Below, piece by piece: positions 1 through 64,000 of a DNA stretch of 64,000 bases. Both the position numbers and the translations under genes were made by a program. Source of the DNA: Unio delphinus (taxonomy: Eukaryota > Mollusca > Bivalvia > Unionida > Unionidae); the NCBI GenBank assembly GCA_029339505.1, contig JAQISU010000170.1, positions 2,250,001 through 2,314,000 on the forward strand. Reading direction: 5' to 3'. Under the pieces are notes generated by a model. That model worked only from the letters and a program-made list of their open reading frames with translations. It was not told the origin of the DNA and searched no databases. Numbering within the stretch: the stretch's first letter is position 1; the number at the start of each line of letters is the position of its first letter.

Positions 1-965
1 AACAAATCAGAAAATTTGTACAACGCTTTATGTATGAAAACGTTAAAAAGATAATTATGTCAATCACTTTGAGCTTAATAAATACAATATAATTTTGCAG
101 TAAGTAGTATATATGAACTTATTGTATTTATGGGGAAACCAGAAGTTTTAGAACATTAGAACACAGATGTTATTTAAAATTAAATTTGGTGCATTAAGTG
201 TAAAAAAACTATATCAACAATACTTCTTTTTACTCATTTGTAAAAGGAACTTAAGAAAAAAATGATGAAAAGAGTACAGTCGCTACTGCTGTATGCTAGT
301 GTTATTAGAATTAGCAACTTTTTTAACCCTTGACTTTTGACCTCTGTAAACTTGATCAAATCTTTCCATGTTCAAAATGTCAATGTTTTTAGCGATATGT
401 CAAGTTTTGTGTTTCTGACTTTTAGCATAACTTTTTGATATAGTAACTAATGCAATATTCAATGTTGTTTTCTTTTTTATAAACGAAACGTTCATTACGA
501 TGGGTATGTGGCTAGGTTTGTGTGGGACTTCGCTACTAAAGAAAACTGTTCTGTGGAAGAAATAAAGGAGACTTATTCAAAAGCACTGCTTAGATGAGTG
601 AGACTAAAATGTTTCAGCTGTGCAACCAAAATAATTTCATGCAGTAAATGACATGTATGTGGTCATGATAGTAACGCTCTACAGTCAGCAGATTAACACA
701 TCGAATTTTATGTGTATCAAGTAGTAAATTAGTTTTGTAATCTGAGTCTTCCATAATTCTTTATATTGCTGTAATGGTCTTAATTTGTATAGTACGGTGC
801 GAAGTACTAATATTCGGCTTAGAAAGGCTTGCTGGAGAATCATACAAATGTGAAATACGCAAAACCTAGCTAATGTGAAATCAGAGTGTGGTCATTAGGT
901 GATTATGGAAAAGTAGTGTAGTGATTGTGCGTTTAAGATACCTTGAATTGACAGCAACTGTTATC
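1..965. other. intergenic, no gene seen
   Basis: AT-rich sequence without a convincing open frame, splice-flanked exon or repeat that I recognise. It precedes the first LINE relic. Confidence 0.5.
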
Positions 966-2288
966 TTATACAGTATGCATGTCGCCCTTGCCACAATACT
1001 GAAATTACTCTTCTGAAGGTATTTAATGATATTATCTCTGCTTTGGATAGTAGAAAGATTACAGTCCTTACCCTCCTTGATTTGTCTGCAGCATTTGAAA
1101 ACAATATAATATAGCATTACAGTGGTTCAAGTCCTACTCAGTCATAGGACACAAATTGTATCTGCAAACGGAATACATTCCAGCCCAGATGAGCTATGTT
1201 GTGGTGTTCCACATTGGTCTGTTTTTGGACCTGTTCTCTTCATTCTGTACACTCAGCCGCTCTCAAGTATCATAGATCGTCACCCATTGTCTCACCAAGT
1301 GTACGCTGATGACACCCAAATATACAAGTCTAGCCATGCAACTGAAGTTGATGCTACCATCCATGGAACAAAGAGGTGCATTTCTGATGTGAAATCATGG
1401 ATGACATGTAACAAGCTACAGATGAATGATGAGGCCATTCTGATCTCAACACAAAGACTTTCTCATTCACATCCTTTACCTCAGACAATAAATATCAGCA
1501 ACACCAACATTAAATTCACACAGTCAGTACGAAACCATCGTGTTACTCTAGAGAGTACTCTCACATTGCACCAACATGTCATGAACATATGCAAGGCTGC
1601 ATATCTTGAACTGAGCAGCATCAGTTCTATTCGCAAATATCTTTCAGTTGATGCCACTAAAACACTTGTGTGTTTAGGTACTTTCAAAACTGTACAATTG
1701 TAACTCAGTTCTGTCTGGTTCGTTTCAATATTTACTCCAGAAACTTCAAAAACTTCAAAACACAGCTGCTCGGATCATATTTAGAGTACCTCAATCAGAG
1801 CCCACCTACCCATTGTTCTGCACCCTACACTGGCCATCAATTCGATATAGAATCAATTCTCTGTTATATATTTCACTGACAGACTCCAGTTCAACATACC
1901 TATCCGACCTCACCCATGTGTGTACACCAGCGAGAAACTTACGCTCCTCTTCTGACAATCGTATACTTTTTTTCCCACTGTGCAAACGAAGTCATTGGAC
2001 AATGTTCTTTTGCATACTAGAGCCCGGCGATGTGGAACGAATTGCCCATTGAAATTAGACACAAAGACAAAGTGGTCCCTTTTAAGAGTGTTTTACAAAC
2101 TCACCTTTTTTATTGCAGGAACAAACTTAGAGACCTAATAATTTTTTTGTAAATGATATTTCTTCACCATGATTTTATGTTTTCTAATTTTATGGTTTTG
2201 TTATTTGTTTTTCTGTAGTGTAGTCATATCATAGATGTTGTAAAGCGCGTAGAGCTTCTAAAGATTAGTTGCTATACAAAGTCCACAT
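966..2288 (+). mobile_element. LINE (CR1/L2-like) relic, copy A: reverse transcriptase and 3' end
   Basis: Truncated, frameshifted copy of a non-LTR retrotransposon. The RT catalytic block is read at 1122-1703 and contains VYADDTQIYKSSH (the YADD box) followed by SWMTCNKLQMND. Upstream 966-1115 matches the RT N-terminal part of copy B (11.8-13.8 kb) but has lost the segment between the FDT-like box and the next RT block. The C-terminal part (1700-2110) is read in two other frames, so the copy is dead. The 3' end has the unit GCTATACAAAGTCC and passes into an (ATT)n/(AGT)n tract, as in the other copies here. RT type and YADD box point to the CR1/L2/Jockey side of LINEs; the exact clade cannot be decided by eye. 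Confidence 0.8.
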
Positions 2289-2329
2289 TATTATTATTAT
2301 TATTAGTAGTAGTAGTAGTAGTAGTAGTA
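2289..2329. repeat. (ATT)n-(AGT)n tail of LINE copy A
   Basis: Trinucleotide tract directly joined to the 3' end of the LINE. The same junction recurs at 13.81, 55.36 and 63.07 kb, so the tract is part of, or seeded by, the element's 3' terminus. Confidence 0.8.
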
Positions 2330-5551
<3,222 letters not shown>

Positions 5552-5719
5552 GGTTATTATTATTATTATTAGTAGTAGTAGTAGTAGTAGTAGTAGTAGG
5601 AGTAGGAGTAGTAGTAGTAGGAGTAGTAGTAGAAATAGTAGTAGTAATGTGGTGGCGGTGGTGGTGGTGGTGGTGATGATGGTTGTGATTTGTCGTCGTG
5701 ATTGTTGTCATTATCATTT

Positions 5720-5812
<93 letters not shown>
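5552..5812. repeat. compound microsatellite (ATT)n-(AGT)n-(GGT)n-(CT)n
   Basis: ATT/AGT triplets (5552-5645), GGT/GAT triplets (to about 5690) and about 46 CT units (5720-5812). No LINE 3' end precedes it, unlike the other ATT/AGT tracts. Confidence 0.95.
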
Positions 5813-5813
<1 letters not shown>

Positions 5814-6604
5814 AGAAGATATGATATTTAGTGCACAAAAAGATATACGGCGGAGGTATTTTTGAATAGTTTGGTATAAAATCTATACCTTTGAAGGTAT
5901 GGCAAAATAACGCGTAATATATGTAGCAAAATTGGGGTAACAAAGGATCATGGTCCCGAGTGTTAGGAATTGTTGTGAGGGTGGTTGGCTGGCGAAAGGG
6001 TAAAAGTATTAAAATGATATTCTTTCAAATTGAAAAGATATGTAAAATGTGAATGCAATTTCAAGTACGTGAATAAATCAAGAGGTGACACTTAAAGCAA
6101 ACTTAATTGCCAATTTTAAATAAAAGGAAACAGAAATTCTGAAAGATGTATAAGAAATTAAATCATTTTATAGCCGATGAATCAAAATAATGTGGGCAAT
6201 GGAAAATTTATTGCTTTATGTGTATCAATTGAAACATATGTTGTCATTTTGAATATTTTCCTTCTCTAATCAATATTCATGAAGCGACGAATTTCCAACG
6301 AATTAATACGACATTGCACCTTCTACGCAATAATATAAGATTAATGCGTCTTTTTTATGAAAGTAATTTAAAATTATCTGTTTTTGACATTCTTAGTTAC
6401 TAATCTAAATGCATGGCGTGTTCAGTTAGACTGTCCTTTCTAGAAATCGTTCCCACTTGGCAATTCCTTGTCAGCACTCCAGGAGACAGTATATGAGCCT
6501 AATCGTGTCAATTGATCAATTAGCAGCTTGTTGGATATCAACAAGAGGGATAATCATCTGATAAACCTGGATGTGCAAATCGATTGATAATGATGATAAA
6601 GTTT
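5813..6604. other. upstream region of the peptide gene, no gene seen
   Basis: AT-rich sequence before the CCAAT/TATA promoter-like block. No ORF or repeat stands out. Confidence 0.45.
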
Positions 6605-6660
6605 GACCAATAGGAATCTAAAAGTCGTAACATTTCGGTGTCAGGGACATATATAGCGTC
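6605..6660 (+). promoter_or_regulatory. candidate core promoter of the secreted-peptide gene
   Basis: GACCAATAGG (CCAAT box) begins near 6605 and a TATA box, CATATATAGC, lies at 6648-6657. The first in-frame ATG of the peptide gene is about 125 bases further on, so a start of transcription near 6680 would give a 5' UTR of roughly 100 bases. The boxes are seen; their use is inferred. Confidence 0.5.
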
Positions 6661-6777
6661 AAGAAAACAACCTGGCCGTTCTTTAGTACATTTCTAAAAG
6701 ACAGGAGGAGGAGGAGGCACTCGATCTCCAAGAGCATATTATTTAATTCAAGGGGATCTTTCTATTCAAGTTTTGAA

Positions 6778-6793
6778 ATGAGAGTACTGACGG
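6778..6793 (+). other. peptide gene, coding exon 1
   Basis: ATG plus four codons (MRVLT) and one base, then donor G|GTAAGT at 6794. The ATG is preceded by about 100 bases of probable 5' UTR downstream of the TATA box. Confidence 0.7.
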
Positions 6794-9009
6794 GTAAGTA
6801 GTAAATACATCATAAATATTGTCACTAGATCCTTTTAAGTTTGATTAATTCGTTTTTTTAATTATCTGGCATAACGGCATAGCAGAGCTATTTATACCAT
6901 GATCAGAGCATTATTTTCGTGAGTTTTGTTTAATGTTTAACTGTAATACTTAAAAATTCTTTTACACTTTAAAGATAGATGGCATGTGCATAAAAGACTG
7001 TTCTATATCATTTTGCGTTTTTTTTCCATAAGCAATAAGTGGCAACAACGAACGAAGCTAAGGAACTATATTTATTTTATTTTTTCTCCTTCAAAATAAG
7101 CATGAACGGATTGTTCAACAAAAATATAGTTAGTCAGATACATGTAAGAAAAAACAACTTTCCCAGAACAGTTTACTTAAACGGAAAGATTTGCGAACGA
7201 TATCCTACCCAACATATCATAAGTTTATTTAGATATATAAACCTAATTAAGTTTGCAGAAAATCAAGCGAACTTTTATCCTAACTAAATGAATTATTGCA
7301 TCAGCACAATATTGGGCTTTTTCATGGCAATGGAAACCATCTTGTACTTCATGCATTTCAAAGACACCAAAAACCAGAGGTCATTAACAGTAAAGCACTC
7401 TATTTTGAGTTTGATGGTGATCTGCTGAACAATTTAAAATTGAAAGAAAGTGGAATGTTAGTATGTTATGTGTAGCCGATGCAACTGTAACTTGTTAAAG
7501 CGTTTAAATGATCAAGATGTAGAACATAATGTATTTTTCCATACAATTTAGTAAGTAGGAACGAAATTAATGTTACTACACACCGACAGTATGAATTGGT
7601 GTCTTTAAGAAGTGTCCTAAAAATGCACATAATATTTGCCAAAATACGGAAGTATGATAATTATAGATAAATATCTTATTTAATGTATTTGTTTTAAGTT
7701 CTAAAATAAATTGTCATAATTAAAACAACATAATTGTTATAAATGAAATTGCATGTTCTGACAGGAAACATTTTACCTTCCATAGCTTTTTGTATTATCG
7801 TATACAGGTCATTGGTCTGTGAAACTCTAGCTGCCAAAGAAATATTGTGGACCAATTCTGCAGGTGCATGCACTTGTTTGAAAGCCATTTTTTTAACAGA
7901 ATTTGCTTGAAACATTGCATTTGTATACCTGTTTATTGATCCGGTTTCTGATGGAAAGAATTTTGTACGCGTAATAGTTTGAAGAAAAAAAATTATATTA
8001 ATAGTATCAACATGTAAATACATTGTTCACCATTTACAACGAACATACAACTCCAATTCTGGATCGAACTAATAAAAAACCCGGTTTGTGGTTTGACACT
8101 CCTTCTGACAAGTGAAACTGATAAGGAGAAACTAGGACGGTCACGTCCTGTCCTCCATCATTCGACCTAAGGACTAAATATCGCTCAGTCTGCCACCCCA
8201 CCCCATCCCAACTATCCCCCAGCACACCCACGCATGCACCAGTCATCTTCTTGTCGTCAAACTTGTATAATAATTAAGCTTTTCTTTGGTAGGAACAATG
8301 TCATCTCTCATTGCCAAGGTCACAAGAAGGTCGAAAAGAGGAAGCGTGGCCATTGTCACGAAACTCTCGATTTATATCAACGGAAACGAGACTACAAACC
8401 CCAAATTTTCATTGTTAGCGCTATCTCAATTTCAGTTCAAACCGTTTCGTGACATGCGGCAAGGTTAATGTCGCTAAAACCGGTCGCAGATCGACACTAT
8501 TTCCGGTCCTTGATTTAAACATTAAATGGTGGTCAGTTTTCCATTCTAAAACGACATTGCATAATTGTTATCATAACAGTTGCGTAAGACTGAAATTGAT
8601 ACAAATATTAAGACCTGATGGGGTGAGTTTAACGTATGCTAACACGGACACAAGGACCATTGACCTCTGATGTCACCTACATGGAACATATTCAGGCACT
8701 ATTATACGTTGTATCAGCCCCATTATCCCATGGAAACGTACAATTTCTATTTTCGAGAACTGTTTTGTCGATCCATTGAACGTACAATACGTTATCAGAA
8801 AATGACGAGCAACCATATTCCGATATAGTTGTTTCCAGAATATTGAAACGTTAAGAAAATTTTCTCCATACATATTGTAGCATATTGTAACATATTGTAA
8901 CATATTGTAACATTTGCTTGTTGCGGTTTGTTTGTGAGACCTTTCCCAACAGCGTAGTTCTACAAGTAGCATGGTCGATCCAAGCATTCAAGCGTTAGGA
9001 CTGTGAAAG

Positions 9010-9080
<71 letters not shown>

Positions 9081-12000
9081 CTTTCCAACCCATTCATAGG
9101 TTACCGATAACCATTGAGTCTTCGACTAATTAAATCACTTCGAAAATTAAGCTTTTGGAAAAATGCATCAAGATTATTACAGTTTAAGATATTTTAAGTA
9201 TTGATTACAAAAATCTAATAACATAACCATCGGATAAAAGTTGTGATACTGTTCTGGCTGGATCCAACTGAATGAACTTATTTGCAGCTATATATTCTTC
9301 AATCTCAGAAAGCTGTTTAAGTCTCTTTCGACAATAGAACGACTTGGTATTAAGAATCCATCAGTTAAGGACAGATTTCATACAGTTTAAACTGATGTGT
9401 AATAAAAATGAGAGTTTTCAACCGTTTGACTAAAGTGGATACTATATTGGTAGAAATGGTGCTTTTCTAAATACAACATGTTTATGGTAATGAACATAAT
9501 TACATGCATTTGGGAAATATGTTTTGTAAGCTTCGTCGTTTAATCGGTAATGATTACCGATCTGGATTATTTTACGAACTTAAGATTCAACATTTCTTTG
9601 GCAAATATTTCCCCTCAAGTTAAATGGATATTTCACACAGCAGAATCATAATCAACAACTGTATCGTTGCATTAAGTATACAATGAAAGTGCGTGTGCTA
9701 CTTCATGAAAGAGTATCCAGCAGCAAAGAGGGTGGACAGACCGAAATAACTGCATTATTCTTGCTGTATTCAACGGAGTTCACACACATACACTAAGAAA
9801 TATTTGGCAAACTTGGTGTTGCGGTGATATGGATTATAATCTCTTTAGAAATTTCTTTAGTCACGCTCAGTCAATTCCACATGGATTTGTAACGATAAAT
9901 GTGCATGATTCTAGATCAAGATATCGTATCGGACTTGATCAAATAATCGTAAAGAGTTTTACCATAACAATTCGTCTCCGCAGCACCATCGGTGCCGGGT
10001 CTGTAGCGTGACAAACCGAAACCATTTCTCTTTTTTTTTTTTTTTTTTTGGTCTGCCTGAATTGGTTTCGGTTTGCTTGAAATAGTTTCGGTTTGCTTGA
10101 AATAGTTTCGGTCTGTCCACCCTCTTTGCTTATCCTGATGCTCGAGAGAGAGAGAAAAAATGTTACAATACTGCCGGGGGGATCTGCAAAGATGTGTAAT
10201 TTTCTTATCGTATCAAGAGTACAAATCAAACAACTTTCTGCAGCTGTTTCATTAACTGTTTTGTAAAGAATATTCGTGTTGCTGTCTGATAAATGTGTTG
10301 TAGATATCTTACGACTCTTGACACCATTCTTGGCAGATGGTGGCTCAAAACACTCGCTGCCCTTAAATTGTCTCTTTGGTTAAATTAGATAGAAACACTC
10401 TCCGACTCAATTAATCATGTCGATCGCAATTGAATTGTCTAATACGTGGTGGGCTATTATCAGTTTTGTATCACTCATTCAAAGATAGCACATCGATCGA
10501 TTCCTTATTAGGTCGTCCCTAAATCCACCAGATCTTTTCGCAATTATTCATTATTGGTATCAATGTCAGGAACTAGATATTCCATCAAATTTCAATCTGC
10601 AGCTGTTTACTTGTCGTCCATCTCTAAAATAGTGCTAACCTGATTAAAAAAAGGTAGATTTTCACGTGATATTTAGACTTGGAACATGAGATTGAAAGAA
10701 AATAGACTGCCAACGACAATCGGTGTAGATGATAGTGGTTTTATTGTTATTTTTGGAACCCTATGTGACTAATATCCCTATATACATCTAACTAATTAAA
10801 AGTACAATAGTTATAAAATATTCACAAAATTAATCAAATTCTTTAAATATTCTTACTTTCTACAAGAATTTTTCGCATTTCCATTCGAATACTATCGTAT
10901 CCATTTCGATCACGGAGCTGCGTCTCACACAGCAGTACAATCCGATCACATAAAAATTGAAAAGCACTTAAAAGCATAATATTAGTGAATTAAAACAAGT
11001 GCTACGAGTGGAGACGTGTATAAAATTGTCATGTGAAACGAAATAAATAAATAAATAAATAAATAAATAAAGTTTTAAAAAATAATTAAATAAAGGGGAT
11101 TAATTTTTAAAAAAAATATTAATTGTGGCTGACGTAAGTCTTATCCTAAGATTTGAATATGCAGAAAGAAAATGAGTTAAAGCAAGATATTGTATTTTTC
11201 ATGTGATTATTCACAAATATAAGATGATAAAAAAATAAGCTGCCAATTATGTCTAATTGTACATGTTAAACTATCAGGCCGGAGTTTATTAACAATAAAG
11301 ATCTTCATTATATAACTACAGTTAACAAGTAATTAAATAATTAAGCTTTAGCAATTAAATGTGAAAAAAAAGAAAAGAAAACCAAAATAAGCAATATCCA
11401 TAAACTTATAATATAATAGAGACAGGAAGTGTCAATAATCTAAAATATACATACCACAGAACGCGTCTATCAAAACATTGAAAATGCATCCCGCTTAAGA
11501 GCAGTTAACATCCTCAGTTGTCATGACGAGTAATCTTTGAAAAAAATCAATCGTTTAAAAATATTGCTTATTTTCTGCTTTTTCTATTCTAATCATTTTT
11601 CATTTTCATTTTATTGAACAAATATGATTGGACACGACTGGTCTAATTCATACAGGTGCTTTCTTAAAACTAATATAATACTTACTTTCTTTTAACAAAA
11701 CAATATGAGTACATCCTAAGAAGAGATCAAATTTTTTGTATATTAATAAAACGAAACTTTTAACAGGAAAATACTATTCATAAACAAATCTATGAAGCCG
11801 CTAAGAAGAACGTCACAAACATAGTCCATTTAGCCAAATTATTCCACTACAGTACTAAGATCACACAGTATTCCAGCTGCAAAGAGCTCTTCGAGATAAC
11901 TAACACACTAATGTCAAGGAACAATTGTACACCACTTCCAACTACCTTTTCTCCAGTAGATCTTCAGGGCCTATTTGCAGATTTCTTCCGTGACAAAATA

Positions 12001-13830
12001 CAAACCATTAGAGATACACTTGACAACACAATTTCAATTGACTCGTTGTCACCATACAGTTACGATACAGAATTTCAGCGACAACCATTATGAGCATTTG
12101 AACCCTTATCCATGGATTTAGTTCGGAAAATCGTGATGAAGAGTGCACCAAAGTCAGTTGAACTTGATCCAATTCCATCAATACTGCTGATTGAGTGCTT
12201 ACACCCAATACTGCATTCACTAACTGATGTTTTTAATATCTCTCTCTCATCCAGGGAAATTCGCATCATTTTTGATTGTTTTCAAAGTTACTATCGTAAC
12301 GCCTCTGTTTGAAAGAAAACATAATTACACCATAGCAATTTAAAAAGTACTACCGCCCAGTATCTAATCTCCCGTTCATTTAAAAACTCTTAGAAAAAGT
12401 TGTTCTGACCTAACTTGTATCTCATTTGAATTAAAACAGTCTTGTTAGCAATGTACAGTCTGTATATCGCCCTTGCCACAGTACGGAAACTACTCTTCTG
12501 AAAGTATTTAATGACATTCTCTATGCTTTGGATAGCGGAAAGATTACAGTTCTCACCCTCCTTGATTTGACAACAGCATTTGACACAATAGACCATGATA
12601 TATTACTTCACCGTCTTAGCATGTATTTGGAATTCACAATACAGCCTTAGAGTACTTAAAGTCCTGCTTAGTAAACAGGATATAAATTGTATCTGCAAAT
12701 GGAATACACTTCAGCCCCGTTGATCTATGTTGTGGTCTTACACAGGGGTCTGTTCTTGGACCTGTTCACTTCCTTCTGTACACTCAGTCGCTCTCAAGTG
12801 TCATACATAATCAACCAGTGTCTCTCAAATTGCACGCTGATGACACCCAAATGTACAAGTCTAGCCACCCAACTGAAGTTGATGCTGCTTTACAAGGAGT
12901 AGAGAGGTGCATTTCTGATGTGAAATCATGGATGACATGTAACAAGCTGCAGATTAATGACGATAAAACTGATACCATTTTGATCACAACTCAAATATTT
13001 TCTCATTCACATACTTTACCTCAAGCAATAAATATCAGCAACACCAACATTAAATTCATACAGTCAGTACGAAACCTAGGTGTTACTTTAGACAGTACTC
13101 TCACGTTGCACCAACATGTCATGAACATGTGCAAGGCTGCATATCATGAGCTAAGACGCATCAGCTCCATTCGCAAATACCTTTCAGTTGATGCCACTAA
13201 ATACTTGTGTGTTCATTAGTAATTTCAAGTGAGGACTATTGTAACTCAATTCTGCTAGTTTCGTCTCAACATCTAATCCAGAAACTTAAAAAAATTCAAA
13301 ACACAACTGCTCGGATCATCTTTAGAGTACCACAATCAGAGCACACCTCCCCTACTGCTCTGTACCCTACACTGGCTATCCATTCAATCCAGAATCAAAC
13401 TCAAAATTTGTTCTCTGTGCCACGTTTCATTGATAGTCTCCAGTCCAACATACCTATCCGGCCTCACCCATGTGTACACACCAGCAATATACTTACACTT
13501 CTCTTCTGACAATCGTATACTTGTGCCCACTACGTTCTTGTGCATACCAGGGCCCAGCAATGTGGAACGAATTTCCCATTGAAATTAGACACAAAGACAC
13601 AGTGATCCAGTTCAAGAGTGCTCTTACAATGCACCTTTCTCGACAGCAATACCGAACTTAAAGACCTAATAATGTTTCGTACCTTAAATACTTTTAGTAT
13701 TGTTTATGTATTCAAATTTCATGGTTTTCGTTTTTTTTCTGTTGTCAAATCATGATAGATGTTGTAAAGGGCTTAGAGCTTTTGAAATTTAGACGCCATA
13801 AAAAAAACTCATTATTATTATTATTATTAT

Positions 13831-13885
<55 letters not shown>

Positions 13886-15674
13886 TGTAGTTGTAGTGTG
13901 TAGTAGTAGTAGTAGTAGTTGTTGTTGTTGTTGTAGTAGTAGTAGTTGTGGAAGTAGTAGTAGTAGTGTTATTATTATAAAGGGGTTCATCTATACTGAT
14001 GTGTCAAAAACTTACAGTTATTCACTTGAGAGTTATCTCCCTTAGTTATGACGATTGTCCATCGTCAAGACTTACTTGCACTTTAAAAAAAAAATAATCT
14101 CCTGTATAGATAAAAAAAAAAAAATGATTATTTGGACACCATCGATACAAAATCAGTTTCCGCCATTGCATGCAAATCAATTTCACTCAACAACCGCCAT
14201 CTTTCCATGATAATATGTTGGCCGCTCGTGAACTTTGGAAATAACGTGACACATTTTTTACCAACATAGTTAAAAAGCTCCAAGTGTATGTAGTAGGTAG
14301 GGCAGGGCTATGATACAAACTATTTATTACATGGTACGGACTCTTAGCGAAACCTAACATACTTGAGGGATAGCAACACACCCATCTCCAGTGTGGTAAA
14401 TCATATGTTGCTATGGTTAATGCTAATTTCCGAATCCATGACATTTGTCCTGAACAAAGTACAGAAGATGCATTCATGTCAAATATTTATTACGATAAAG
14501 AAAATATACAAACGTTGCAGTTTATGACATCGAGCTGTTTTCACAGGAAAATGTGTGAATTCGATGAGTTACAATTTAATATGTTATTGGATCTAATAAT
14601 AGAAGTCTTTGAAATTTGCGATCGGTAGTAAAGCCTAACATTTTGCTATCTGATTATTTTCCATGAATGTCAAATATTTCAAAGACCAAACATTCTTTTA
14701 CATTACTGCATGTGACCAATTTATAAAGTCATAAACTACGTATTAACAGAATTACGTTTATTCCAACCCAAATAACCATATAAGAAGTACTTTTTATATA
14801 TCAAATTTAGAATTTTGTAATGGACATATACATTTATTGATATAACTAATTTCGTTTTGCAGAAGTGACGAAATCAGTCTTTTGCTGCTTGGTTGTCCTG
14901 TTGGTTGTCCACAGTACATGCTCTGAACAACCACAAACATCACACAGGTGAGTTTATAAGCTATAAATATATTTGTATGCAACATACTTTTTGCACGATT
15001 TTAACCTGATTTTTTTAACGGATTTCGCAATTAAAATTTATGTTCTATATGCCAGCTGTGTCATGTTGCTAAGAAACGGATAGTCATACAGTCAGGTGTT
15101 TGGCTTGACACTAAAAGGCTAAACGATGCCGAAAATTACACAGTTTTTAATGAAACACACTAGTAATATGTTTGAATGAGAGATGGTAAGAATTATTAAT
15201 GCTACGATACGCCATAAAACACCCGAATTTGTACCTTTCTCATAAATATTGTTTCTTTTGCAATGTATACTCAACCCGGTGGTGCCTTTAAATGTTTGTA
15301 CATTGGCCTTCTACAAAATGCTTTTTTATTTCTTCAGTATAAATTCTATTGATAAAGTTGGGAAACATATTTTCAAGTGCTTTTAATTAGTGTGATTATA
15401 AATAGCCTGGATTTATAATTTCTTTTTTATTTTAACATTTAAGAGAACCTGGCAGGAGTATTTTGTTTCTCACCTGTTTCATTTATTAACGGCTTCCTTT
15501 ATTACTTAGAGCATAAAGATAATTCCATGGTATCTTTCAATAGGTCAAAACGTCAATCTGCAGACCTCATTATGTCGGATTATTTGGCCAGATCTGGTTT
15601 GGCTCGCGGTGGATCCAATCCATGTCATGGAAGAATTGCTTGTGGGCTTGTAGATTATATAAGGGCGTATGTAA

Positions 15675-15744
<70 letters not shown>

Positions 15745-17837
15745 CTCTCTCTGTATGTCTGTCTGTCTTTCTGTCTGTATACCTGTATGTATGTATATAT
15801 GTCTGTCTAGTTACATATTATATTAGTTATATATTATATCGCTTCGTATGTATCAGCAGTCGTGGCCGCAACTGCAACAGAACGTGAAAATATATATATG
15901 TTTCGACAATCCATAAGGCAGTTAAATTAAGAACGTTCTCTGTTAATGTTTAATGTTGGAATTATGTCTTGGTAACAAATCAGCAGCGAAATATATCTCA
16001 ATGTAGACTGATACAAAAAATACAATTTTCTAGACGTCTTTCACATCCCACAAACTTGCGATTTAAAAAGGTATATAGAACATTTTTCACTAAAGATGGA
16101 CGTATACTTTTATTTTGTGGCCAATATTTATGTATGTTATTTACAAGATGCGAGGACGCAATACGAATATGTAGTTATGCTGAGTCCAAAACTGGCTTCA
16201 GCAATAGATTTGTGTTGAGGTTGACTCAGTACCGAAAAAAGTTTAAACTGTTATTTTCAAGACTGAGTGAATGCAATAAACTTGAAATAAAACATGTTAT
16301 GTTCCAGACACTGAATTTAGATAAAATATAATCAATCTTTTTAGAACTGAGGTTTTCATGAAAGCAAAGAATCTAGAATGGAATTCACGTAATTATACGT
16401 GTAGTTTAATTGTACGCGAATTATTTGCCGGGTATTTAATACGTTGGGTCATTTTTATTGTTCTATACTACTGACAGATCAAAGTAGTTACTCGCAAATC
16501 TCATTGCAGCCAAATGAGATAATTTCTCCCATCTGCTTTTATGTCTTCCTTGCTTTTCTTAAGCATATAAATTATTAATCTAAACGTATCGATATGGCCT
16601 CTTTACACAGCTAGCATGAACAAATGTGATCAATTCTAGAATTATCTTTTGGTGCGTTTGACTGAAGTATCCGACAGCCCAAAAATGCATGCACAGAAAC
16701 ATATGAACAAGGAATGAACGCATTCTGCCCACCGCATCTAAATGAGCAAGACAAAAAAAAATGCCTGGAAATATCGGCTCATTATTTTTCATAAATATTA
16801 TATAGTTTGTTCGCTGGAAATATCTTTGAAAAGCTCCCGACCCCCAAATATTTTGACCATATCTGATAGTTTTACATTTGGTCTTAATTAAAACGAAGTT
16901 CGATGCAATGATAATTTTTCGGTCAGTCTGTTTTTTATCTTTTATTTTTAAAAATAATCCTACTGGACTACCTCGGCATTTCAGCAATTAGAATGGATAT
17001 AGGCCTGACAGAGAAGAAATGAATGGAGAAATAATTCATAAATTTTCACCTTTTCGGTCAACCCTTGCTTTGTCAATAACCGATATGGTCGAAGTGACAG
17101 CTATTGGCATACATTCGAGGTATGGTCATTAGCATTTTACTCGATGTTGCGAAAGATTATGGCTGCTATAGACGTATATTAGAGATATCGGACTGAAACT
17201 GTTGCTGTGTATTGGCATGTTCCAAGATTGTACAGGTAATTGTTTCGAAACTGAATCTTGTTTTTACTGAGTTTATATCACGTTCTAACCAGTTATATGA
17301 TGAGGCTACTGGTAACATGTGATAATAGTTGCGATGGAACAAAAAGAGTGGAAGGGCTTCGGGCAGTGTAAACCATCGACGTAGCATGACAATATGAACT
17401 TACATGCTCAAGAGAGATCAGATTTGGAATTTGTTTAAATAACTATGAGAAACCTGGTTTTCAGTGTATTGCTCTTCCCTATGTTACCATAAAGTACGAA
17501 TTTATGCTGATGCAATTTTAGATACGAATTTCAACATCTCTGGTAGACTAATCGTTAGGGCATCCGCCTCTTGTGCGAGAAGTCGCGGGTTCGAACACCA
17601 GCCGAGTCATATCAAAGACATATAAAACTGGTCCTAAACAGTTACCGCTATATGCGCTCGGCCTTAAGAGGCTAGTGTTAGGATTGGTTGACCTGATGTC
17701 ATAATAATGTTGCTGGGATGGACATAATGCTACATGCCTGCAGTGTGATGCTCCAGTGCTAGACATCACTATAAACTGTCACTCCGAATACATCGTAGCG
17801 ATATAACTGATATTATTTAAAGCTACGTTAAAACTCC

Positions 17838-17885
<48 letters not shown>

Positions 17886-18217
17886 CACACACACACACAC
17901 ACACACAGAATGACCTTCGTAACGAATGATTGAAACTACTGGACGTAATTTTAAACGTAGGAAGGGTGTTTATCTCATTCATAGTATTTTCTAACTTCCG
18001 AGTGTAGGATAGTTCAACTCCTTCGCCATTTACCCTATTTAGTGCAAATGTAATTCTACCAGGGCAAGGTCAGCAACACTAAATGTGGGCGGAATTGATA
18101 AAAGAGTCGAGACGAGCAATAAAACAGTAATTTACTCAGAATAAGCATCAAAACAACTTTCATTAATGAAAACCAAATAACATGTGTTAAGGATATGAAG
18201 AGAGAACATTAATACAT

Positions 18218-18307
<90 letters not shown>

Positions 18308-18442
18308 GGGCAAAAAGAATATCCAAATAAGAATAAAAGATGTAAAGGACGGAGCCGTGAGGTTTCAATCCTTCGCATCGTTCATAGTGTTCATTTGTCG
18401 GACTTTAAATATTAGAGATATGAAGAGAGAACATTAATACAT

Positions 18443-18510
<68 letters not shown>

Positions 18511-18921
18511 GCAAAGTAAAAATTTAATAGTTGTCTAAAGTGCAATGAATTCATTTCCAATTAATCCTTAAAAACTTATTACATGTTCAAAAGTATTGAA
18601 TATTTAGATTCAATAGTATTTAATGAACTGATGTATAAATTGTCTTGACTGTGCACATGACAAACAAATGATGCAAACAATTGTTTTGGAAATTCCCAAA
18701 TGTAAGGGAATGATGCAAACAATTGTTCTGGAATTCCCAAATTTGAGATCATGATGCAAACACTTGTTTTGGAATTTCCAAATTTAAGGGAATGATAAAA
18801 ACAACTGTCAACAAGTTCTTTATCAGAACATTCTCGATTCGTAAACAAAGTTGAGTCTCGGACAGAAATTAATAAAATTCTTGAAAAAAATTACAAAAAT
18901 CGGACAGATACAGCATACAGA

Positions 18922-18999
<78 letters not shown>

Positions 19000-21900
19000 G
19001 TCATGAGAGAGACAGACAGACAGACAGACAGAGAGAGACAGAGAACATTAAAAAGCATTCTCCAATTTCAAATTACAAAGTGTTATCCCACTATACGTTG
19101 CAACGGTGGAATAGGATGGTAACACATGGAAACGGTTTTGTAAAACCAGGAAACCTCGTTTCAATGCAGTTTCTCGTAGTAAGGTTCTTGACCATTAAAA
19201 CGGACTATACTGAAAGCAATCCGTCGCAAACAGGGTTTAGATACTCAGTGGTGTACTAACGGTAAATGCGCCCGGGGCGTCAATAAAGGCCAAAATGGAT
19301 TTAGCGCCCCAAGACATCTGGTTCCCGGGGGAACCACCCCGTCCACTCCTCCCTTATTAGTACGCTATTGTATATTATAGATTCATACGCGTATTCCTTG
19401 CGCTGCATTAAGACTCAGATGTTACCATTTTTTATCCTTATGTAGAAGTGACAGTGCATTTTAAGAAAAACAATCGATGCAACCATGCCGCTCAATCATT
19501 GTGCATAACTTTATCAAAATTGGATGTTGCTTTACAAACCAAATTGTTGTAGGTTTAGAACGTCGAAGCTGATGATTTATTGCTGGTCATCTTTAAAGCC
19601 ATTGTCCGACAGAATAGCACGCCATAAGCGATATGCATCGATTTGCAGATCTTATAAAAAAAAATCAAATTCTTCTGAATATTTCTTCTTGATTTCTTTC
19701 CTTGTTTGTATTCATTAAAACACATCAGGAAATAATGCGGAGAAAACTGTTTATTAGCTGCATAGATGCTTATGATTTGTTAAAATTTTCACTATCCTTG
19801 ATACAGATCCGTTTGAAGCGCATAGTCATTTACTTCCTGAATAGGAAATCTAGACGATGTTTTGCATAAAGAATAGTTCTTATGTATTCATATAGAATTC
19901 ATTTCGCATAAATCGCTTCATTATTAATTATTCCCATGTCTGTATTGTCGATATTCGTGACAAACACCAAAATTATACTTTCAACATTCGCATTGGTGAG
20001 CTAAAATTGGAAAAGCAAGTGTTCAAATCGGAAGGACTGCATGAGTCATAAAGTGAGATGCTTTGTATGTAAATTGTTTTGTATGTAAATTAATTTTACT
20101 TGCTGACATTAATATATTACATGCACAAAGCGAATATCTAATTTTATTCTTTCTTTCTTCTGTTCATAGCTACAACATATTTAATCACTTTGTATATTGT
20201 TTCATCATTTTGGAGATTGTACTCTTTGTGATGTCAGTTGCTCTGATCGTCCATGGACAAATCACGTGACATCTTCATGCGAGCTTTACATGATAACAAT
20301 CTTGAATGATGTTTGTCTTTTACTCTTTCTTTATTGCTTAAAATAATACCTGGTATGCCAATATACTATTTTAATATTGATAGCAAAACAATATTCGATA
20401 TGCAAGGTAGATTAAATCTACGTACTATCAATTAATTTATAAACAGATATAACATTATTCATCATGTGCTATATTGTTTATCAGGTGAGCTTGTAAATGA
20501 AAGAGATAGATAAAGCGTTTCGACTCCCATACCAGTTGGCAATATTTCATACAAATATGTATATTAAACAATTATACACCGGTCTGCGATTGACCCCTTA
20601 TCGACACCTTATATTCACAAAAGATACAATAATATAGTTCTGCAACGGTATTGCAGTCATTATCTATTTCGAGATCAACCATACGGATCATACCCTGTCA
20701 TTCAGATCACCTCCAATATTTAGTAAACAAGGATTTTCTGAGAAACAATTACGATTGTGTGGAACGAATTCGTTTTGCTCATAACTTGTCAATTGAGTCC
20801 TACTATCAATACGATCGAAGAAATAGTTGAGGTGATTTGAATAAATTAGAGTAGTGTTTTTGGAAGTAATTTCCGATGACCAAAAATGTACGATTTTTCT
20901 GTAAATGTTGGTGACGAAATAAATTCAATGCATTCTTTTGCCTCGCGTAAATGATCATGAACGCTCTAATTGGCTTGATATGGTGCGGACATTTTGTTTT
21001 CTTTTACGTTTGTAAAGAAATACATACTATCGGTATTGTATATCAATTAACTTGATAACACGGGCAGACATTTTAGTGCAGAAGCGAGTGTTTCTGGTTA
21101 TTTGTGCCAAAGGTTGGCCTCAAATTGAGTCACATGGCTACATTGTTAAAATCGTTGACCTTACAAATGGAAATCTTCAAAGGGCTCTACAGGTTTTAAC
21201 ATTACGCCGTAGATTTGTATTAAGTGCCACTCGTATGCTCTAACAGAATTGAACAAGAAATCTCATTGTGTGATAATGTATAGGACTCTAGATACCATTT
21301 GCTAGCACTACGAAAGTTGAAGATGGAGTCTCAAAGTCCGATAAATCATCCCATCCACCCACCCCCAAACAGGTGTTGATAATGATGGACAATATGTGGG
21401 TATGATATCACCTGTACATCAAAAGGGGAAATTTTGCTGAATGCAAATCTTTCCAGAACAAACCTCGTACACTTTACAAACATGCCGATATTTGGTAACA
21501 TCCATATCTAGAGCGAAATTTAAAATGATTACATGACAGAGCGTTGCACTGTTTCAGGTGGATTTACAAGTAGTAAAAAATAGGATATGTTCAGGAAATA
21601 TAATGTAGATTCCACCAAAATAACCCTTCAGCGGACGATAGCTCCACACCTGCGCGAAATAACCGGCAAGTGTATAAAATGTACACCGATGATGTGTACA
21701 GCCAAAAGCTGCTGCATACTTTTGCATGTTTTAATGAATAGGCGATATCAGCCCCAAATCCTGCAGTCAATATCGTCACGGGCAAGAGACTCATTTATCG
21801 ATCTGGAAATCTTAAAGTGTGAAAATATATAGGAATTAACATTACGGCGTGTGTTTACGATGTAGGCTCCTTTAGGGCTATACTGCAAATACGTGTTGAA

Positions 21901-23931
21901 AAATTCATAAGTTACAATTTTAATGCTACTAATGAACACCTATATTATGAACACTACCCAGTACCCGACTTTGTGAGTACTATCCACAACATAATTTTGA
22001 TTACTCTATAATACCCACATATACTATCCAATACCCCACAATATTTACACATCACTCATTCGTCTTATATTGATCACCAGACATTATGCTATCAACACGC
22101 CCTGTGTAGTGACTATCCAACACGCCGTGTAGCGACCAACACCTAATCTACTATGGAATACGATACATACCATCAAGTTACCGTCTGATGTGATCAGTAC
22201 CCCATATATATTATCAAACACGCCGTGTGTAGGCGTGTCTGAAGTACACTAACCTAACAGCAGTTATCAAAGTACGATAAAATGAACATTGCCAGAATAG
22301 ACAATACCGCCTTCTGAAAGTGCAGTGACTATGAAAAGTAGCTAAAAGTTATCTTTTCTGGAGTTTTTTTAAAACAAATTTAAAGTCCAGAAGTCAATAT
22401 GATCACGTACAGCTAACAGCTAATTAGGCTAAGATGTATAATATAACCCAAACTACACTCATCAATCATACACTAAAATAAAAGAAAGTGAAAGTGTTTT
22501 GTAATAATACTTAACATGCACAAGGTCAGTTTTAAATACCCAATATAGCTTATGAAGTAAACCTGGCAAAAAATCCTATACAAAGTGGTTTTAAAAACTT
22601 ATTTTGATTCTAAACTACAAACTAAATATCCTGGCAATTGTGTTAGTTACGAAAGCTTTTAGGGTTGTAGGTCGAGAAAAGAATAAAAGAGAATGGATAT
22701 ACGAAACGTATAGTCCACCGAAACTAATGCAAAATCCCTAATTCAGCTAAGCGGTTAATAGATGTTTGTTTGTTTGATTAGGATTTTTAACGTAGCTTTA
22801 ACAATTTTTCAGTCATATCGCTACGATGTCTGCAGTGAGGCAGTTCATAGTGATGTCTAGCACTGAGACATCATGCCGCAGACATGTAGCATGATGTCTC
22901 ACCCAGTCACATTATCCTGACACCAGGCCGACTAGTCCTAACACTAACCTCTTAATGCTGAGCGTCAAGCGAGGCAGCTGTTAGTACCATTTTTGTAAGT
23001 CTTTATTATGACTCGGCCGGGGATCGAACCGACGACCTCCCGCTTCCGGGGCGGACGCTCTAACAACTAGGCCACCGGAGCGGTTTTAATAGATGAGAAT
23101 GGTGGACAAGTAGTTAACTTAAAAAAGAGACTATAATTGTTTGGTTTGTATGACCTCAAACGTGAGCGTAATACAAAAATGTCCATATGTTTAACATATT
23201 TTTTACGTGAAATGTATTGTTAAAAATGTAAAAGTGGTCTTGCATTATATGTCTCTATGCCCTCTGATGCGAAATGTAATGATAAAACTACACACGGGGA
23301 GAAACAACACACTTTGAAGTTTACCACAAGTAGCGGATAGGTAGGAACGAAAAGAGTACCAAATATATATCAGGTTGTTGTGAAGATATAAATAATAATT
23401 TTAAAAAATATGTTAGCTTTTATGCGCTTTGTTTTGAGCGCCATTAAAGATTCGGTACGTATGGTGATTAATATTTTTACTTTGAACTTAAATCTGCAAA
23501 GTATTGATCAGCCTATAGATTGATTTTCTGCAAATAACATTCAAGGAAATTGTATATAACATTTTACAATCATATATTTATAAGCCGGCTATCGGACATA
23601 TCGCAGATCGTTCGAAACTACAATATGTTACCTTAAAGGAACCTTATTACATTTAAAACGTTATCTTTATACATTCAGTTGTAATTTCATAGGAGCTTCA
23701 TTACATTTTTTGTTTTAAAAAGTTATCTTAGATACAATTCGGAGTACAGTTTCCACCAGTTACTAATAATCTTGATCTACTTCCAGTGGTAAGAAGAGAT
23801 CCGACGGTTCATTTCCCTTCGGGGAGAAGGATACAAATGATGTGAAGATTGATGCAGGCGGCACCATCTACCCGGATACACTTGCAGAACAATCCTACTA
23901 TGAAAGTGGAGAAAAAGTTTACTTTCGGTAG
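6778..23931 (+). CDS. secreted amidated peptide-hormone/neuropeptide precursor, four coding exons
   Basis: Joining 6778-6793, 14863-14947, 15544-15666 and 23787-23931 gives an uninterrupted 122-residue frame ending in TAG at 23929-23931. Residues 1-26 form a signal peptide (basic/polar start, hydrophobic core FCCLVVLLVV, small residues before the probable cut). A KR pair at 36-37 releases a 38-residue peptide that starts with Gln38 (possible pyroglutamate), contains one C-x5-C loop (Cys61-HGRIA-Cys67) and ends DYIRA followed by GKKR (76-79), the standard alpha-amidation plus dibasic cleavage signal. An acidic C-terminal spacer of 43 residues follows. All introns are GT-AG and phases agree; the amidation site is created only by splicing exon 3 to exon 4, which argues strongly that the model is real. 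Introns are about 8.1, 0.6 and 8.1 kb. I do not recognise the hormone family; CCAP-like peptides also have C-x5-C but are much shorter. Confidence 0.8.
6800..9700. other. intron 1 sequence of the peptide gene, first part
   Basis: No gene recognised. A short tandem array of the unit CATATTGTAA(C/G) (about four copies) lies at 8877-8913 and a (TA)n tract at 9009-9077. Confidence 0.5.
9009..9077. repeat. (TA)n microsatellite
   Basis: Uninterrupted TA dinucleotides. Confidence 0.95.
9718..10130. mobile_element. miniature, internally deleted Polinton
   Basis: A 25-base perfect inverted repeat (9722-9746 and 10106-10130; inner part GAGGGTGGACAGACCGAAA) bounds about 0.4 kb. TATCC occurs just outside both ends (9713-9717 and 10131-10135), fitting a 5-bp target duplication; the left end then starts AGCAGC, as does the intact Polinton at 34,664. 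Inside is the C-terminal part of a packaging ATPase, oriented towards the right end and stopping about 160-180 bases from it, the same arrangement as in the intact element, where the ATPase ends 186 bases from the TIR tip. The rest is a T run and copies of GAAATAGTTTCGGTTTGCTT. I infer a deletion derivative that kept only terminal sequence. Confidence 0.7.
9748..9948 (+). pseudogene. Polinton packaging ATPase, C-terminal fragment
   Basis: About 65 codons align residue by residue with the end of the ATPase at 34850-35512: shared blocks include RNIWQTW, RNFFSHAQ, IPHGFVTIN and GLDQI. Most differences are conservative (for example DHNRF to DYNLF). Walker A and B regions are absent, so there is no ATPase activity to expect. 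It is the only coding remnant in the miniature element. Confidence 0.85.
10137..11785. other. intron 1 sequence, no gene seen
   Basis: AT-rich; a tetranucleotide (AAAT)n run lies at about 11040-11071. Nothing else recognised. Confidence 0.5.
11786..13810 (+). mobile_element. LINE (CR1/L2-like) relic, copy B: linker, RT and 3' end
   Basis: The longest of the five related copies. It opens in the region between endonuclease and RT (the frame with FSPVDLQGLFADFFRDK at 11911-12093), continues through KSAPKSVELDPIPS (12112-12312), the N-terminal RT blocks (12400-12620) and the catalytic part with LHADDTQMYKSSHPTE (12818-13219), then the C-terminal part in two further frames to about 13661. YADD has become HADD, and at least five frameshifts or stops break the protein. 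The 3' end (AGACGCCATAAAAAAAACTCATT) runs into an ATT/AGT tract. It sits in intron 1 of the peptide gene in sense orientation. Confidence 0.85.
13811..13980. repeat. (ATT)n-(AGT)n-(GTT)n tail of LINE copy B
   Basis: Trinucleotide tract adjoining the LINE 3' end. Confidence 0.9.
13981..14862. other. intron 1 sequence, last part
   Basis: No gene recognised. A polypyrimidine-poor but usable acceptor, TTTCGTTTTGCAG, ends the intron at 14862. Confidence 0.4.
14863..14947 (+). other. peptide gene, coding exon 2
   Basis: Acceptor TTTTGCAG before 14863 and donor GTGAGT after 14947. It carries the hydrophobic core of the signal peptide and the first pro-region residues (EQPQTSH). Entry phase 1 and exit phase 2 match its neighbours. 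Confidence 0.8.
15544..15666 (+). other. peptide gene, coding exon 3
   Basis: Acceptor TTTCAATAG before 15544 and donor GTATGT after 15666. It encodes the SKR cleavage site and nearly all of the presumed mature peptide including the C-x5-C loop. If the donor were not used, the frame would run into the adjacent (TATC)n tract as a meaningless IYLS repeat, which supports the splice. Confidence 0.8.
15673..15746. repeat. (TATC)n microsatellite
   Basis: Tetranucleotide tract starting a few bases inside intron 3, followed by imperfect TCTG/TATG units to about 15810. Confidence 0.95.
15811..17532. other. intron 3 sequence, no gene seen
   Basis: Open stretches of 120 and 135 codons occur (15969-16331 and, on the other strand, 16580-16987), but they show no recognisable domain, repeat match or splice context. 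Confidence 0.4.
17533..17838 (+). mobile_element. tRNA-derived SINE, copy 1
   Basis: A degenerate tRNA head is visible: an A-box-like TGGTAGACTAATCG region, then a B box GGGTTCGAAC at 17587-17596 and GAGTCATA. The body (AGTGTTAGGATTGG, ACATGCCTGCAG, GTGCTAGACATCACTAT) and the tail (ATCGTAGCGATATAACTG, AAAGCTACGTTAAAA) match the inverted copy at 22775-23085. The 3' end passes into a (CA)n tract. Confidence 0.85.
17839..17908. repeat. (CA)n microsatellite
   Basis: CA dinucleotides with one interruption, attached to the SINE tail. Confidence 0.95.
18191..18508. repeat. duplicated unit with (GA)n tracts
   Basis: The string ATATGAAGAGAGAACATTAA followed by TACATCTTGAGAG and a long GA run occurs twice, at about 18194-18303 and 18418-18508, separated by about 115 bases. 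A duplication of a unit carrying its own microsatellite explains it. Confidence 0.85.
18655..18815. repeat. minisatellite, about 41-bp unit, four degenerate copies
   Basis: Repeats of AATGATGCAAACAATTGTT followed by TTGGAATTCCCAAATTTAAGG, diverged by substitutions and single-base gaps. The last copy is eroded. Confidence 0.85.
18928..19030. repeat. (TA)n and (GACA)n microsatellites
   Basis: TA tract at 18928-18996, then GACA units around 19010-19032. Confidence 0.95.
19243..19372. mobile_element. possible MITE
   Basis: CAGTGGTGTACTAA near 19243 and TTAGTACGCTATTG ending near 19370 form an imperfect terminal inverted repeat around a GC-rich core (GCGCCCGGGGCG). No target duplication is obvious. 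The ends resemble those of the better-supported MITE at 52,992. Confidence 0.45.
19373..21936. other. intron 3 sequence, no gene seen
   Basis: AT-rich with scattered short open frames lacking domains or splice context. Confidence 0.45.
21937..22245. repeat. degenerate tandem array with ACACGCC(G/C)TGT units
   Basis: Irregular repeats of TACTATCCA-ACACC/ACGCC-type units, with the palindrome-like core ACACGCCGTGT at about 22090-22230 in three copies. Too diverged to fix a unit length by eye. Confidence 0.4.
22246..22774. other. intron 3 sequence, no gene seen
   Basis: Nothing recognised. Confidence 0.45.
22775..23085 (-). mobile_element. tRNA-derived SINE, copy 2
   Basis: Reading the minus strand: GGTGGCCTAGTTGTTAGAGC (A-box region) and GGTTCGATCC (B box, 23021-23030), then a body and tail shared with copy 1 (AGTGTTAGGACTAG, GTGCTAGACATCACTATG, ATCGTAGCGATATGACTG, AAAGCTACGTTAAAA). 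The tRNA part is less decayed than in copy 1. A free tRNA gene is excluded by the missing acceptor stem and the long shared tail. Confidence 0.88.
23086..23786. other. intron 3 sequence, last part
   Basis: No gene seen. The intron ends with the acceptor TGATCTACTTCCAG at 23786. Confidence 0.5.
23787..23931 (+). other. peptide gene, coding exon 4 with stop
   Basis: Acceptor TACTTCCAG before 23787. The first codons complete RA-GKKR, giving the amidation and cleavage signal, then an acidic spacer ending EKVYFR and TAG. An AATAAA follows 90 bases later. Confidence 0.8.
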
Positions 23932-24019
23932 CGAAACAATTAATTGATCTGTGAAGGAATTTCAGACTGACCTTTATCATTTGTTTTATTTTTCAATTAA
24001 AAGGTGGTAAAGAAAAGAT

Positions 24020-24025
24020 AATAAA
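24020..24025 (+). terminator. polyadenylation signal AATAAA
   Basis: First AATAAA after the stop codon of the peptide gene; suits a 3' UTR of 110-130 bases. Other downstream AATAAA strings exist, so use is inferred. Confidence 0.5.
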
Positions 24026-24300
24026 ACTATTTATGGTCACGATATTATGTTTAACTTTAATAATTGGTGATACATTCCTCAACTGAATCATTGAAACAAT
24101 ATATTGTCTTTTTTCCATACTTTTTCATGCCTTTTCTATTAGAATCATAAAATGTTATAAGAGGAGAATGCATCAAAGCATTATGGAAATCTAAGTGATA
24201 TGAGCATTGAATTTTGCTATTATTCTCGCCTCACCTCGTACATTTGGATTACTATTCGGATATAAATTGTCCTTTGGTTATTGGGACATTACTATACTAT

Positions 24301-25370
24301 AACGTAAGCATATTCTCCAAAATAGATTGGACAGCTTGATGCGAATCGTTCACGTATACTACTTAAAATTCATCAAAATACATGGTCAACGAAAAACACG
24401 TTTGGCAAACCTCGTCTCGAGTAATTTAGGATTTCGCTATGGTCAATTTGTATCTCTTCTTACACTTGTAAAACAATGGATGACGAGGATGACGTCGCAT
24501 AAGTACACAAAGTACCTTATTTTAAACAGCTCCCAGAATGCATCCCATGGCAAATGAATTATATTTTTGATTTACACATTTGGTATCATCAAGTAGGTTA
24601 TTACTTTCGGTCCTATCTCGTGGGATTTTATATCGTGTACATTTCGAAGTACATTCGTTCTCAAAATGCAAAATGTAAATTAACGAAACGATAGCGAGAT
24701 GTGGTGATGTTGATTGCTGGAATCTGGTTTGTACATCTTTCTTTCCTGCATCTTGAGCATAACACTCTCTCTCTCTCTAAGGAAAGCGTTGGTAAATTCC
24801 AGTGCAAGGAGAATGTGTTTTTAATGAATTCACTTCGTTCAGACCAGACATTGCAATAATAGCTCAATATTAACTTTCAACACAACTCGATTTCTCATAG
24901 AAAATGCAAGGAAAAGCTTCAGGGCATCCTAAAGATTTCAGTTTTAAAATGTATTCCAAAGATATATTCTGTTATTATTTGTGGAGAAAACTTTAATGGC
25001 TGCTTATGATTAAAGATTCTAGAAAAACATGTGTATCATCAACTCTTTTCTCGTCATTTTTGTGCCCCATACTCAAATCATTGTGTGTGGTCAAACGACC
25101 TTTTCTGATGCTAGAATAAAACAATAAAAATCACACTATGAATCCAAAGCATACGTAATTCGCTAAACAGAATATAAACTAATAACTTCACAACCAAAGA
25201 ACTTGTACGATGCAGGCAGATCAGATTATATTGTTATATAAATGTCTATTTTACAAGCTTTGACCAATTCAGCCACAAACAGAATGTAAGGAAACCAGGA
25301 ATTAGACTTGAAAATATGCATTATATGTTTTTTCTAATTGGAATATATTTTCGTAAAAAAATTAAACAGT
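24301..25370. repeat. 1.07-kb tandem duplication, copy 1
   Basis: Starts AACGTAAGCATATTC and ends AAATTAAACAGT, directly abutting copy 2. By eye the two copies differ only by one base (TTTACACATT here, TTTCCACATT in copy 2) and one CT unit (seven versus six near 24765). A 76-codon open frame (24327-24557) is identical in both and resembles nothing I know. Either a very recent duplication or an assembly artefact. Confidence 0.97.
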
Positions 25371-26438
25371 AACGTAAGCATATTCTCCAAAATAGATTGG
25401 ACAGCTTGATGCGAATCGTTCACGTATACTACTTAAAATTCATCAAAATACATGGTCAACGAAAAACACGTTTGGCAAACCTCGTCTCGAGTAATTTAGG
25501 ATTTCGCTATGGTCAATTTGTATCTCTTCTTACACTTGTAAAACAATGGATGACGAGGATGACGTCGCATAAGTACACAAAGTACCTTATTTTAAACAGC
25601 TCCCAGAATGCATCCCATGGCAAATGAATTATATTTTTGATTTCCACATTTGGTATCATCAAGTAGGTTATTACTTTCGGTCCTATCTCGTGGGATTTTA
25701 TATCGTGTACATTTCGAAGTACATTCGTTCTCAAAATGCAAAATGTAAATTAACGAAACGATAGCGAGATGTGGTGATGTTGATTGCTGGAATCTGGTTT
25801 GTACATCTTTCTTTCCTGCATCTTGAGCATAACACTCTCTCTCTCTAAGGAAAGCGTTGGTAAATTCCAGTGCAAGGAGAATGTGTTTTTAATGAATTCA
25901 CTTCGTTCAGACCAGACATTGCAATAATAGCTCAATATTAACTTTCAACACAACTCGATTTCTCATAGAAAATGCAAGGAAAAGCTTCAGGGCATCCTAA
26001 AGATTTCAGTTTTAAAATGTATTCCAAAGATATATTCTGTTATTATTTGTGGAGAAAACTTTAATGGCTGCTTATGATTAAAGATTCTAGAAAAACATGT
26101 GTATCATCAACTCTTTTCTCGTCATTTTTGTGCCCCATACTCAAATCATTGTGTGTGGTCAAACGACCTTTTCTGATGCTAGAATAAAACAATAAAAATC
26201 ACACTATGAATCCAAAGCATACGTAATTCGCTAAACAGAATATAAACTAATAACTTCACAACCAAAGAACTTGTACGATGCAGGCAGATCAGATTATATT
26301 GTTATATAAATGTCTATTTTACAAGCTTTGACCAATTCAGCCACAAACAGAATGTAAGGAAACCAGGAATTAGACTTGAAAATATGCATTATATGTTTTT
26401 TCTAATTGGAATATATTTTCGTAAAAAAATTAAACAGT
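25371..26438. repeat. 1.07-kb tandem duplication, copy 2
   Basis: Head-to-tail second copy, 1,068 bases against 1,070. No sequence lies between the copies, which speaks against an LTR pair. Confidence 0.97.
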
Positions 26439-28198
26439 ATCTGACTGCGTTTTTGGATAGATGTCTTTTCTGTAAATGTAAATTTGCATAGTATGTTTAC
26501 AAAGACAAATTAATTCAAAAAGAAACAATTAAGAAAGAATTCTAAGATTAGTTGTGTTAAGTCTAGCATAGTGTACACTCATTTCAAAATAAACTTGGAT
26601 AATGCGTACATTACTCCACAATCTCAAGACTATTTGAATGTCAAAAAGTAAATTTTAGTAAATACTTATACTGATGTCAGTATAGTTTCGAATACGCAAT
26701 ACCCATGTATTTGTTTCGTATAAATTTGGCAGAAATTATTGAACAATAATTTTTAATATTCAAAATCTAGCCCAAATTGCACAGCTGGATACCAAATTGG
26801 ATAATTTAAATGAAATTGAATGGAAAGCATTTATTGTTGCCACAGAAGTGAACAACATATACAAAACTTTGTTTCGAACATTGAATTTACATAGAATTTA
26901 ACCAACAAATAATTTTCTAAGTAAACGTTAATAAAACATTAATCATTTTGTGCTCTCCCTGCATCACTTCTATTTAGAGTTTGTTATATTTTATGCCAGT
27001 GTCGGAAAAATAAATTCAATATTTACCATATTTATAAAATTATTTTTAAAATGAATACCATACATTTTTTAAAGAAAAACAATAGAGCTCAACTTTCTGT
27101 CAGAAACGTTATATGCATACAAAACTGTACATGGCAAAAGCGTAGATACCTGAAGCCAAATACACAAAAGCATTTTAGGTGAATAATAACCTGACGACAT
27201 TATGCATAATACGAGCGTATCTTGATATTGAAATAAATTTGGAATATGCGCATTTGATAGCGCCCCGTTTTAAGCAATTCATAGATTTATGTGATTACTG
27301 GGATTCAGCGCCATGGAAATATTCTTAGCCCGAAATAATTAGCCAATTACTAGGAGCAAACGTCACGGAGTCAAGTATTAGTGAGTTTGAATGATGCCAT
27401 GGTCCGCTAGTAGAGAATTCAGGTCCAAACCGAATGACTGACCCCATTAAAATCTAGTTGTGTACAATAGTGGTGTGGCTGAGGTGGCAGTATTTACGGT
27501 AGGAAACCGGTAAATTACACAATGGAATCAATAAGAAGGGACTTAATAGATACCATTCATGTGTCCATAGTAGAAAATGGGTGAAGTTTTATTGGCATAA
27601 TGTGCCTGGAAAAGCGTACATTGACTGGCCTAAGGTGGCAAAGTTAAAATAGTTCCCAGTGAAAAAGGGGATGCAAGTGTATTTTCTTTGGCGTAACCGG
27701 CTGGCGGAACGGAAATCTGACGATAATGAAGAAAAACCATGCAAATGTGCGCTTGATGGACTTTTGGCAAGTTGCATTATCTGTGGTCTTGTATCGATTA
27801 GAGTAAAATTTAGTATATAAAAACAGAAACGTCTGGCTTTCTAATTTACAACTGAAATTGTATGGTAGTCTTTGGAAATTTGTGGAAACATGACTTCCAG
27901 CGGGATTCGCGCTTGAGTTTGGCACCGCTCGGTCAAGTAATACTACTGTGCGTGAAACAATATGATTGTATGCAACACTATGTTTTGTGTAGATGTTTAT
28001 ATACCATGTGTTTTTCACATGAATACAGTCCCGTCAACTGGCTTTCTTTACAGATCTATATGTATTTTGGAAAGAATGTTGATGTTAATAAATTTCTACT
28101 CAGATACAACTATTGCGTCCAACCCACCTATAAAGTCCAAAGTCTAGAAAGATATCACTGTAGTAATTAATATGTTCCGATGTCTGTTTTAACATGAA
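26439..28198. other. intergenic, no gene seen
   Basis: AT-rich; open frames of up to 124 codons near 27.6-28.2 kb lack recognisable domains. Confidence 0.45.
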
Positions 28199-28253
28199 CA
28201 TGTATGTATGTATGTATGTATGTATGTATGTATGTATGTATGTATGTATGTAT
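28199..28253. repeat. (TATG)n microsatellite
   Basis: About 13 perfect tetranucleotide units. Confidence 0.97.
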
Positions 28254-28269
28254 GGGGGAATGATGTAAC

Positions 28270-28930
28270 TGAGTCAAGTTTTCTTTTTTGTAGTTGGAGG
28301 ACGGTACGTTGTCGATGGTATTTGTGACATGTTGAATACATGTTATAATGTTTCAGTTTCTGGACAGTGTGGACATTTATCCAACGTGGGTCCTGTACTT
28401 ATATGTTTCATAAAGCTGCCATTTAGTAGTGTTTTACCTGTTCTGATTCTGTTGATGATTTTAATATCAATGGCTGCCAGGCTTTTTGGCAAACGTTGGG
28501 TTCTAGTGACCTAGTTGGAATAGATGTCTACCCTTTGTGGAGTTTTCCCATTGTTGTTGCCATTTATTATTAATTCTGTCCCTGACTTGACTATATAGTT
28601 CCTGAGTGTTGGTCTTTCATCCGACTGCTTTTTGCTGCTTGGTTTGCTTTTTCATTTCCAGGCAAATTGATGTGAGATGGCACCCACAAGAAGTGTATGG
28701 TTTGGTGTGATTTATCTGCTTCCCTGATGGTCAGCATAGTGTCTTCTAGAAGGTTTTGTCTACTTTTGTAATTACCTGTCTCAATACTTTCAAGTACACT
28801 AAGTGAGTCTGTTATGATGACGTACTGTTTTTGATTTTATGTTACTATCCATTTTAGGGCTCGGTTGATGGCCCAGAATTCCGCAGTATATATGGAACAG
28901 TCATCCGGTAGTCGTGTCGTGTCGTACAAA
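28270..28930 (-). pseudogene. non-LTR retrotransposon RNase H domain relic
   Basis: On the minus strand 28640-28910 reads CSIYTAEFWAINRALKWI, then VIITDSLSVLESIETGN, then HFLWVPSHINLPGNEKA. These are the E, D and H/N blocks of the RNase HI domain found at the C-terminus of I/Jockey-type LINEs. A stop between the first two blocks and further stops downstream show that it is dead. The sequence further left probably continues the same element but is too decayed to place. It is a different LINE family from the five YADD copies, which show no RNase H. Confidence 0.75.
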
Positions 28931-29880
28931 CAAATATATACAGATTATTTTTACAAGCTTCAGAAACGATGTGCTTATAGATACACGTCTAACAAAATCA
29001 AGCAAACGGAGTGCTTATAGACACTCACACTTCTATTTTTCTTACATACAATTTGCAATTGAATTAGTATATTTTTTTTCTAAAGTATTGGGGTAACCAC
29101 GAAAAGGAGCTATTTTGTGGACGGAGATTTATGACATTCTTTTGTTGTCAATTATTGCGTCCCCTTCTACCAGCCTTTCGCATAGGATAAGGCCTGCTTC
29201 TTCGGTAACTGAGGGAGAACTAGTTCGTGGTTTCAAGGCAGTCCACAAACACTCTGGTTCCTGCTGAGTTTTCTGCCGCTGCTGCTGCTGTTTCTCTGTC
29301 TCTCTCTGTCTCTCTCTCTCTCTCTCTCAATGGATGTTTAGACTGGAGACTGCTTTTCTTCAAACGGTTCACGCGCGGACGTGATAGAAAATATTCCAAT
29401 GAATTTTTGTGAGAAGGCACCCACAAGAATTTTTGTTGGGTCAGAACGCTGTGATAGTTTAATTTAGGGTGAGGAATAGAGAGAAGTCAACGAGCATATT
29501 TCTAAAATCTGAAAACAAACGACAGACACAATGTTTTCAAAACAGTATATTCAAAACACAAACAACTTAGTATTCACAATTAACAATAAAACAAACAGAA
29601 TAGTTTTGACAAGATTGACAAGGTTGTAAAGTTAAGCTATATTTCCAGGAATGGAATGGAAGTCATTAGGTCATTGATGAACACTACGTTTCCTAACTAC
29701 AAACAAAATATAGCCATAATGGTTACAAAGGCATCGTTTCTAGAAGAGTAACGATCAAAATAAGTCAAAAAATGTTCTAAAGAATATCTAAGACTGCGTT
29801 GATGCAGACAACACACAAACTATTGTCAACACACCATAGAATATGAGCCTTGTAATTTCACATTATTGAATCGTGTTGTT
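28931..29880. other. intergenic, no gene seen
   Basis: Short GCT and CT tracts at 29276-29330. No supported gene. Confidence 0.45.
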
Positions 29881-30229
29881 TGGACATTTCTTCTCATAAA
29901 GTTGATGATGTCGTCTTCCAAAGGTGGCAATCCATACGAATCAAAATATTCCACACAAACATCTCAGGGAAAGTAAATGGCTACGCAGTGGGTAACTCAG
30001 AGATGTCCATGTTGATGACATTAGCTTGATGGTCTTGAGCTTTGCAATGATGCAGCTCATCTTTAGCATCACAAAATGATTCTAAGAAGCAGTGTACGAT
30101 CTGAAGTTTAAAAAGGTAATACAGTTTCCATGTATCTTTTTTTGTTCTGTTTTTCGCACAGGTAATGATAAGTCATCATTTTAATCCTGACTTTTACCTG
30201 AAAACTTTGACAAATAAACGTCTATTAGC

Positions 30230-30760
30230 TCCATCGTGGTACCCTGAGCCAAGAGATATTTGATGCGATTGATCTCCAGAGCAGTTAACAGAGGACAAAA
30301 AGTTTCACTCAAGTCCTTACACCACTGATGAAATACTGCTTCGTCCTAGATGAGACTCCAATCATTATCCAAATACTCGTCCAATTTTTCCACTTGATCT
30401 AACATCAGACAGTTATTGTGTTGAATTTGACTGGTATGATCGTTTTGACATCCATAACAATATTTATTGATCACATCCTTAATGTGTTTTGCTAGATACC
30501 TGGCAAAACAAGAGACTAAATGTTATTCTTGTTCCGGAGCCCATCGAGCATGTTTCAAGGAATCGGAATCTGTCTGCGCCCACTTGTGAAGTGACACACA
30601 GCAACTGAAGCACATTACTTTATTTCCTTCGCCCAAGAAGATAAATCCGGCTTTGGCTAATTCTTCGGAGGTAGGTCCTCTCAGATATTTTGGCTTTTTT
30701 CCTTTGAAGGCTTGGAATCGACTTTCAAATCGACTTTCTAAGTTGCAAACATACATGAAA
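30230..30760 (-). pseudogene. BIR-like domain joined to a Cys/His-rich region, broken
   Basis: One minus-strand frame. Residues SRFQAFKG, then LAKAGFIFLGEGNKVMCF and SCCVSLHKW, then HARWAP match the BIR pattern of inhibitor-of-apoptosis proteins (C-x2-C then His), but the final zinc-binding Cys position is Gln and a TAA follows directly. The same frame continues after the stop with NKYCYGCQNDHTSQIQHNNC and reaches a TAG near 30360, then continues to about 30230. I do not know the second region by name. It lies just downstream of, and parallel to, the polymerase relic, so both may come from one virus-like element. A host IAP pseudogene is the alternative. Confidence 0.55.
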
Positions 30761-30838
30761 CAAATATGCGTTTCTTACAGGTTCATCTCGACGAAGGCAC
30801 GAGCGATTCCGCAGGAGTTTGCTCAGGGCTAAATTACA

Positions 30839-31607
30839 TCAGTAGGGTTGTAGGCGCATAGGCTGGCGTAGATGTTGATATCTGCCATGGAAACCAAAAG
30901 CGTCCACTACAAGGAGTGGCATCGCTTTCTCATCCGTCAGGTTTGACAGACACATCATCACTTTCCATGATATATACTGACCGATATCGTTTCTTTCCTG
31001 AACATACATGTCCCGTGTTAGTATTGGTACTATGCCTTGTCCACGAGTAGGGCACAATCTGAGCAGTTGGCAAGCACTTTTCTGATATGAAACTTGTGTC
31101 TACCAATATTGTTGGTAAATGACAAAAGTTCGCAAACACGCAGGGTAGTGCATTTATTGTTGTCATTCGTGAAGATAGGGTGTAGAGGCAAAACATCTCT
31201 CACATTCGATTCACAAATCTTGTGTTGCGCTCCATTGCTATAGCCGTAGTCTCATTTCTCACAATAATAACAATGTCTCATGAACGAGGCGATACTGGTG
31301 ATGATCTCCGCATGTTCATCGTGATAATAGACGTGAATGTATTTTCCATCTTTACAATCCATGCCTCGAAAGAACAAAGGTTCGCGCGCTTCTTGAGGGT
31401 GTAACGTGGAGCCAAGACATCTTGCAATTTTTGCATTTCAGGAATGCCGCAGGGGTTGTCTTTAGATAGCACCGCTTGCTGGAACAAGAGTTCTGCTTTA
31501 TTTCGTTGCTTGGCTGAGTGAGAAAAAGAATCTACGTTGGAGTAAACGTTGTGGGTGAGACAAATAATGCTAACCCCCTTGACTGAGATTCCCTTGTCTC
31601 GGTCCAA
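30839..31607 (-). pseudogene. Polinton-type DNA polymerase B, N-terminal fragment, frameshifted
   Basis: Minus-strand frames read NPCGIPEMQKLQDVLAPRY and then, after a frameshift near 31360, FFRGMDCKDGKYIHVYYH, DEHAEIITSIASFM and CYYCEK, followed by Cys/His pairs (HKIC and similar). From memory, this order (a CGI-x-E-x3-Q...LAP block, an HxYYHxxHxxIITS block, then zinc-binding Cys) is typical of the region before the exonuclease domain of protein-primed polymerases in many animal Polintons. Several frameshifts and a TGA in place of a Cys codon break it. No polymerase motifs A-C are present. It is clearly unlike the N-terminus of the polymerase in the intact element, so it comes from another lineage. 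Confidence 0.55.
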
Positions 31608-34600
31608 ACCCGAACATAGATCATTTATATCTTAACTGTATTTGTCTCTCCCTAGAGTAATGCGAATTCAGGTCAGCCACTTCCTACATTGTTGTCCATA
31701 GTTAGTACCGTGACGTCACCTCACTTATTGTACCTTGTACCCAAACAGCTCCACGACCAGTTTGGGATTTTGATTGTCGCCATATATATCGATCGAGAAC
31801 ATCAAATGCATTTATCAATCGTTTATACTTTGACCTAGTAAATTTCATCCGCTAATATGAAATATTATTATGAATTATTATTATGAATATGAAATAATGC
31901 AGAATAGAAAAAAGCTTTATAATTTGACTATACAAAAAAACACATTGTCATTATAATACATAATTAAAATACAATGCACTATTGCATAAATGAATGAATA
32001 ATAGTCATAAAAAAAAGTGTTCTTATAAATCCTCGCTGGCTGGCATTAACATTCGAAACAATGTCATGTTCCGTCAGACACGTGTTTCGTTTGAATACAC
32101 TAAAGATGAAACTTCTTTGACCGGTTATCGCTTTCATGTAGTATAAGCCTACGACCACCATCCCCTCCACAAATACAATATTTGAATATACTAATTAAAA
32201 TGGTTTCTCAAATATTTTATGGCACAAAGACATGTTGTCGCGAAAAATATTTGTACATAAAAGTTCTAGCATAAAATACATGCTATGAAATTTTAATTCG
32301 TAACTGATATTTTATCCATAAAATCATGATCTGGAAATACTCTTTCAAGATGACAAGCTTAGGGATATGATATGAATGACTTTTTAAAAAACGTCAATAT
32401 TCTCTGTTTGTAAACAACAACAAAAAGTGCATTTCTTAGATATCAATAATATACACAATTACGATTCTACTTTACTATTCTGTCTTTCGATATAAGCAAG
32501 GGAACTTCCAGCTTTATTTTTATTTTTGTGCTATAGTGCACATAATTTCAAGTATAATCCGTGTATTGTGTCGAAGAAAAAAAATATCCTTATCGATAGT
32601 TAAATGAGGTTATTATTCTTGAATATACATGATGACGAATGTTGACAACGGTTTGTTAGCGACTCAAAATGGCGGCAGAAGGTGCGCGCGCGTTGAATTG
32701 TGGGTATTTAATCGTGACGTCTGTGAAAACAACCCATATTCTAAAAAGAGAAGTGGTTATAAACATATATATGATATCTTATAGGTGTCGTTTCTGGAGG
32801 CAACTGCTGTCTACCAGTCAAAATCAAATACATCGTTCAGTCTTTGCATAAAAAGCGATAAAATTGAAGATATATGGAATTAGTTACGGTAATACCAGAC
32901 TTCTCCAAATACTGAGATCAATAAAATTGTTCTCATATTAAAAACCCGTCTGTATATAATCTTTTTTCTTCTTTATCGCATTCGGTAAGCATTAATTGGT
33001 ATATTTTTTTGAAGAATATAATTTTTTGTGTTTAACCGTTTCAACTAGTGTATGTGAGAAAGCCTGCCAGTAGCTTCTCGTGGGGCGGTGATTCTTTTTG
33101 GGTGTTTTCCTGGCCACCATTAATACTGGTCGCCATGTATAGCCTATCGTGTGCTCAAAAATGGCGTTTAACCTACAACAACAACATTCTGGAAGTAGAA
33201 TATTCCATTAACATCCAACCTTACATGATAGATTCGTGGGACAAATATAAGCAGGACTCGTCAGATTATGACAATGGCGCTGCTCTTGGGTCTTAGAGAA
33301 ACATTCAAGTTCGAAATGTCTCTGGCACAACCTGGTGTGTTGAGTTAGCATAAAGCCTTTGCTCTTTATATTGATTATCCATACAGCTCTCCTTTTACGG
33401 TCCCTTGAAAATGTGAAAAAAACTCAATCTTCTGTCTGGAATTTCTATTATTCACACATTTATTTTTTTTTTTTTTGGGGGGGGGGGGGGGGGCGGGCAC
33501 CAGACAGATTCTCACCTCCATTTTCGAAAACAAAGGAACAAAGTTTTCATGCGTTGGTTTATTCTTCCCGATATGTAGTTTGGTGCTTTTTCAAATATAT
33601 TTTTTCTCCCCTTTCTAAAATTTCCGTTTATGTAGTTAAACTTTGAGAGGTATTGTATCCTTAGCGTTTCTATAGAGTTGATCATCCGAGTAGGTTTTAT
33701 TCATCTAATCTCAAAATTCTTTTCTAGTTCATTTTGTCGACCTTGGCTAGTGGTCACCTGTACCCCATGTATGATATTTATGTTGGTGCTATATGTATGT
33801 GATATATGATTTTTTCACAATTATTTTTATATTCATTTATTTGATTTTTAATTTTGAGAGAAGTACGGTGTACTATCTTTGTTAAGGGGCAAAAAAAGAA
33901 ACTTTTCGTTTTAAGGCTTGTATTTTTTTTCCGTGTCGTTCTTCGCATTGTATATTTAATTCATGTTGAGTTCGACTGTGCTCGAGTGGGGGTCCATACA
34001 TTTTTAAAATTTAAATTGTACTTCTCCATACTCGAGTCTTTTTTAATTTATTAGTCCTTTTTAAAGATTTTCCTAAATTGTTTAAGGTATCCTTTCATAT
34101 GGGTTCTCTGTGCAATACGGGAGCTGACCAGCGGTGGTATAGAAGACGAACAAAGTATTCCTTTTGTTTTTTTTCTTTTCTTTTTCTTCCTAAAAAATTA
34201 ATTCGCAAGGCATATTTAGATACACTTAACTTGCATATTTGATTCACACAATTTAGAGCTGTGTAGTGAACCATCCTGTTTCTACTTGACACTTCGCTGC
34301 AGAAACTGAATACAACTCGTAAACGTTAATCGTCTCAAATGACGTCACATCCTGTGTATATGGAAGGGAGCTAACAAATTCGCGGCAGGGACTTTCCGTT
34401 TGATCTCGGAAAACAGGACAGTATTCTTTTCTGAAATGTAAGTGCAAATACATAAGATGCAAATAAACAAATAGTTGGGATATATTGAATACACAATGTA
34501 CTAAATATCTTTCTATTTACAATAAAATTATTCAGGTCCGGGTTTTTGTCCCCTTTAATGATACCCACAAATCTACATAGCGAAGTGGAAGCCCAACTCA

Positions 34601-34657
34601 TCATATACAAATGTATTGTTGGTAGACAGCTTCACATCTTGTAACTTTTTGCAATAT
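31608..34657. other. intergenic, no gene confirmed
   Basis: AT-rich. At 32664-32725 a small CpG-rich island has CAAAATGGCGGC (YY1-like, at an ATG), GCGCGCGC and GTGACGTC (CRE-like), which could be the 5' end of a host gene, but no convincing exon follows. A T15/G15 run lies at 33463-33493. An A/T-rich stretch leads to the Polinton. Confidence 0.45.
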
Positions 34658-34658
34658 T

Positions 34659-34663
34659 TTCTA
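34659..34663. repeat. target site duplication TTCTA, left
   Basis: TTCTA directly before the left TIR tip is repeated directly after the right tip. With one further T on the left and the terminal T of the right TIR it could be read as the 6-bp TTTCTA, the usual Polinton length. Confidence 0.8.
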
Positions 34664-34873
34664 AGCAGCAGAGAGTGTGAACAGACTTTCTCTAATTGGG
34701 GTATATTTTAAGCAAAAATATTCTAAGTCTCCATTTGCCAAACTGAGACTTAACAATTTTAGAGCTCTGTTTGTCAAACGGAGCCTTCCTCAAGGGTAAA
34801 AAAAAAAGACGCCATTTAGTTGACGTTCACCTCCTCGGCTGCTAATGCGCTAACTAAATATTTGATCAAGTCC
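34664..34873 (+). repeat. left terminal inverted repeat
   Basis: 210 bases matching the reverse complement of 50812-51020. The only difference I see is A10 here against A9 in the right copy. Inner end GATCAAGTCC. It contains the last eight codons and the stop of the ATPase gene. Confidence 0.97.
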
Positions 34874-35512
34874 GACACGATATCTTGTCCGAGGGTCTGA
34901 TAAATTTATCGTCACAAATCCGTGTGGGATTGTCTGAGCGTGGCTAAAGAAATTTCTAAATCGATTATGATCCATATCACCACCGCACCAAGTTTGCCAA
35001 ATATTTCTAAGAGTATGAGTATCAACTCCGTTAAATACACACAGCATATTGCAGTTATCTCTGATCACTTTTGGTATTTGAGTGTAACGTTGAGTGATAT
35101 ATATCACATCGGTGTTTTTATGTCTGCCTCTGGAAAATATTCTAGCAGGATTCTTTTGATTATCTAACATGATATCATCATATACGACTAAATTGTTAAT
35201 ACTTCCATCAATATCATCAATATTCGGTGCCTCTTCGATATCGGTTATAAACTCAATAACACCATCGCCGTTAATTTCTTGCGCGGCATCATTAAAATCC
35301 TTTAATACTTCATAACATCGTTGATCGTCTACACTCGGAGCAATCATGTACAATTTATCCCACTTCATCCATCTCGTTATCAAATTAAGTAGCAATTGTG
35401 TTTTACCACTTCCAGATGGTCCGATGATAATCGCGCGAATAGAATTTGGTAACATTGCATGGTGTCTAATAGGTTCCCGTCGTCGAGTAGCTGAATAATC
35501 AATTACATTCAT
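34850..35512 (-). CDS. A32-like packaging ATPase (FtsK/HerA superfamily)
   Basis: 220 residues. Walker A GPSGSGKT at 31-38 and Walker B NNLVVYDDIM with Asp112-Asp113; the C-terminal half has the family block RNFFSHAQTIPHGFVTIN. Such ATPases pump viral DNA into the capsid in Polintons, virophages, adintoviruses and nucleocytoplasmic large DNA viruses. Length is usual for the group. The ATG at 35510-35512 is preceded by TATATATA, shared with the divergent zinc-ribbon gene 18 bases away. The stop codon and last eight codons lie inside the left TIR, so a copy of this short coding segment exists at the right end too. Its C-terminal part is also found as the relic at 9.75 kb. Confidence 0.95.
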   Translation of the reverse strand: MNVIDYSATRRREPIRHHAMLPNSIRAIIIGPSGSGKTQLLLNLITRWMKWDKLYMIAPSVDDQRCYEVLKDFNDAAQEINGDGVIEFITDIEEAPNIDDIDGSINNLVVYDDIMLDNQKNPARIFSRGRHKNTDVIYITQRYTQIPKVIRDNCNMLCVFNGVDTHTLRNIWQTWCGGDMDHNRFRNFFSHAQTIPHGFVTINLSDPRTRYRVGLDQIFS

Positions 35513-35530
35513 AACTGTTATATATAAATT
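35513..35530. promoter_or_regulatory. shared 18-bp divergent promoter with TATATATA
   Basis: Only AACTGTTATATATAAATT separates the start codons of the ATPase (-) and the zinc-ribbon gene (+). The near-symmetrical TATATATA lies 5-7 bases from each ATG, which implies very short or absent 5' leaders. Confidence 0.6.
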
Positions 35531-35713
35531 ATGGATCTATATTGTGTGAAGTGTAGGACGCGTACTGGCACAAATGACTTGACGACGATTACAACGAAAA
35601 ATAATCGATCAGCGCTTTCTGGTAAATGCGTACAATGTAGTACGAAAAAATTTAGATTTACTTCCACGAAACCTTTAAAAAAAAACGAGGAGGTGATATT
35701 GCAGCCAAATTGA
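35531..35713 (+). CDS. zinc-ribbon protein, DUF5679-like (frame 0 of a possible frameshift gene)
   Basis: 60 residues with two Cys pairs, YCVKC near the start and GKCVQCSTKKF at 31-41, and the sequence KNNRSALSG between them: a single zinc ribbon of the DUF5679 type as I remember it. Its last complete in-phase heptamer is A AAA AAC at 35680-35686; after it the frame runs only eight codons to TGA (35711-35713). The -1 frame continues without a stop into the PLA2-like domain, and in related elements, from memory, these two domains are one protein. Either programmed -1 frameshifting makes both a short and a fused product, or an A was lost or gained in the run. Role unknown; zinc-ribbon domains often bind nucleic acid or proteins. 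Confidence 0.8.
   Translation: MDLYCVKCRTRTGTNDLTTITTKNNRSALSGKCVQCSTKKFRFTSTKPLKKNEEVILQPN
35680..35686 (+). promoter_or_regulatory. candidate -1 ribosomal frameshift site A AAA AAC
   Basis: The heptamer has the X-XXY-YYZ form in the correct phase for the zinc-ribbon frame (codons AAA AAC at 35681-35686). The preceding bases extend it to TTTAAAAAAAAAC. I could not identify a strong stem or pseudoknot 5-9 bases downstream by eye. Confidence 0.5.
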
Positions 35714-36045
35714 CAAAACTCCCAGGAACACCGTGGGCAAAGTATCCAGGAGAAAAGCACCTTCCAGGATATAGCTACTGTGGACCGGGAACACGATTAG
35801 ATATCAGACTTGATGATCAAAATCAGCCCCGACCCGGCGAGTATCCAATAAACGCTATTGATAAGGCGTGTCATGCTCATGATGTCGCTTATAAAAGCAG
35901 CAATCTTCAACATAGACATCTCGCAGATGTAAAATTAATTCATGCGTTAAATGCTATTCCTGATAAATCCTTCAAAGAAAAATTGGCTTCTTGGTTGGTA
36001 AAATCTGCTATGAAGGGTAAATTGATGTTAGGTGCTGGTAATTGA
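35686..36045 (+). CDS. phospholipase A2-like domain (parvovirus-VP1u type), in the -1 frame
   Basis: From the slippery site this frame is open for 119 codons to TGA at 36043-36045. It holds the calcium-loop signature HLPGYSYCGPG and the catalytic His-Asp block KACHAHDVAY, as in the PLA2 domain of parvovirus VP1 and Polinton/adintovirus homologues; in viruses this domain acts on the endosomal membrane during entry. There is no ATG before the domain in this frame (the only early start-like codon is TTG at 35710), so translation must come by frameshift from the zinc-ribbon gene or the domain is silenced by an indel. The stop overlaps the palindrome AAAATGCTAGCATTTT before the integrase. Confidence 0.85.
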   Translation, partial: RGGDIAAKLTKLPGTPWAKYPGEKHLPGYSYCGPGTRLDIRLDDQNQPRPGEYPINAIDKACHAHDVAYKSSNLQHRHLADVKLIHALNAIPDKSFKEKLASWLVKSAMKGKLMLGAGN

Positions 36046-36060
36046 AAATGCTAGCATTTT
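36045..36060. repeat. perfect 16-bp palindrome AAAATGCTAGCATTTT
   Basis: Fills the gap between the PLA2 stop and the integrase ATG. Member of the dispersed palindrome family of this element. Confidence 0.9.
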
Positions 36061-36063
36061 AAT

Positions 36064-37020
36064 ATGGAATCTATTTATTATTCTCCGAGAGGATACTGGA
36101 GAGGTTACGCAGCAATCAATAAACTAGCTAGTGCATCAAAGGTGAAAAAAACTACAGCGGCAAACTGGTTATCTAAACAGGCAATATGGCAAATTTATCT
36201 ACCAGCGCCTAAACAAATTAACTATTCGCATTTTGATGTTACAACACCTAATGAAGTTCATCAAGCTGATATACTATTTCTGCCGCATGACAACGGTTAC
36301 AAATACGCGTTAACGTTAGTTGATATTGCAAGTCGATACAAAGAAGCAGAACCGTTAAAAACAAAATCATCTACTGAAGTAGCTTCTGCATTTGAAAAAA
36401 TTTATCGACGAGGTCCTCTGCGCTGGCCAAATCTGTTACAAGTTGATCCTGGCAAGGAATTTCAAGGTGTTGTTACATCTACGATGAAACATCATAATGT
36501 CGCCATCAGACGAGGACACACTGCGCTACATCGCGATCAGGCAATTGTTGAACGGTTTAATAAAACCCTTGCTGAGCGGTTATTCGGATATCAATACGCA
36601 AAAGAATTCATCCAGGATAAACGATCCCGTGAATGGGTCAAGAGATTACCAGCTGTGATTACCGCAATCAATAATGAGATTACTAGAACAATTAATATGA
36701 AACCTGTCAACGCTATTAAGAAGGCGTCTATCAAAATGGAAATCCAAGGAATTTCACAAAAAGATTTCAAAGAACCAATTCTTGGTAGTAATGTCATTGT
36801 AAGGTACTTATACGAACCAGGAGAGCTTGAGGGTGGTAAAAAAAGAGCTACTGATCCTATTTGGAGCGTCACTACGCATAAAATATCCGGCATAACACGA
36901 TCAACTGGTAGACCTCCAGTCTATAAACTGGATTCAACTGCTCCTCAGCGAGGATTTACACGCAAACAATTACAAGTGATTCCCGAGGATACTCAATTGC
37001 CACCGCGTGGTCTTAATTAG
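36064..37020 (+). CDS. Polinton integrase (DDE, retroviral type)
   Basis: 318 residues. The rve core shows D69 (HQADILFLP), D128 (LLQVDPGKEFQG) and E163 (AIVERFNKT), a D,D-35-E spacing. N-terminal 45 residues form a small helical region; the C-terminal 90 residues (IVRYLYEP...KQLQVIPED) suit the DNA- or chromatin-binding tail of the family. It joins the TIR ends to host DNA with a 5-6 bp duplication, as seen at this insertion. The ATG follows CATTTTAAT and the CTAG palindrome. Its last eight bases overlap the convergent polymerase gene. Confidence 0.95.
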   Translation: MESIYYSPRGYWRGYAAINKLASASKVKKTTAANWLSKQAIWQIYLPAPKQINYSHFDVTTPNEVHQADILFLPHDNGYKYALTLVDIASRYKEAEPLKTKSSTEVASAFEKIYRRGPLRWPNLLQVDPGKEFQGVVTSTMKHHNVAIRRGHTALHRDQAIVERFNKTLAERLFGYQYAKEFIQDKRSREWVKRLPAVITAINNEITRTINMKPVNAIKKASIKMEIQGISQKDFKEPILGSNVIVRYLYEPGELEGGKKRATDPIWSVTTHKISGITRSTGRPPVYKLDSTAPQRGFTRKQLQVIPEDTQLPPRGLN

Positions 37021-40000
37021 CACCCAGGGTGCTGTCACCCCGGCGTCTGTTGCACTCAAGACAAGTCAACCTCACATTGTTTCTGACATGACCGAGATTG
37101 TTATCTTTTCTATCTACGGTGAATTGGCGAGGATCTTTATCCGAATACTGCCAACGCATTATACAATTACAACTCGCGCAGTGATTGTTCTGTTGTTGCT
37201 TTAGTGTCTTAATTAATTCAGCATCAATGTCAAATTCTCTTTTATTTTTTTTATCCTGTTGTTTATAACCAGAGAGTTTTTTTCTGATTATATTATCATC
37301 GGTGTGTATATTACTTATTGTATTGTCATTATCATTAACCACAATTCTTCGAAGTTGGTTTATTCGCCGTACTCTGGATACTGCGAGATAAACTAAATTT
37401 GACCACTCAATATGATTATCTACTATCCAAAGAGTTGTATCGGATATAGTCAATCCCTGTGAAGAGTGTATTGTTGCTGCATAACCTAACGTCCATGGGG
37501 ATTTATCAGCACCTAATGCATCTTTAACGACGCTGATATCAACCAACACAATATCATTTAATACTAAATTCTGCTTTTGTTGTTGTCCAGGAATGTCAAC
37601 GTCGATATTCTGCTTTCGTGTATCCTTAGGTCTATAACAGAGTGGTACTGGAAGCGTTGCAAATTTTTCTTTATGTAGCGCAAACAACTTCATCTGAAGT
37701 GCGTCTCTGACTATTTTTCTACTCGCGATTATTAAATCATTTGGCTTCCACATTTCCCAAAAATCATTCATGGGAGTTTCAGAGATTATTTCACGCGCTA
37801 TTTCACATTGGATTTTATCCGGTTGTAATCTAATTAGCGCTTTGAATTCTCGTAATTGTTCATCAAGTGATCTATGGTCGGTATTAATCTCTTCATAATA
37901 ATCTACAAATCCTTTTAACCATTCATGTGGAGATCCACCAACAAATGGCTGCGGTTGGCCGTGATCCCCGCACATGACGACTTTTGTGTTTTTTGTCAAC
38001 AACCATGATAGAAATGTCTGTAATACTGTCAACGATATAGTACATATTTCATCCCAGATTATTACATCAGGAATGAATTTATCGCCCATTCGATCAGGAG
38101 TCCATGTATCGCCTTTCCATCGAAAGAAGCTGTGATAAGTACAAGCTTTTACCCCCCGCGCTATCATCTCTCTGGCGAGTCTGTGAGTTGGTGTTAACAC
38201 AATCATGTTAGAAACACTTGTGTTTCTATTACGAAATAATTCGATTGCACGAGTTGTCTTTCCTGATCCACCACAGCCGTTTAAATAAACTGTCTTGTAT
38301 CTACAAATCGGATCGGATACGGGCGGTGCAGTAGAAAATTCTGATTGAATCTCTGAGATATTATGGTTACTTTTCAAGTATTTATCATCCATAGCAACGT
38401 CTGCGGATTTACAATACTCATGTAGTGTTTCTTTTTTAAACCTCCAATTCCCCCACGCTTCCTTAGGATCTGTGAATTTAGCTACATCTGATTTATATTT
38501 CTCATGGATATACATCGAATCAGTAGCTACTCTAACCGCGGTATTAGGAAATCTATTTATCATCGAGAATAGATTAATACAAGAATAGGCTAGCATAGAA
38601 CTTCTCAATTGTGTGTATTGACAACTTTTTCCATCACAGTAGGTAACAACCGTACCTAATTTCTTACCATTTCGAAGGACATCATCTACCCAAATATTAT
38701 TAGTTCCGCTCGCAGATTTGTAAGCTTCCTCATCTAATTCCCCTGATAGAAAAGCGTTCTTACGGGTTACAAATTTCCCTTTTTTTATTAAATCAGATAT
38801 TATGAAATTGTATTCTTCATCGTCTATGATTAATCTAGAAGAGTATTTTGCATTATCAAATCTTCCACCTTGAGTAAATTTACCGATTATTTTTCGTCCG
38901 AGATCTTTAGCCTCTCTATTACTACCTTCGAATAATTTCTTAGACCAATCTATGATTTGTTCCTCGCTGAAATCCTTCGAATTTCCATCTAGAAATTGTT
39001 TTCGTTGTTCGTTAATTATTTTTTCGAGATCGGGTTTTGGTAACCAAACATCTTTCTGAGCGTTATAACAAATAATCGCTTCACTGACAATTAATGATGT
39101 TAACATACCACAATCGATCATATATCGCAATAGCACAATTGGCATCCACGCTTTTTCATACATATGTCTACCAAGCCAAAGATAACTACACGGATGTAAC
39201 CCTGTAGCTAATTCGAATGATATCACACGAGCGAACCCGGTTAAATCAAAATTAGAACTGCTAGCAGTTCCAGGCAATGGACCATTAATCGCAACACGAG
39301 TCATTTCATGTGTGGGATGTCCAAATCGTTTAAAATATTCAGAGCATTCTCCATATCCGAGAAAACTTCCAGGATAACACGCGGATATATCAATTGAAAT
39401 CATACCATCACGTGAGTATTTCGTATTCCACAATCCTCCATGACCAAATTCGACGCAACTCAACTTCACATCCTCCAGAAAATCACTTCGTGTTGGACGC
39501 CATGAATTCTTTTCTCGTGCGAAGTGAGCTACCACTGATGGAATTGTGAAGCTATCCGTAAGTAGTTTTTCTGTAGAAATGCTAGTGTTTCCTTCTAAAT
39601 ACTCATTAGCGATTTTTCTCATTCTAGTATCTAATTCTTCAGTTCGATATAATTCACCATTTGGTTTTACAAACTGATCAAATCCTATTTCCGGATCCTC
39701 ATTACTCCTGAGTAACCATACTGACACAGGGTCGTCTTTGGTTAACGCGTGAATAGCATCAAATAATTTCTCTTCATAGAAACCATCCCTAGAAAATTCT
39801 TTAGGGATATATCGAACAGTTCTTTCTCGTGGAAATATATTTACCGCGGGTGTCCACGCGTGTTTGTTATGATCAATAATTTCAATTGGAGCTCCTCGCG
39901 ATTGATATTTTGGTTCGTATAATACTTCTCCGGTTATTGTCGCTACCGATATTGGAAATTTTAATAATGCTTCTAATTTAGCTATATCGGAAATCATTGC

Positions 40001-40735
40001 CCCGCGCTGTTTCACTGTCAGTTCCCATTCGGTTATTTTGTTTCTTCGTAGATCAGTTAATTTATTTCCCCGGGATGCATTTTTGAAGTGTTCTATTAAC
40101 CGTGTTGCTACACAATTAAGTGGCAAAGCCACTGATGATGAAAACATCGGAGCTAGTTTTGCAATATTAGGATTATTATTTATTGGATATAACCCATACA
40201 CAACTGCTGTTACAGGGTAAGATTTCTCATAGTATGGTTTGTCAATTCCAGTTAGAATTCCTGGTTTGGAATCTCTACTCACAATAACAGTTTTTTTATC
40301 CTTAAGGATTGGGTCAAATTTATCTCTGATAATCCATTCACCTTCCTCTTCGATAATGAATTTTATTCTAAAAAAATACCTCCGTAGAGAATTGCTTTGC
40401 AATTTGCCTTTGGATTTCTGGCCAAGGTGTGAAAGTATCACAGCTGCTCTTATATCATTCATAGTAGCATCAATTACGGGTATATTGACATCTTCATCAA
40501 TAATTCGAAATGTCGACCACGTATGAGATGCTCCATCACGCTTAAACTCATTAAAACAGTCGCTGATTTTACTCAATAGTGGTTTATCATCTACTAGACT
40601 TTTAGGTATATCAGAGATTCTATCGAGATTAAATCTAACATTTTTCCAAGGCTTAATTTTCGATAATCTCTTGAACTCCTTCATATTATAATTAAAACAA
40701 GTATTTAAATAAGAAAATTTTATATAATGAATCAT
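37013..40735 (-). CDS. DNA polymerase B / SF1 helicase / HNH nuclease fusion
   Basis: One frame of 1,240 codons; the ATG at 40682-40684 (residue 18, MKEFKRLSKI) is the likelier start since the longer form overlaps the divergent gene. Residues 18-440 have no recognised exonuclease motifs. Polymerase: motif A SIDISACYP (Asp449, Tyr454), a motif-B-like REAKDLGRKIIGKFTQGG (607-624), motif C VRVATDS with Asp739 but Ala737 where most family B enzymes have the first Asp of DTD. Helicase: Walker A GCGGSGKTT (820-828), Walker B IIWDEI (Asp895-Glu896), GDHGQPQP (923-930), TIHSSQGLT (1088-1096) and VYLAVSRVRR (1115-1124), an SF1 set. C-terminus: an HNH-type zinc nuclease with C1186-x2-C1189, VDRKDN, H1216, N1219-N1220 and C1225-x2-C1228. 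The element's replication enzyme; the fusion is unusual in my knowledge of Polintons. Confidence 0.9.
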   Translation of the reverse strand: MIHYIKFSYLNTCFNYNMKEFKRLSKIKPWKNVRFNLDRISDIPKSLVDDKPLLSKISDCFNEFKRDGASHTWSTFRIIDEDVNIPVIDATMNDIRAAVILSHLGQKSKGKLQSNSLRRYFFRIKFIIEEEGEWIIRDKFDPILKDKKTVIVSRDSKPGILTGIDKPYYEKSYPVTAVVYGLYPINNNPNIAKLAPMFSSSVALPLNCVATRLIEHFKNASRGNKLTDLRRNKITEWELTVKQRGAMISDIAKLEALLKFPISVATITGEVLYEPKYQSRGAPIEIIDHNKHAWTPAVNIFPRERTVRYIPKEFSRDGFYEEKLFDAIHALTKDDPVSVWLLRSNEDPEIGFDQFVKPNGELYRTEELDTRMRKIANEYLEGNTSISTEKLLTDSFTIPSVVAHFAREKNSWRPTRSDFLEDVKLSCVEFGHGGLWNTKYSRDGMISIDISACYPGSFLGYGECSEYFKRFGHPTHEMTRVAINGPLPGTASSSNFDLTGFARVISFELATGLHPCSYLWLGRHMYEKAWMPIVLLRYMIDCGMLTSLIVSEAIICYNAQKDVWLPKPDLEKIINEQRKQFLDGNSKDFSEEQIIDWSKKLFEGSNREAKDLGRKIIGKFTQGGRFDNAKYSSRLIIDDEEYNFIISDLIKKGKFVTRKNAFLSGELDEEAYKSASGTNNIWVDDVLRNGKKLGTVVTYCDGKSCQYTQLRSSMLAYSCINLFSMINRFPNTAVRVATDSMYIHEKYKSDVAKFTDPKEAWGNWRFKKETLHEYCKSADVAMDDKYLKSNHNISEIQSEFSTAPPVSDPICRYKTVYLNGCGGSGKTTRAIELFRNRNTSVSNMIVLTPTHRLAREMIARGVKACTYHSFFRWKGDTWTPDRMGDKFIPDVIIWDEICTISLTVLQTFLSWLLTKNTKVVMCGDHGQPQPFVGGSPHEWLKGFVDYYEEINTDHRSLDEQLREFKALIRLQPDKIQCEIAREIISETPMNDFWEMWKPNDLIIASRKIVRDALQMKLFALHKEKFATLPVPLCYRPKDTRKQNIDVDIPGQQQKQNLVLNDIVLVDISVVKDALGADKSPWTLGYAATIHSSQGLTISDTTLWIVDNHIEWSNLVYLAVSRVRRINQLRRIVVNDNDNTISNIHTDDNIIRKKLSGYKQQDKKNKREFDIDAELIKTLKQQQNNHCASCNCIMRWQYSDKDPRQFTVDRKDNNLGHVRNNVRLTCLECNRRRGDSTLGAN
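38210..38227. repeat. 18-bp palindrome AGAAACACTTGTGTTTCT inside the helicase domain
   Basis: Perfect except for the central TT. On the coding strand it encodes RNTSVS, just after Walker A helix sequence and before MIVLTPTHR, a loop position. Confidence 0.8.
39255..39270. repeat. 16-bp palindrome GAACTGCTAGCAGTTC inside the polymerase domain
   Basis: Perfect CTAG-centred palindrome encoding part of PGTASSSNF, a small-residue loop after motif A. Confidence 0.75.
39576..39591. repeat. 16-bp imperfect palindrome GAAATGCTAGTGTTTC
   Basis: CTAG-centred, two G-T type mismatches. On the coding strand it encodes GNTSIS within YLEGNTSISTEK. Confidence 0.7.
40685..40726. promoter_or_regulatory. divergent promoter region between PolB and the Cys-rich gene
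   Basis: AT-only stretch; TTTTATATA abuts the ATG of the rightward gene (40727), and on the other strand TTAATTATAAT abuts the preferred PolB ATG (40684). Confidence 0.5.
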
Positions 40736-41056
40736 TGCAAATGGCTTATGATTGGATCAAAGACTCCGTGTAACAAATCATGCAGAAATGAATTCTGTGG
40801 GTATCATATGCAGAGTGTGAGAAACGGTTCGGAGGGGCCTTTACCATGCTTGCATTGTGGGGTAGGTGTAAGAGGCAAGTCGCAGTTATGCATTAATTGC
40901 GGGGGTAAGCGTTATAGAGAGTTAAAACGTTATTATGACAAGCGAAGAATCAAAAATCCTGACGACGTCAATGGCAAAATCATAAAAACTACGGATGACT
41001 ATATAAAAAGATTTGTTAATGTTATAATTCAGCCAATTAACGAATTAGACAAATAG
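40727..41056 (+). CDS. small Cys-rich zinc-binding protein
   Basis: 109 residues. Cys/His-rich N-terminal half: CKWLMIGSKTPC, CRNEFCGYH and then a zinc-ribbon-like pair CLHCGVGVRGKSQLCINCG, followed by a basic stretch (KRYRELKRYYDKRR) and a helical tail. This suggests a small nucleic-acid-binding or adaptor protein. I do not recognise it as a named family. It is divergent from PolB and followed 17 bases later by the HNH gene, so it may belong to the early/replication set. Confidence 0.8.
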   Translation: MNHCKWLMIGSKTPCNKSCRNEFCGYHMQSVRNGSEGPLPCLHCGVGVRGKSQLCINCGGKRYRELKRYYDKRRIKNPDDVNGKIIKTTDDYIKRFVNVIIQPINELDK

Positions 41057-41073
41057 ATATATTATATATACAA

Positions 41074-41562
41074 ATGAGCCAAGAATTTCAAAGACATCCT
41101 GTTATTAAAAATTACGAAGCTTCTCGTGATGGTATTGTCAGACACAGTAAAAATAAGAAATCTGTTGGGCGGGATAATGGTATGGGTTATTTGATATTTA
41201 AAGCTGGAGGGAAAATGTATCTCAATCATCGTTTCGTTTATGAAGTGTATAATGGATTAATCAAGGATGGCCTTGTTATTGATCATATTGATGGTATTAG
41301 GACACATAATTCTTTGAATAATTTACGAGCTGTTACACAAAGTGAGAATACTGCATTTGGAAATACTGGTACTTGTAAATCAATTGGGAAGAGACCAGTA
41401 AGATCGTTTAATACTGACACGGAGATGGTATTTCAATCAATGTCAGAAGCTGGTAAGTATTTCGATATTCACACCTCCTCGGTACAAAAAGTAGCAGAGG
41501 GAATTTATAAGACCGCTTTTTCAAAGCGTTTTAAAAACAAAATTCAGTTTGTTTATGTATAA
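41074..41562 (+). CDS. HNH endonuclease with NUMOD-like ends
   Basis: 162 residues. The first 60 residues (VIKNYEASRDGIVRHSKNKK, then GYLIFKAGGKMYLNHR) look like a NUMOD4 module. The HNH_3 core is LNHRFVYEVYNG, then LVIDHIDGIRTHNSLNNLR with the catalytic His and Asn. The C-terminal part (FQSMSEAGKYFDIHTSSVQK) is a NUMOD1-like DNA-binding helix-turn-helix. This is the make-up of free-standing homing-type endonucleases in phages and large DNA viruses. TATATTATATATACAA precedes the ATG. A second, unrelated HNH module is fused to PolB next door. Confidence 0.9.
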   Translation: MSQEFQRHPVIKNYEASRDGIVRHSKNKKSVGRDNGMGYLIFKAGGKMYLNHRFVYEVYNGLIKDGLVIDHIDGIRTHNSLNNLRAVTQSENTAFGNTGTCKSIGKRPVRSFNTDTEMVFQSMSEAGKYFDIHTSSVQKVAEGIYKTAFSKRFKNKIQFVYV

Positions 41563-42013
41563 TTTGCATTGGAAATTGCTTCGTGAAATTGTGAAAGAAT
41601 TTCCATTGAAAATCTTCAATTTTGCAATTTCACATGGGAGATAACTCCGTTAGGTATAACACGTGTGAAATCCGTAGGATTTCCACCAATGACAGAGTTA
41701 CGGATCTTAAACACGGAAACGCTAGTGTTGGAAAATCTTCGATTTTTCATTGGTTGTTATAATTAAATAAATCCGAACAAAATACAATCAATTTTGTCTT
41801 TTTTCAAGTATTAACAGAACTGTTTTATAAACACGTCGTATTTAAACATTTTTTTTAATGTCTGTTTCAAGTATTATGCGTGTTTTCAACGTTGTCAGTG
41901 ATCGCTAATAAACAAACAAATAATTACAATCACTACACCTATTTTATATCACCTCGTCGTAATGAGTGTATATATACAAATTCGTTCTTATTATAATTGG
42001 GCATTTAGCCGAA

Positions 42014-42114
42014 ATTCAAGTGTAAACAAAACCACACCGTCACACGTGGTATGAACGTTATTATTGACATTCAAAACCAAAGTTTCGATTTTGCGGTTTT
42101 GTTTACACTTGAAT
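42014..42114. repeat. 20-bp perfect inverted repeat with 61-nt loop
   Basis: ATTCAAGTGTAAACAAAACC (42014-42033) and its exact reverse complement (42095-42114). Confidence 0.93.
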
Positions 42115-42127
42115 GTAGAATAGCCCG

Positions 42128-42297
42128 CGTCATCCATTGTCATTGAAATCAATTCATTGTTCACCTATAATCTATTGTTGTACCGTCGTCATTGTCATTG
42201 AAATCAATTCATTCATTGTTCACCTATAATCTATTGTTGTACCGTCGCATTGTCATTGAAATCAATTCATTCATTGTTCACCTATAATCTATTGTTA
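42128..42297. repeat. tandem repeat, three copies of about 55-59 bp
   Basis: Unit contains CATTGTCATTGAAATCAATT, CATTGTTCACCTATAATC and TATTGTTGTACCGTC. Copy 1 lacks one CATT; copy 3 ends TATTGTTATGTG. ATTGAAATCAAT adds a small internal palindrome. Confidence 0.92.
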
Positions 42298-42421
42298 TGT
42301 GTTTGTCGGTTGTAACCGTTGAGCGCTGCTTGATGTATAAAACACCAAGGGGGTTTAAAACGGTGAATGTGCCGTCGTCATTCATTATATATAATCATAA
42401 TCACCTATAATCGCATTAAGC

Positions 42422-42464
42422 TTCTGGGTATACTAAGATGATCAACACCTTAGTGTATCCAGAA
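42422..42464 (+). promoter_or_regulatory. 19-bp stem, 5-nt loop hairpin
   Basis: TTCTGGGTATACTAAGATG (42422-42440), loop ATCAA, then CACCTTAGTGTATCCAGAA (42446-42464). Two G-U pairs and one A-C mismatch in 19 positions. It stands about 100 bases before the next gene. Confidence 0.8.
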
Positions 42465-42549
42465 TTCATTTTGAAAATACTTTGCATTTTTAATTCTAAA
42501 GAATTTTCATACTTTGTATTTGAAATACTTTGCATTTAAACAAATATAT

Positions 42550-42561
42550 TTTTATATATAT
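42550..42561 (+). promoter_or_regulatory. TATA-like string abutting a start codon
   Basis: TTTTTATATATAT directly precedes ATG 42562. Preceded by repeated TTTGCATTT strings (42482, 42532). Confidence 0.5.
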
Positions 42562-42951
42562 ATGAATATTGAAAATCTCAAATTGATTATTATTGAAATC
42601 AACAAGTTGAAGGATGAAAATGTAAAATTATGTTCAGGTTTGGATTGTGATCAAATTATGACTGATTTCGAGGATATACAATTTGCAGAACAGACAGGAA
42701 AATATGTCCTATCTAAGAAATATTTTTTAATTAAGAATATCCAAAAGTTTATACGTGAAAGTTTAGTCAATACTGAAGATGTTAATATATTCGTACCATT
42801 ATGTAGCATCGTTGAACGTGTACGTAAGCAATTAGGATTAGAATATGAACAAAAGAGACTTATTAATTGTAAAGTGAGACAATTAAAAACATTAATGGAA
42901 AACTCTGAAGGTGATGAGCCCACGCGTAGAGAGCCTCCTTTGTTTGTATAA
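42562..42951 (+). CDS. Polinton orphan protein, helical
   Basis: 129 residues from the first ATG (MNIENLKLIIIEINKLKDEN). Rich in Leu, Ile, Lys and Glu and apparently all-helical, with a basic helix near the end (KLINCKVRQLKTLM-like region) and a Pro/Arg tail (EPTRREPPLFV). No family recognised. The TATA string at the ATG and its place in the element support it as a real gene. Confidence 0.7.
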   Translation: MNIENLKLIIIEINKLKDENVKLCSGLDCDQIMTDFEDIQFAEQTGKYVLSKKYFLIKNIQKFIRESLVNTEDVNIFVPLCSIVERVRKQLGLEYEQKRLINCKVRQLKTLMENSEGDEPTRREPPLFV

Positions 42952-43109
42952 CCGATACGGTATGAGGAAGTAAAATTATGTGTGTGTAACAACAAGGAAG
43001 TATTAAAATGATTTGCATTTTTAGGTTAGTGATTTGCATTTCTAAAATGCTTTGGATTTTTTAATTAAAAATTGCAAAGCAATTTGACAATAGTAATACT
43101 CTTTTAATA

Positions 43110-44204
43110 ATGGTAGGAGAATCATTAACAACGAGATTAGCTAGAGAAAGACTTGAAGCTCTTAAGAAAATATTACCCCTTCGTGATAGAATCCGTGAAA
43201 AACTTCAACAACGGCAATCAATGGCCACCGACTTCACAGAGGATACAGAACAACTCTTCAAACCTATTGTTAGTGCAACTGAGGGTGTGAAAACAGCAAT
43301 CTCTAAACAAGAAAGCGCGCAGAAAGAGTCCTTTCTCCCTGTGTTAGAGAAAATATCAAAACGAACTAAACAAACGAAAAAATCATTAAAAACACTTCCT
43401 GGTGATATAATAACTGCTGCAAGACGACAAGAAGAACAACAACGAGAACTTCAGGAAGAAATTGAACGATTAGGTGATGTTGATATTTCCTCACTAGAAA
43501 CGCAAGCATTTCCACCTGAAGAGGAAGAAGAACAACAAGAAGAAGCTGTTCCAAGGAGGGACTATAATCCTGAAAATATATTTACAGTTGATGCGTTAAA
43601 AAAAATCAGAAGTATCCCAACACTCGATGGTTTAGTTAAATTTACCAACGACAACATTAAAAAAGATAAGAGAAATAAGTATTTAATAGACGACACGTCT
43701 AAAGATTTTATAAACAATAAAATCCTTTGGGCAAATAAGGTGTTTTTAGCAAACAAGAAGGAAAACAAAATCAACAAAAAAATAAGATCTGATTATGACC
43801 AATTTATAGCTATGGTAAAGAAGATCACAGTAGCACCACCAGTATACACAGCAGACCCAATCCCTGATGAAATACAAATAATGGCAGAGGCTGATTCCCA
43901 GAGTAAAACTCTGAAGGGTGCAACTGGTACAACTAAAAAAACAGGCAGTGGTTTAGTTGGAAATTCTTCGAGTGGAAATACAAGTATTTCTTGCCCTGGC
44001 AATATTCTTAGCGATATATCCCGATTAGAAATACTTGTAGGAGGAAAACGAGCCGGGAATAACTCACCAGAAATAATCAATGAAGCAGCTGATATCTGTA
44101 GGAGATTATTTCAAGGTGGTATCATGGATATTGCAACATATAGAGATTTCATTGAAGAGTTAGCCGAAAATTCTTCGAATTTCTACGGTTATCATAGTGA
44201 CTAG
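43110..44204 (+). CDS. Polinton orphan protein with coiled coil and acidic Glu/Gln block
   Basis: 364 residues. The first 120 residues are charged and helical (RLARERLEALKKIL, then a coiled coil ARRQEEQQRELQEEIERLGD), followed by an EEEEEQQEEA block near 140, a lysine-rich middle and a Ser/Gly/Thr linker, then a compact C-terminal part (NILSDISRLEILVGGKRAGN, EAADICRRLFQGGIMD). The last part looks like a conserved domain. The linker contains the palindrome-coded GNTSIS. No named family recognised; a scaffold or core protein would suit the composition and the position before the virion genes, but this is a guess. Confidence 0.75.
   Translation: MVGESLTTRLARERLEALKKILPLRDRIREKLQQRQSMATDFTEDTEQLFKPIVSATEGVKTAISKQESAQKESFLPVLEKISKRTKQTKKSLKTLPGDIITAARRQEEQQRELQEEIERLGDVDISSLETQAFPPEEEEEQQEEAVPRRDYNPENIFTVDALKKIRSIPTLDGLVKFTNDNIKKDKRNKYLIDDTSKDFINNKILWANKVFLANKKENKINKKIRSDYDQFIAMVKKITVAPPVYTADPIPDEIQIMAEADSQSKTLKGATGTTKKTGSGLVGNSSSGNTSISCPGNILSDISRLEILVGGKRAGNNSPEIINEAADICRRLFQGGIMDIATYRDFIEELAENSSNFYGYHSD
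43975..43990. repeat. 16-bp palindrome GAAATACAAGTATTTC in coding sequence
   Basis: Perfect but for the central AA; encodes GNTSIS in the linker of the 43110 gene. Confidence 0.75.
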
Positions 44205-44212
44205 ATAATTGG

Positions 44213-44260
44213 AAATGCTTTAGCATTTGGAAACACTAGTGTTAGAAGTATAATACTTCT
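44213..44260. repeat. three adjacent palindromes between genes
   Basis: AAATGCTTTAGCATTT (44213-44228), AACACTAGTGTT (44232-44243) and AGAAGTATAATACTTCT (44244-44260), side by side, just before the ATG at 44270. The last overlaps the TATA-like CTATATAG. Confidence 0.88.
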
Positions 44261-44269
44261 ATATAGAGA

Positions 44270-44773
44270 ATGATCATACACTACAACCATGATAAACCAG
44301 CTAACGTCTACGTGGTAAACTCACGATTACCAAAATACCGAGTATACTATGGAGATGGTCTCGGTAATACTATAATGGGATTATTTTCAAGAATGGCTCC
44401 AAAAGTAGCTCCATTTGCAAAACAGGCAGCAATGAAAGCAATTGATGTTATCCGAGATAAGGGTATTAACACTGTTGGTGATCTTGCTAGTAAGGCATTT
44501 TCAGCCGCTCGGGATAAACTAACAGCGCTAGTTCGACGACGAAATTCTTCAAAACCTGGAAATGCTAGCATTAGAAACACTAGTGTTTCTGGAATGACTT
44601 CACTGCCATCTACTGCAGTAATGCCTACACAGGTTAGTAAAATAATAAATAACGCCGTGGATAAAAAACTACAGTCGTTAATGACTAACGCCCAGGATAA
44701 TATAACAGCAAATATGATAGCCGGAAGTGGGCTTTCGGGAAGTGGTTTTAAGAAGATTCGCCGGAAACGTTAG
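44270..44773 (+). CDS. small basic virion-core-like protein
   Basis: 167 residues. A glycine start (YYGDGLGNTIMGLFSRM) leads into an amphipathic helical stretch (APFAKQAAMKAIDVIRDKG, then LASKAFSAARDKLTALVRRR), a Ser/Thr-rich middle and a basic end (GSGFKKIRRKR). Such amphipathic, basic proteins with a G-x-G-L start occupy the pVI/pX place in adenovirus-like and Polinton gene sets; I assign this by composition, not by a firm motif. Codons 98-107 come from two palindromes (GNASIRNTSVS). Confidence 0.7.
   Translation: MIIHYNHDKPANVYVVNSRLPKYRVYYGDGLGNTIMGLFSRMAPKVAPFAKQAAMKAIDVIRDKGINTVGDLASKAFSAARDKLTALVRRRNSSKPGNASIRNTSVSGMTSLPSTAVMPTQVSKIINNAVDKKLQSLMTNAQDNITANMIAGSGLSGSGFKKIRRKR
44561..44590. 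repeat. two back-to-back palindromes in coding sequence
   Basis: AATGCTAGCATT (44561-44572) and AGAAACACTAGTGTTTCT (44573-44590), both perfect, encoding NASIRNTSVS in the 44270 gene. The same pair, in the other order, stands in non-coding DNA at 44904-44933. Confidence 0.9.
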
Positions 44774-44776
44774 AAA

Positions 44777-44981
44777 TATTTATTTGAACAGGATTTCCAA
44801 TTATGATAGTTATTGTAGAAATGCTAGCATTAGAAATAATTGTGTCAGAATCACTTGTGATTCTATTTATTTGAATAGGATGCTCAGTTGTTATGGTTAT
44901 TGTAGAAACACTAGTGTTTCTAATGCTAGCATTAGAAATATTTGTGTCAGAATCACTTGTATCAGAATCACTTGTGATTCT
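44777..44981. repeat. duplicated block with five palindromes
   Basis: TATTTATTTGAA-(C/T)-AGGAT...GTTATTGTAGAAA occurs at about 44776-44819 and 44865-44908. Palindromes: AATGCTAGCATT (44820-44831, 44922-44933), AGAATCACTTGTGATTCT (44847-44864, 44964-44981) and AGAAACACTAGTGTTTCT (44904-44921). Confidence 0.88.
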
Positions 44982-45167
44982 ACTTACGTTATCTTCATTA
45001 TCAGATATTTTCATCATCATTATTAAAATACACCCAACTAAATAATTGGTTTAAAAAAATTATTTTTATATTATAAAATATTTATAATTTGCTAATTTTG
45101 TTAGATTTTTTACTTTTTTTACTCATTTTTCTAGTGTTTTTACTCATTTTTCTAGTGTTTTTATGCA

Positions 45168-45388
45168 ATCCGTCGACAAAATTTCATGAAAATCGAGGAT
45201 GAAAACCCCAGGAATTCATTTAGAGAAAATCGATTTTGATTAGATTTTTTATCCTGTGAGGCTAAAAATATGTTGTTTCATCGAATTTTCGATGTTTTTT
45301 TTTTATTGATTTTGTATTGTTTTTTGACTAATCCGTCGACATAATTTCATGAAAATCGATTTTCTCTAAATGAATTCCTGGGGTTTTC
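45168..45388. repeat. 37-bp perfect inverted repeat nested in a 29-bp direct repeat
   Basis: 45201-45237 and 45352-45388 are exact reverse complements (arms begin GAAAACCCCAGGAATTC). ATCCGTCGACA(A/T)AATTTC followed by ATGAAAATCGA is repeated directly at about 45168-45196 and 45331-45359. The set ends 65 bases before the major capsid ATG. Confidence 0.92.
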
Positions 45389-45437
45389 AATTCAAAATTC
45401 CTTCAGAATTCTTTCAGAATTTTTGATTTAGACCATC

Positions 45438-45452
45438 GGATATATAATAAAA
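45438..45452 (+). promoter_or_regulatory. TATA-like box of the major capsid gene
   Basis: GGATATATAATAAAA immediately before the ATG at 45453. Confidence 0.55.
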
Positions 45453-46925
45453 ATGTTCAAACAAAACCCTGATGTTGCATTTGACATGGAAGCCCCAGTG
45501 CTTAAAGATACTTCTGTACGTGATTATCAATTTTTTGCTTATCACGCAGTACAACCTGATCTTCGTGGAAGAATTGAACTTCAGGTTCATGATACCAGTA
45601 AATACTTTTTACCTGCTGAAGCTTTTATTGAAGTCGAAGGTGAACTCGTACAAAATATTCCACTTAATACAGTATATGGGCCTAATTTACAAGTTGGTTT
45701 TGTTAATAATGGTATTATGGCATTATTTGAAAGCGCTAGATATCTCATTGATGGAAAAGAAATCGAATCTATTGAACGTGAAGTTGATGTAGCAACAACA
45801 ATATTAGGGCTAGCAAGATACTCTGATGACTATACTAGATCAGCGGGTCCATCTATGATGTTCACGAAGGATATTACTGATAATCCTGATGGTACTCCAT
45901 ATATAAGAAGAATACCACAAAATCGTGTTGCTGCTGGAACTGCTGGTGCTGGCGCTTTTGCTGTTGTTCCTGCTGCTGTTGTTGCAAGCGGTCAGATTGA
46001 AGATTTAGTTGTAGATGGTAATCCTAATTACAACCTAGGATTTGCAACACGAGTAGCAACGTTACAAGGAGAGCATCGACATTTTTCATGTGCGATTCCG
46101 CTCCATCACATATTTGGATTTTGTAGAAACGTCAGAAAAGTTATTTATGGAGTAAAGCATACTGTAGCACTAGTGAGAAAGGGTAATGATAATAATGCAA
46201 TCTGGAGCGCTGTTGGCGTTGCCGATGGTAAAGTAATTTTAACAAAACTAACATTATGGATGCCAGTGTTGACTCCATCATTGTCAGTAGAACCGCGGTT
46301 GCTATCATTTATGGATCAAGGGGGAAAGAGATTATTAAGCTGGTTGACAACGTCCACAGATACCATGGATTCTAATATTGATGGTACATTTACATGGCAT
46401 TTGGCAGCACGACAGGGTGTTTCAGCTCCACGGCATATATTTGTTGCTCTACAGGATATTACGAGATTAAACAATCAAGAAAGAAGTCATATGATATTTG
46501 ATAAACTTGGGTGTAGTGAAGTCTCGCTGAAAATAAACGGACAACAAGAACCAGCAGAGGATATACAACTTAACTATGAAAATAACCACATTGCACGAGT
46601 TTATCATCGATTGCTATCATTTATGGGACGTGATCAAAATGTAGATACTGGTCTACAAATATCACAATTGGATTTTAAAGGTCTGTATCCGATTTATTAC
46701 TTTTCCCTAGAACATCTTGACTTGATGAAACAATCCGTAGTTGATATACATTTTCGGGCTCGTGTACATCCTGGTGTTCACCCTGATCCTGCTCCTCCTG
46801 GGGCTACTGCTGGTAATGATGTTAATTATAGAGCAGTTGCTGTTATTCTTAGTGATAAATCAATGATACTCGAAGGTGTTGGTGGACGAATGAGACTAGT
46901 AGATGCACCAGTGGAAAATCTATAA
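45453..46925 (+). CDS. major capsid protein, double jelly-roll (hexon-like)
   Basis: 490 residues. The start (KDTSVRDYQFFAYHAVQPDL) and the blocks NGIMALFESARYLIDGKEIE, FSCAIPLHHIFGFC, LTLWMPVLTPS and the C-terminal LKINGQQEPAEDIQLNYENN with IYYFSLEHLD and IHFRARVHP are the recurrent features of Polinton/adintovirus major capsid proteins as I know them. These form the hexagonal shell of icosahedral virions. An Ala/Gly/Val-rich loop (AAGTAGAGAFAVVPAAVVAS) near 165-190 and a PGVHPDPAPPG loop near 440 are probably exposed. No break is seen. Confidence 0.93.
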   Translation: MFKQNPDVAFDMEAPVLKDTSVRDYQFFAYHAVQPDLRGRIELQVHDTSKYFLPAEAFIEVEGELVQNIPLNTVYGPNLQVGFVNNGIMALFESARYLIDGKEIESIEREVDVATTILGLARYSDDYTRSAGPSMMFTKDITDNPDGTPYIRRIPQNRVAAGTAGAGAFAVVPAAVVASGQIEDLVVDGNPNYNLGFATRVATLQGEHRHFSCAIPLHHIFGFCRNVRKVIYGVKHTVALVRKGNDNNAIWSAVGVADGKVILTKLTLWMPVLTPSLSVEPRLLSFMDQGGKRLLSWLTTSTDTMDSNIDGTFTWHLAARQGVSAPRHIFVALQDITRLNNQERSHMIFDKLGCSEVSLKINGQQEPAEDIQLNYENNHIARVYHRLLSFMGRDQNVDTGLQISQLDFKGLYPIYYFSLEHLDLMKQSVVDIHFRARVHPGVHPDPAPPGATAGNDVNYRAVAVILSDKSMILEGVGGRMRLVDAPVENL

Positions 46926-46988
46926 GATTTTCTTAATCCAAAATTCTTTAAAAATGACTCGCGATTTAGAATCAACCTGTTTTGTATA

Positions 46989-47450
46989 ATGTCGTATAGT
47001 AATATCAATGTCACATTGACACCTGGTCAAATAAAAAAATTACAATCCAAATCAGCTAAACAATGCGGAACCACAATAACGCTGAAACCTAATCAAATGA
47101 ATGGCGGAGGAAATAAACTATCGCTGACGAAAACTCAAACTAATCATTTTAATAAAGCACTGAAAGAAAAAAAAGGAGTTCAGGTTACTCTTTCTACGAG
47201 CGCGATCCGTAACATGGAAAAGACTGGTGGTATATTCCCGTTGTTAGGGTTGATTCCAGGGTTGATTGCCGCAGCAGCCCCAGCGGTAGCGAAGGCAGCA
47301 GCGTTAGGAGCCATTGGTACCGCGGCAGGAATGGCGTTGAAAAAGGCAACTGGAAAAGGGTATAAAAAAAAAGGAAAGGGTCTAAGACTACCAGGAACCC
47401 CGAGTTCATGGTACAGCGGAAAGGGTCTTCGAATTCCAGGAACGATATAG
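46989..47450 (+). CDS. pX-like minor virion protein
   Basis: 153 residues. N-terminal half with the repeated lay-out TLTPGQIKKLQSKSAK, then LSLTKTQTNHFNKALKEKKG and VTLSTSAIRNM; then a hydrophobic segment (GLIPGLIAAAAPAVAKAAAL, near 95-125) and a Gly/Lys-rich basic tail with the repeated LRLPGTP/LRIPGTI. This combination is that of the adintovirus pX-like proteins, thought to be minor, membrane-active or DNA-binding virion components. TTTGTATA abuts the ATG. The end overlaps the protease frame by 43 bases. Confidence 0.8.
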   Translation: MSYSNINVTLTPGQIKKLQSKSAKQCGTTITLKPNQMNGGGNKLSLTKTQTNHFNKALKEKKGVQVTLSTSAIRNMEKTGGIFPLLGLIPGLIAAAAPAVAKAAALGAIGTAAGMALKKATGKGYKKKGKGLRLPGTPSSWYSGKGLRIPGTI

Positions 47451-47875
47451 TTCAGGAACCGATGGTTCCCATGTCCAATTTTGATTTAATTGATACCGCT
47501 AAAAAATTAAAAATAAAAAATTTCAGAGGGGTTTTTATGAGAGATCAGTTACCGGCACAACCAAATGATGTTGAAACCGGTATTATTAATTTAGATAACA
47601 GCTCCGGACCTGGAACTCACTGGGTTGCATACGCGATTGATCCACGTGGGATTATTTATTTTGACTCATATGGATTAGCGCCGCCGAAAGAATTTATGCG
47701 TTATATTAAAACCCTTCCAATGAAGACTTGGTATTCTACGTTACCAACACAAACAATGCTTGATCCACCAATATGTGGTAATGAAGTATTAAACGTACTT
47801 GATGCTATATCCAAAAGATTTTCGAAACCACCTCATATAGTAGTAAATGAGTATACTAGCGGCAAATCTCCTTAA
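47408..47875 (+). CDS. adenain-like cysteine protease (ULP1/C5 type)
   Basis: 155 codons from the first ATG; the homologous part begins MSNFDLIDTAKKLKI (ATG at 47471), past the upstream gene's stop, so that is a likely start. Catalytic set visible: His71 (GTHWVAY), Asp86 (IIYFDSYG), Gln115 (LPTQTML) and Cys123 (PPICGNEV), the adenain order. The block FRGVFMRDQLP is typical of Polinton proteases. It matures capsid-associated proteins during virion assembly. Somewhat short at the C-terminus; its last 29 bases overlap the next gene. Confidence 0.93.
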   Translation: MVQRKGSSNSRNDIVQEPMVPMSNFDLIDTAKKLKIKNFRGVFMRDQLPAQPNDVETGIINLDNSSGPGTHWVAYAIDPRGIIYFDSYGLAPPKEFMRYIKTLPMKTWYSTLPTQTMLDPPICGNEVLNVLDAISKRFSKPPHIVVNEYTSGKSP

Positions 47876-48941
47876 AAATCCATCGGATTTAAACGATGAA
47901 AATATTTCTATAATAATGATTGATATTTGGGGACGATCTTTATCAACGTTGAAAAAACCTGATAGTGAAGTTGAAACCGTTGATAACAAGGATATTAAAA
48001 AACTAATCGAAGATGAAATATCCGAAATATTAAACCTAGCAAATATTGATCCTGGTGAAATAGTTGTATTTCAAGATCGTCAGGGTAAATTGAAAAGTAG
48101 TAATATCTCTCTTAATGATATTTTGGTTAAACAACGAGACGCAGCAGAGGATGCTATCGCGTTATTTTCTGATGAGGGTAAACTCAAACCAGGTGTACTT
48201 GTTTCAACAATTACGGATAAATTAACAACATACGATAACACGGTGAATTCATTAAAATCGCTTAATGATAAGTATGATGATCATATAATTGTATTTGACC
48301 AGTTTACTGCATTACAAAGAAATATAGTTGACAAAATCGATAAGCCCATACTAGAATTTTTTGGAAATCCACCAGTGACCACACCAAAACTCACCACAAT
48401 AAAAGATTCTATATTGGAACTAGCAACTCTTCAATCCGAATATGAAAAACACACGAAACTATTTATGACGTTTCGTAAAAACCTCATGGACAAGTTTATT
48501 GGGAGCCCATTTGATAAAATTGAAATAACACTTCCCGATATTAAAAAATCCATCGATGAACTTAAAACATTCAACAACGCAATAAGGGATGATGCAATGA
48601 GAATGATAAGCGTTGTTGAAAAAGTAAAAATTCCTCATAATAAATCTATCATCAACGTAGTATACACGATTCAACACGGATCATATACGTGGACACCTAC
48701 AAACAATATTTTAACCGTAACCGCAGCAGTCAAGGGTATTTATCGATTAACAATAGTATCACCGACTCAGTTTGAAATATCATCAAGTAGTTCATCTGGA
48801 GTCAATAATACGATATCAACGATAATCGACAAGGATACAATTGAACAATTCACGATAACGACTACAGATAAAAATCTAGTCAAGGTTTCAGTAACGTGGT
48901 ACGTAGAATTCGTAGTGGATTTAAGTAAACAATTAAATTGA
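47847..48941 (+). CDS. Polinton orphan, helical stalk plus C-terminal beta-rich domain
   Basis: 364 residues. Residues 1-270 are mostly helical and charged with repeated aromatic/Leu spacing; residues about 270-364 change to beta-type sequence (INVVYTIQHGSYTWTPTNNI, ISSSSSSGVNNT, VKVSVTWYVEFVVDLSK). Long stalk plus small beta domain at the end of the virion gene block would suit a fibre- or vertex-associated protein, but I recognise no family and do not assign a role. The ATG lies inside the end of the protease gene. Confidence 0.7.
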   Translation: MSILAANLLKNPSDLNDENISIIMIDIWGRSLSTLKKPDSEVETVDNKDIKKLIEDEISEILNLANIDPGEIVVFQDRQGKLKSSNISLNDILVKQRDAAEDAIALFSDEGKLKPGVLVSTITDKLTTYDNTVNSLKSLNDKYDDHIIVFDQFTALQRNIVDKIDKPILEFFGNPPVTTPKLTTIKDSILELATLQSEYEKHTKLFMTFRKNLMDKFIGSPFDKIEITLPDIKKSIDELKTFNNAIRDDAMRMISVVEKVKIPHNKSIINVVYTIQHGSYTWTPTNNILTVTAAVKGIYRLTIVSPTQFEISSSSSSGVNNTISTIIDKDTIEQFTITTTDKNLVKVSVTWYVEFVVDLSKQLN

Positions 48942-48964
48942 TTTAAAAATTCTTTCACGATTCA

Positions 48965-49004
48965 AAATTACAAAGTAATTTGTAATTGAAAATGCTAGCG
49001 CTTT
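48965..49004. repeat. palindrome pair before the membrane-protein gene
   Basis: AATTACAAAGTAATTTGTAATT (stem AATTACAAA, about 48967-48988) and the imperfect AAAATGCTAGCGCTTTT (about 48990-49006), followed by TTTTAAAATAAA and the ATG at 49014. Confidence 0.75.
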
Positions 49005-49013
49005 TAAAATAAA

Positions 49014-49571
49014 ATGACTCCATCATCGAATCAGTATCGCTATGATCAAGTCAGAGAATTTCAAACTAAACTCAATTCTCTCTGTGAGGAGTATCAAATA
49101 AAAATCAAAAAATACAAACGAAGAATAACCACAGTTGATATCACCGTGTACTCGGTGTCAGGAGTAATCACTGCTGCTGGAATAATACTATCTTCGGTTA
49201 CAATGATTGCTCCGGTCGTAGTTCCAATCGCTATTTCCGCAGTGGCTACAATTGCTGGTATATTAACTGGGATCACAAAAAAACTATCATCGTGTAGCCA
49301 GAGTAAACTACATGATTATTTAATTAAATATCATATTGCATCTGCCGGTTACTCGCAATTATCCTCGTTGATATCATCGTCGTTGGATGACACAACAATA
49401 TCAGATAGCGAATTTTCAACTATGGCTCAATTGTATAAATCAACAATGCTGAAATTAGAGCAGAATAATAATAATAATGTCATCGCAAGAACTACTTCAA
49501 CAAATAGTAACAAATACAACACCAGTGAAAACAAGCACGATATCAATAACCTCAACACGTCCCGAATTTAG
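49014..49571 (+). CDS. Polinton membrane protein, two transmembrane segments
   Basis: 185 residues. A charged N-terminal helix (EFQTKLNSLCEEYQIKIKKY, KRR) is followed by two hydrophobic stretches, VSGVITAAGIILSSVTMIA and VVVPIAISAVATIAGIL (about 44-84), then a helical C-terminal region and a Ser/Asn-rich tail. The tail (from about residue 155) overlaps the penton gene by 95 bases in another frame. No named family recognised; a virion or host membrane location is inferred from the segments. Confidence 0.75.
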   Translation: MTPSSNQYRYDQVREFQTKLNSLCEEYQIKIKKYKRRITTVDITVYSVSGVITAAGIILSSVTMIAPVVVPIAISAVATIAGILTGITKKLSSCSQSKLHDYLIKYHIASAGYSQLSSLISSSLDDTTISDSEFSTMAQLYKSTMLKLEQNNNNNVIARTTSTNSNKYNTSENKHDINNLNTSRI

Positions 49572-50811
49572 TGTTAATTTTCCAATTCCTGTTCCCGTGA
49601 GCGAGATCGCACTAGCAAAACTACGAGTGTATCATAGCTGGCCTAATATTAGATCGGTAGCATTTGGTGGTCAACAACCGAATAATTCCTTGGTATTTGC
49701 AAACAAGAATCGTGAAGACGGAACACCAGATTGGCAGGTTGTTTCTATACCAACTGGGTCATATCAAATCGAACAGATCAATGCTGAATTTCAACGTAGA
49801 ATAAAATCTCTCACTGGAAAAGAATCAAAAATCGCTATAACAGTTCACGAACCAACATTATCATCCGCTATCGAGATAAATACAGAAGGATACGTTGTAG
49901 ATATTTATCAGAGTTCTATAAGATCAGTGTTAGGATGGCCTGAATTACCACCGGATAACTCGCGAGAAAATTCGAAGGATTTTCCACCCGAACCTAAAAA
50001 ATCCGATTATATCACCAACAAAATAAAACCCGTCAATGAAGTCAAAAATTATCAAGATTATGCTCCTAATAAATTCTTGAATAAAGAAATTTTTGAATCA
50101 ATTTATGTTCCTCTCATTAACGGAAATTTCACAGTAATGAATAATGATTTTTCACGACTGCTAATATCTATTAAATCCGGCTCTCTCACCAAGGATGAAT
50201 TTATCAACGTCGTAGAAACGGGTAATAAAATCATCGACGATATGAAAATATTTCACTCGATAATTATTCAAGAAGTATTAAATGAAAAAATCTTACATGA
50301 TAAATTTGCGGATCTATATAAGATTAATAAAACGGAGATTAAAGATTTTAAAATCCCTGGATATAATCCGGATAAACTAAAGAAACAACTTGACGATGCT
50401 ATTGATATTGGGTTCAAAAGAATCCACGATAATTGGAAAAAATCGAAGAATCCCCCAGCAAATATTCTGAAATTTAATAATGATCCAGAAGGCGGCGGTA
50501 GACATATTGCTCCGAACAATGTGAATATTTCAACAGTGATTGCGCTCAATTTAGTATGTGATGTTATCGAAGGAAATTATCAAATAAATCTCGAACAATC
50601 AAATCAAGCTCAGCAAGGATATATTTTATATTCATTTGCACCAACGGCTCCTCCAGGATTTCTAATTATTGAAGACCCAACTAATCTAGTCTATATGCGA
50701 TGTCATAATAATTTGTTAACGAGAATTAATTTCAAACTCACTGACCAATCTAATAATCTGATTGATTTACGAGGTGAGGTTTTACAAATTAGTTTGTTTG
50801 TGAAATCTTAA
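49477..50811 (+). CDS. minor capsid (penton) protein with inserted helical block
   Basis: 444 residues. Residues 20-160 have the penton-like half: AKLRVYHSWPNIRS, SIPTGSYQIEQINAEFQRRI, SSIRSVLGWPELPPDN. Residues 345-444 have the other half: NVNISTVIALNLVCDVIEGN, ILYSFAPTAPPGFLIIEDP, RINFKLTDQSNNLIDLRGEV. Together they make the single jelly roll that forms capsid vertices. Between them, about 165-340, is a largely helical, Lys/Asp/Ile-rich block that I do not expect in this family, whose members are about 250-300 residues. The stop is the last base before the right TIR. A separately folded vertex attachment is a reasonable guess. Confidence 0.85.
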   Translation: MSSQELLQQIVTNTTPVKTSTISITSTRPEFSVNFPIPVPVSEIALAKLRVYHSWPNIRSVAFGGQQPNNSLVFANKNREDGTPDWQVVSIPTGSYQIEQINAEFQRRIKSLTGKESKIAITVHEPTLSSAIEINTEGYVVDIYQSSIRSVLGWPELPPDNSRENSKDFPPEPKKSDYITNKIKPVNEVKNYQDYAPNKFLNKEIFESIYVPLINGNFTVMNNDFSRLLISIKSGSLTKDEFINVVETGNKIIDDMKIFHSIIIQEVLNEKILHDKFADLYKINKTEIKDFKIPGYNPDKLKKQLDDAIDIGFKRIHDNWKKSKNPPANILKFNNDPEGGGRHIAPNNVNISTVIALNLVCDVIEGNYQINLEQSNQAQQGYILYSFAPTAPPGFLIIEDPTNLVYMRCHNNLLTRINFKLTDQSNNLIDLRGEVLQISLFVKS

Positions 50812-51020
50812 GGACTTGATCAAATATTTAGTTAGCGCATTAGCAGCCGAGGAGGTGAACGTCAACTAAATGGCGTCTTTTTTTTTACCCTTGAGGAAGG
50901 CTCCGTTTGACAAACAGAGCTCTAAAATTGTTAAGTCTCAGTTTGGCAAATGGAGACTTAGAATATTTTTGCTTAAAATATACCCCAATTAGAGAAAGTC
51001 TGTTCACACTCTCTGCTGCT
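50812..51020 (-). repeat. right terminal inverted repeat
   Basis: 209 bases, inverted copy of 34664-34873; ends CTCTCTGCTGCT-3'. It begins directly after the penton stop codon. Confidence 0.97.
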
Positions 51021-51025
51021 TTCTA
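51021..51025. repeat. target site duplication TTCTA, right
   Basis: Matches 34659-34663. Confidence 0.8.
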
Positions 51026-51468
<443 letters not shown>

Positions 51469-51574
51469 GTGAAATTATAATGTAGAGACTAACAGTAATA
51501 CATATAACTACATATTTTATATATATATACATATAAATAAATACAATATATCAAATCATCCACTAAAATTCTAT

Positions 51575-51770
51575 ACAATTTTATATAATGCCTTAGTATT
51601 AAGGCCATTGGGATAAACAGTATCTAACCGATTAATCCAATAACTTTCTTTAATGAGTCTGTTCATTTCTCCGTGCACAATATCGATTGGCATGAAAGAA
51701 AAATCCCTTAAAGAGTGATTATTTGTATTAAAATGCATTGAAACATTAGAGGAGAACTGAGGATCCATAT
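51575..51770 (-). pseudogene. Penelope-like element, C-terminal endonuclease fragment
   Basis: Minus strand reads MHFNTNNHSLRDFSFMPID, then MNRLIKESYWINRLDTVYPN and GLN. This HFN...H...DF and ESYWI..L.T..P.GLN pattern closes the GIY-YIG endonuclease domain of Penelope-like elements. Only the end of the domain is present. It faces away from the RT fragment that begins about 20 bases further right. Confidence 0.8.
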
Positions 51771-51786
51771 AATTTTTTATATGAAA

Positions 51787-52756
51787 AAAACATACCGCAT
51801 GCAGATGGTATTAAGGCGTGTAAATATTTTCTTGACAACACTCTTAATAATAACAGACTATCGAGTGAAGATATTTGTAAAATAATAACTCTTATCTTGG
51901 AAAATAATAATTTCCAATTTAATGGTACTAATTACATTCAAATAATGGGTACGGCAATGGGTAGTCCTATGGCTCCTTCATACGCTTCCCTTTTCATGGG
52001 TAAATTAGAAAAAGATTTTCTTGAAAACGAGAATTTTAAGCCCACTGTTTGGCTAAGATTTTTAGATGATATATTTATGATCTGGAACCACTCAGAAGAA
52101 GATCTACACAAATTTATTAATAGCCTAAATAATTTTCACCCCACAATTAAATTTACTTACACTGCATCCACTACGCATGTATCCTTTCTAGATGTAAATG
52201 TGATGAAAAATCCTGATAATACTATCTCTACAAATGTTCACGTAAAAGAAACTAATATCCATCAATATGTGGAATATTCGTCTTGTCATCCCAGGTCATG
52301 TAAAAACGGCATACCTTATAGTCAGGCGAAAAGATACCGACGTATCATTTCAGACGATCATCAATTAAAACATTCTTTAAATGAATTAAAAACATATTTC
52401 AAAAAAAGAAATTATCCTATACATGTAATAGAGTCTGCTTTAAGAAAGTCTGTATTCTTACCCAAAATGATGCTTTAAATACAGCAGAATGTACGAAAGA
52501 TAAAAATATAATTCCTTTCATAATACAATATAATCCATCTTTGCCAAATATAGGCCTTATAATTAATAAATATTGGACTCTCCTTAACTTATCAGAAAAA
52601 AACAGCGTCAAAACACTTTACAAGAGCAAGCCAATTCTTGCTTATAGAAGACCTAGGAATTTACAAGATCTATTGATCAGAACTAAACCAACAAAAAATT
52701 TTCAAAGATGTTTTTCGTTATCTAAATGCAACAGACGTAGGTGCTCTCAATGTGCA

Positions 52757-52825
<69 letters not shown>

Positions 52826-52960
52826 GTGTATATATTCCATGTTGTTACACATTAATTTACCTAAGGACGGTTGTAGACAATATTACCCTATCATCAACAA
52901 ACAATCAAAATTAAAAAGATATTTATTCTAAAGTGATACTCGTCTCTAAATTTGATCGTA
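51787..52960 (+). pseudogene. Penelope-like element, reverse transcriptase and linker
   Basis: From about 51790 the frame reads IPHADGIKACKYFLDN, NNFQFNGTNYIQIMGTAMGS, PMAPSYASLFMGKLEKDFL and WLRFLDDIFMIW (the RT Asp pair), then VSFLDVNVMKNPD, as in Penelope RTs. A +1 shift at about 52470 breaks the frame (stop at 52476-52478); the new frame continues with PFIIQYNPSLPNIGLIINKY and FSLSKCNRRRCSQC, the linker leading to GIY-YIG, and is then cut by a (TA)n tract at 52760. The N-terminal part and the endonuclease are missing. Confidence 0.88.
52760..52820. repeat. (TA)n microsatellite
   Basis: TA tract interrupting the Penelope relic. Confidence 0.95.
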
Positions 52961-52983
52961 AATGTTATTTCCAGATATTTTGT

Positions 52984-53188
52984 ATCAAGAGCAGTGGCGT
53001 AGCGATCGGGGGGGGGGGGGGGGCCAGATGGGGCATTCGCCCCGGGCGCCGGTGGCTAGGGGGCGCCAAATGGGGCCCAAATTGGCCCAAAGTATCAACA
53101 TAACTGCGCAACAGGGGCAGCCGGGGGGCGCAAATTTGGGTGTTTTGCCCTGGGTGCCAAATATCCTCGCTACGCCACTGATCAAGAG
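52984..53188. mobile_element. MITE, 189 bp, hAT-type ends with exact 8-bp duplication
   Basis: Element 52992-53180 begins CAGTGGCGTAGCGA and ends TCGCTACGCCACTG. ATCAAGAG flanks it on both sides (52984-52991 and 53181-53188). The core is GC-rich (GGGCGCC-type strings, G12 run), unlike its surroundings. Too short to code. Confidence 0.93.
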
Positions 53189-54781
<1,593 letters not shown>

Positions 54782-55089
54782 CAAAGATATAGTATGCCTG
54801 AAAGGTATATACAACGTACAGCTTTTTGTGTTATCAAAAAGGTATGTTCTTATTTGGTCGGTACAAGTATATCGCGACATGATGCCAAGTAAAAGAAGAA
54901 AAAAAAGCATAGTCTGACGCTTCATACATTATTCCCACGTGACTCTTGTGCTTCCAGTACTTCAAAATCCATTTCAGGATAGTTACAAATATGATTTTGT
55001 TTATATATTTAATAGTGCGAAATATAGTTGTTTAATGCGATACTTATGTAATCAACGTAGTTTAAAATGTACTAAAGTTAACCTTTGCA

Positions 55090-55355
55090 TGCGATCTTGT
55101 AACGAATTGCCCATTGAAATTAGACACAAAGACACAGTGGTCCCTTTTAAGAGTGCTCTTAAAACTCACCTTTTTCGACTGCAGGAAGAAACTTAGAGAC
55201 CTAGTAATGTTTTGTATCTTATATGCTTTCAGCATGTTTTTATGTTTTCCAATTTCATCGTTTTTGTTATTTGTTTTTCTGTAGTGTAGTCATATCATTA
55301 TTGATGTTGTCAAGCGATTAGAGCTTCTAAAGATTAGGCGCTATACAAAAGTCCT
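55090..55355 (+). mobile_element. LINE (CR1/L2-like) relic, copy C: 3' end only
   Basis: Reads NELPIEIRHKDTVVPFKSAL, the C-terminus shared with copies A and B, then the same 3' UTR (GTTGTCAAGCGATTAGAGC, GGCGCTATACAAAAGTCC). Heavily 5'-truncated. Confidence 0.88.
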
Positions 55356-55418
55356 CATTCTTCTTCTTCTTCTTCTTCTTCTTCTTCTTCTTCTTCTTCT
55401 TCTTCTTCTTCTTCTTCT

Positions 55419-55470
<52 letters not shown>

Positions 55471-55471
55471 C
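55356..55471. repeat. (CTT)n-(ATT)n tail
   Basis: CTT units (55358-55420) then ATT units (55421-55470), directly after LINE copy C. Confidence 0.95.
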
Positions 55472-57540
55472 TTACATTATTTGTGCGAAACTTTCAGGCA
55501 AGAGTTGAAATGGTTGGGGAAAAAAATGATATTGTTCTCCAAAAATACAAAGTATCAATATAGATTGTACTGATATTCCTTTTGATTTAAAAACGGAAAG
55601 AAAAAAAAATCCAAAAACAAATTTAAAAAATGAATTTATAATGGGAAAGTAGATAAAAAAAATGCATTGGAAAATAAATACAAGCTTCATATTTCCCAAA
55701 GTGAATTATAAGAAAATTCACCGCTCAGAATTGTTGTTTTTCTTTTCTGTTGAATGCAACTTAAGAATGGAAGCCAAATCTGAGGAGGTAGTTCTTCCAT
55801 TTTGAATTGATATAATCCTTCTCTATGGCTTTTTTTGGTTGGGAAGAAAAGCAATAATAAAAAACCAGCATTAAGACATAAATAAAAGAAAACAAATTGA
55901 GTTTGGTAACTAAGTTAAATACAGTAACACCCCACCACCACCACTACCACCCAAAAAAAAATTAAATTATCTGTAAATTTGTGTCTGTGTACATGATGTA
56001 CCCTTGGGCAACAATGGTTTTATAATGTAAACTCACTGTCACTAACGTTTTGATGAAGATTTATACTCTTACATTTATGCGAAAACTTATGTTATTGTGG
56101 TTTCTGAAACCAAAACCACTTTTCTCTGTTGTTTAATTAAATGTGGTTTCTGAAACAAAAACGACTATTCTTTTTAATAAAAGAAAGCACACGATTTACA
56201 TGACACCTTTATTTTCATATTTTACGTCAGGGACATTAGTCTACTGCTATCATAATGACAAATTATTTAACTGCTTAATTTTTGGAAGCATACCTTGTCG
56301 TTCATGTCCTTGTTTTGCTTTTAATCACTGACATCTTAAGGCCGCTTATAACTCGTGTTGGTTGAGGGTCATTTATCAACAGCAACGACAATGAAGACAG
56401 ACACGCATTTTATCAACAAAACCAGTTCTATCTAAAGTCATGCGGGTTTTGAATCCCATCGGAAATGTTAAATTAATTGGTGGTGGGATGGGATGGGATG
56501 GGGAAAATAAAGACGAGTGTAACAATTGTCGAAGATGTACTGTACCGGTTGTATTAGAACGTTATTAATGGAATTAAGTATTTGTGAATTGCCTTCAATT
56601 TTCATGTGTTTCGCACGTACAACGTACCATATATTGTCAACACGATGATAGTTGTTTAAATGAATTATTAGACGCATCGAAAATCAATGCGAGCATGCAG
56701 CCAAGAAAATTTATATTTGCAATCTCGAAATGGTGTACATTATTTGCATTTTGGGTGGCAGGGAATAGTTTCGTTAATTGGCCGCTGTCAAAATTTCGTA
56801 AGGTCATGGTGTTGCTTTTAAAGCTATTTCTGAGTAATAATTATATATTTGTAATTTTATTCTTTCCGGCTTATGTTGTTCTTGAAATTAATGTGAGGCA
56901 TGTTCACCTCATGTAGTCACTGCACAGTATGTAGCCAGTGAAATACTAATAGTCGGCCAGAATGCAGAGCTACTCACTAAAGCTGTCATATGTCGCCTTA
57001 CATCAATTGCGACATGATAGTTATGAAGGAAGTCATTTGCAACGACTATTTTGTTTTACAAGATGCAGTCTCATTCCTCTTCGTGGAATTTATATTTCTA
57101 TCATATTATTTGGCAAAGTCTGATGTATCACGTACAACGAGATATCAATATCGATGTATAATTGATCAAGGAATTTACTGCAACTAGAATATTTGCAAAA
57201 CAGTATTTACCCTCACCACTTGTTAAAGAGGGATGATATTTTGTTCTTAATCTTTGGCTATGTTTATGATGTCGTTTATTACCTCATCAATTTCGACGTA
57301 ACATTTATAAGTGAAGGAATTTTTGAGACGACGCCGTGTAAAATGTGCAATATAGTTCTTTGTGTACCCTTTTTATCATCTTTGCCAGCTAGTAAAACTA
57401 TTTGTGTAAATAATTAAATGACTAAATTGGTGGTTGATCTTGAACACATGCTAACGACTACTATAGTTCACACTGTGTCACTAACAAACGGAACATTAAT
57501 GGAGTAAATGTGTCGCGGTTAGATTAACTAGATCTCTCCT
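55472..57540. other. intergenic, no gene seen
   Basis: AT-rich; open frames up to 110 codons show no domain or splice support. Confidence 0.45.
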
Positions 57541-58790
57541 TATGGGACCATTTAAGACTTTCCCCCTCCATTCTCGCGTAGGTGGAATTGTTGTCATTAC
57601 AAAGAATTCCATGATAAAATGTCTTAAATACAACACAACCTTCAGTTTCTGTCACACATCATTTGAACTAGTCCAAACAATACTCACACAGGAACAAATG
57701 TCAATCCGTTTTTGCTGCCTCTGCCGTCCTCTTCCTAGCAAAAAAAACTGACTGAATCTCCCTTTTTGGAGCAGTTTCCGAATCTTCTGGAGTATGGAAA
57801 TGCGATAGGTGGCAACGTGATTATTCTTGGAGATTTCAACTTTCACTTTGACTGTCCTGGAAACTCATACACGTCAAAACTCCGAGATTATATTCATGTT
57901 TTCAACCTTACACAGTCAGTTAGCCAACCCACCCATAAACAAAGTCACATTTTTAGACTGGATTTTTCATAGACCTGATGGTAATATTATGCGATCCACC
58001 CTTGTGTCCCACAAAGTTGCAGAAGATCGCTTTTGCATTATACGATACAGAATTTCAGAGACAACCGATAGGAGCATTTGAACCCGTCTCTATGGATTTA
58101 GTACGGACAATCGTGACGAAGAGTGCACCAAAGTCATGTGAATGTGATCCAATTCCAACATCAGAGCTGCTTGAGTGCTTAGACCCAATATTGCCTTCAC
58201 TAGCTAATGTTAATAATATATATCTCATCCGGGGAATTCCCATCATTTTTAAAAACTGTCATTGTTAAGCATATTCTGAAGAAAAAAAAATAACACCTGA
58301 CCCTAGCGATTCAAAGAACTACCGCCCAGTTTCTAATCTCCCATTCATATAAAAAAAAATCTTAGAAACGGTTGTTCTAACTCAGCTTGTATCTCATTTG
58401 AATTCAAACAGTCTTTTTAGCGATGTACAGTCTGCATTTCGCTCTTGCCACAGTACAGAAACTAATCTTGTGAAAGTAGTTTGTGACATTTTCTATGCTT
58501 TTGATAGCGGAAATATTACAGTCCTTCACCTTCCTTGATTTATCTGCCGTATTGGACACAATAGACCATGTTATGTTATTTGTAGTATGTATTTGGTATT
58601 CACAATAAAGCCTTACTGTGGTTCAAGTCTTACTTAGGCAACTGGACAAAAATTGTATCTGCAAATGGAATACACTCCTGCCCACTATATGTTGTGGTGT
58701 TCGATAGGGGTCAGCTCTTGGACCTGTTCGCTTCATTCTATACACTCAGCCATTCTCAAGTGTCCAAGACGAATACTCACAGCATTGTTA
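57541..58790 (+). mobile_element. LINE (CR1/L2-like) relic, copy D: endonuclease, linker, RT start
   Basis: Carries part of the APE-type endonuclease (RVGGIVVITKNSMIKCLKYN, FELVQTILT; then GGNVIILGDFNFHFDCPGNS and the HILDWIFHRPDG region in a shifted frame), then joins abruptly at about 58040 to the linker shared with copy B (MDLVRTIVTKSAPKSCECDP), and the N-terminal RT blocks to about 58790. The catalytic YADD part and the 3' end are missing. It is the only copy here showing the endonuclease. Confidence 0.82.
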
Positions 58791-59190
58791 CCTTGCAGTT
58801 CTTATGTCGATGAATTAAAATATTCCAGAGATGAAATCTGCTGGGAGTTCTTAATTTCCCAAACTGTATGTACTTTTTGCACCAGTGTGCTTCCTCACAT
58901 GGTGTCTGCCACCACGCCCAATGTTAAGATTTGTGGCACACGACGTGCATGATGCATATCGGTTTTGATGGCTGAATTAACGGCAAATGTTTGGTATATT
59001 CCAAACTAAACTTCACCTTTTATATTTCTTCTCTCTATTCTTAGATTCCTCTGACCCTTGCCAACCCATTTTTGATATTTGAACATTTATGTTGGGGTAT
59101 AGGGTTAGGGTCCATTCCTTATTGATAAGTTGGAATTCGCTGGCACCACTTCCAGTTAGGCCTCAGTTACTCTTAAAAGCACTTATAAAA
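58791..59190. other. intergenic, no gene seen
   Basis: Nothing recognised between the LINE relic and the microsatellites. Confidence 0.5.
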
Positions 59191-59213
59191 TTACACACAC
59201 ACACACACACACA

Positions 59214-59284
<71 letters not shown>
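59191..59284. repeat. (CA)n-(TA)n microsatellite
   Basis: CA units then TA units; the TA tract is split by the DNA transposon and resumes at 62519. Confidence 0.95.
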
Positions 59285-59287
<3 letters not shown>

Positions 59288-62200
59288 GGTGTCCCATATT
59301 ATGCAAAAAAAAGTTTTTTTAAAATATTGTATAGCATACCCTCCTAAAAGTTTCCTTTTGGTTCCATAATAACATCTACAAAATTATAGGTCCTTCAAAT
59401 AATATTTAAGGGTCCCCCAAGGGTGATGAAATTTTAGGCAATAGTCATGATGGCATTCGACATTGTGAAAACAGTTCGATACGGTGTAATACATTAACCG
59501 TTCGTAACATGAAAAAATGACAGCCTATTTGACACAATTAGAAAGCTCTTGATTAGTATAATCTAGAAATGTATTACAGTGGTATACACCTAGATTTTAT
59601 TAGCTGCAGTTGTACAACAATTAAGGTGAAAAAACTGAAAATCGTACAAATACAACATAAAACGCTCAGTTCTACATATCCAAAAGATTGTGACGATTGC
59701 ACTTTGCAAAGTCATGCCTGTGCTTCTCGATAACTTGCATAAGGTATTGTTTTTGTTCTTCATCCTTAGTTATTGTAGCATTAAAATTATGGATAAGGGC
59801 GACACCCCGTTCGGCAACGTCATTGACACAGGCCAAATTACTGATCAACTTGAATGCAATCTTGTACGATTCACTTTCAGGCCAATCTTCAGCCGGAATG
59901 TTGAGGAAACTATCATCGATGGCGGTGGTTTTGAAGAAACTTCGTGAGATCGATAATTCATGCAGTGTGTGCGGCAGTGTCTGCAGTGACTTAACCGAAT
60001 GCAATCCTCGGTCATCTTTGATTGCTAACAGTAACTGTTTTTTCTCCTCGCACGACAGATGCTGAGAAAACAGAGATAGGGTAGCTAGTTCTTCGGTTAA
60101 TTACCACGAGTGACGCAACATCATTTTTAAGCCAATGTTCTTCAGTGCAACATCATTGTAGTCATCTAGTCTTTGAATGAGTAGAATGTCATTGTATGGC
60201 GCATCAACCACTACTCGAGATGCGAAGCAAGACTGAAGGTAGACGTTCACCACAAATCTGTTGAATCGTTGGATTCCCTGTAATTCACGGGCTGTTAGCT
60301 TGATAACAGATTCATTCCCATCAAAGACCAATTCAATCTTCATGGAGTAGATTGCCTTCGCCATCCAGCGAGCTCGATGTAGGGCACCAGGTTTTCGAAG
60401 CGTCGCTGAACTGTCCCGTCCAACCAGTGATGCTGCAAGTTGAAGAAATTCTTGATAATCATCTCGAGGGTGGCTGAGTTGAAACTGTTCTGCAATGAAT
60501 GTTTTAAGTTTGTCACACGCAGAGATTAATGGTGTCACAGTTGGCTTTGGTTGACGGTGGACTAAGTTGGACCATTTTTCTATGAATCGCTTAAAAAGCA
60601 GAATTTCAGGCCCAGCTGATGGACCAAAGAAGCACACATCAAATGCATCGGACAAAAGTACCTCGAACATGTGATGGCCACAGGCCAACCATAGCAAACT
60701 GCGACCAATGGCTGTCTCCAGAAGTGTGCAGGCTCCATTAAGTCTACCAGTGTTTGATGCTGTCGTGTCAAGACACATGCCAATCACAAGCAATTTGCAT
60801 TGCCATGACTTCAAATACTCCAGAACTGCCTCTGTTGCAGCCTTTCCTGATCCTGATGTCAACTTTGGCACACCCAGAAGTTTTGTGCTACCATCAACAA
60901 CAGAAGATAGCAAAACTGGCAATACTTGTTCAGTATCTACTCCTGTGAGATCAGGCAGCAGTTTGCCATCCCAGTGCACAACAGCTTTACTGGGTCTAAA
61001 GTCATCCTTGATCTGGGTGGCAGTTTCACAGTGAAACTTCAGTCTTTGGCGGTGAATTGTACTTTTTGAAAGTATTGCTGAGGATATTGAGCAGCCTAAT
61101 TCATTGACCACAGAAGCTAGGATCATAGTTGCTGTACGAACGCTTGTATTTGTTCGGTCCAATACAGCTGACACTTTCGGAGTGATTACAGTGCGACGAG
61201 TGCGTTTACACTGTTTACTGCTACTTGGCGTCGCAGATTTAACGATGAATTCGTCTGCTGAAGATTCATCTGATTTTGAGGAACTGCTGCTTGACTGTGA
61301 TGAGTTTGTTGTTTTGTCTTCATCATCTTCACATTCTTTAGCTCTGACAGTCGCCTGAACACTGCAGAGTTGTTCTGCTGTTGCGGCGGCTCGCTTCAGT
61401 TGTCGTTCTTTGCGCTCAGCCGATCGTTATCACGACAAAATGTTTTCCTGTCAACTGACCCAAGGCATCCGGCTCTTGACTCTTGCTGCAGTTTCAGAAA
61501 CTGACGGTCTTCCTTGTTTGTAATCAGTTCATTAGAATTAGCATGACTGATGTCAAACAGAATATCAAGTTTTTCACCATATTCTTTCTGGTTCTGCTGG
61601 TCCTTGGTGTTGTTCCTCGAGCGATGTTTCACCAAACCAACATGCTGACAATAAAGATCTTTGATCTTCTGAATAATGTTTGGTTTGTGGCGCACCGGAA
61701 GTCGAGATTTCATCCAGAAGGGCAACAGTTGATCAAACACTCGCTGTGCACTCTCTGCAACAGTCAATTTCTGCTGTCGGTGGTAGTAGACAAAATTCCT
61801 CATGATATCACGACCAGATGGAAGGCGAGCACCTGTGATCATGTCACGGGGATGTCCAATCAACCAAACTATATCCCTACTGCGAGTACTAGTCGATTTT
61901 GCTATTGCTCTGGAAATAATAATAACACTAATATTATTCAATTCAATTAATAATATTTTTTATTCTGTAAATATACTTTTTTTATGAATTAATAATATTA
62001 TGCACTAGCTGAAGTACCCGGCGTTGCCTGGGTAGTTACCAAAAAAAATCCTTTTTTCAAGTAAAGTTTTATTCTTACATTAAGTTTACAAAACATTGTT
62101 AAAAATACACAACTAACACAAAAAGTGACATGACAAATAATTATTAATAAGTAATATATATACTTGTAAGATGCAGTTGTTGAAATCCAGTTTTTCACAG

Positions 62201-62518
62201 TTTTGCATTGTTTGTATTTGAAACCACATTAGCATAAACATAAAGGTGTAGACATTGCTAGAATCTACTAATCAAGATCTTTCTAATGGTACCAAACAAT
62301 ATATCATGGGAACAGTGGTTGATTCACAGAAACTTTTAGAACTATGACCTGTTGAACGCTATTTACACCGATTTGCCAAAATTTCATGGGCCATGGGGGA
62401 CCCCTAAACATTATTTTAAAAGTCTCATTTTTTTGGGGTGTTATTTTGTAACCCAAAGGAAACTTTTAGAGGGGTATGCACCAACATTTTCAAAAAAAAA
62501 TTTTTTTGGGACACCCTA
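59285..62518 (-). mobile_element. hAT-like DNA transposon, 3.2 kb
   Basis: Ends are TAGGGTGTCCCA at 59285 and its inverse TGGGACACCCTA ending at 62518. Imperfect inverted similarity continues inward for about 150 bases (GCATACCC-TCCTAAAAGTTTCC on the left, matched on the right at about 62453-62480; GGGTCCCCCA inside). Both flanks are ATATATAT, which fits an 8-bp hAT duplication but is also the microsatellite itself. The minus strand carries one transposase-like gene with two breaks. Superfamily assignment is tentative. Confidence 0.8.
59672..61941 (-). pseudogene. transposase of the hAT-like element, one frameshift and one stop
   Basis: N-terminal part 61941-61420: SRDIVWLIGHPRDMITGARL, RRNFVYYHRQQKL-like block, then GLVKHRSRNNTKDQQNQKEY. 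A shift near 61420 moves the frame to a Lys/Arg and Ser-rich linker (KSDESSADEF) and the core (61174-60104): KAVVHWDGKLLPDL, GMCLDTTASNTGRLNGACTL with a likely catalytic Asp, and LLWLACGHHMFEVLL. A TAA at 60101-60103 (normally an aromatic-type codon position after RHSW) splits off the last part, which is in the same frame and reads SNLACVNDVAERGVALIHNF. About 730 residues in all. I know similar proteins only as repeats annotated as uncharacterised in invertebrates. Confidence 0.75.
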
Positions 62519-62540
62519 ATATATATATATATATATATTC

Positions 62541-63075
62541 AAGTCCTCCTTAGTCAACAGGACATATATTTTTAATCTGCAAATGGAATACACACCAGCC
62601 CAGATGATCTAAGTTGTGGTGTTCCACAGGGGTCTGTTCTTTGACCTGTTCCCTTCATTCTATACAACCAGCCACTCTCAAGTCTCTTAGATTATCATCC
62701 AGTGTCTGACCAATTGTACGCTGATGACACCCAAATATACAAATCTAGCCACCCAAGTGAAGTTGATGCTACCATCCAAGGAGTAGAGAGTTGCATTTCT
62801 GATGTGAAATCATAGATGATACGTAACACGCTGCGGATGAATGATGATAAAACGGAGATCATACCGATCACAACACAAATACTTTCTCATTCACATCCTT
62901 TACTCCAAACAATAAATAACAACAAATCCAACATTAAATTTACAGTCAGTAAGAAATATGTTCACATATTTTATGTTTTCTAATTTCATGGTGTTTGTTT
63001 TTTTAGTCATCTCATTATAGATGTTGTTAAGCACTTAGAGCCTCTAAAGATTAGGCGCTATACAAGTTCTCACTG
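62541..63075 (+). mobile_element. LINE (CR1/L2-like) relic, copy E: RT fragment and 3' end
   Basis: From TTCAAGTCCTCCTTAGTCAAC the sequence follows the RT of copies A and B, including CGCTGATGACACCCAAATATA (the A-DD-T box) at about 62719, then jumps at about 62960 to the 3' UTR (ATGTTGTTAAGCACTTAGAGC, GGCGCTATACAAG). Stops and a deletion break it. Confidence 0.85.
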
Positions 63076-63109
63076 TTATTATTATTATGATGATGATTAA
63101 TTATTATTA

Positions 63110-63159
<50 letters not shown>

Positions 63160-63160
63160 T
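63076..63160. repeat. (ATT)n tail of LINE copy E
   Basis: ATT tract joined to the LINE end. Confidence 0.93.
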
Positions 63161-63363
63161 GTTTGGATCATGTGACAATATGGCGTCATCTGACTTCGCA
63201 TAGCGGAGTGCAGGGAAAATAGGAAGCGTGGAACCAGACTTCCTTGATGTGCTTGGACACTCGGAACAATCTTGGTATTTTTCGTATTGTCGAGAATGTT
63301 CCGGACAAAACTTAACGGAAATGCCCGATGTTATTTGCAATGCGTCTTTAAGTTGTACTCATC

Positions 63364-63364
<1 letters not shown>
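63161..63364. other. probable 5' region of the downstream host gene
   Basis: Less AT-rich than its surroundings, with GTGACAATATGGCGTCATC (YY1/CRE-like strings). No exon identified. Confidence 0.35.
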
Positions 63365-63416
<52 letters not shown>

Positions 63417-63417
63417 C

Positions 63418-63474
<57 letters not shown>

Positions 63475-63475
63475 T
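63365..63475. repeat. (AAT)n microsatellite
   Basis: AAT units with one AAC interruption. Confidence 0.97.
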
Positions 63476-63628
63476 TTACAAAAAAGGAAAGGAAATAAGA
63501 CAACCAGCATATCTGACATGGCTGAGTACGAAATAGCAAGTTTCGAGGTAGATAGGCAGTTTTTACATGTCTACTAAAACCAAGAATTGTTCCCCATAGT
63601 TTAGACCGGAATTCCGTCATATTTTAAA

Positions 63629-63733
63629 ATGGCCGCCACCGAGAAAAGGAAATCGAACTTTGCCCCACAAGATTTATCTAGACTTTCGGAGGCTGAGAGA
63701 CTGCAGGTTTTAGCAGTCATGCGAAGAGCACAG
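63629..63733 (+). CDS. first coding exon of a host gene, RIM/rabphilin-like N-terminus
   Basis: AAAATGGCCGCC gives a strong start context that also matches a YY1 site. The 35 codons read MAATEKRKSNFAPQDLSRLS and end ERLQVLAVMRRAQ, then donor CAG|GTAAAAT at 63734, phase 0. The pattern DLS-x-L-[ST]-x-x-E-R-x-x-[IVL]-x-x-V-M-x-R resembles the start of the Rab-binding helix in RIM and rabphilin-type synaptic Rab effectors. The rest of the gene would lie beyond the window. The exon call rests on start context plus donor; the family on a short motif. Confidence 0.45.
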
Positions 63734-64000
63734 GTAAAATTACAGGAAAATAATCACATTTTAATAGCTGTTTCGAGCGAATATCATACATTCATTAATT
63801 ATGCGTCTTTTCCAAAATTAGCTGTCATTAGTCATAAGATCGTGTCTCCGTCTTGTCAAAAGTTAAATGGAGTTTGTCAGTGTCGCCATTGTTGCTAAAC
63901 ATAGATCAGCTTACTTGACTGGCTAAATCGTGATGTGTATAAATATCTTTGCCGACACTGTACAGTAAATGAACCAGAGTCTTATGCCAGCTTCAAACTG
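63734..64000. other. probable first intron of the 63629 gene
   Basis: The frame stays open to 63898 without recognisable content. No acceptor that clearly belongs to the next exon is seen before the window ends. Confidence 0.35.

Follow-up and report, generated by a model that had tools for sequence, protein, structure and literature searches.

Fusion of a helicase to a polymerase was reportedly described in a 2016 paper, and nematode Polintons carry HNH or VSR insertions in their protein-primed DNA polymerase B (pPolB). The closest described systems are the Tlr1-like helicases, or pPolB-S1H proteins, of Tetrahymena Tlr1, polinton-like viruses (PLVs) and transpovirons, which combine a region in the position of a terminal protein (TP), an OTU-type protease (vOTU), a polymerase palm and an SF1 helicase (S1H), have lost the first Asp of polymerase motif C, optionally end in a GIY-YIG or HNH nuclease, and are predicted to be active (PMC11071308). 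Portions of the same source describe exonuclease loss as accompanying helicase gain, an rve integrase in Tetrahymena Tlr1 as in the element reported here, and a mavirus pPolB of TP-vOTU-PALM layout that likewise has most of the exonuclease gone and the motif-C Asp missing, while its helicase is, on the contrary, a separate SF3 gene (PMC11071308, in part). An independent SF1-pPolB fusion is found in OmPLV from the dinoflagellate Oxyrrhis marina, in which the order is reversed, the helicase being N-terminal, and the exonuclease is kept (PMC12721341, in part). Excerpts of other sources note a helicase-GIY-YIG fusion in Tlr1 in 2013 (PMC3671162), list helicase fusions with HNH or GIY-YIG for cryptophyte and other PLVs (PMC12220804), and mention protist elements with helicases fused to an unknown domain (PMC10120064), with PMC7805220 and PMC11071296, likewise in part, providing context. 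No report of a pPolB-S1H fusion in animals or Glomeromycotina was found in the literature covered, which took in few subscription papers.

The present analysis concerns such a fusion protein, encoded in a 64,000-nucleotide stretch of the Unio delphinus genome (the window). The preliminary description regarded it as possibly a distinct replication module; nonetheless, Tlr1-like helicases, the pPolB-S1H proteins, already show the same domain order (PMC11071308). The architecture is thus known, and the additions made here are an animal and fungal branch, an intact multi-copy family, selection data, and the matching of terminal repeats within copies.

The element and its fusion protein

The features expected of a Polinton/Maverick are present in the window element, namely long terminal inverted repeats (TIRs), a short target-site duplication (TSD), an rve integrase, an A32 ATPase and a DJR major capsid protein (MCP), with a weak protease match (E 0.01), and they bear out the Polinton context initially proposed (Table 1). 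Its phospholipase A2 (PLA2) is of a kind noted in Polintons (PMC4642659, in part). A stand-alone pPolB with exonuclease is absent from the element and the fusion protein stands in its place; judged by this polymerase feature, the element is a pPolB-S1H variant rather than a canonical Polinton.

Table 1. Coordinates, within the window, of the Polinton element, its genes and the domains of its fusion protein.
Feature	Position	Strand	Basis or remark
Complete Polinton element, 16,357 bp	34664..51020	.	AGCAGCAGAG TIR termini at both ends and flanking TTCTA direct repeat
Target-site duplication TTCTA, left copy	34659..34663	.	5 bp
Target-site duplication TTCTA, right copy	51021..51025	.	5 bp
Left terminal inverted repeat, ~210 bp	34664..34873	+	99.5% identity to right end over 210 bases
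Right terminal inverted repeat	50812..51020	-	Paired with left arm
A32-like packaging ATPase	34850..35512	-	Pox_A32 E 1.3e-12
Parvovirus-type phospholipase A2-like protein	35710..36045	+	Phospholip_A2_4 E 1.8e-11
Retroviral-type integrase	36064..37020	+	rve E 2.5e-8
Fusion replication protein, 1240 aa	37013..40735	-	Probable start Met18 at 40684
Putative terminal-protein-like N-terminal domain, residues 30-190	40166..40648	-	Predicted secondary-structure order
OTU-type cysteine protease domain (likely), residues 191-300; Cys208, His289/His292	39836..40165	-	Residue conservation; OTU folds only at E >1
Putative degenerate exonuclease-like domain, residues 301-425	39461..39835	-	Within phi29 match range; exo acids not conserved
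Protein-primed PolB palm/fingers, residues 426-800	38336..39460	-	Fold matches and conserved motifs
Palm motifs			A IDISACYP 448-455; B IIGKFTQGG 616-624; C VATDSMYI 736-743
SF1B (RecD2/Pif1/Dda-like) helicase, residues 801-1135	37331..38335	-	
HNH/endonuclease VII-like zinc domain, residues 1156-1240	37016..37270	-	phrog_1035 E 3.1e-10; CxxC...CxxC and DR...GH...N
Stand-alone HNH_3 endonuclease	41074..41562	+	HNH_3 E 5.9e-13
DJR capsid protein	45453..46925	+	DJR-like_dom E 3.3e-19
Adenovirus/Ulp1-type maturation protease, weak Pfam match	47408..47875	+	Peptidase_C5 E 0.01, under curated cut-off
Probable minor capsid protein	49477..50811	+	Position only; without Pfam match above curated cut-off

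The gene forms a single open frame, 1240 codons long, which includes every motif quoted by the preliminary description, whose claim of a PolB, an SF1 helicase and an HNH domain in a single uninterrupted frame holds for all three domains. Translation probably starts at 40684, since the homologues P0002 and P0003 begin at the position of Met18. Fold searches assign a phi29-like, protein-primed palm, in agreement with the polymerase earlier placed at residues 440-800, and a RecD2/Pif1/Dda-like helicase; among viral models, H6WBE3 gives the best fold match and the mavirus pPolB the second best (E 1.5e-10), within viral match lists that span residues 304-780 and ~800-1134 and hardly cover the TP, vOTU and HNH parts. 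A family profile compared with one canonical pPolB sequence gave no palm match and, thus, sequence alone does not tie the two palms.

Regarding the first 440 residues, the earlier observation that exonuclease motifs are lacking stands insofar as no recognisable exonuclease active site is present, while the likely TP-like and OTU-type protease parts had been missed. Residues 35-130 are predicted to fold as strand-helix-strand-strand-helix-strand, the first strand having two residues and low confidence. A PRD1-like terminal protein has four strands and two helices, its linking residue lying after helix 2 and before strand 4 (PMC11071308), and the predicted order, matching the one deduced from that description, suggests a PRD1-like TP. 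No significant fold match was obtained for this domain, and inspection by eye of a 22-row alignment revealed no conserved Ser or Tyr at the expected loop; Tyr169 (63/70) and Tyr173 (67/70) are conserved among homologues and are candidate priming residues only.

The following part is likely an OTU-type cysteine protease (Cys208/His292). Cys208 is kept in 72 of 73 covered homologues and in all 37 genomic copies, His289 in 74/75 and His292 in 71/75 covered homologues, and their positions in the predicted secondary structure, Cys208 at a helix start and both histidines at strands, agree with the published description of the vOTU protease; OTU structures appeared in the fold search only at E >1. 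The exonuclease-like stretch lies inside the phi29 match range, which starts at phi29 residue 52-54, and residues 300-425 of the window protein show no conserved exonuclease acids, column 359 being Asn here and Asp in 71/79 homologues. Altogether, these 440 residues probably comprise a TP-like region, followed by an OTU-type protease and an exonuclease-like fold that has degenerated.

Relatives, genomic copies and terminal repeats

Three overlapping protein searches, the third allowing E up to 1 with palm words only as query, retrieved 51, 68 and 92 proteins, 119 of them distinct besides the query. Their sources include Elysia crispata, E. marginata, Sinanodonta woodiana, a metagenome-assembled genome (MAG) of the clam symbiont Thiodiazotropha, and the Glomeromycotina Diversispora, Rhizophagus, Gigaspora, Racocetra, Cetraspora and Ambispora, while the relative from Desmophyllum pertusum comprises the polymerase part only. 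Among the proteins of at least 1000 aa (n=46, query included, 74 shorter ones being left out), the palm and S1H are matched in 46/46, the vOTU in 45/46 and the TP region in 42/46. Palm, S1H and HNH occur together in two Elysia proteins (P0038, P0041) and in the fungal P0043, P0096 and P0103.

When all 120 proteins are considered, 116 match the palm and 27 of these lack an S1H match. The latter look like fragments, though some may be a stand-alone form: 26 are shorter than 760 aa, most ending inside or shortly past the palm, and the remaining one, P0059, has 917 aa; in three of the helicase-less proteins the palm is nearly complete, with 0 to 20 residues beyond it. The scan of prokaryote genome contigs yielded a single relative, L001, which is a broken copy from a MAG labelled archaeal and probably represents wrongly binned eukaryote DNA.

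At least 37 places in the 2.5 Gb Unio delphinus genome encode the fusion protein at 98-99% identity (protein search, 100% being the window itself), and 36 of the 37 scored copies are without internal stop. The pooled dN/dS is 0.176 (95% bootstrap 0.131-0.235; median 0.173; range 0.05-0.41), obtained as Nei-Gojobori p-distance ratios over 666 pairs that share ancestry and are not independent; the fusion protein is under purifying selection. By domain, values are 0.33 (N-terminal), 0.19 (vOTU), 0.18 (exo-like), 0.10 (palm), 0.19 (S1H) and 0.19 (HNH), with the palm the lowest of the six in this pairwise measure. The difference between the palm (0.103) and the rest (0.202) is moderate, the palm equalling or exceeding the rest in 3.5% of bootstraps; a count of variable codons does not set the palm below the rest (32 replacement and 34 silent-only of 375). 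Nineteen of the 20 key residues checked are invariant across 37/37 copies, Ala737 among them.

The ends were compared in six of the 37 copies, the window and five others. Perfect 5-bp target duplications flank all six (TTCTA, TGATT, AGCTC, TACGA, GTTTC, GAGAA), and in five of them both ends of the copy are 0.95-1.00 identical over the first 210 bases. The sixth, C110, has mixed ends (0.81), its left one resembling that of C53 (0.99) and its right one those of C235 (0.99) and C48 (0.97). Between different copies, ends are 0.60-0.99 identical. For the coding DNA of the five copies other than the window, identity to the window is 97.1-98.5% across the main alignments of 6 kb surrounding the fusion gene, apart from a side piece of 0.7 kb at 95.9%, and 92.9-99.2% in segments of 1.3 to 1.4 kb lying immediately inward of the ends. 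The matching of ends within copies fits linear, protein-primed replication in which one end serves as template for the other, with gene conversion after insertion as a competing reading.

The same genome holds PF03175 matches at at least 75 places, most in frames of ~1361 codons. Canonical pPolBs of Polintons and adintoviruses (TP-vOTU-EXO-PALM) are, as here, protein-primed enzymes of elements with rve integrase, A32 ATPase and DJR capsid; unlike the fusion protein, L051, the only canonical copy read, has a DFE exonuclease motif, a YFDTDS motif C, and a single Pfam match, DNA_pol_B_2, across 957 aa. Among the ORFs of at least 120 aa in two stretches of C225 (L055, L056), none matches the S1H profile and a single one gives a weak HNH-profile match (E 0.003). 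Within C225:201500-239500, a canonical element interrupts the minor-capsid-like gene of another, older element related to that of the window; this relative shares with the window element 87% (ATPase), 91% (PLA2), 85% (integrase), 62-91% (fusion protein, in pieces) and 71% (MCP) identity. Capsid-module exchange with a canonical Polinton, considered for this canonical pPolB beside a 71%-identical capsid module, was rejected, the flanks showing nested insertion instead.

Assignment of the fusion protein and alternative readings

Considering that (i) the domain order is the same, (ii) the exonuclease is lost, (iii) the first motif-C Asp is lost, (iv) the vOTU residues are present, and (v) an HNH domain closes the C-terminus, the fusion protein is assigned, with a probability of roughly 0.85, as the Polinton's replication enzyme and a member of the Tlr1-like pPolB-S1H family, Tlr1 and transpoviron proteins being known by description. 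The N-terminal extension and the placement of the SF1 helicase C-terminal to the palm are further likenesses in this comparison by description. On the contrary, the window family is TIR- and TSD-bearing and resides in a 2.5 Gb genome, its full-length relatives are in molluscs (Elysia) and Glomeromycotina, its HNH, which belongs to a DR (PacI-like) type, is nearly fixed within the clade, and its PRD1-like TP is suggested only.

In the mechanism envisaged, the N-terminal domain would act as terminal protein and prime synthesis at the terminal repeats, the OTU protease would release it from the polymerase after initiation, and the palm would replicate the element through strand displacement. Fused behind the palm, the SF1B helicase, of the 5'-to-3' type, would track the displaced strand in the direction of the polymerase and may offset the lost exonuclease. 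The HNH domain may have an accessory role as a nuclease, whether as a homing nuclease that was captured or as one that cuts branches.

That the HNH end is only a parasitic homing nuclease, having jumped into the gene and playing no part in replication, is about as likely as not. Such homing invasion is favoured by the published authors (PMC11071308). The domain conserves four Cys and DR...GH...N, the canonical first His being Arg in 40/40 covered homologues; the zinc residue Cys1186 is Tyr in two of the 37 copies, a loss compatible with a parasite. The restriction enzyme R.PacI, whose residue is Arg93, offers a similar aligned stretch (VDR...NxRL.C..CNR in place of VDH), with a weak alignment score (E 0.4) and a whole domain that differs. 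HNH matches are lacking in 4 of the 46 relatives of at least 1000 aa, of which at least one, P0098, ends in another zinc/HNH-like domain; against parasitism, the domain occupies the same place in the other 42 and its dN/dS of 0.19 (95% 0.06-0.58) holds within the genome. The core fusion looks older than the HNH end: P0120, the relative furthest removed (E 7.6e-7), retains vOTU, palm and S1H but gives no HNH match, and its TP region is unrecognised. Within the clade, HNH is nonetheless almost fixed.

Opinions have differed on whether the pPolB-S1H palm can still synthesise DNA, the domain having been called inactivated earlier and predicted to be active later (PMC11071308). That it is a dead relic, the protein acting as helicase (and protease) while another polymerase, such as that of canonical Polintons, copies the element, is considered unlikely. 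The first metal-binding Asp of motif C is Ala737 in 37/37 copies, and the same position is Ala in 58/65 other covered homologues and never Asp; the canonical pPolBs encoded at 75 or more places could, moreover, act in trans. Nonetheless, Asp449 of motif A, Lys619 of motif B and Asp739 of motif C are unchanged in 37/37 copies, pairwise dN/dS is lower in the palm than in the other five domains, and PolBs of mavirus, pipolin and others without that Asp are reported to be active (PMC11071308).

A truly new module, fused on its own in animals and unrelated to the Tlr1-like family, is quite improbable. The viral contigs of IMG/VR scanned contained no relative, Tlr1 was compared by description alone, and the reversed fusion of OmPLV indicates that independent fusion does occur (PMC12721341, in part); on the other side, the five features enumerated above are those of the described family (PMC11071308), and P0120 makes the core fusion look older than the clade. 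Finally, that separate genes were joined artificially in assembly or translation, the misjoin contemplated in the preliminary description, is ruled out for practical purposes, nothing having been found in its favour, by the near-identical and almost always stop-free copies at different places (with different flanks in the six checked), by purifying selection, and by homologues in many other data sets.

A broader picture is put forward tentatively, at slightly less than even confidence: one chain acting as a complete replisome on its own (primer, protease, polymerase minus one metal-binding Asp, 5'-to-3' helicase, nuclease) would drive a Polinton family that has multiplied recently, and the action of this replisome would copy one terminal repeat onto the other, so that ends match within a copy and are 60-99% identical between copies whose coding DNA is ~97-98% identical.

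The relatives in molluscs and Glomeromycotina indicate that the fusion extends beyond protists and the satellites of mimiviruses. Two types of Polinton replication lie side by side in one genome, an element of one type having inserted into a relative of the other, and the canonical pPolB Polintons provide an internal comparison for the fusion family. The 37 closely related copies constitute natural data on the debated activity of the palm, whose constraint is the strongest by pairwise dN/dS.

Ends, flanks and copies of the element

When the ends of the Polinton in the window were compared with those of five other copies (L039-L048), the two ends of one copy matched each other, while ends of different copies diverged far more than coding DNA, and a copy elsewhere in the same genome, C110, was the single one among those compared to combine two end types. 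On either side, the window element is flanked by reverse-transcriptase (RVT_1) fragments. A broken copy of the fusion gene is also present in L001 (JAADDH010000070.1), a MAG labelled as Diapherotrites archaeon, which is probably wrongly binned eukaryote DNA.

Features of the window element and its flanks
Feature	Position	Remark
RVT_1 fragment	1122-1703	one side of element
Terminal repeat segment	34664-34806	
PLA2-like gene, parvovirus-type	35710-36045	within element
HNH_3 (NUMOD1-like) endonuclease, stand-alone	41074-41562	near fusion gene
Terminal repeat segment	50878-51020	
RVT_1 fragment	51897-52478	other side; score below Pfam cut-off

An older relative and its nested Polinton

The same genome holds, at C225:201500-239500 (L055-L058), a partly broken element that is related to the one in the window but older, and a canonical pPolB Polinton lies within its minor-capsid-like gene. 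The PLA2-like genes of the window element and this older relative share 91% identity; PLA2 genes in Polintons have been described before (PMC4642659).

HNH nucleases

The HNH_3 gene encodes a second HNH endonuclease, separate from the HNH end of the fusion protein, and matches the older relative over 28 aa only. In P0098, a relative of the fusion protein, the C-terminal zinc/HNH-like domain differs (Pfam HNH E 0.013, below cut-off), which suggests nuclease exchange at the C-terminal position.
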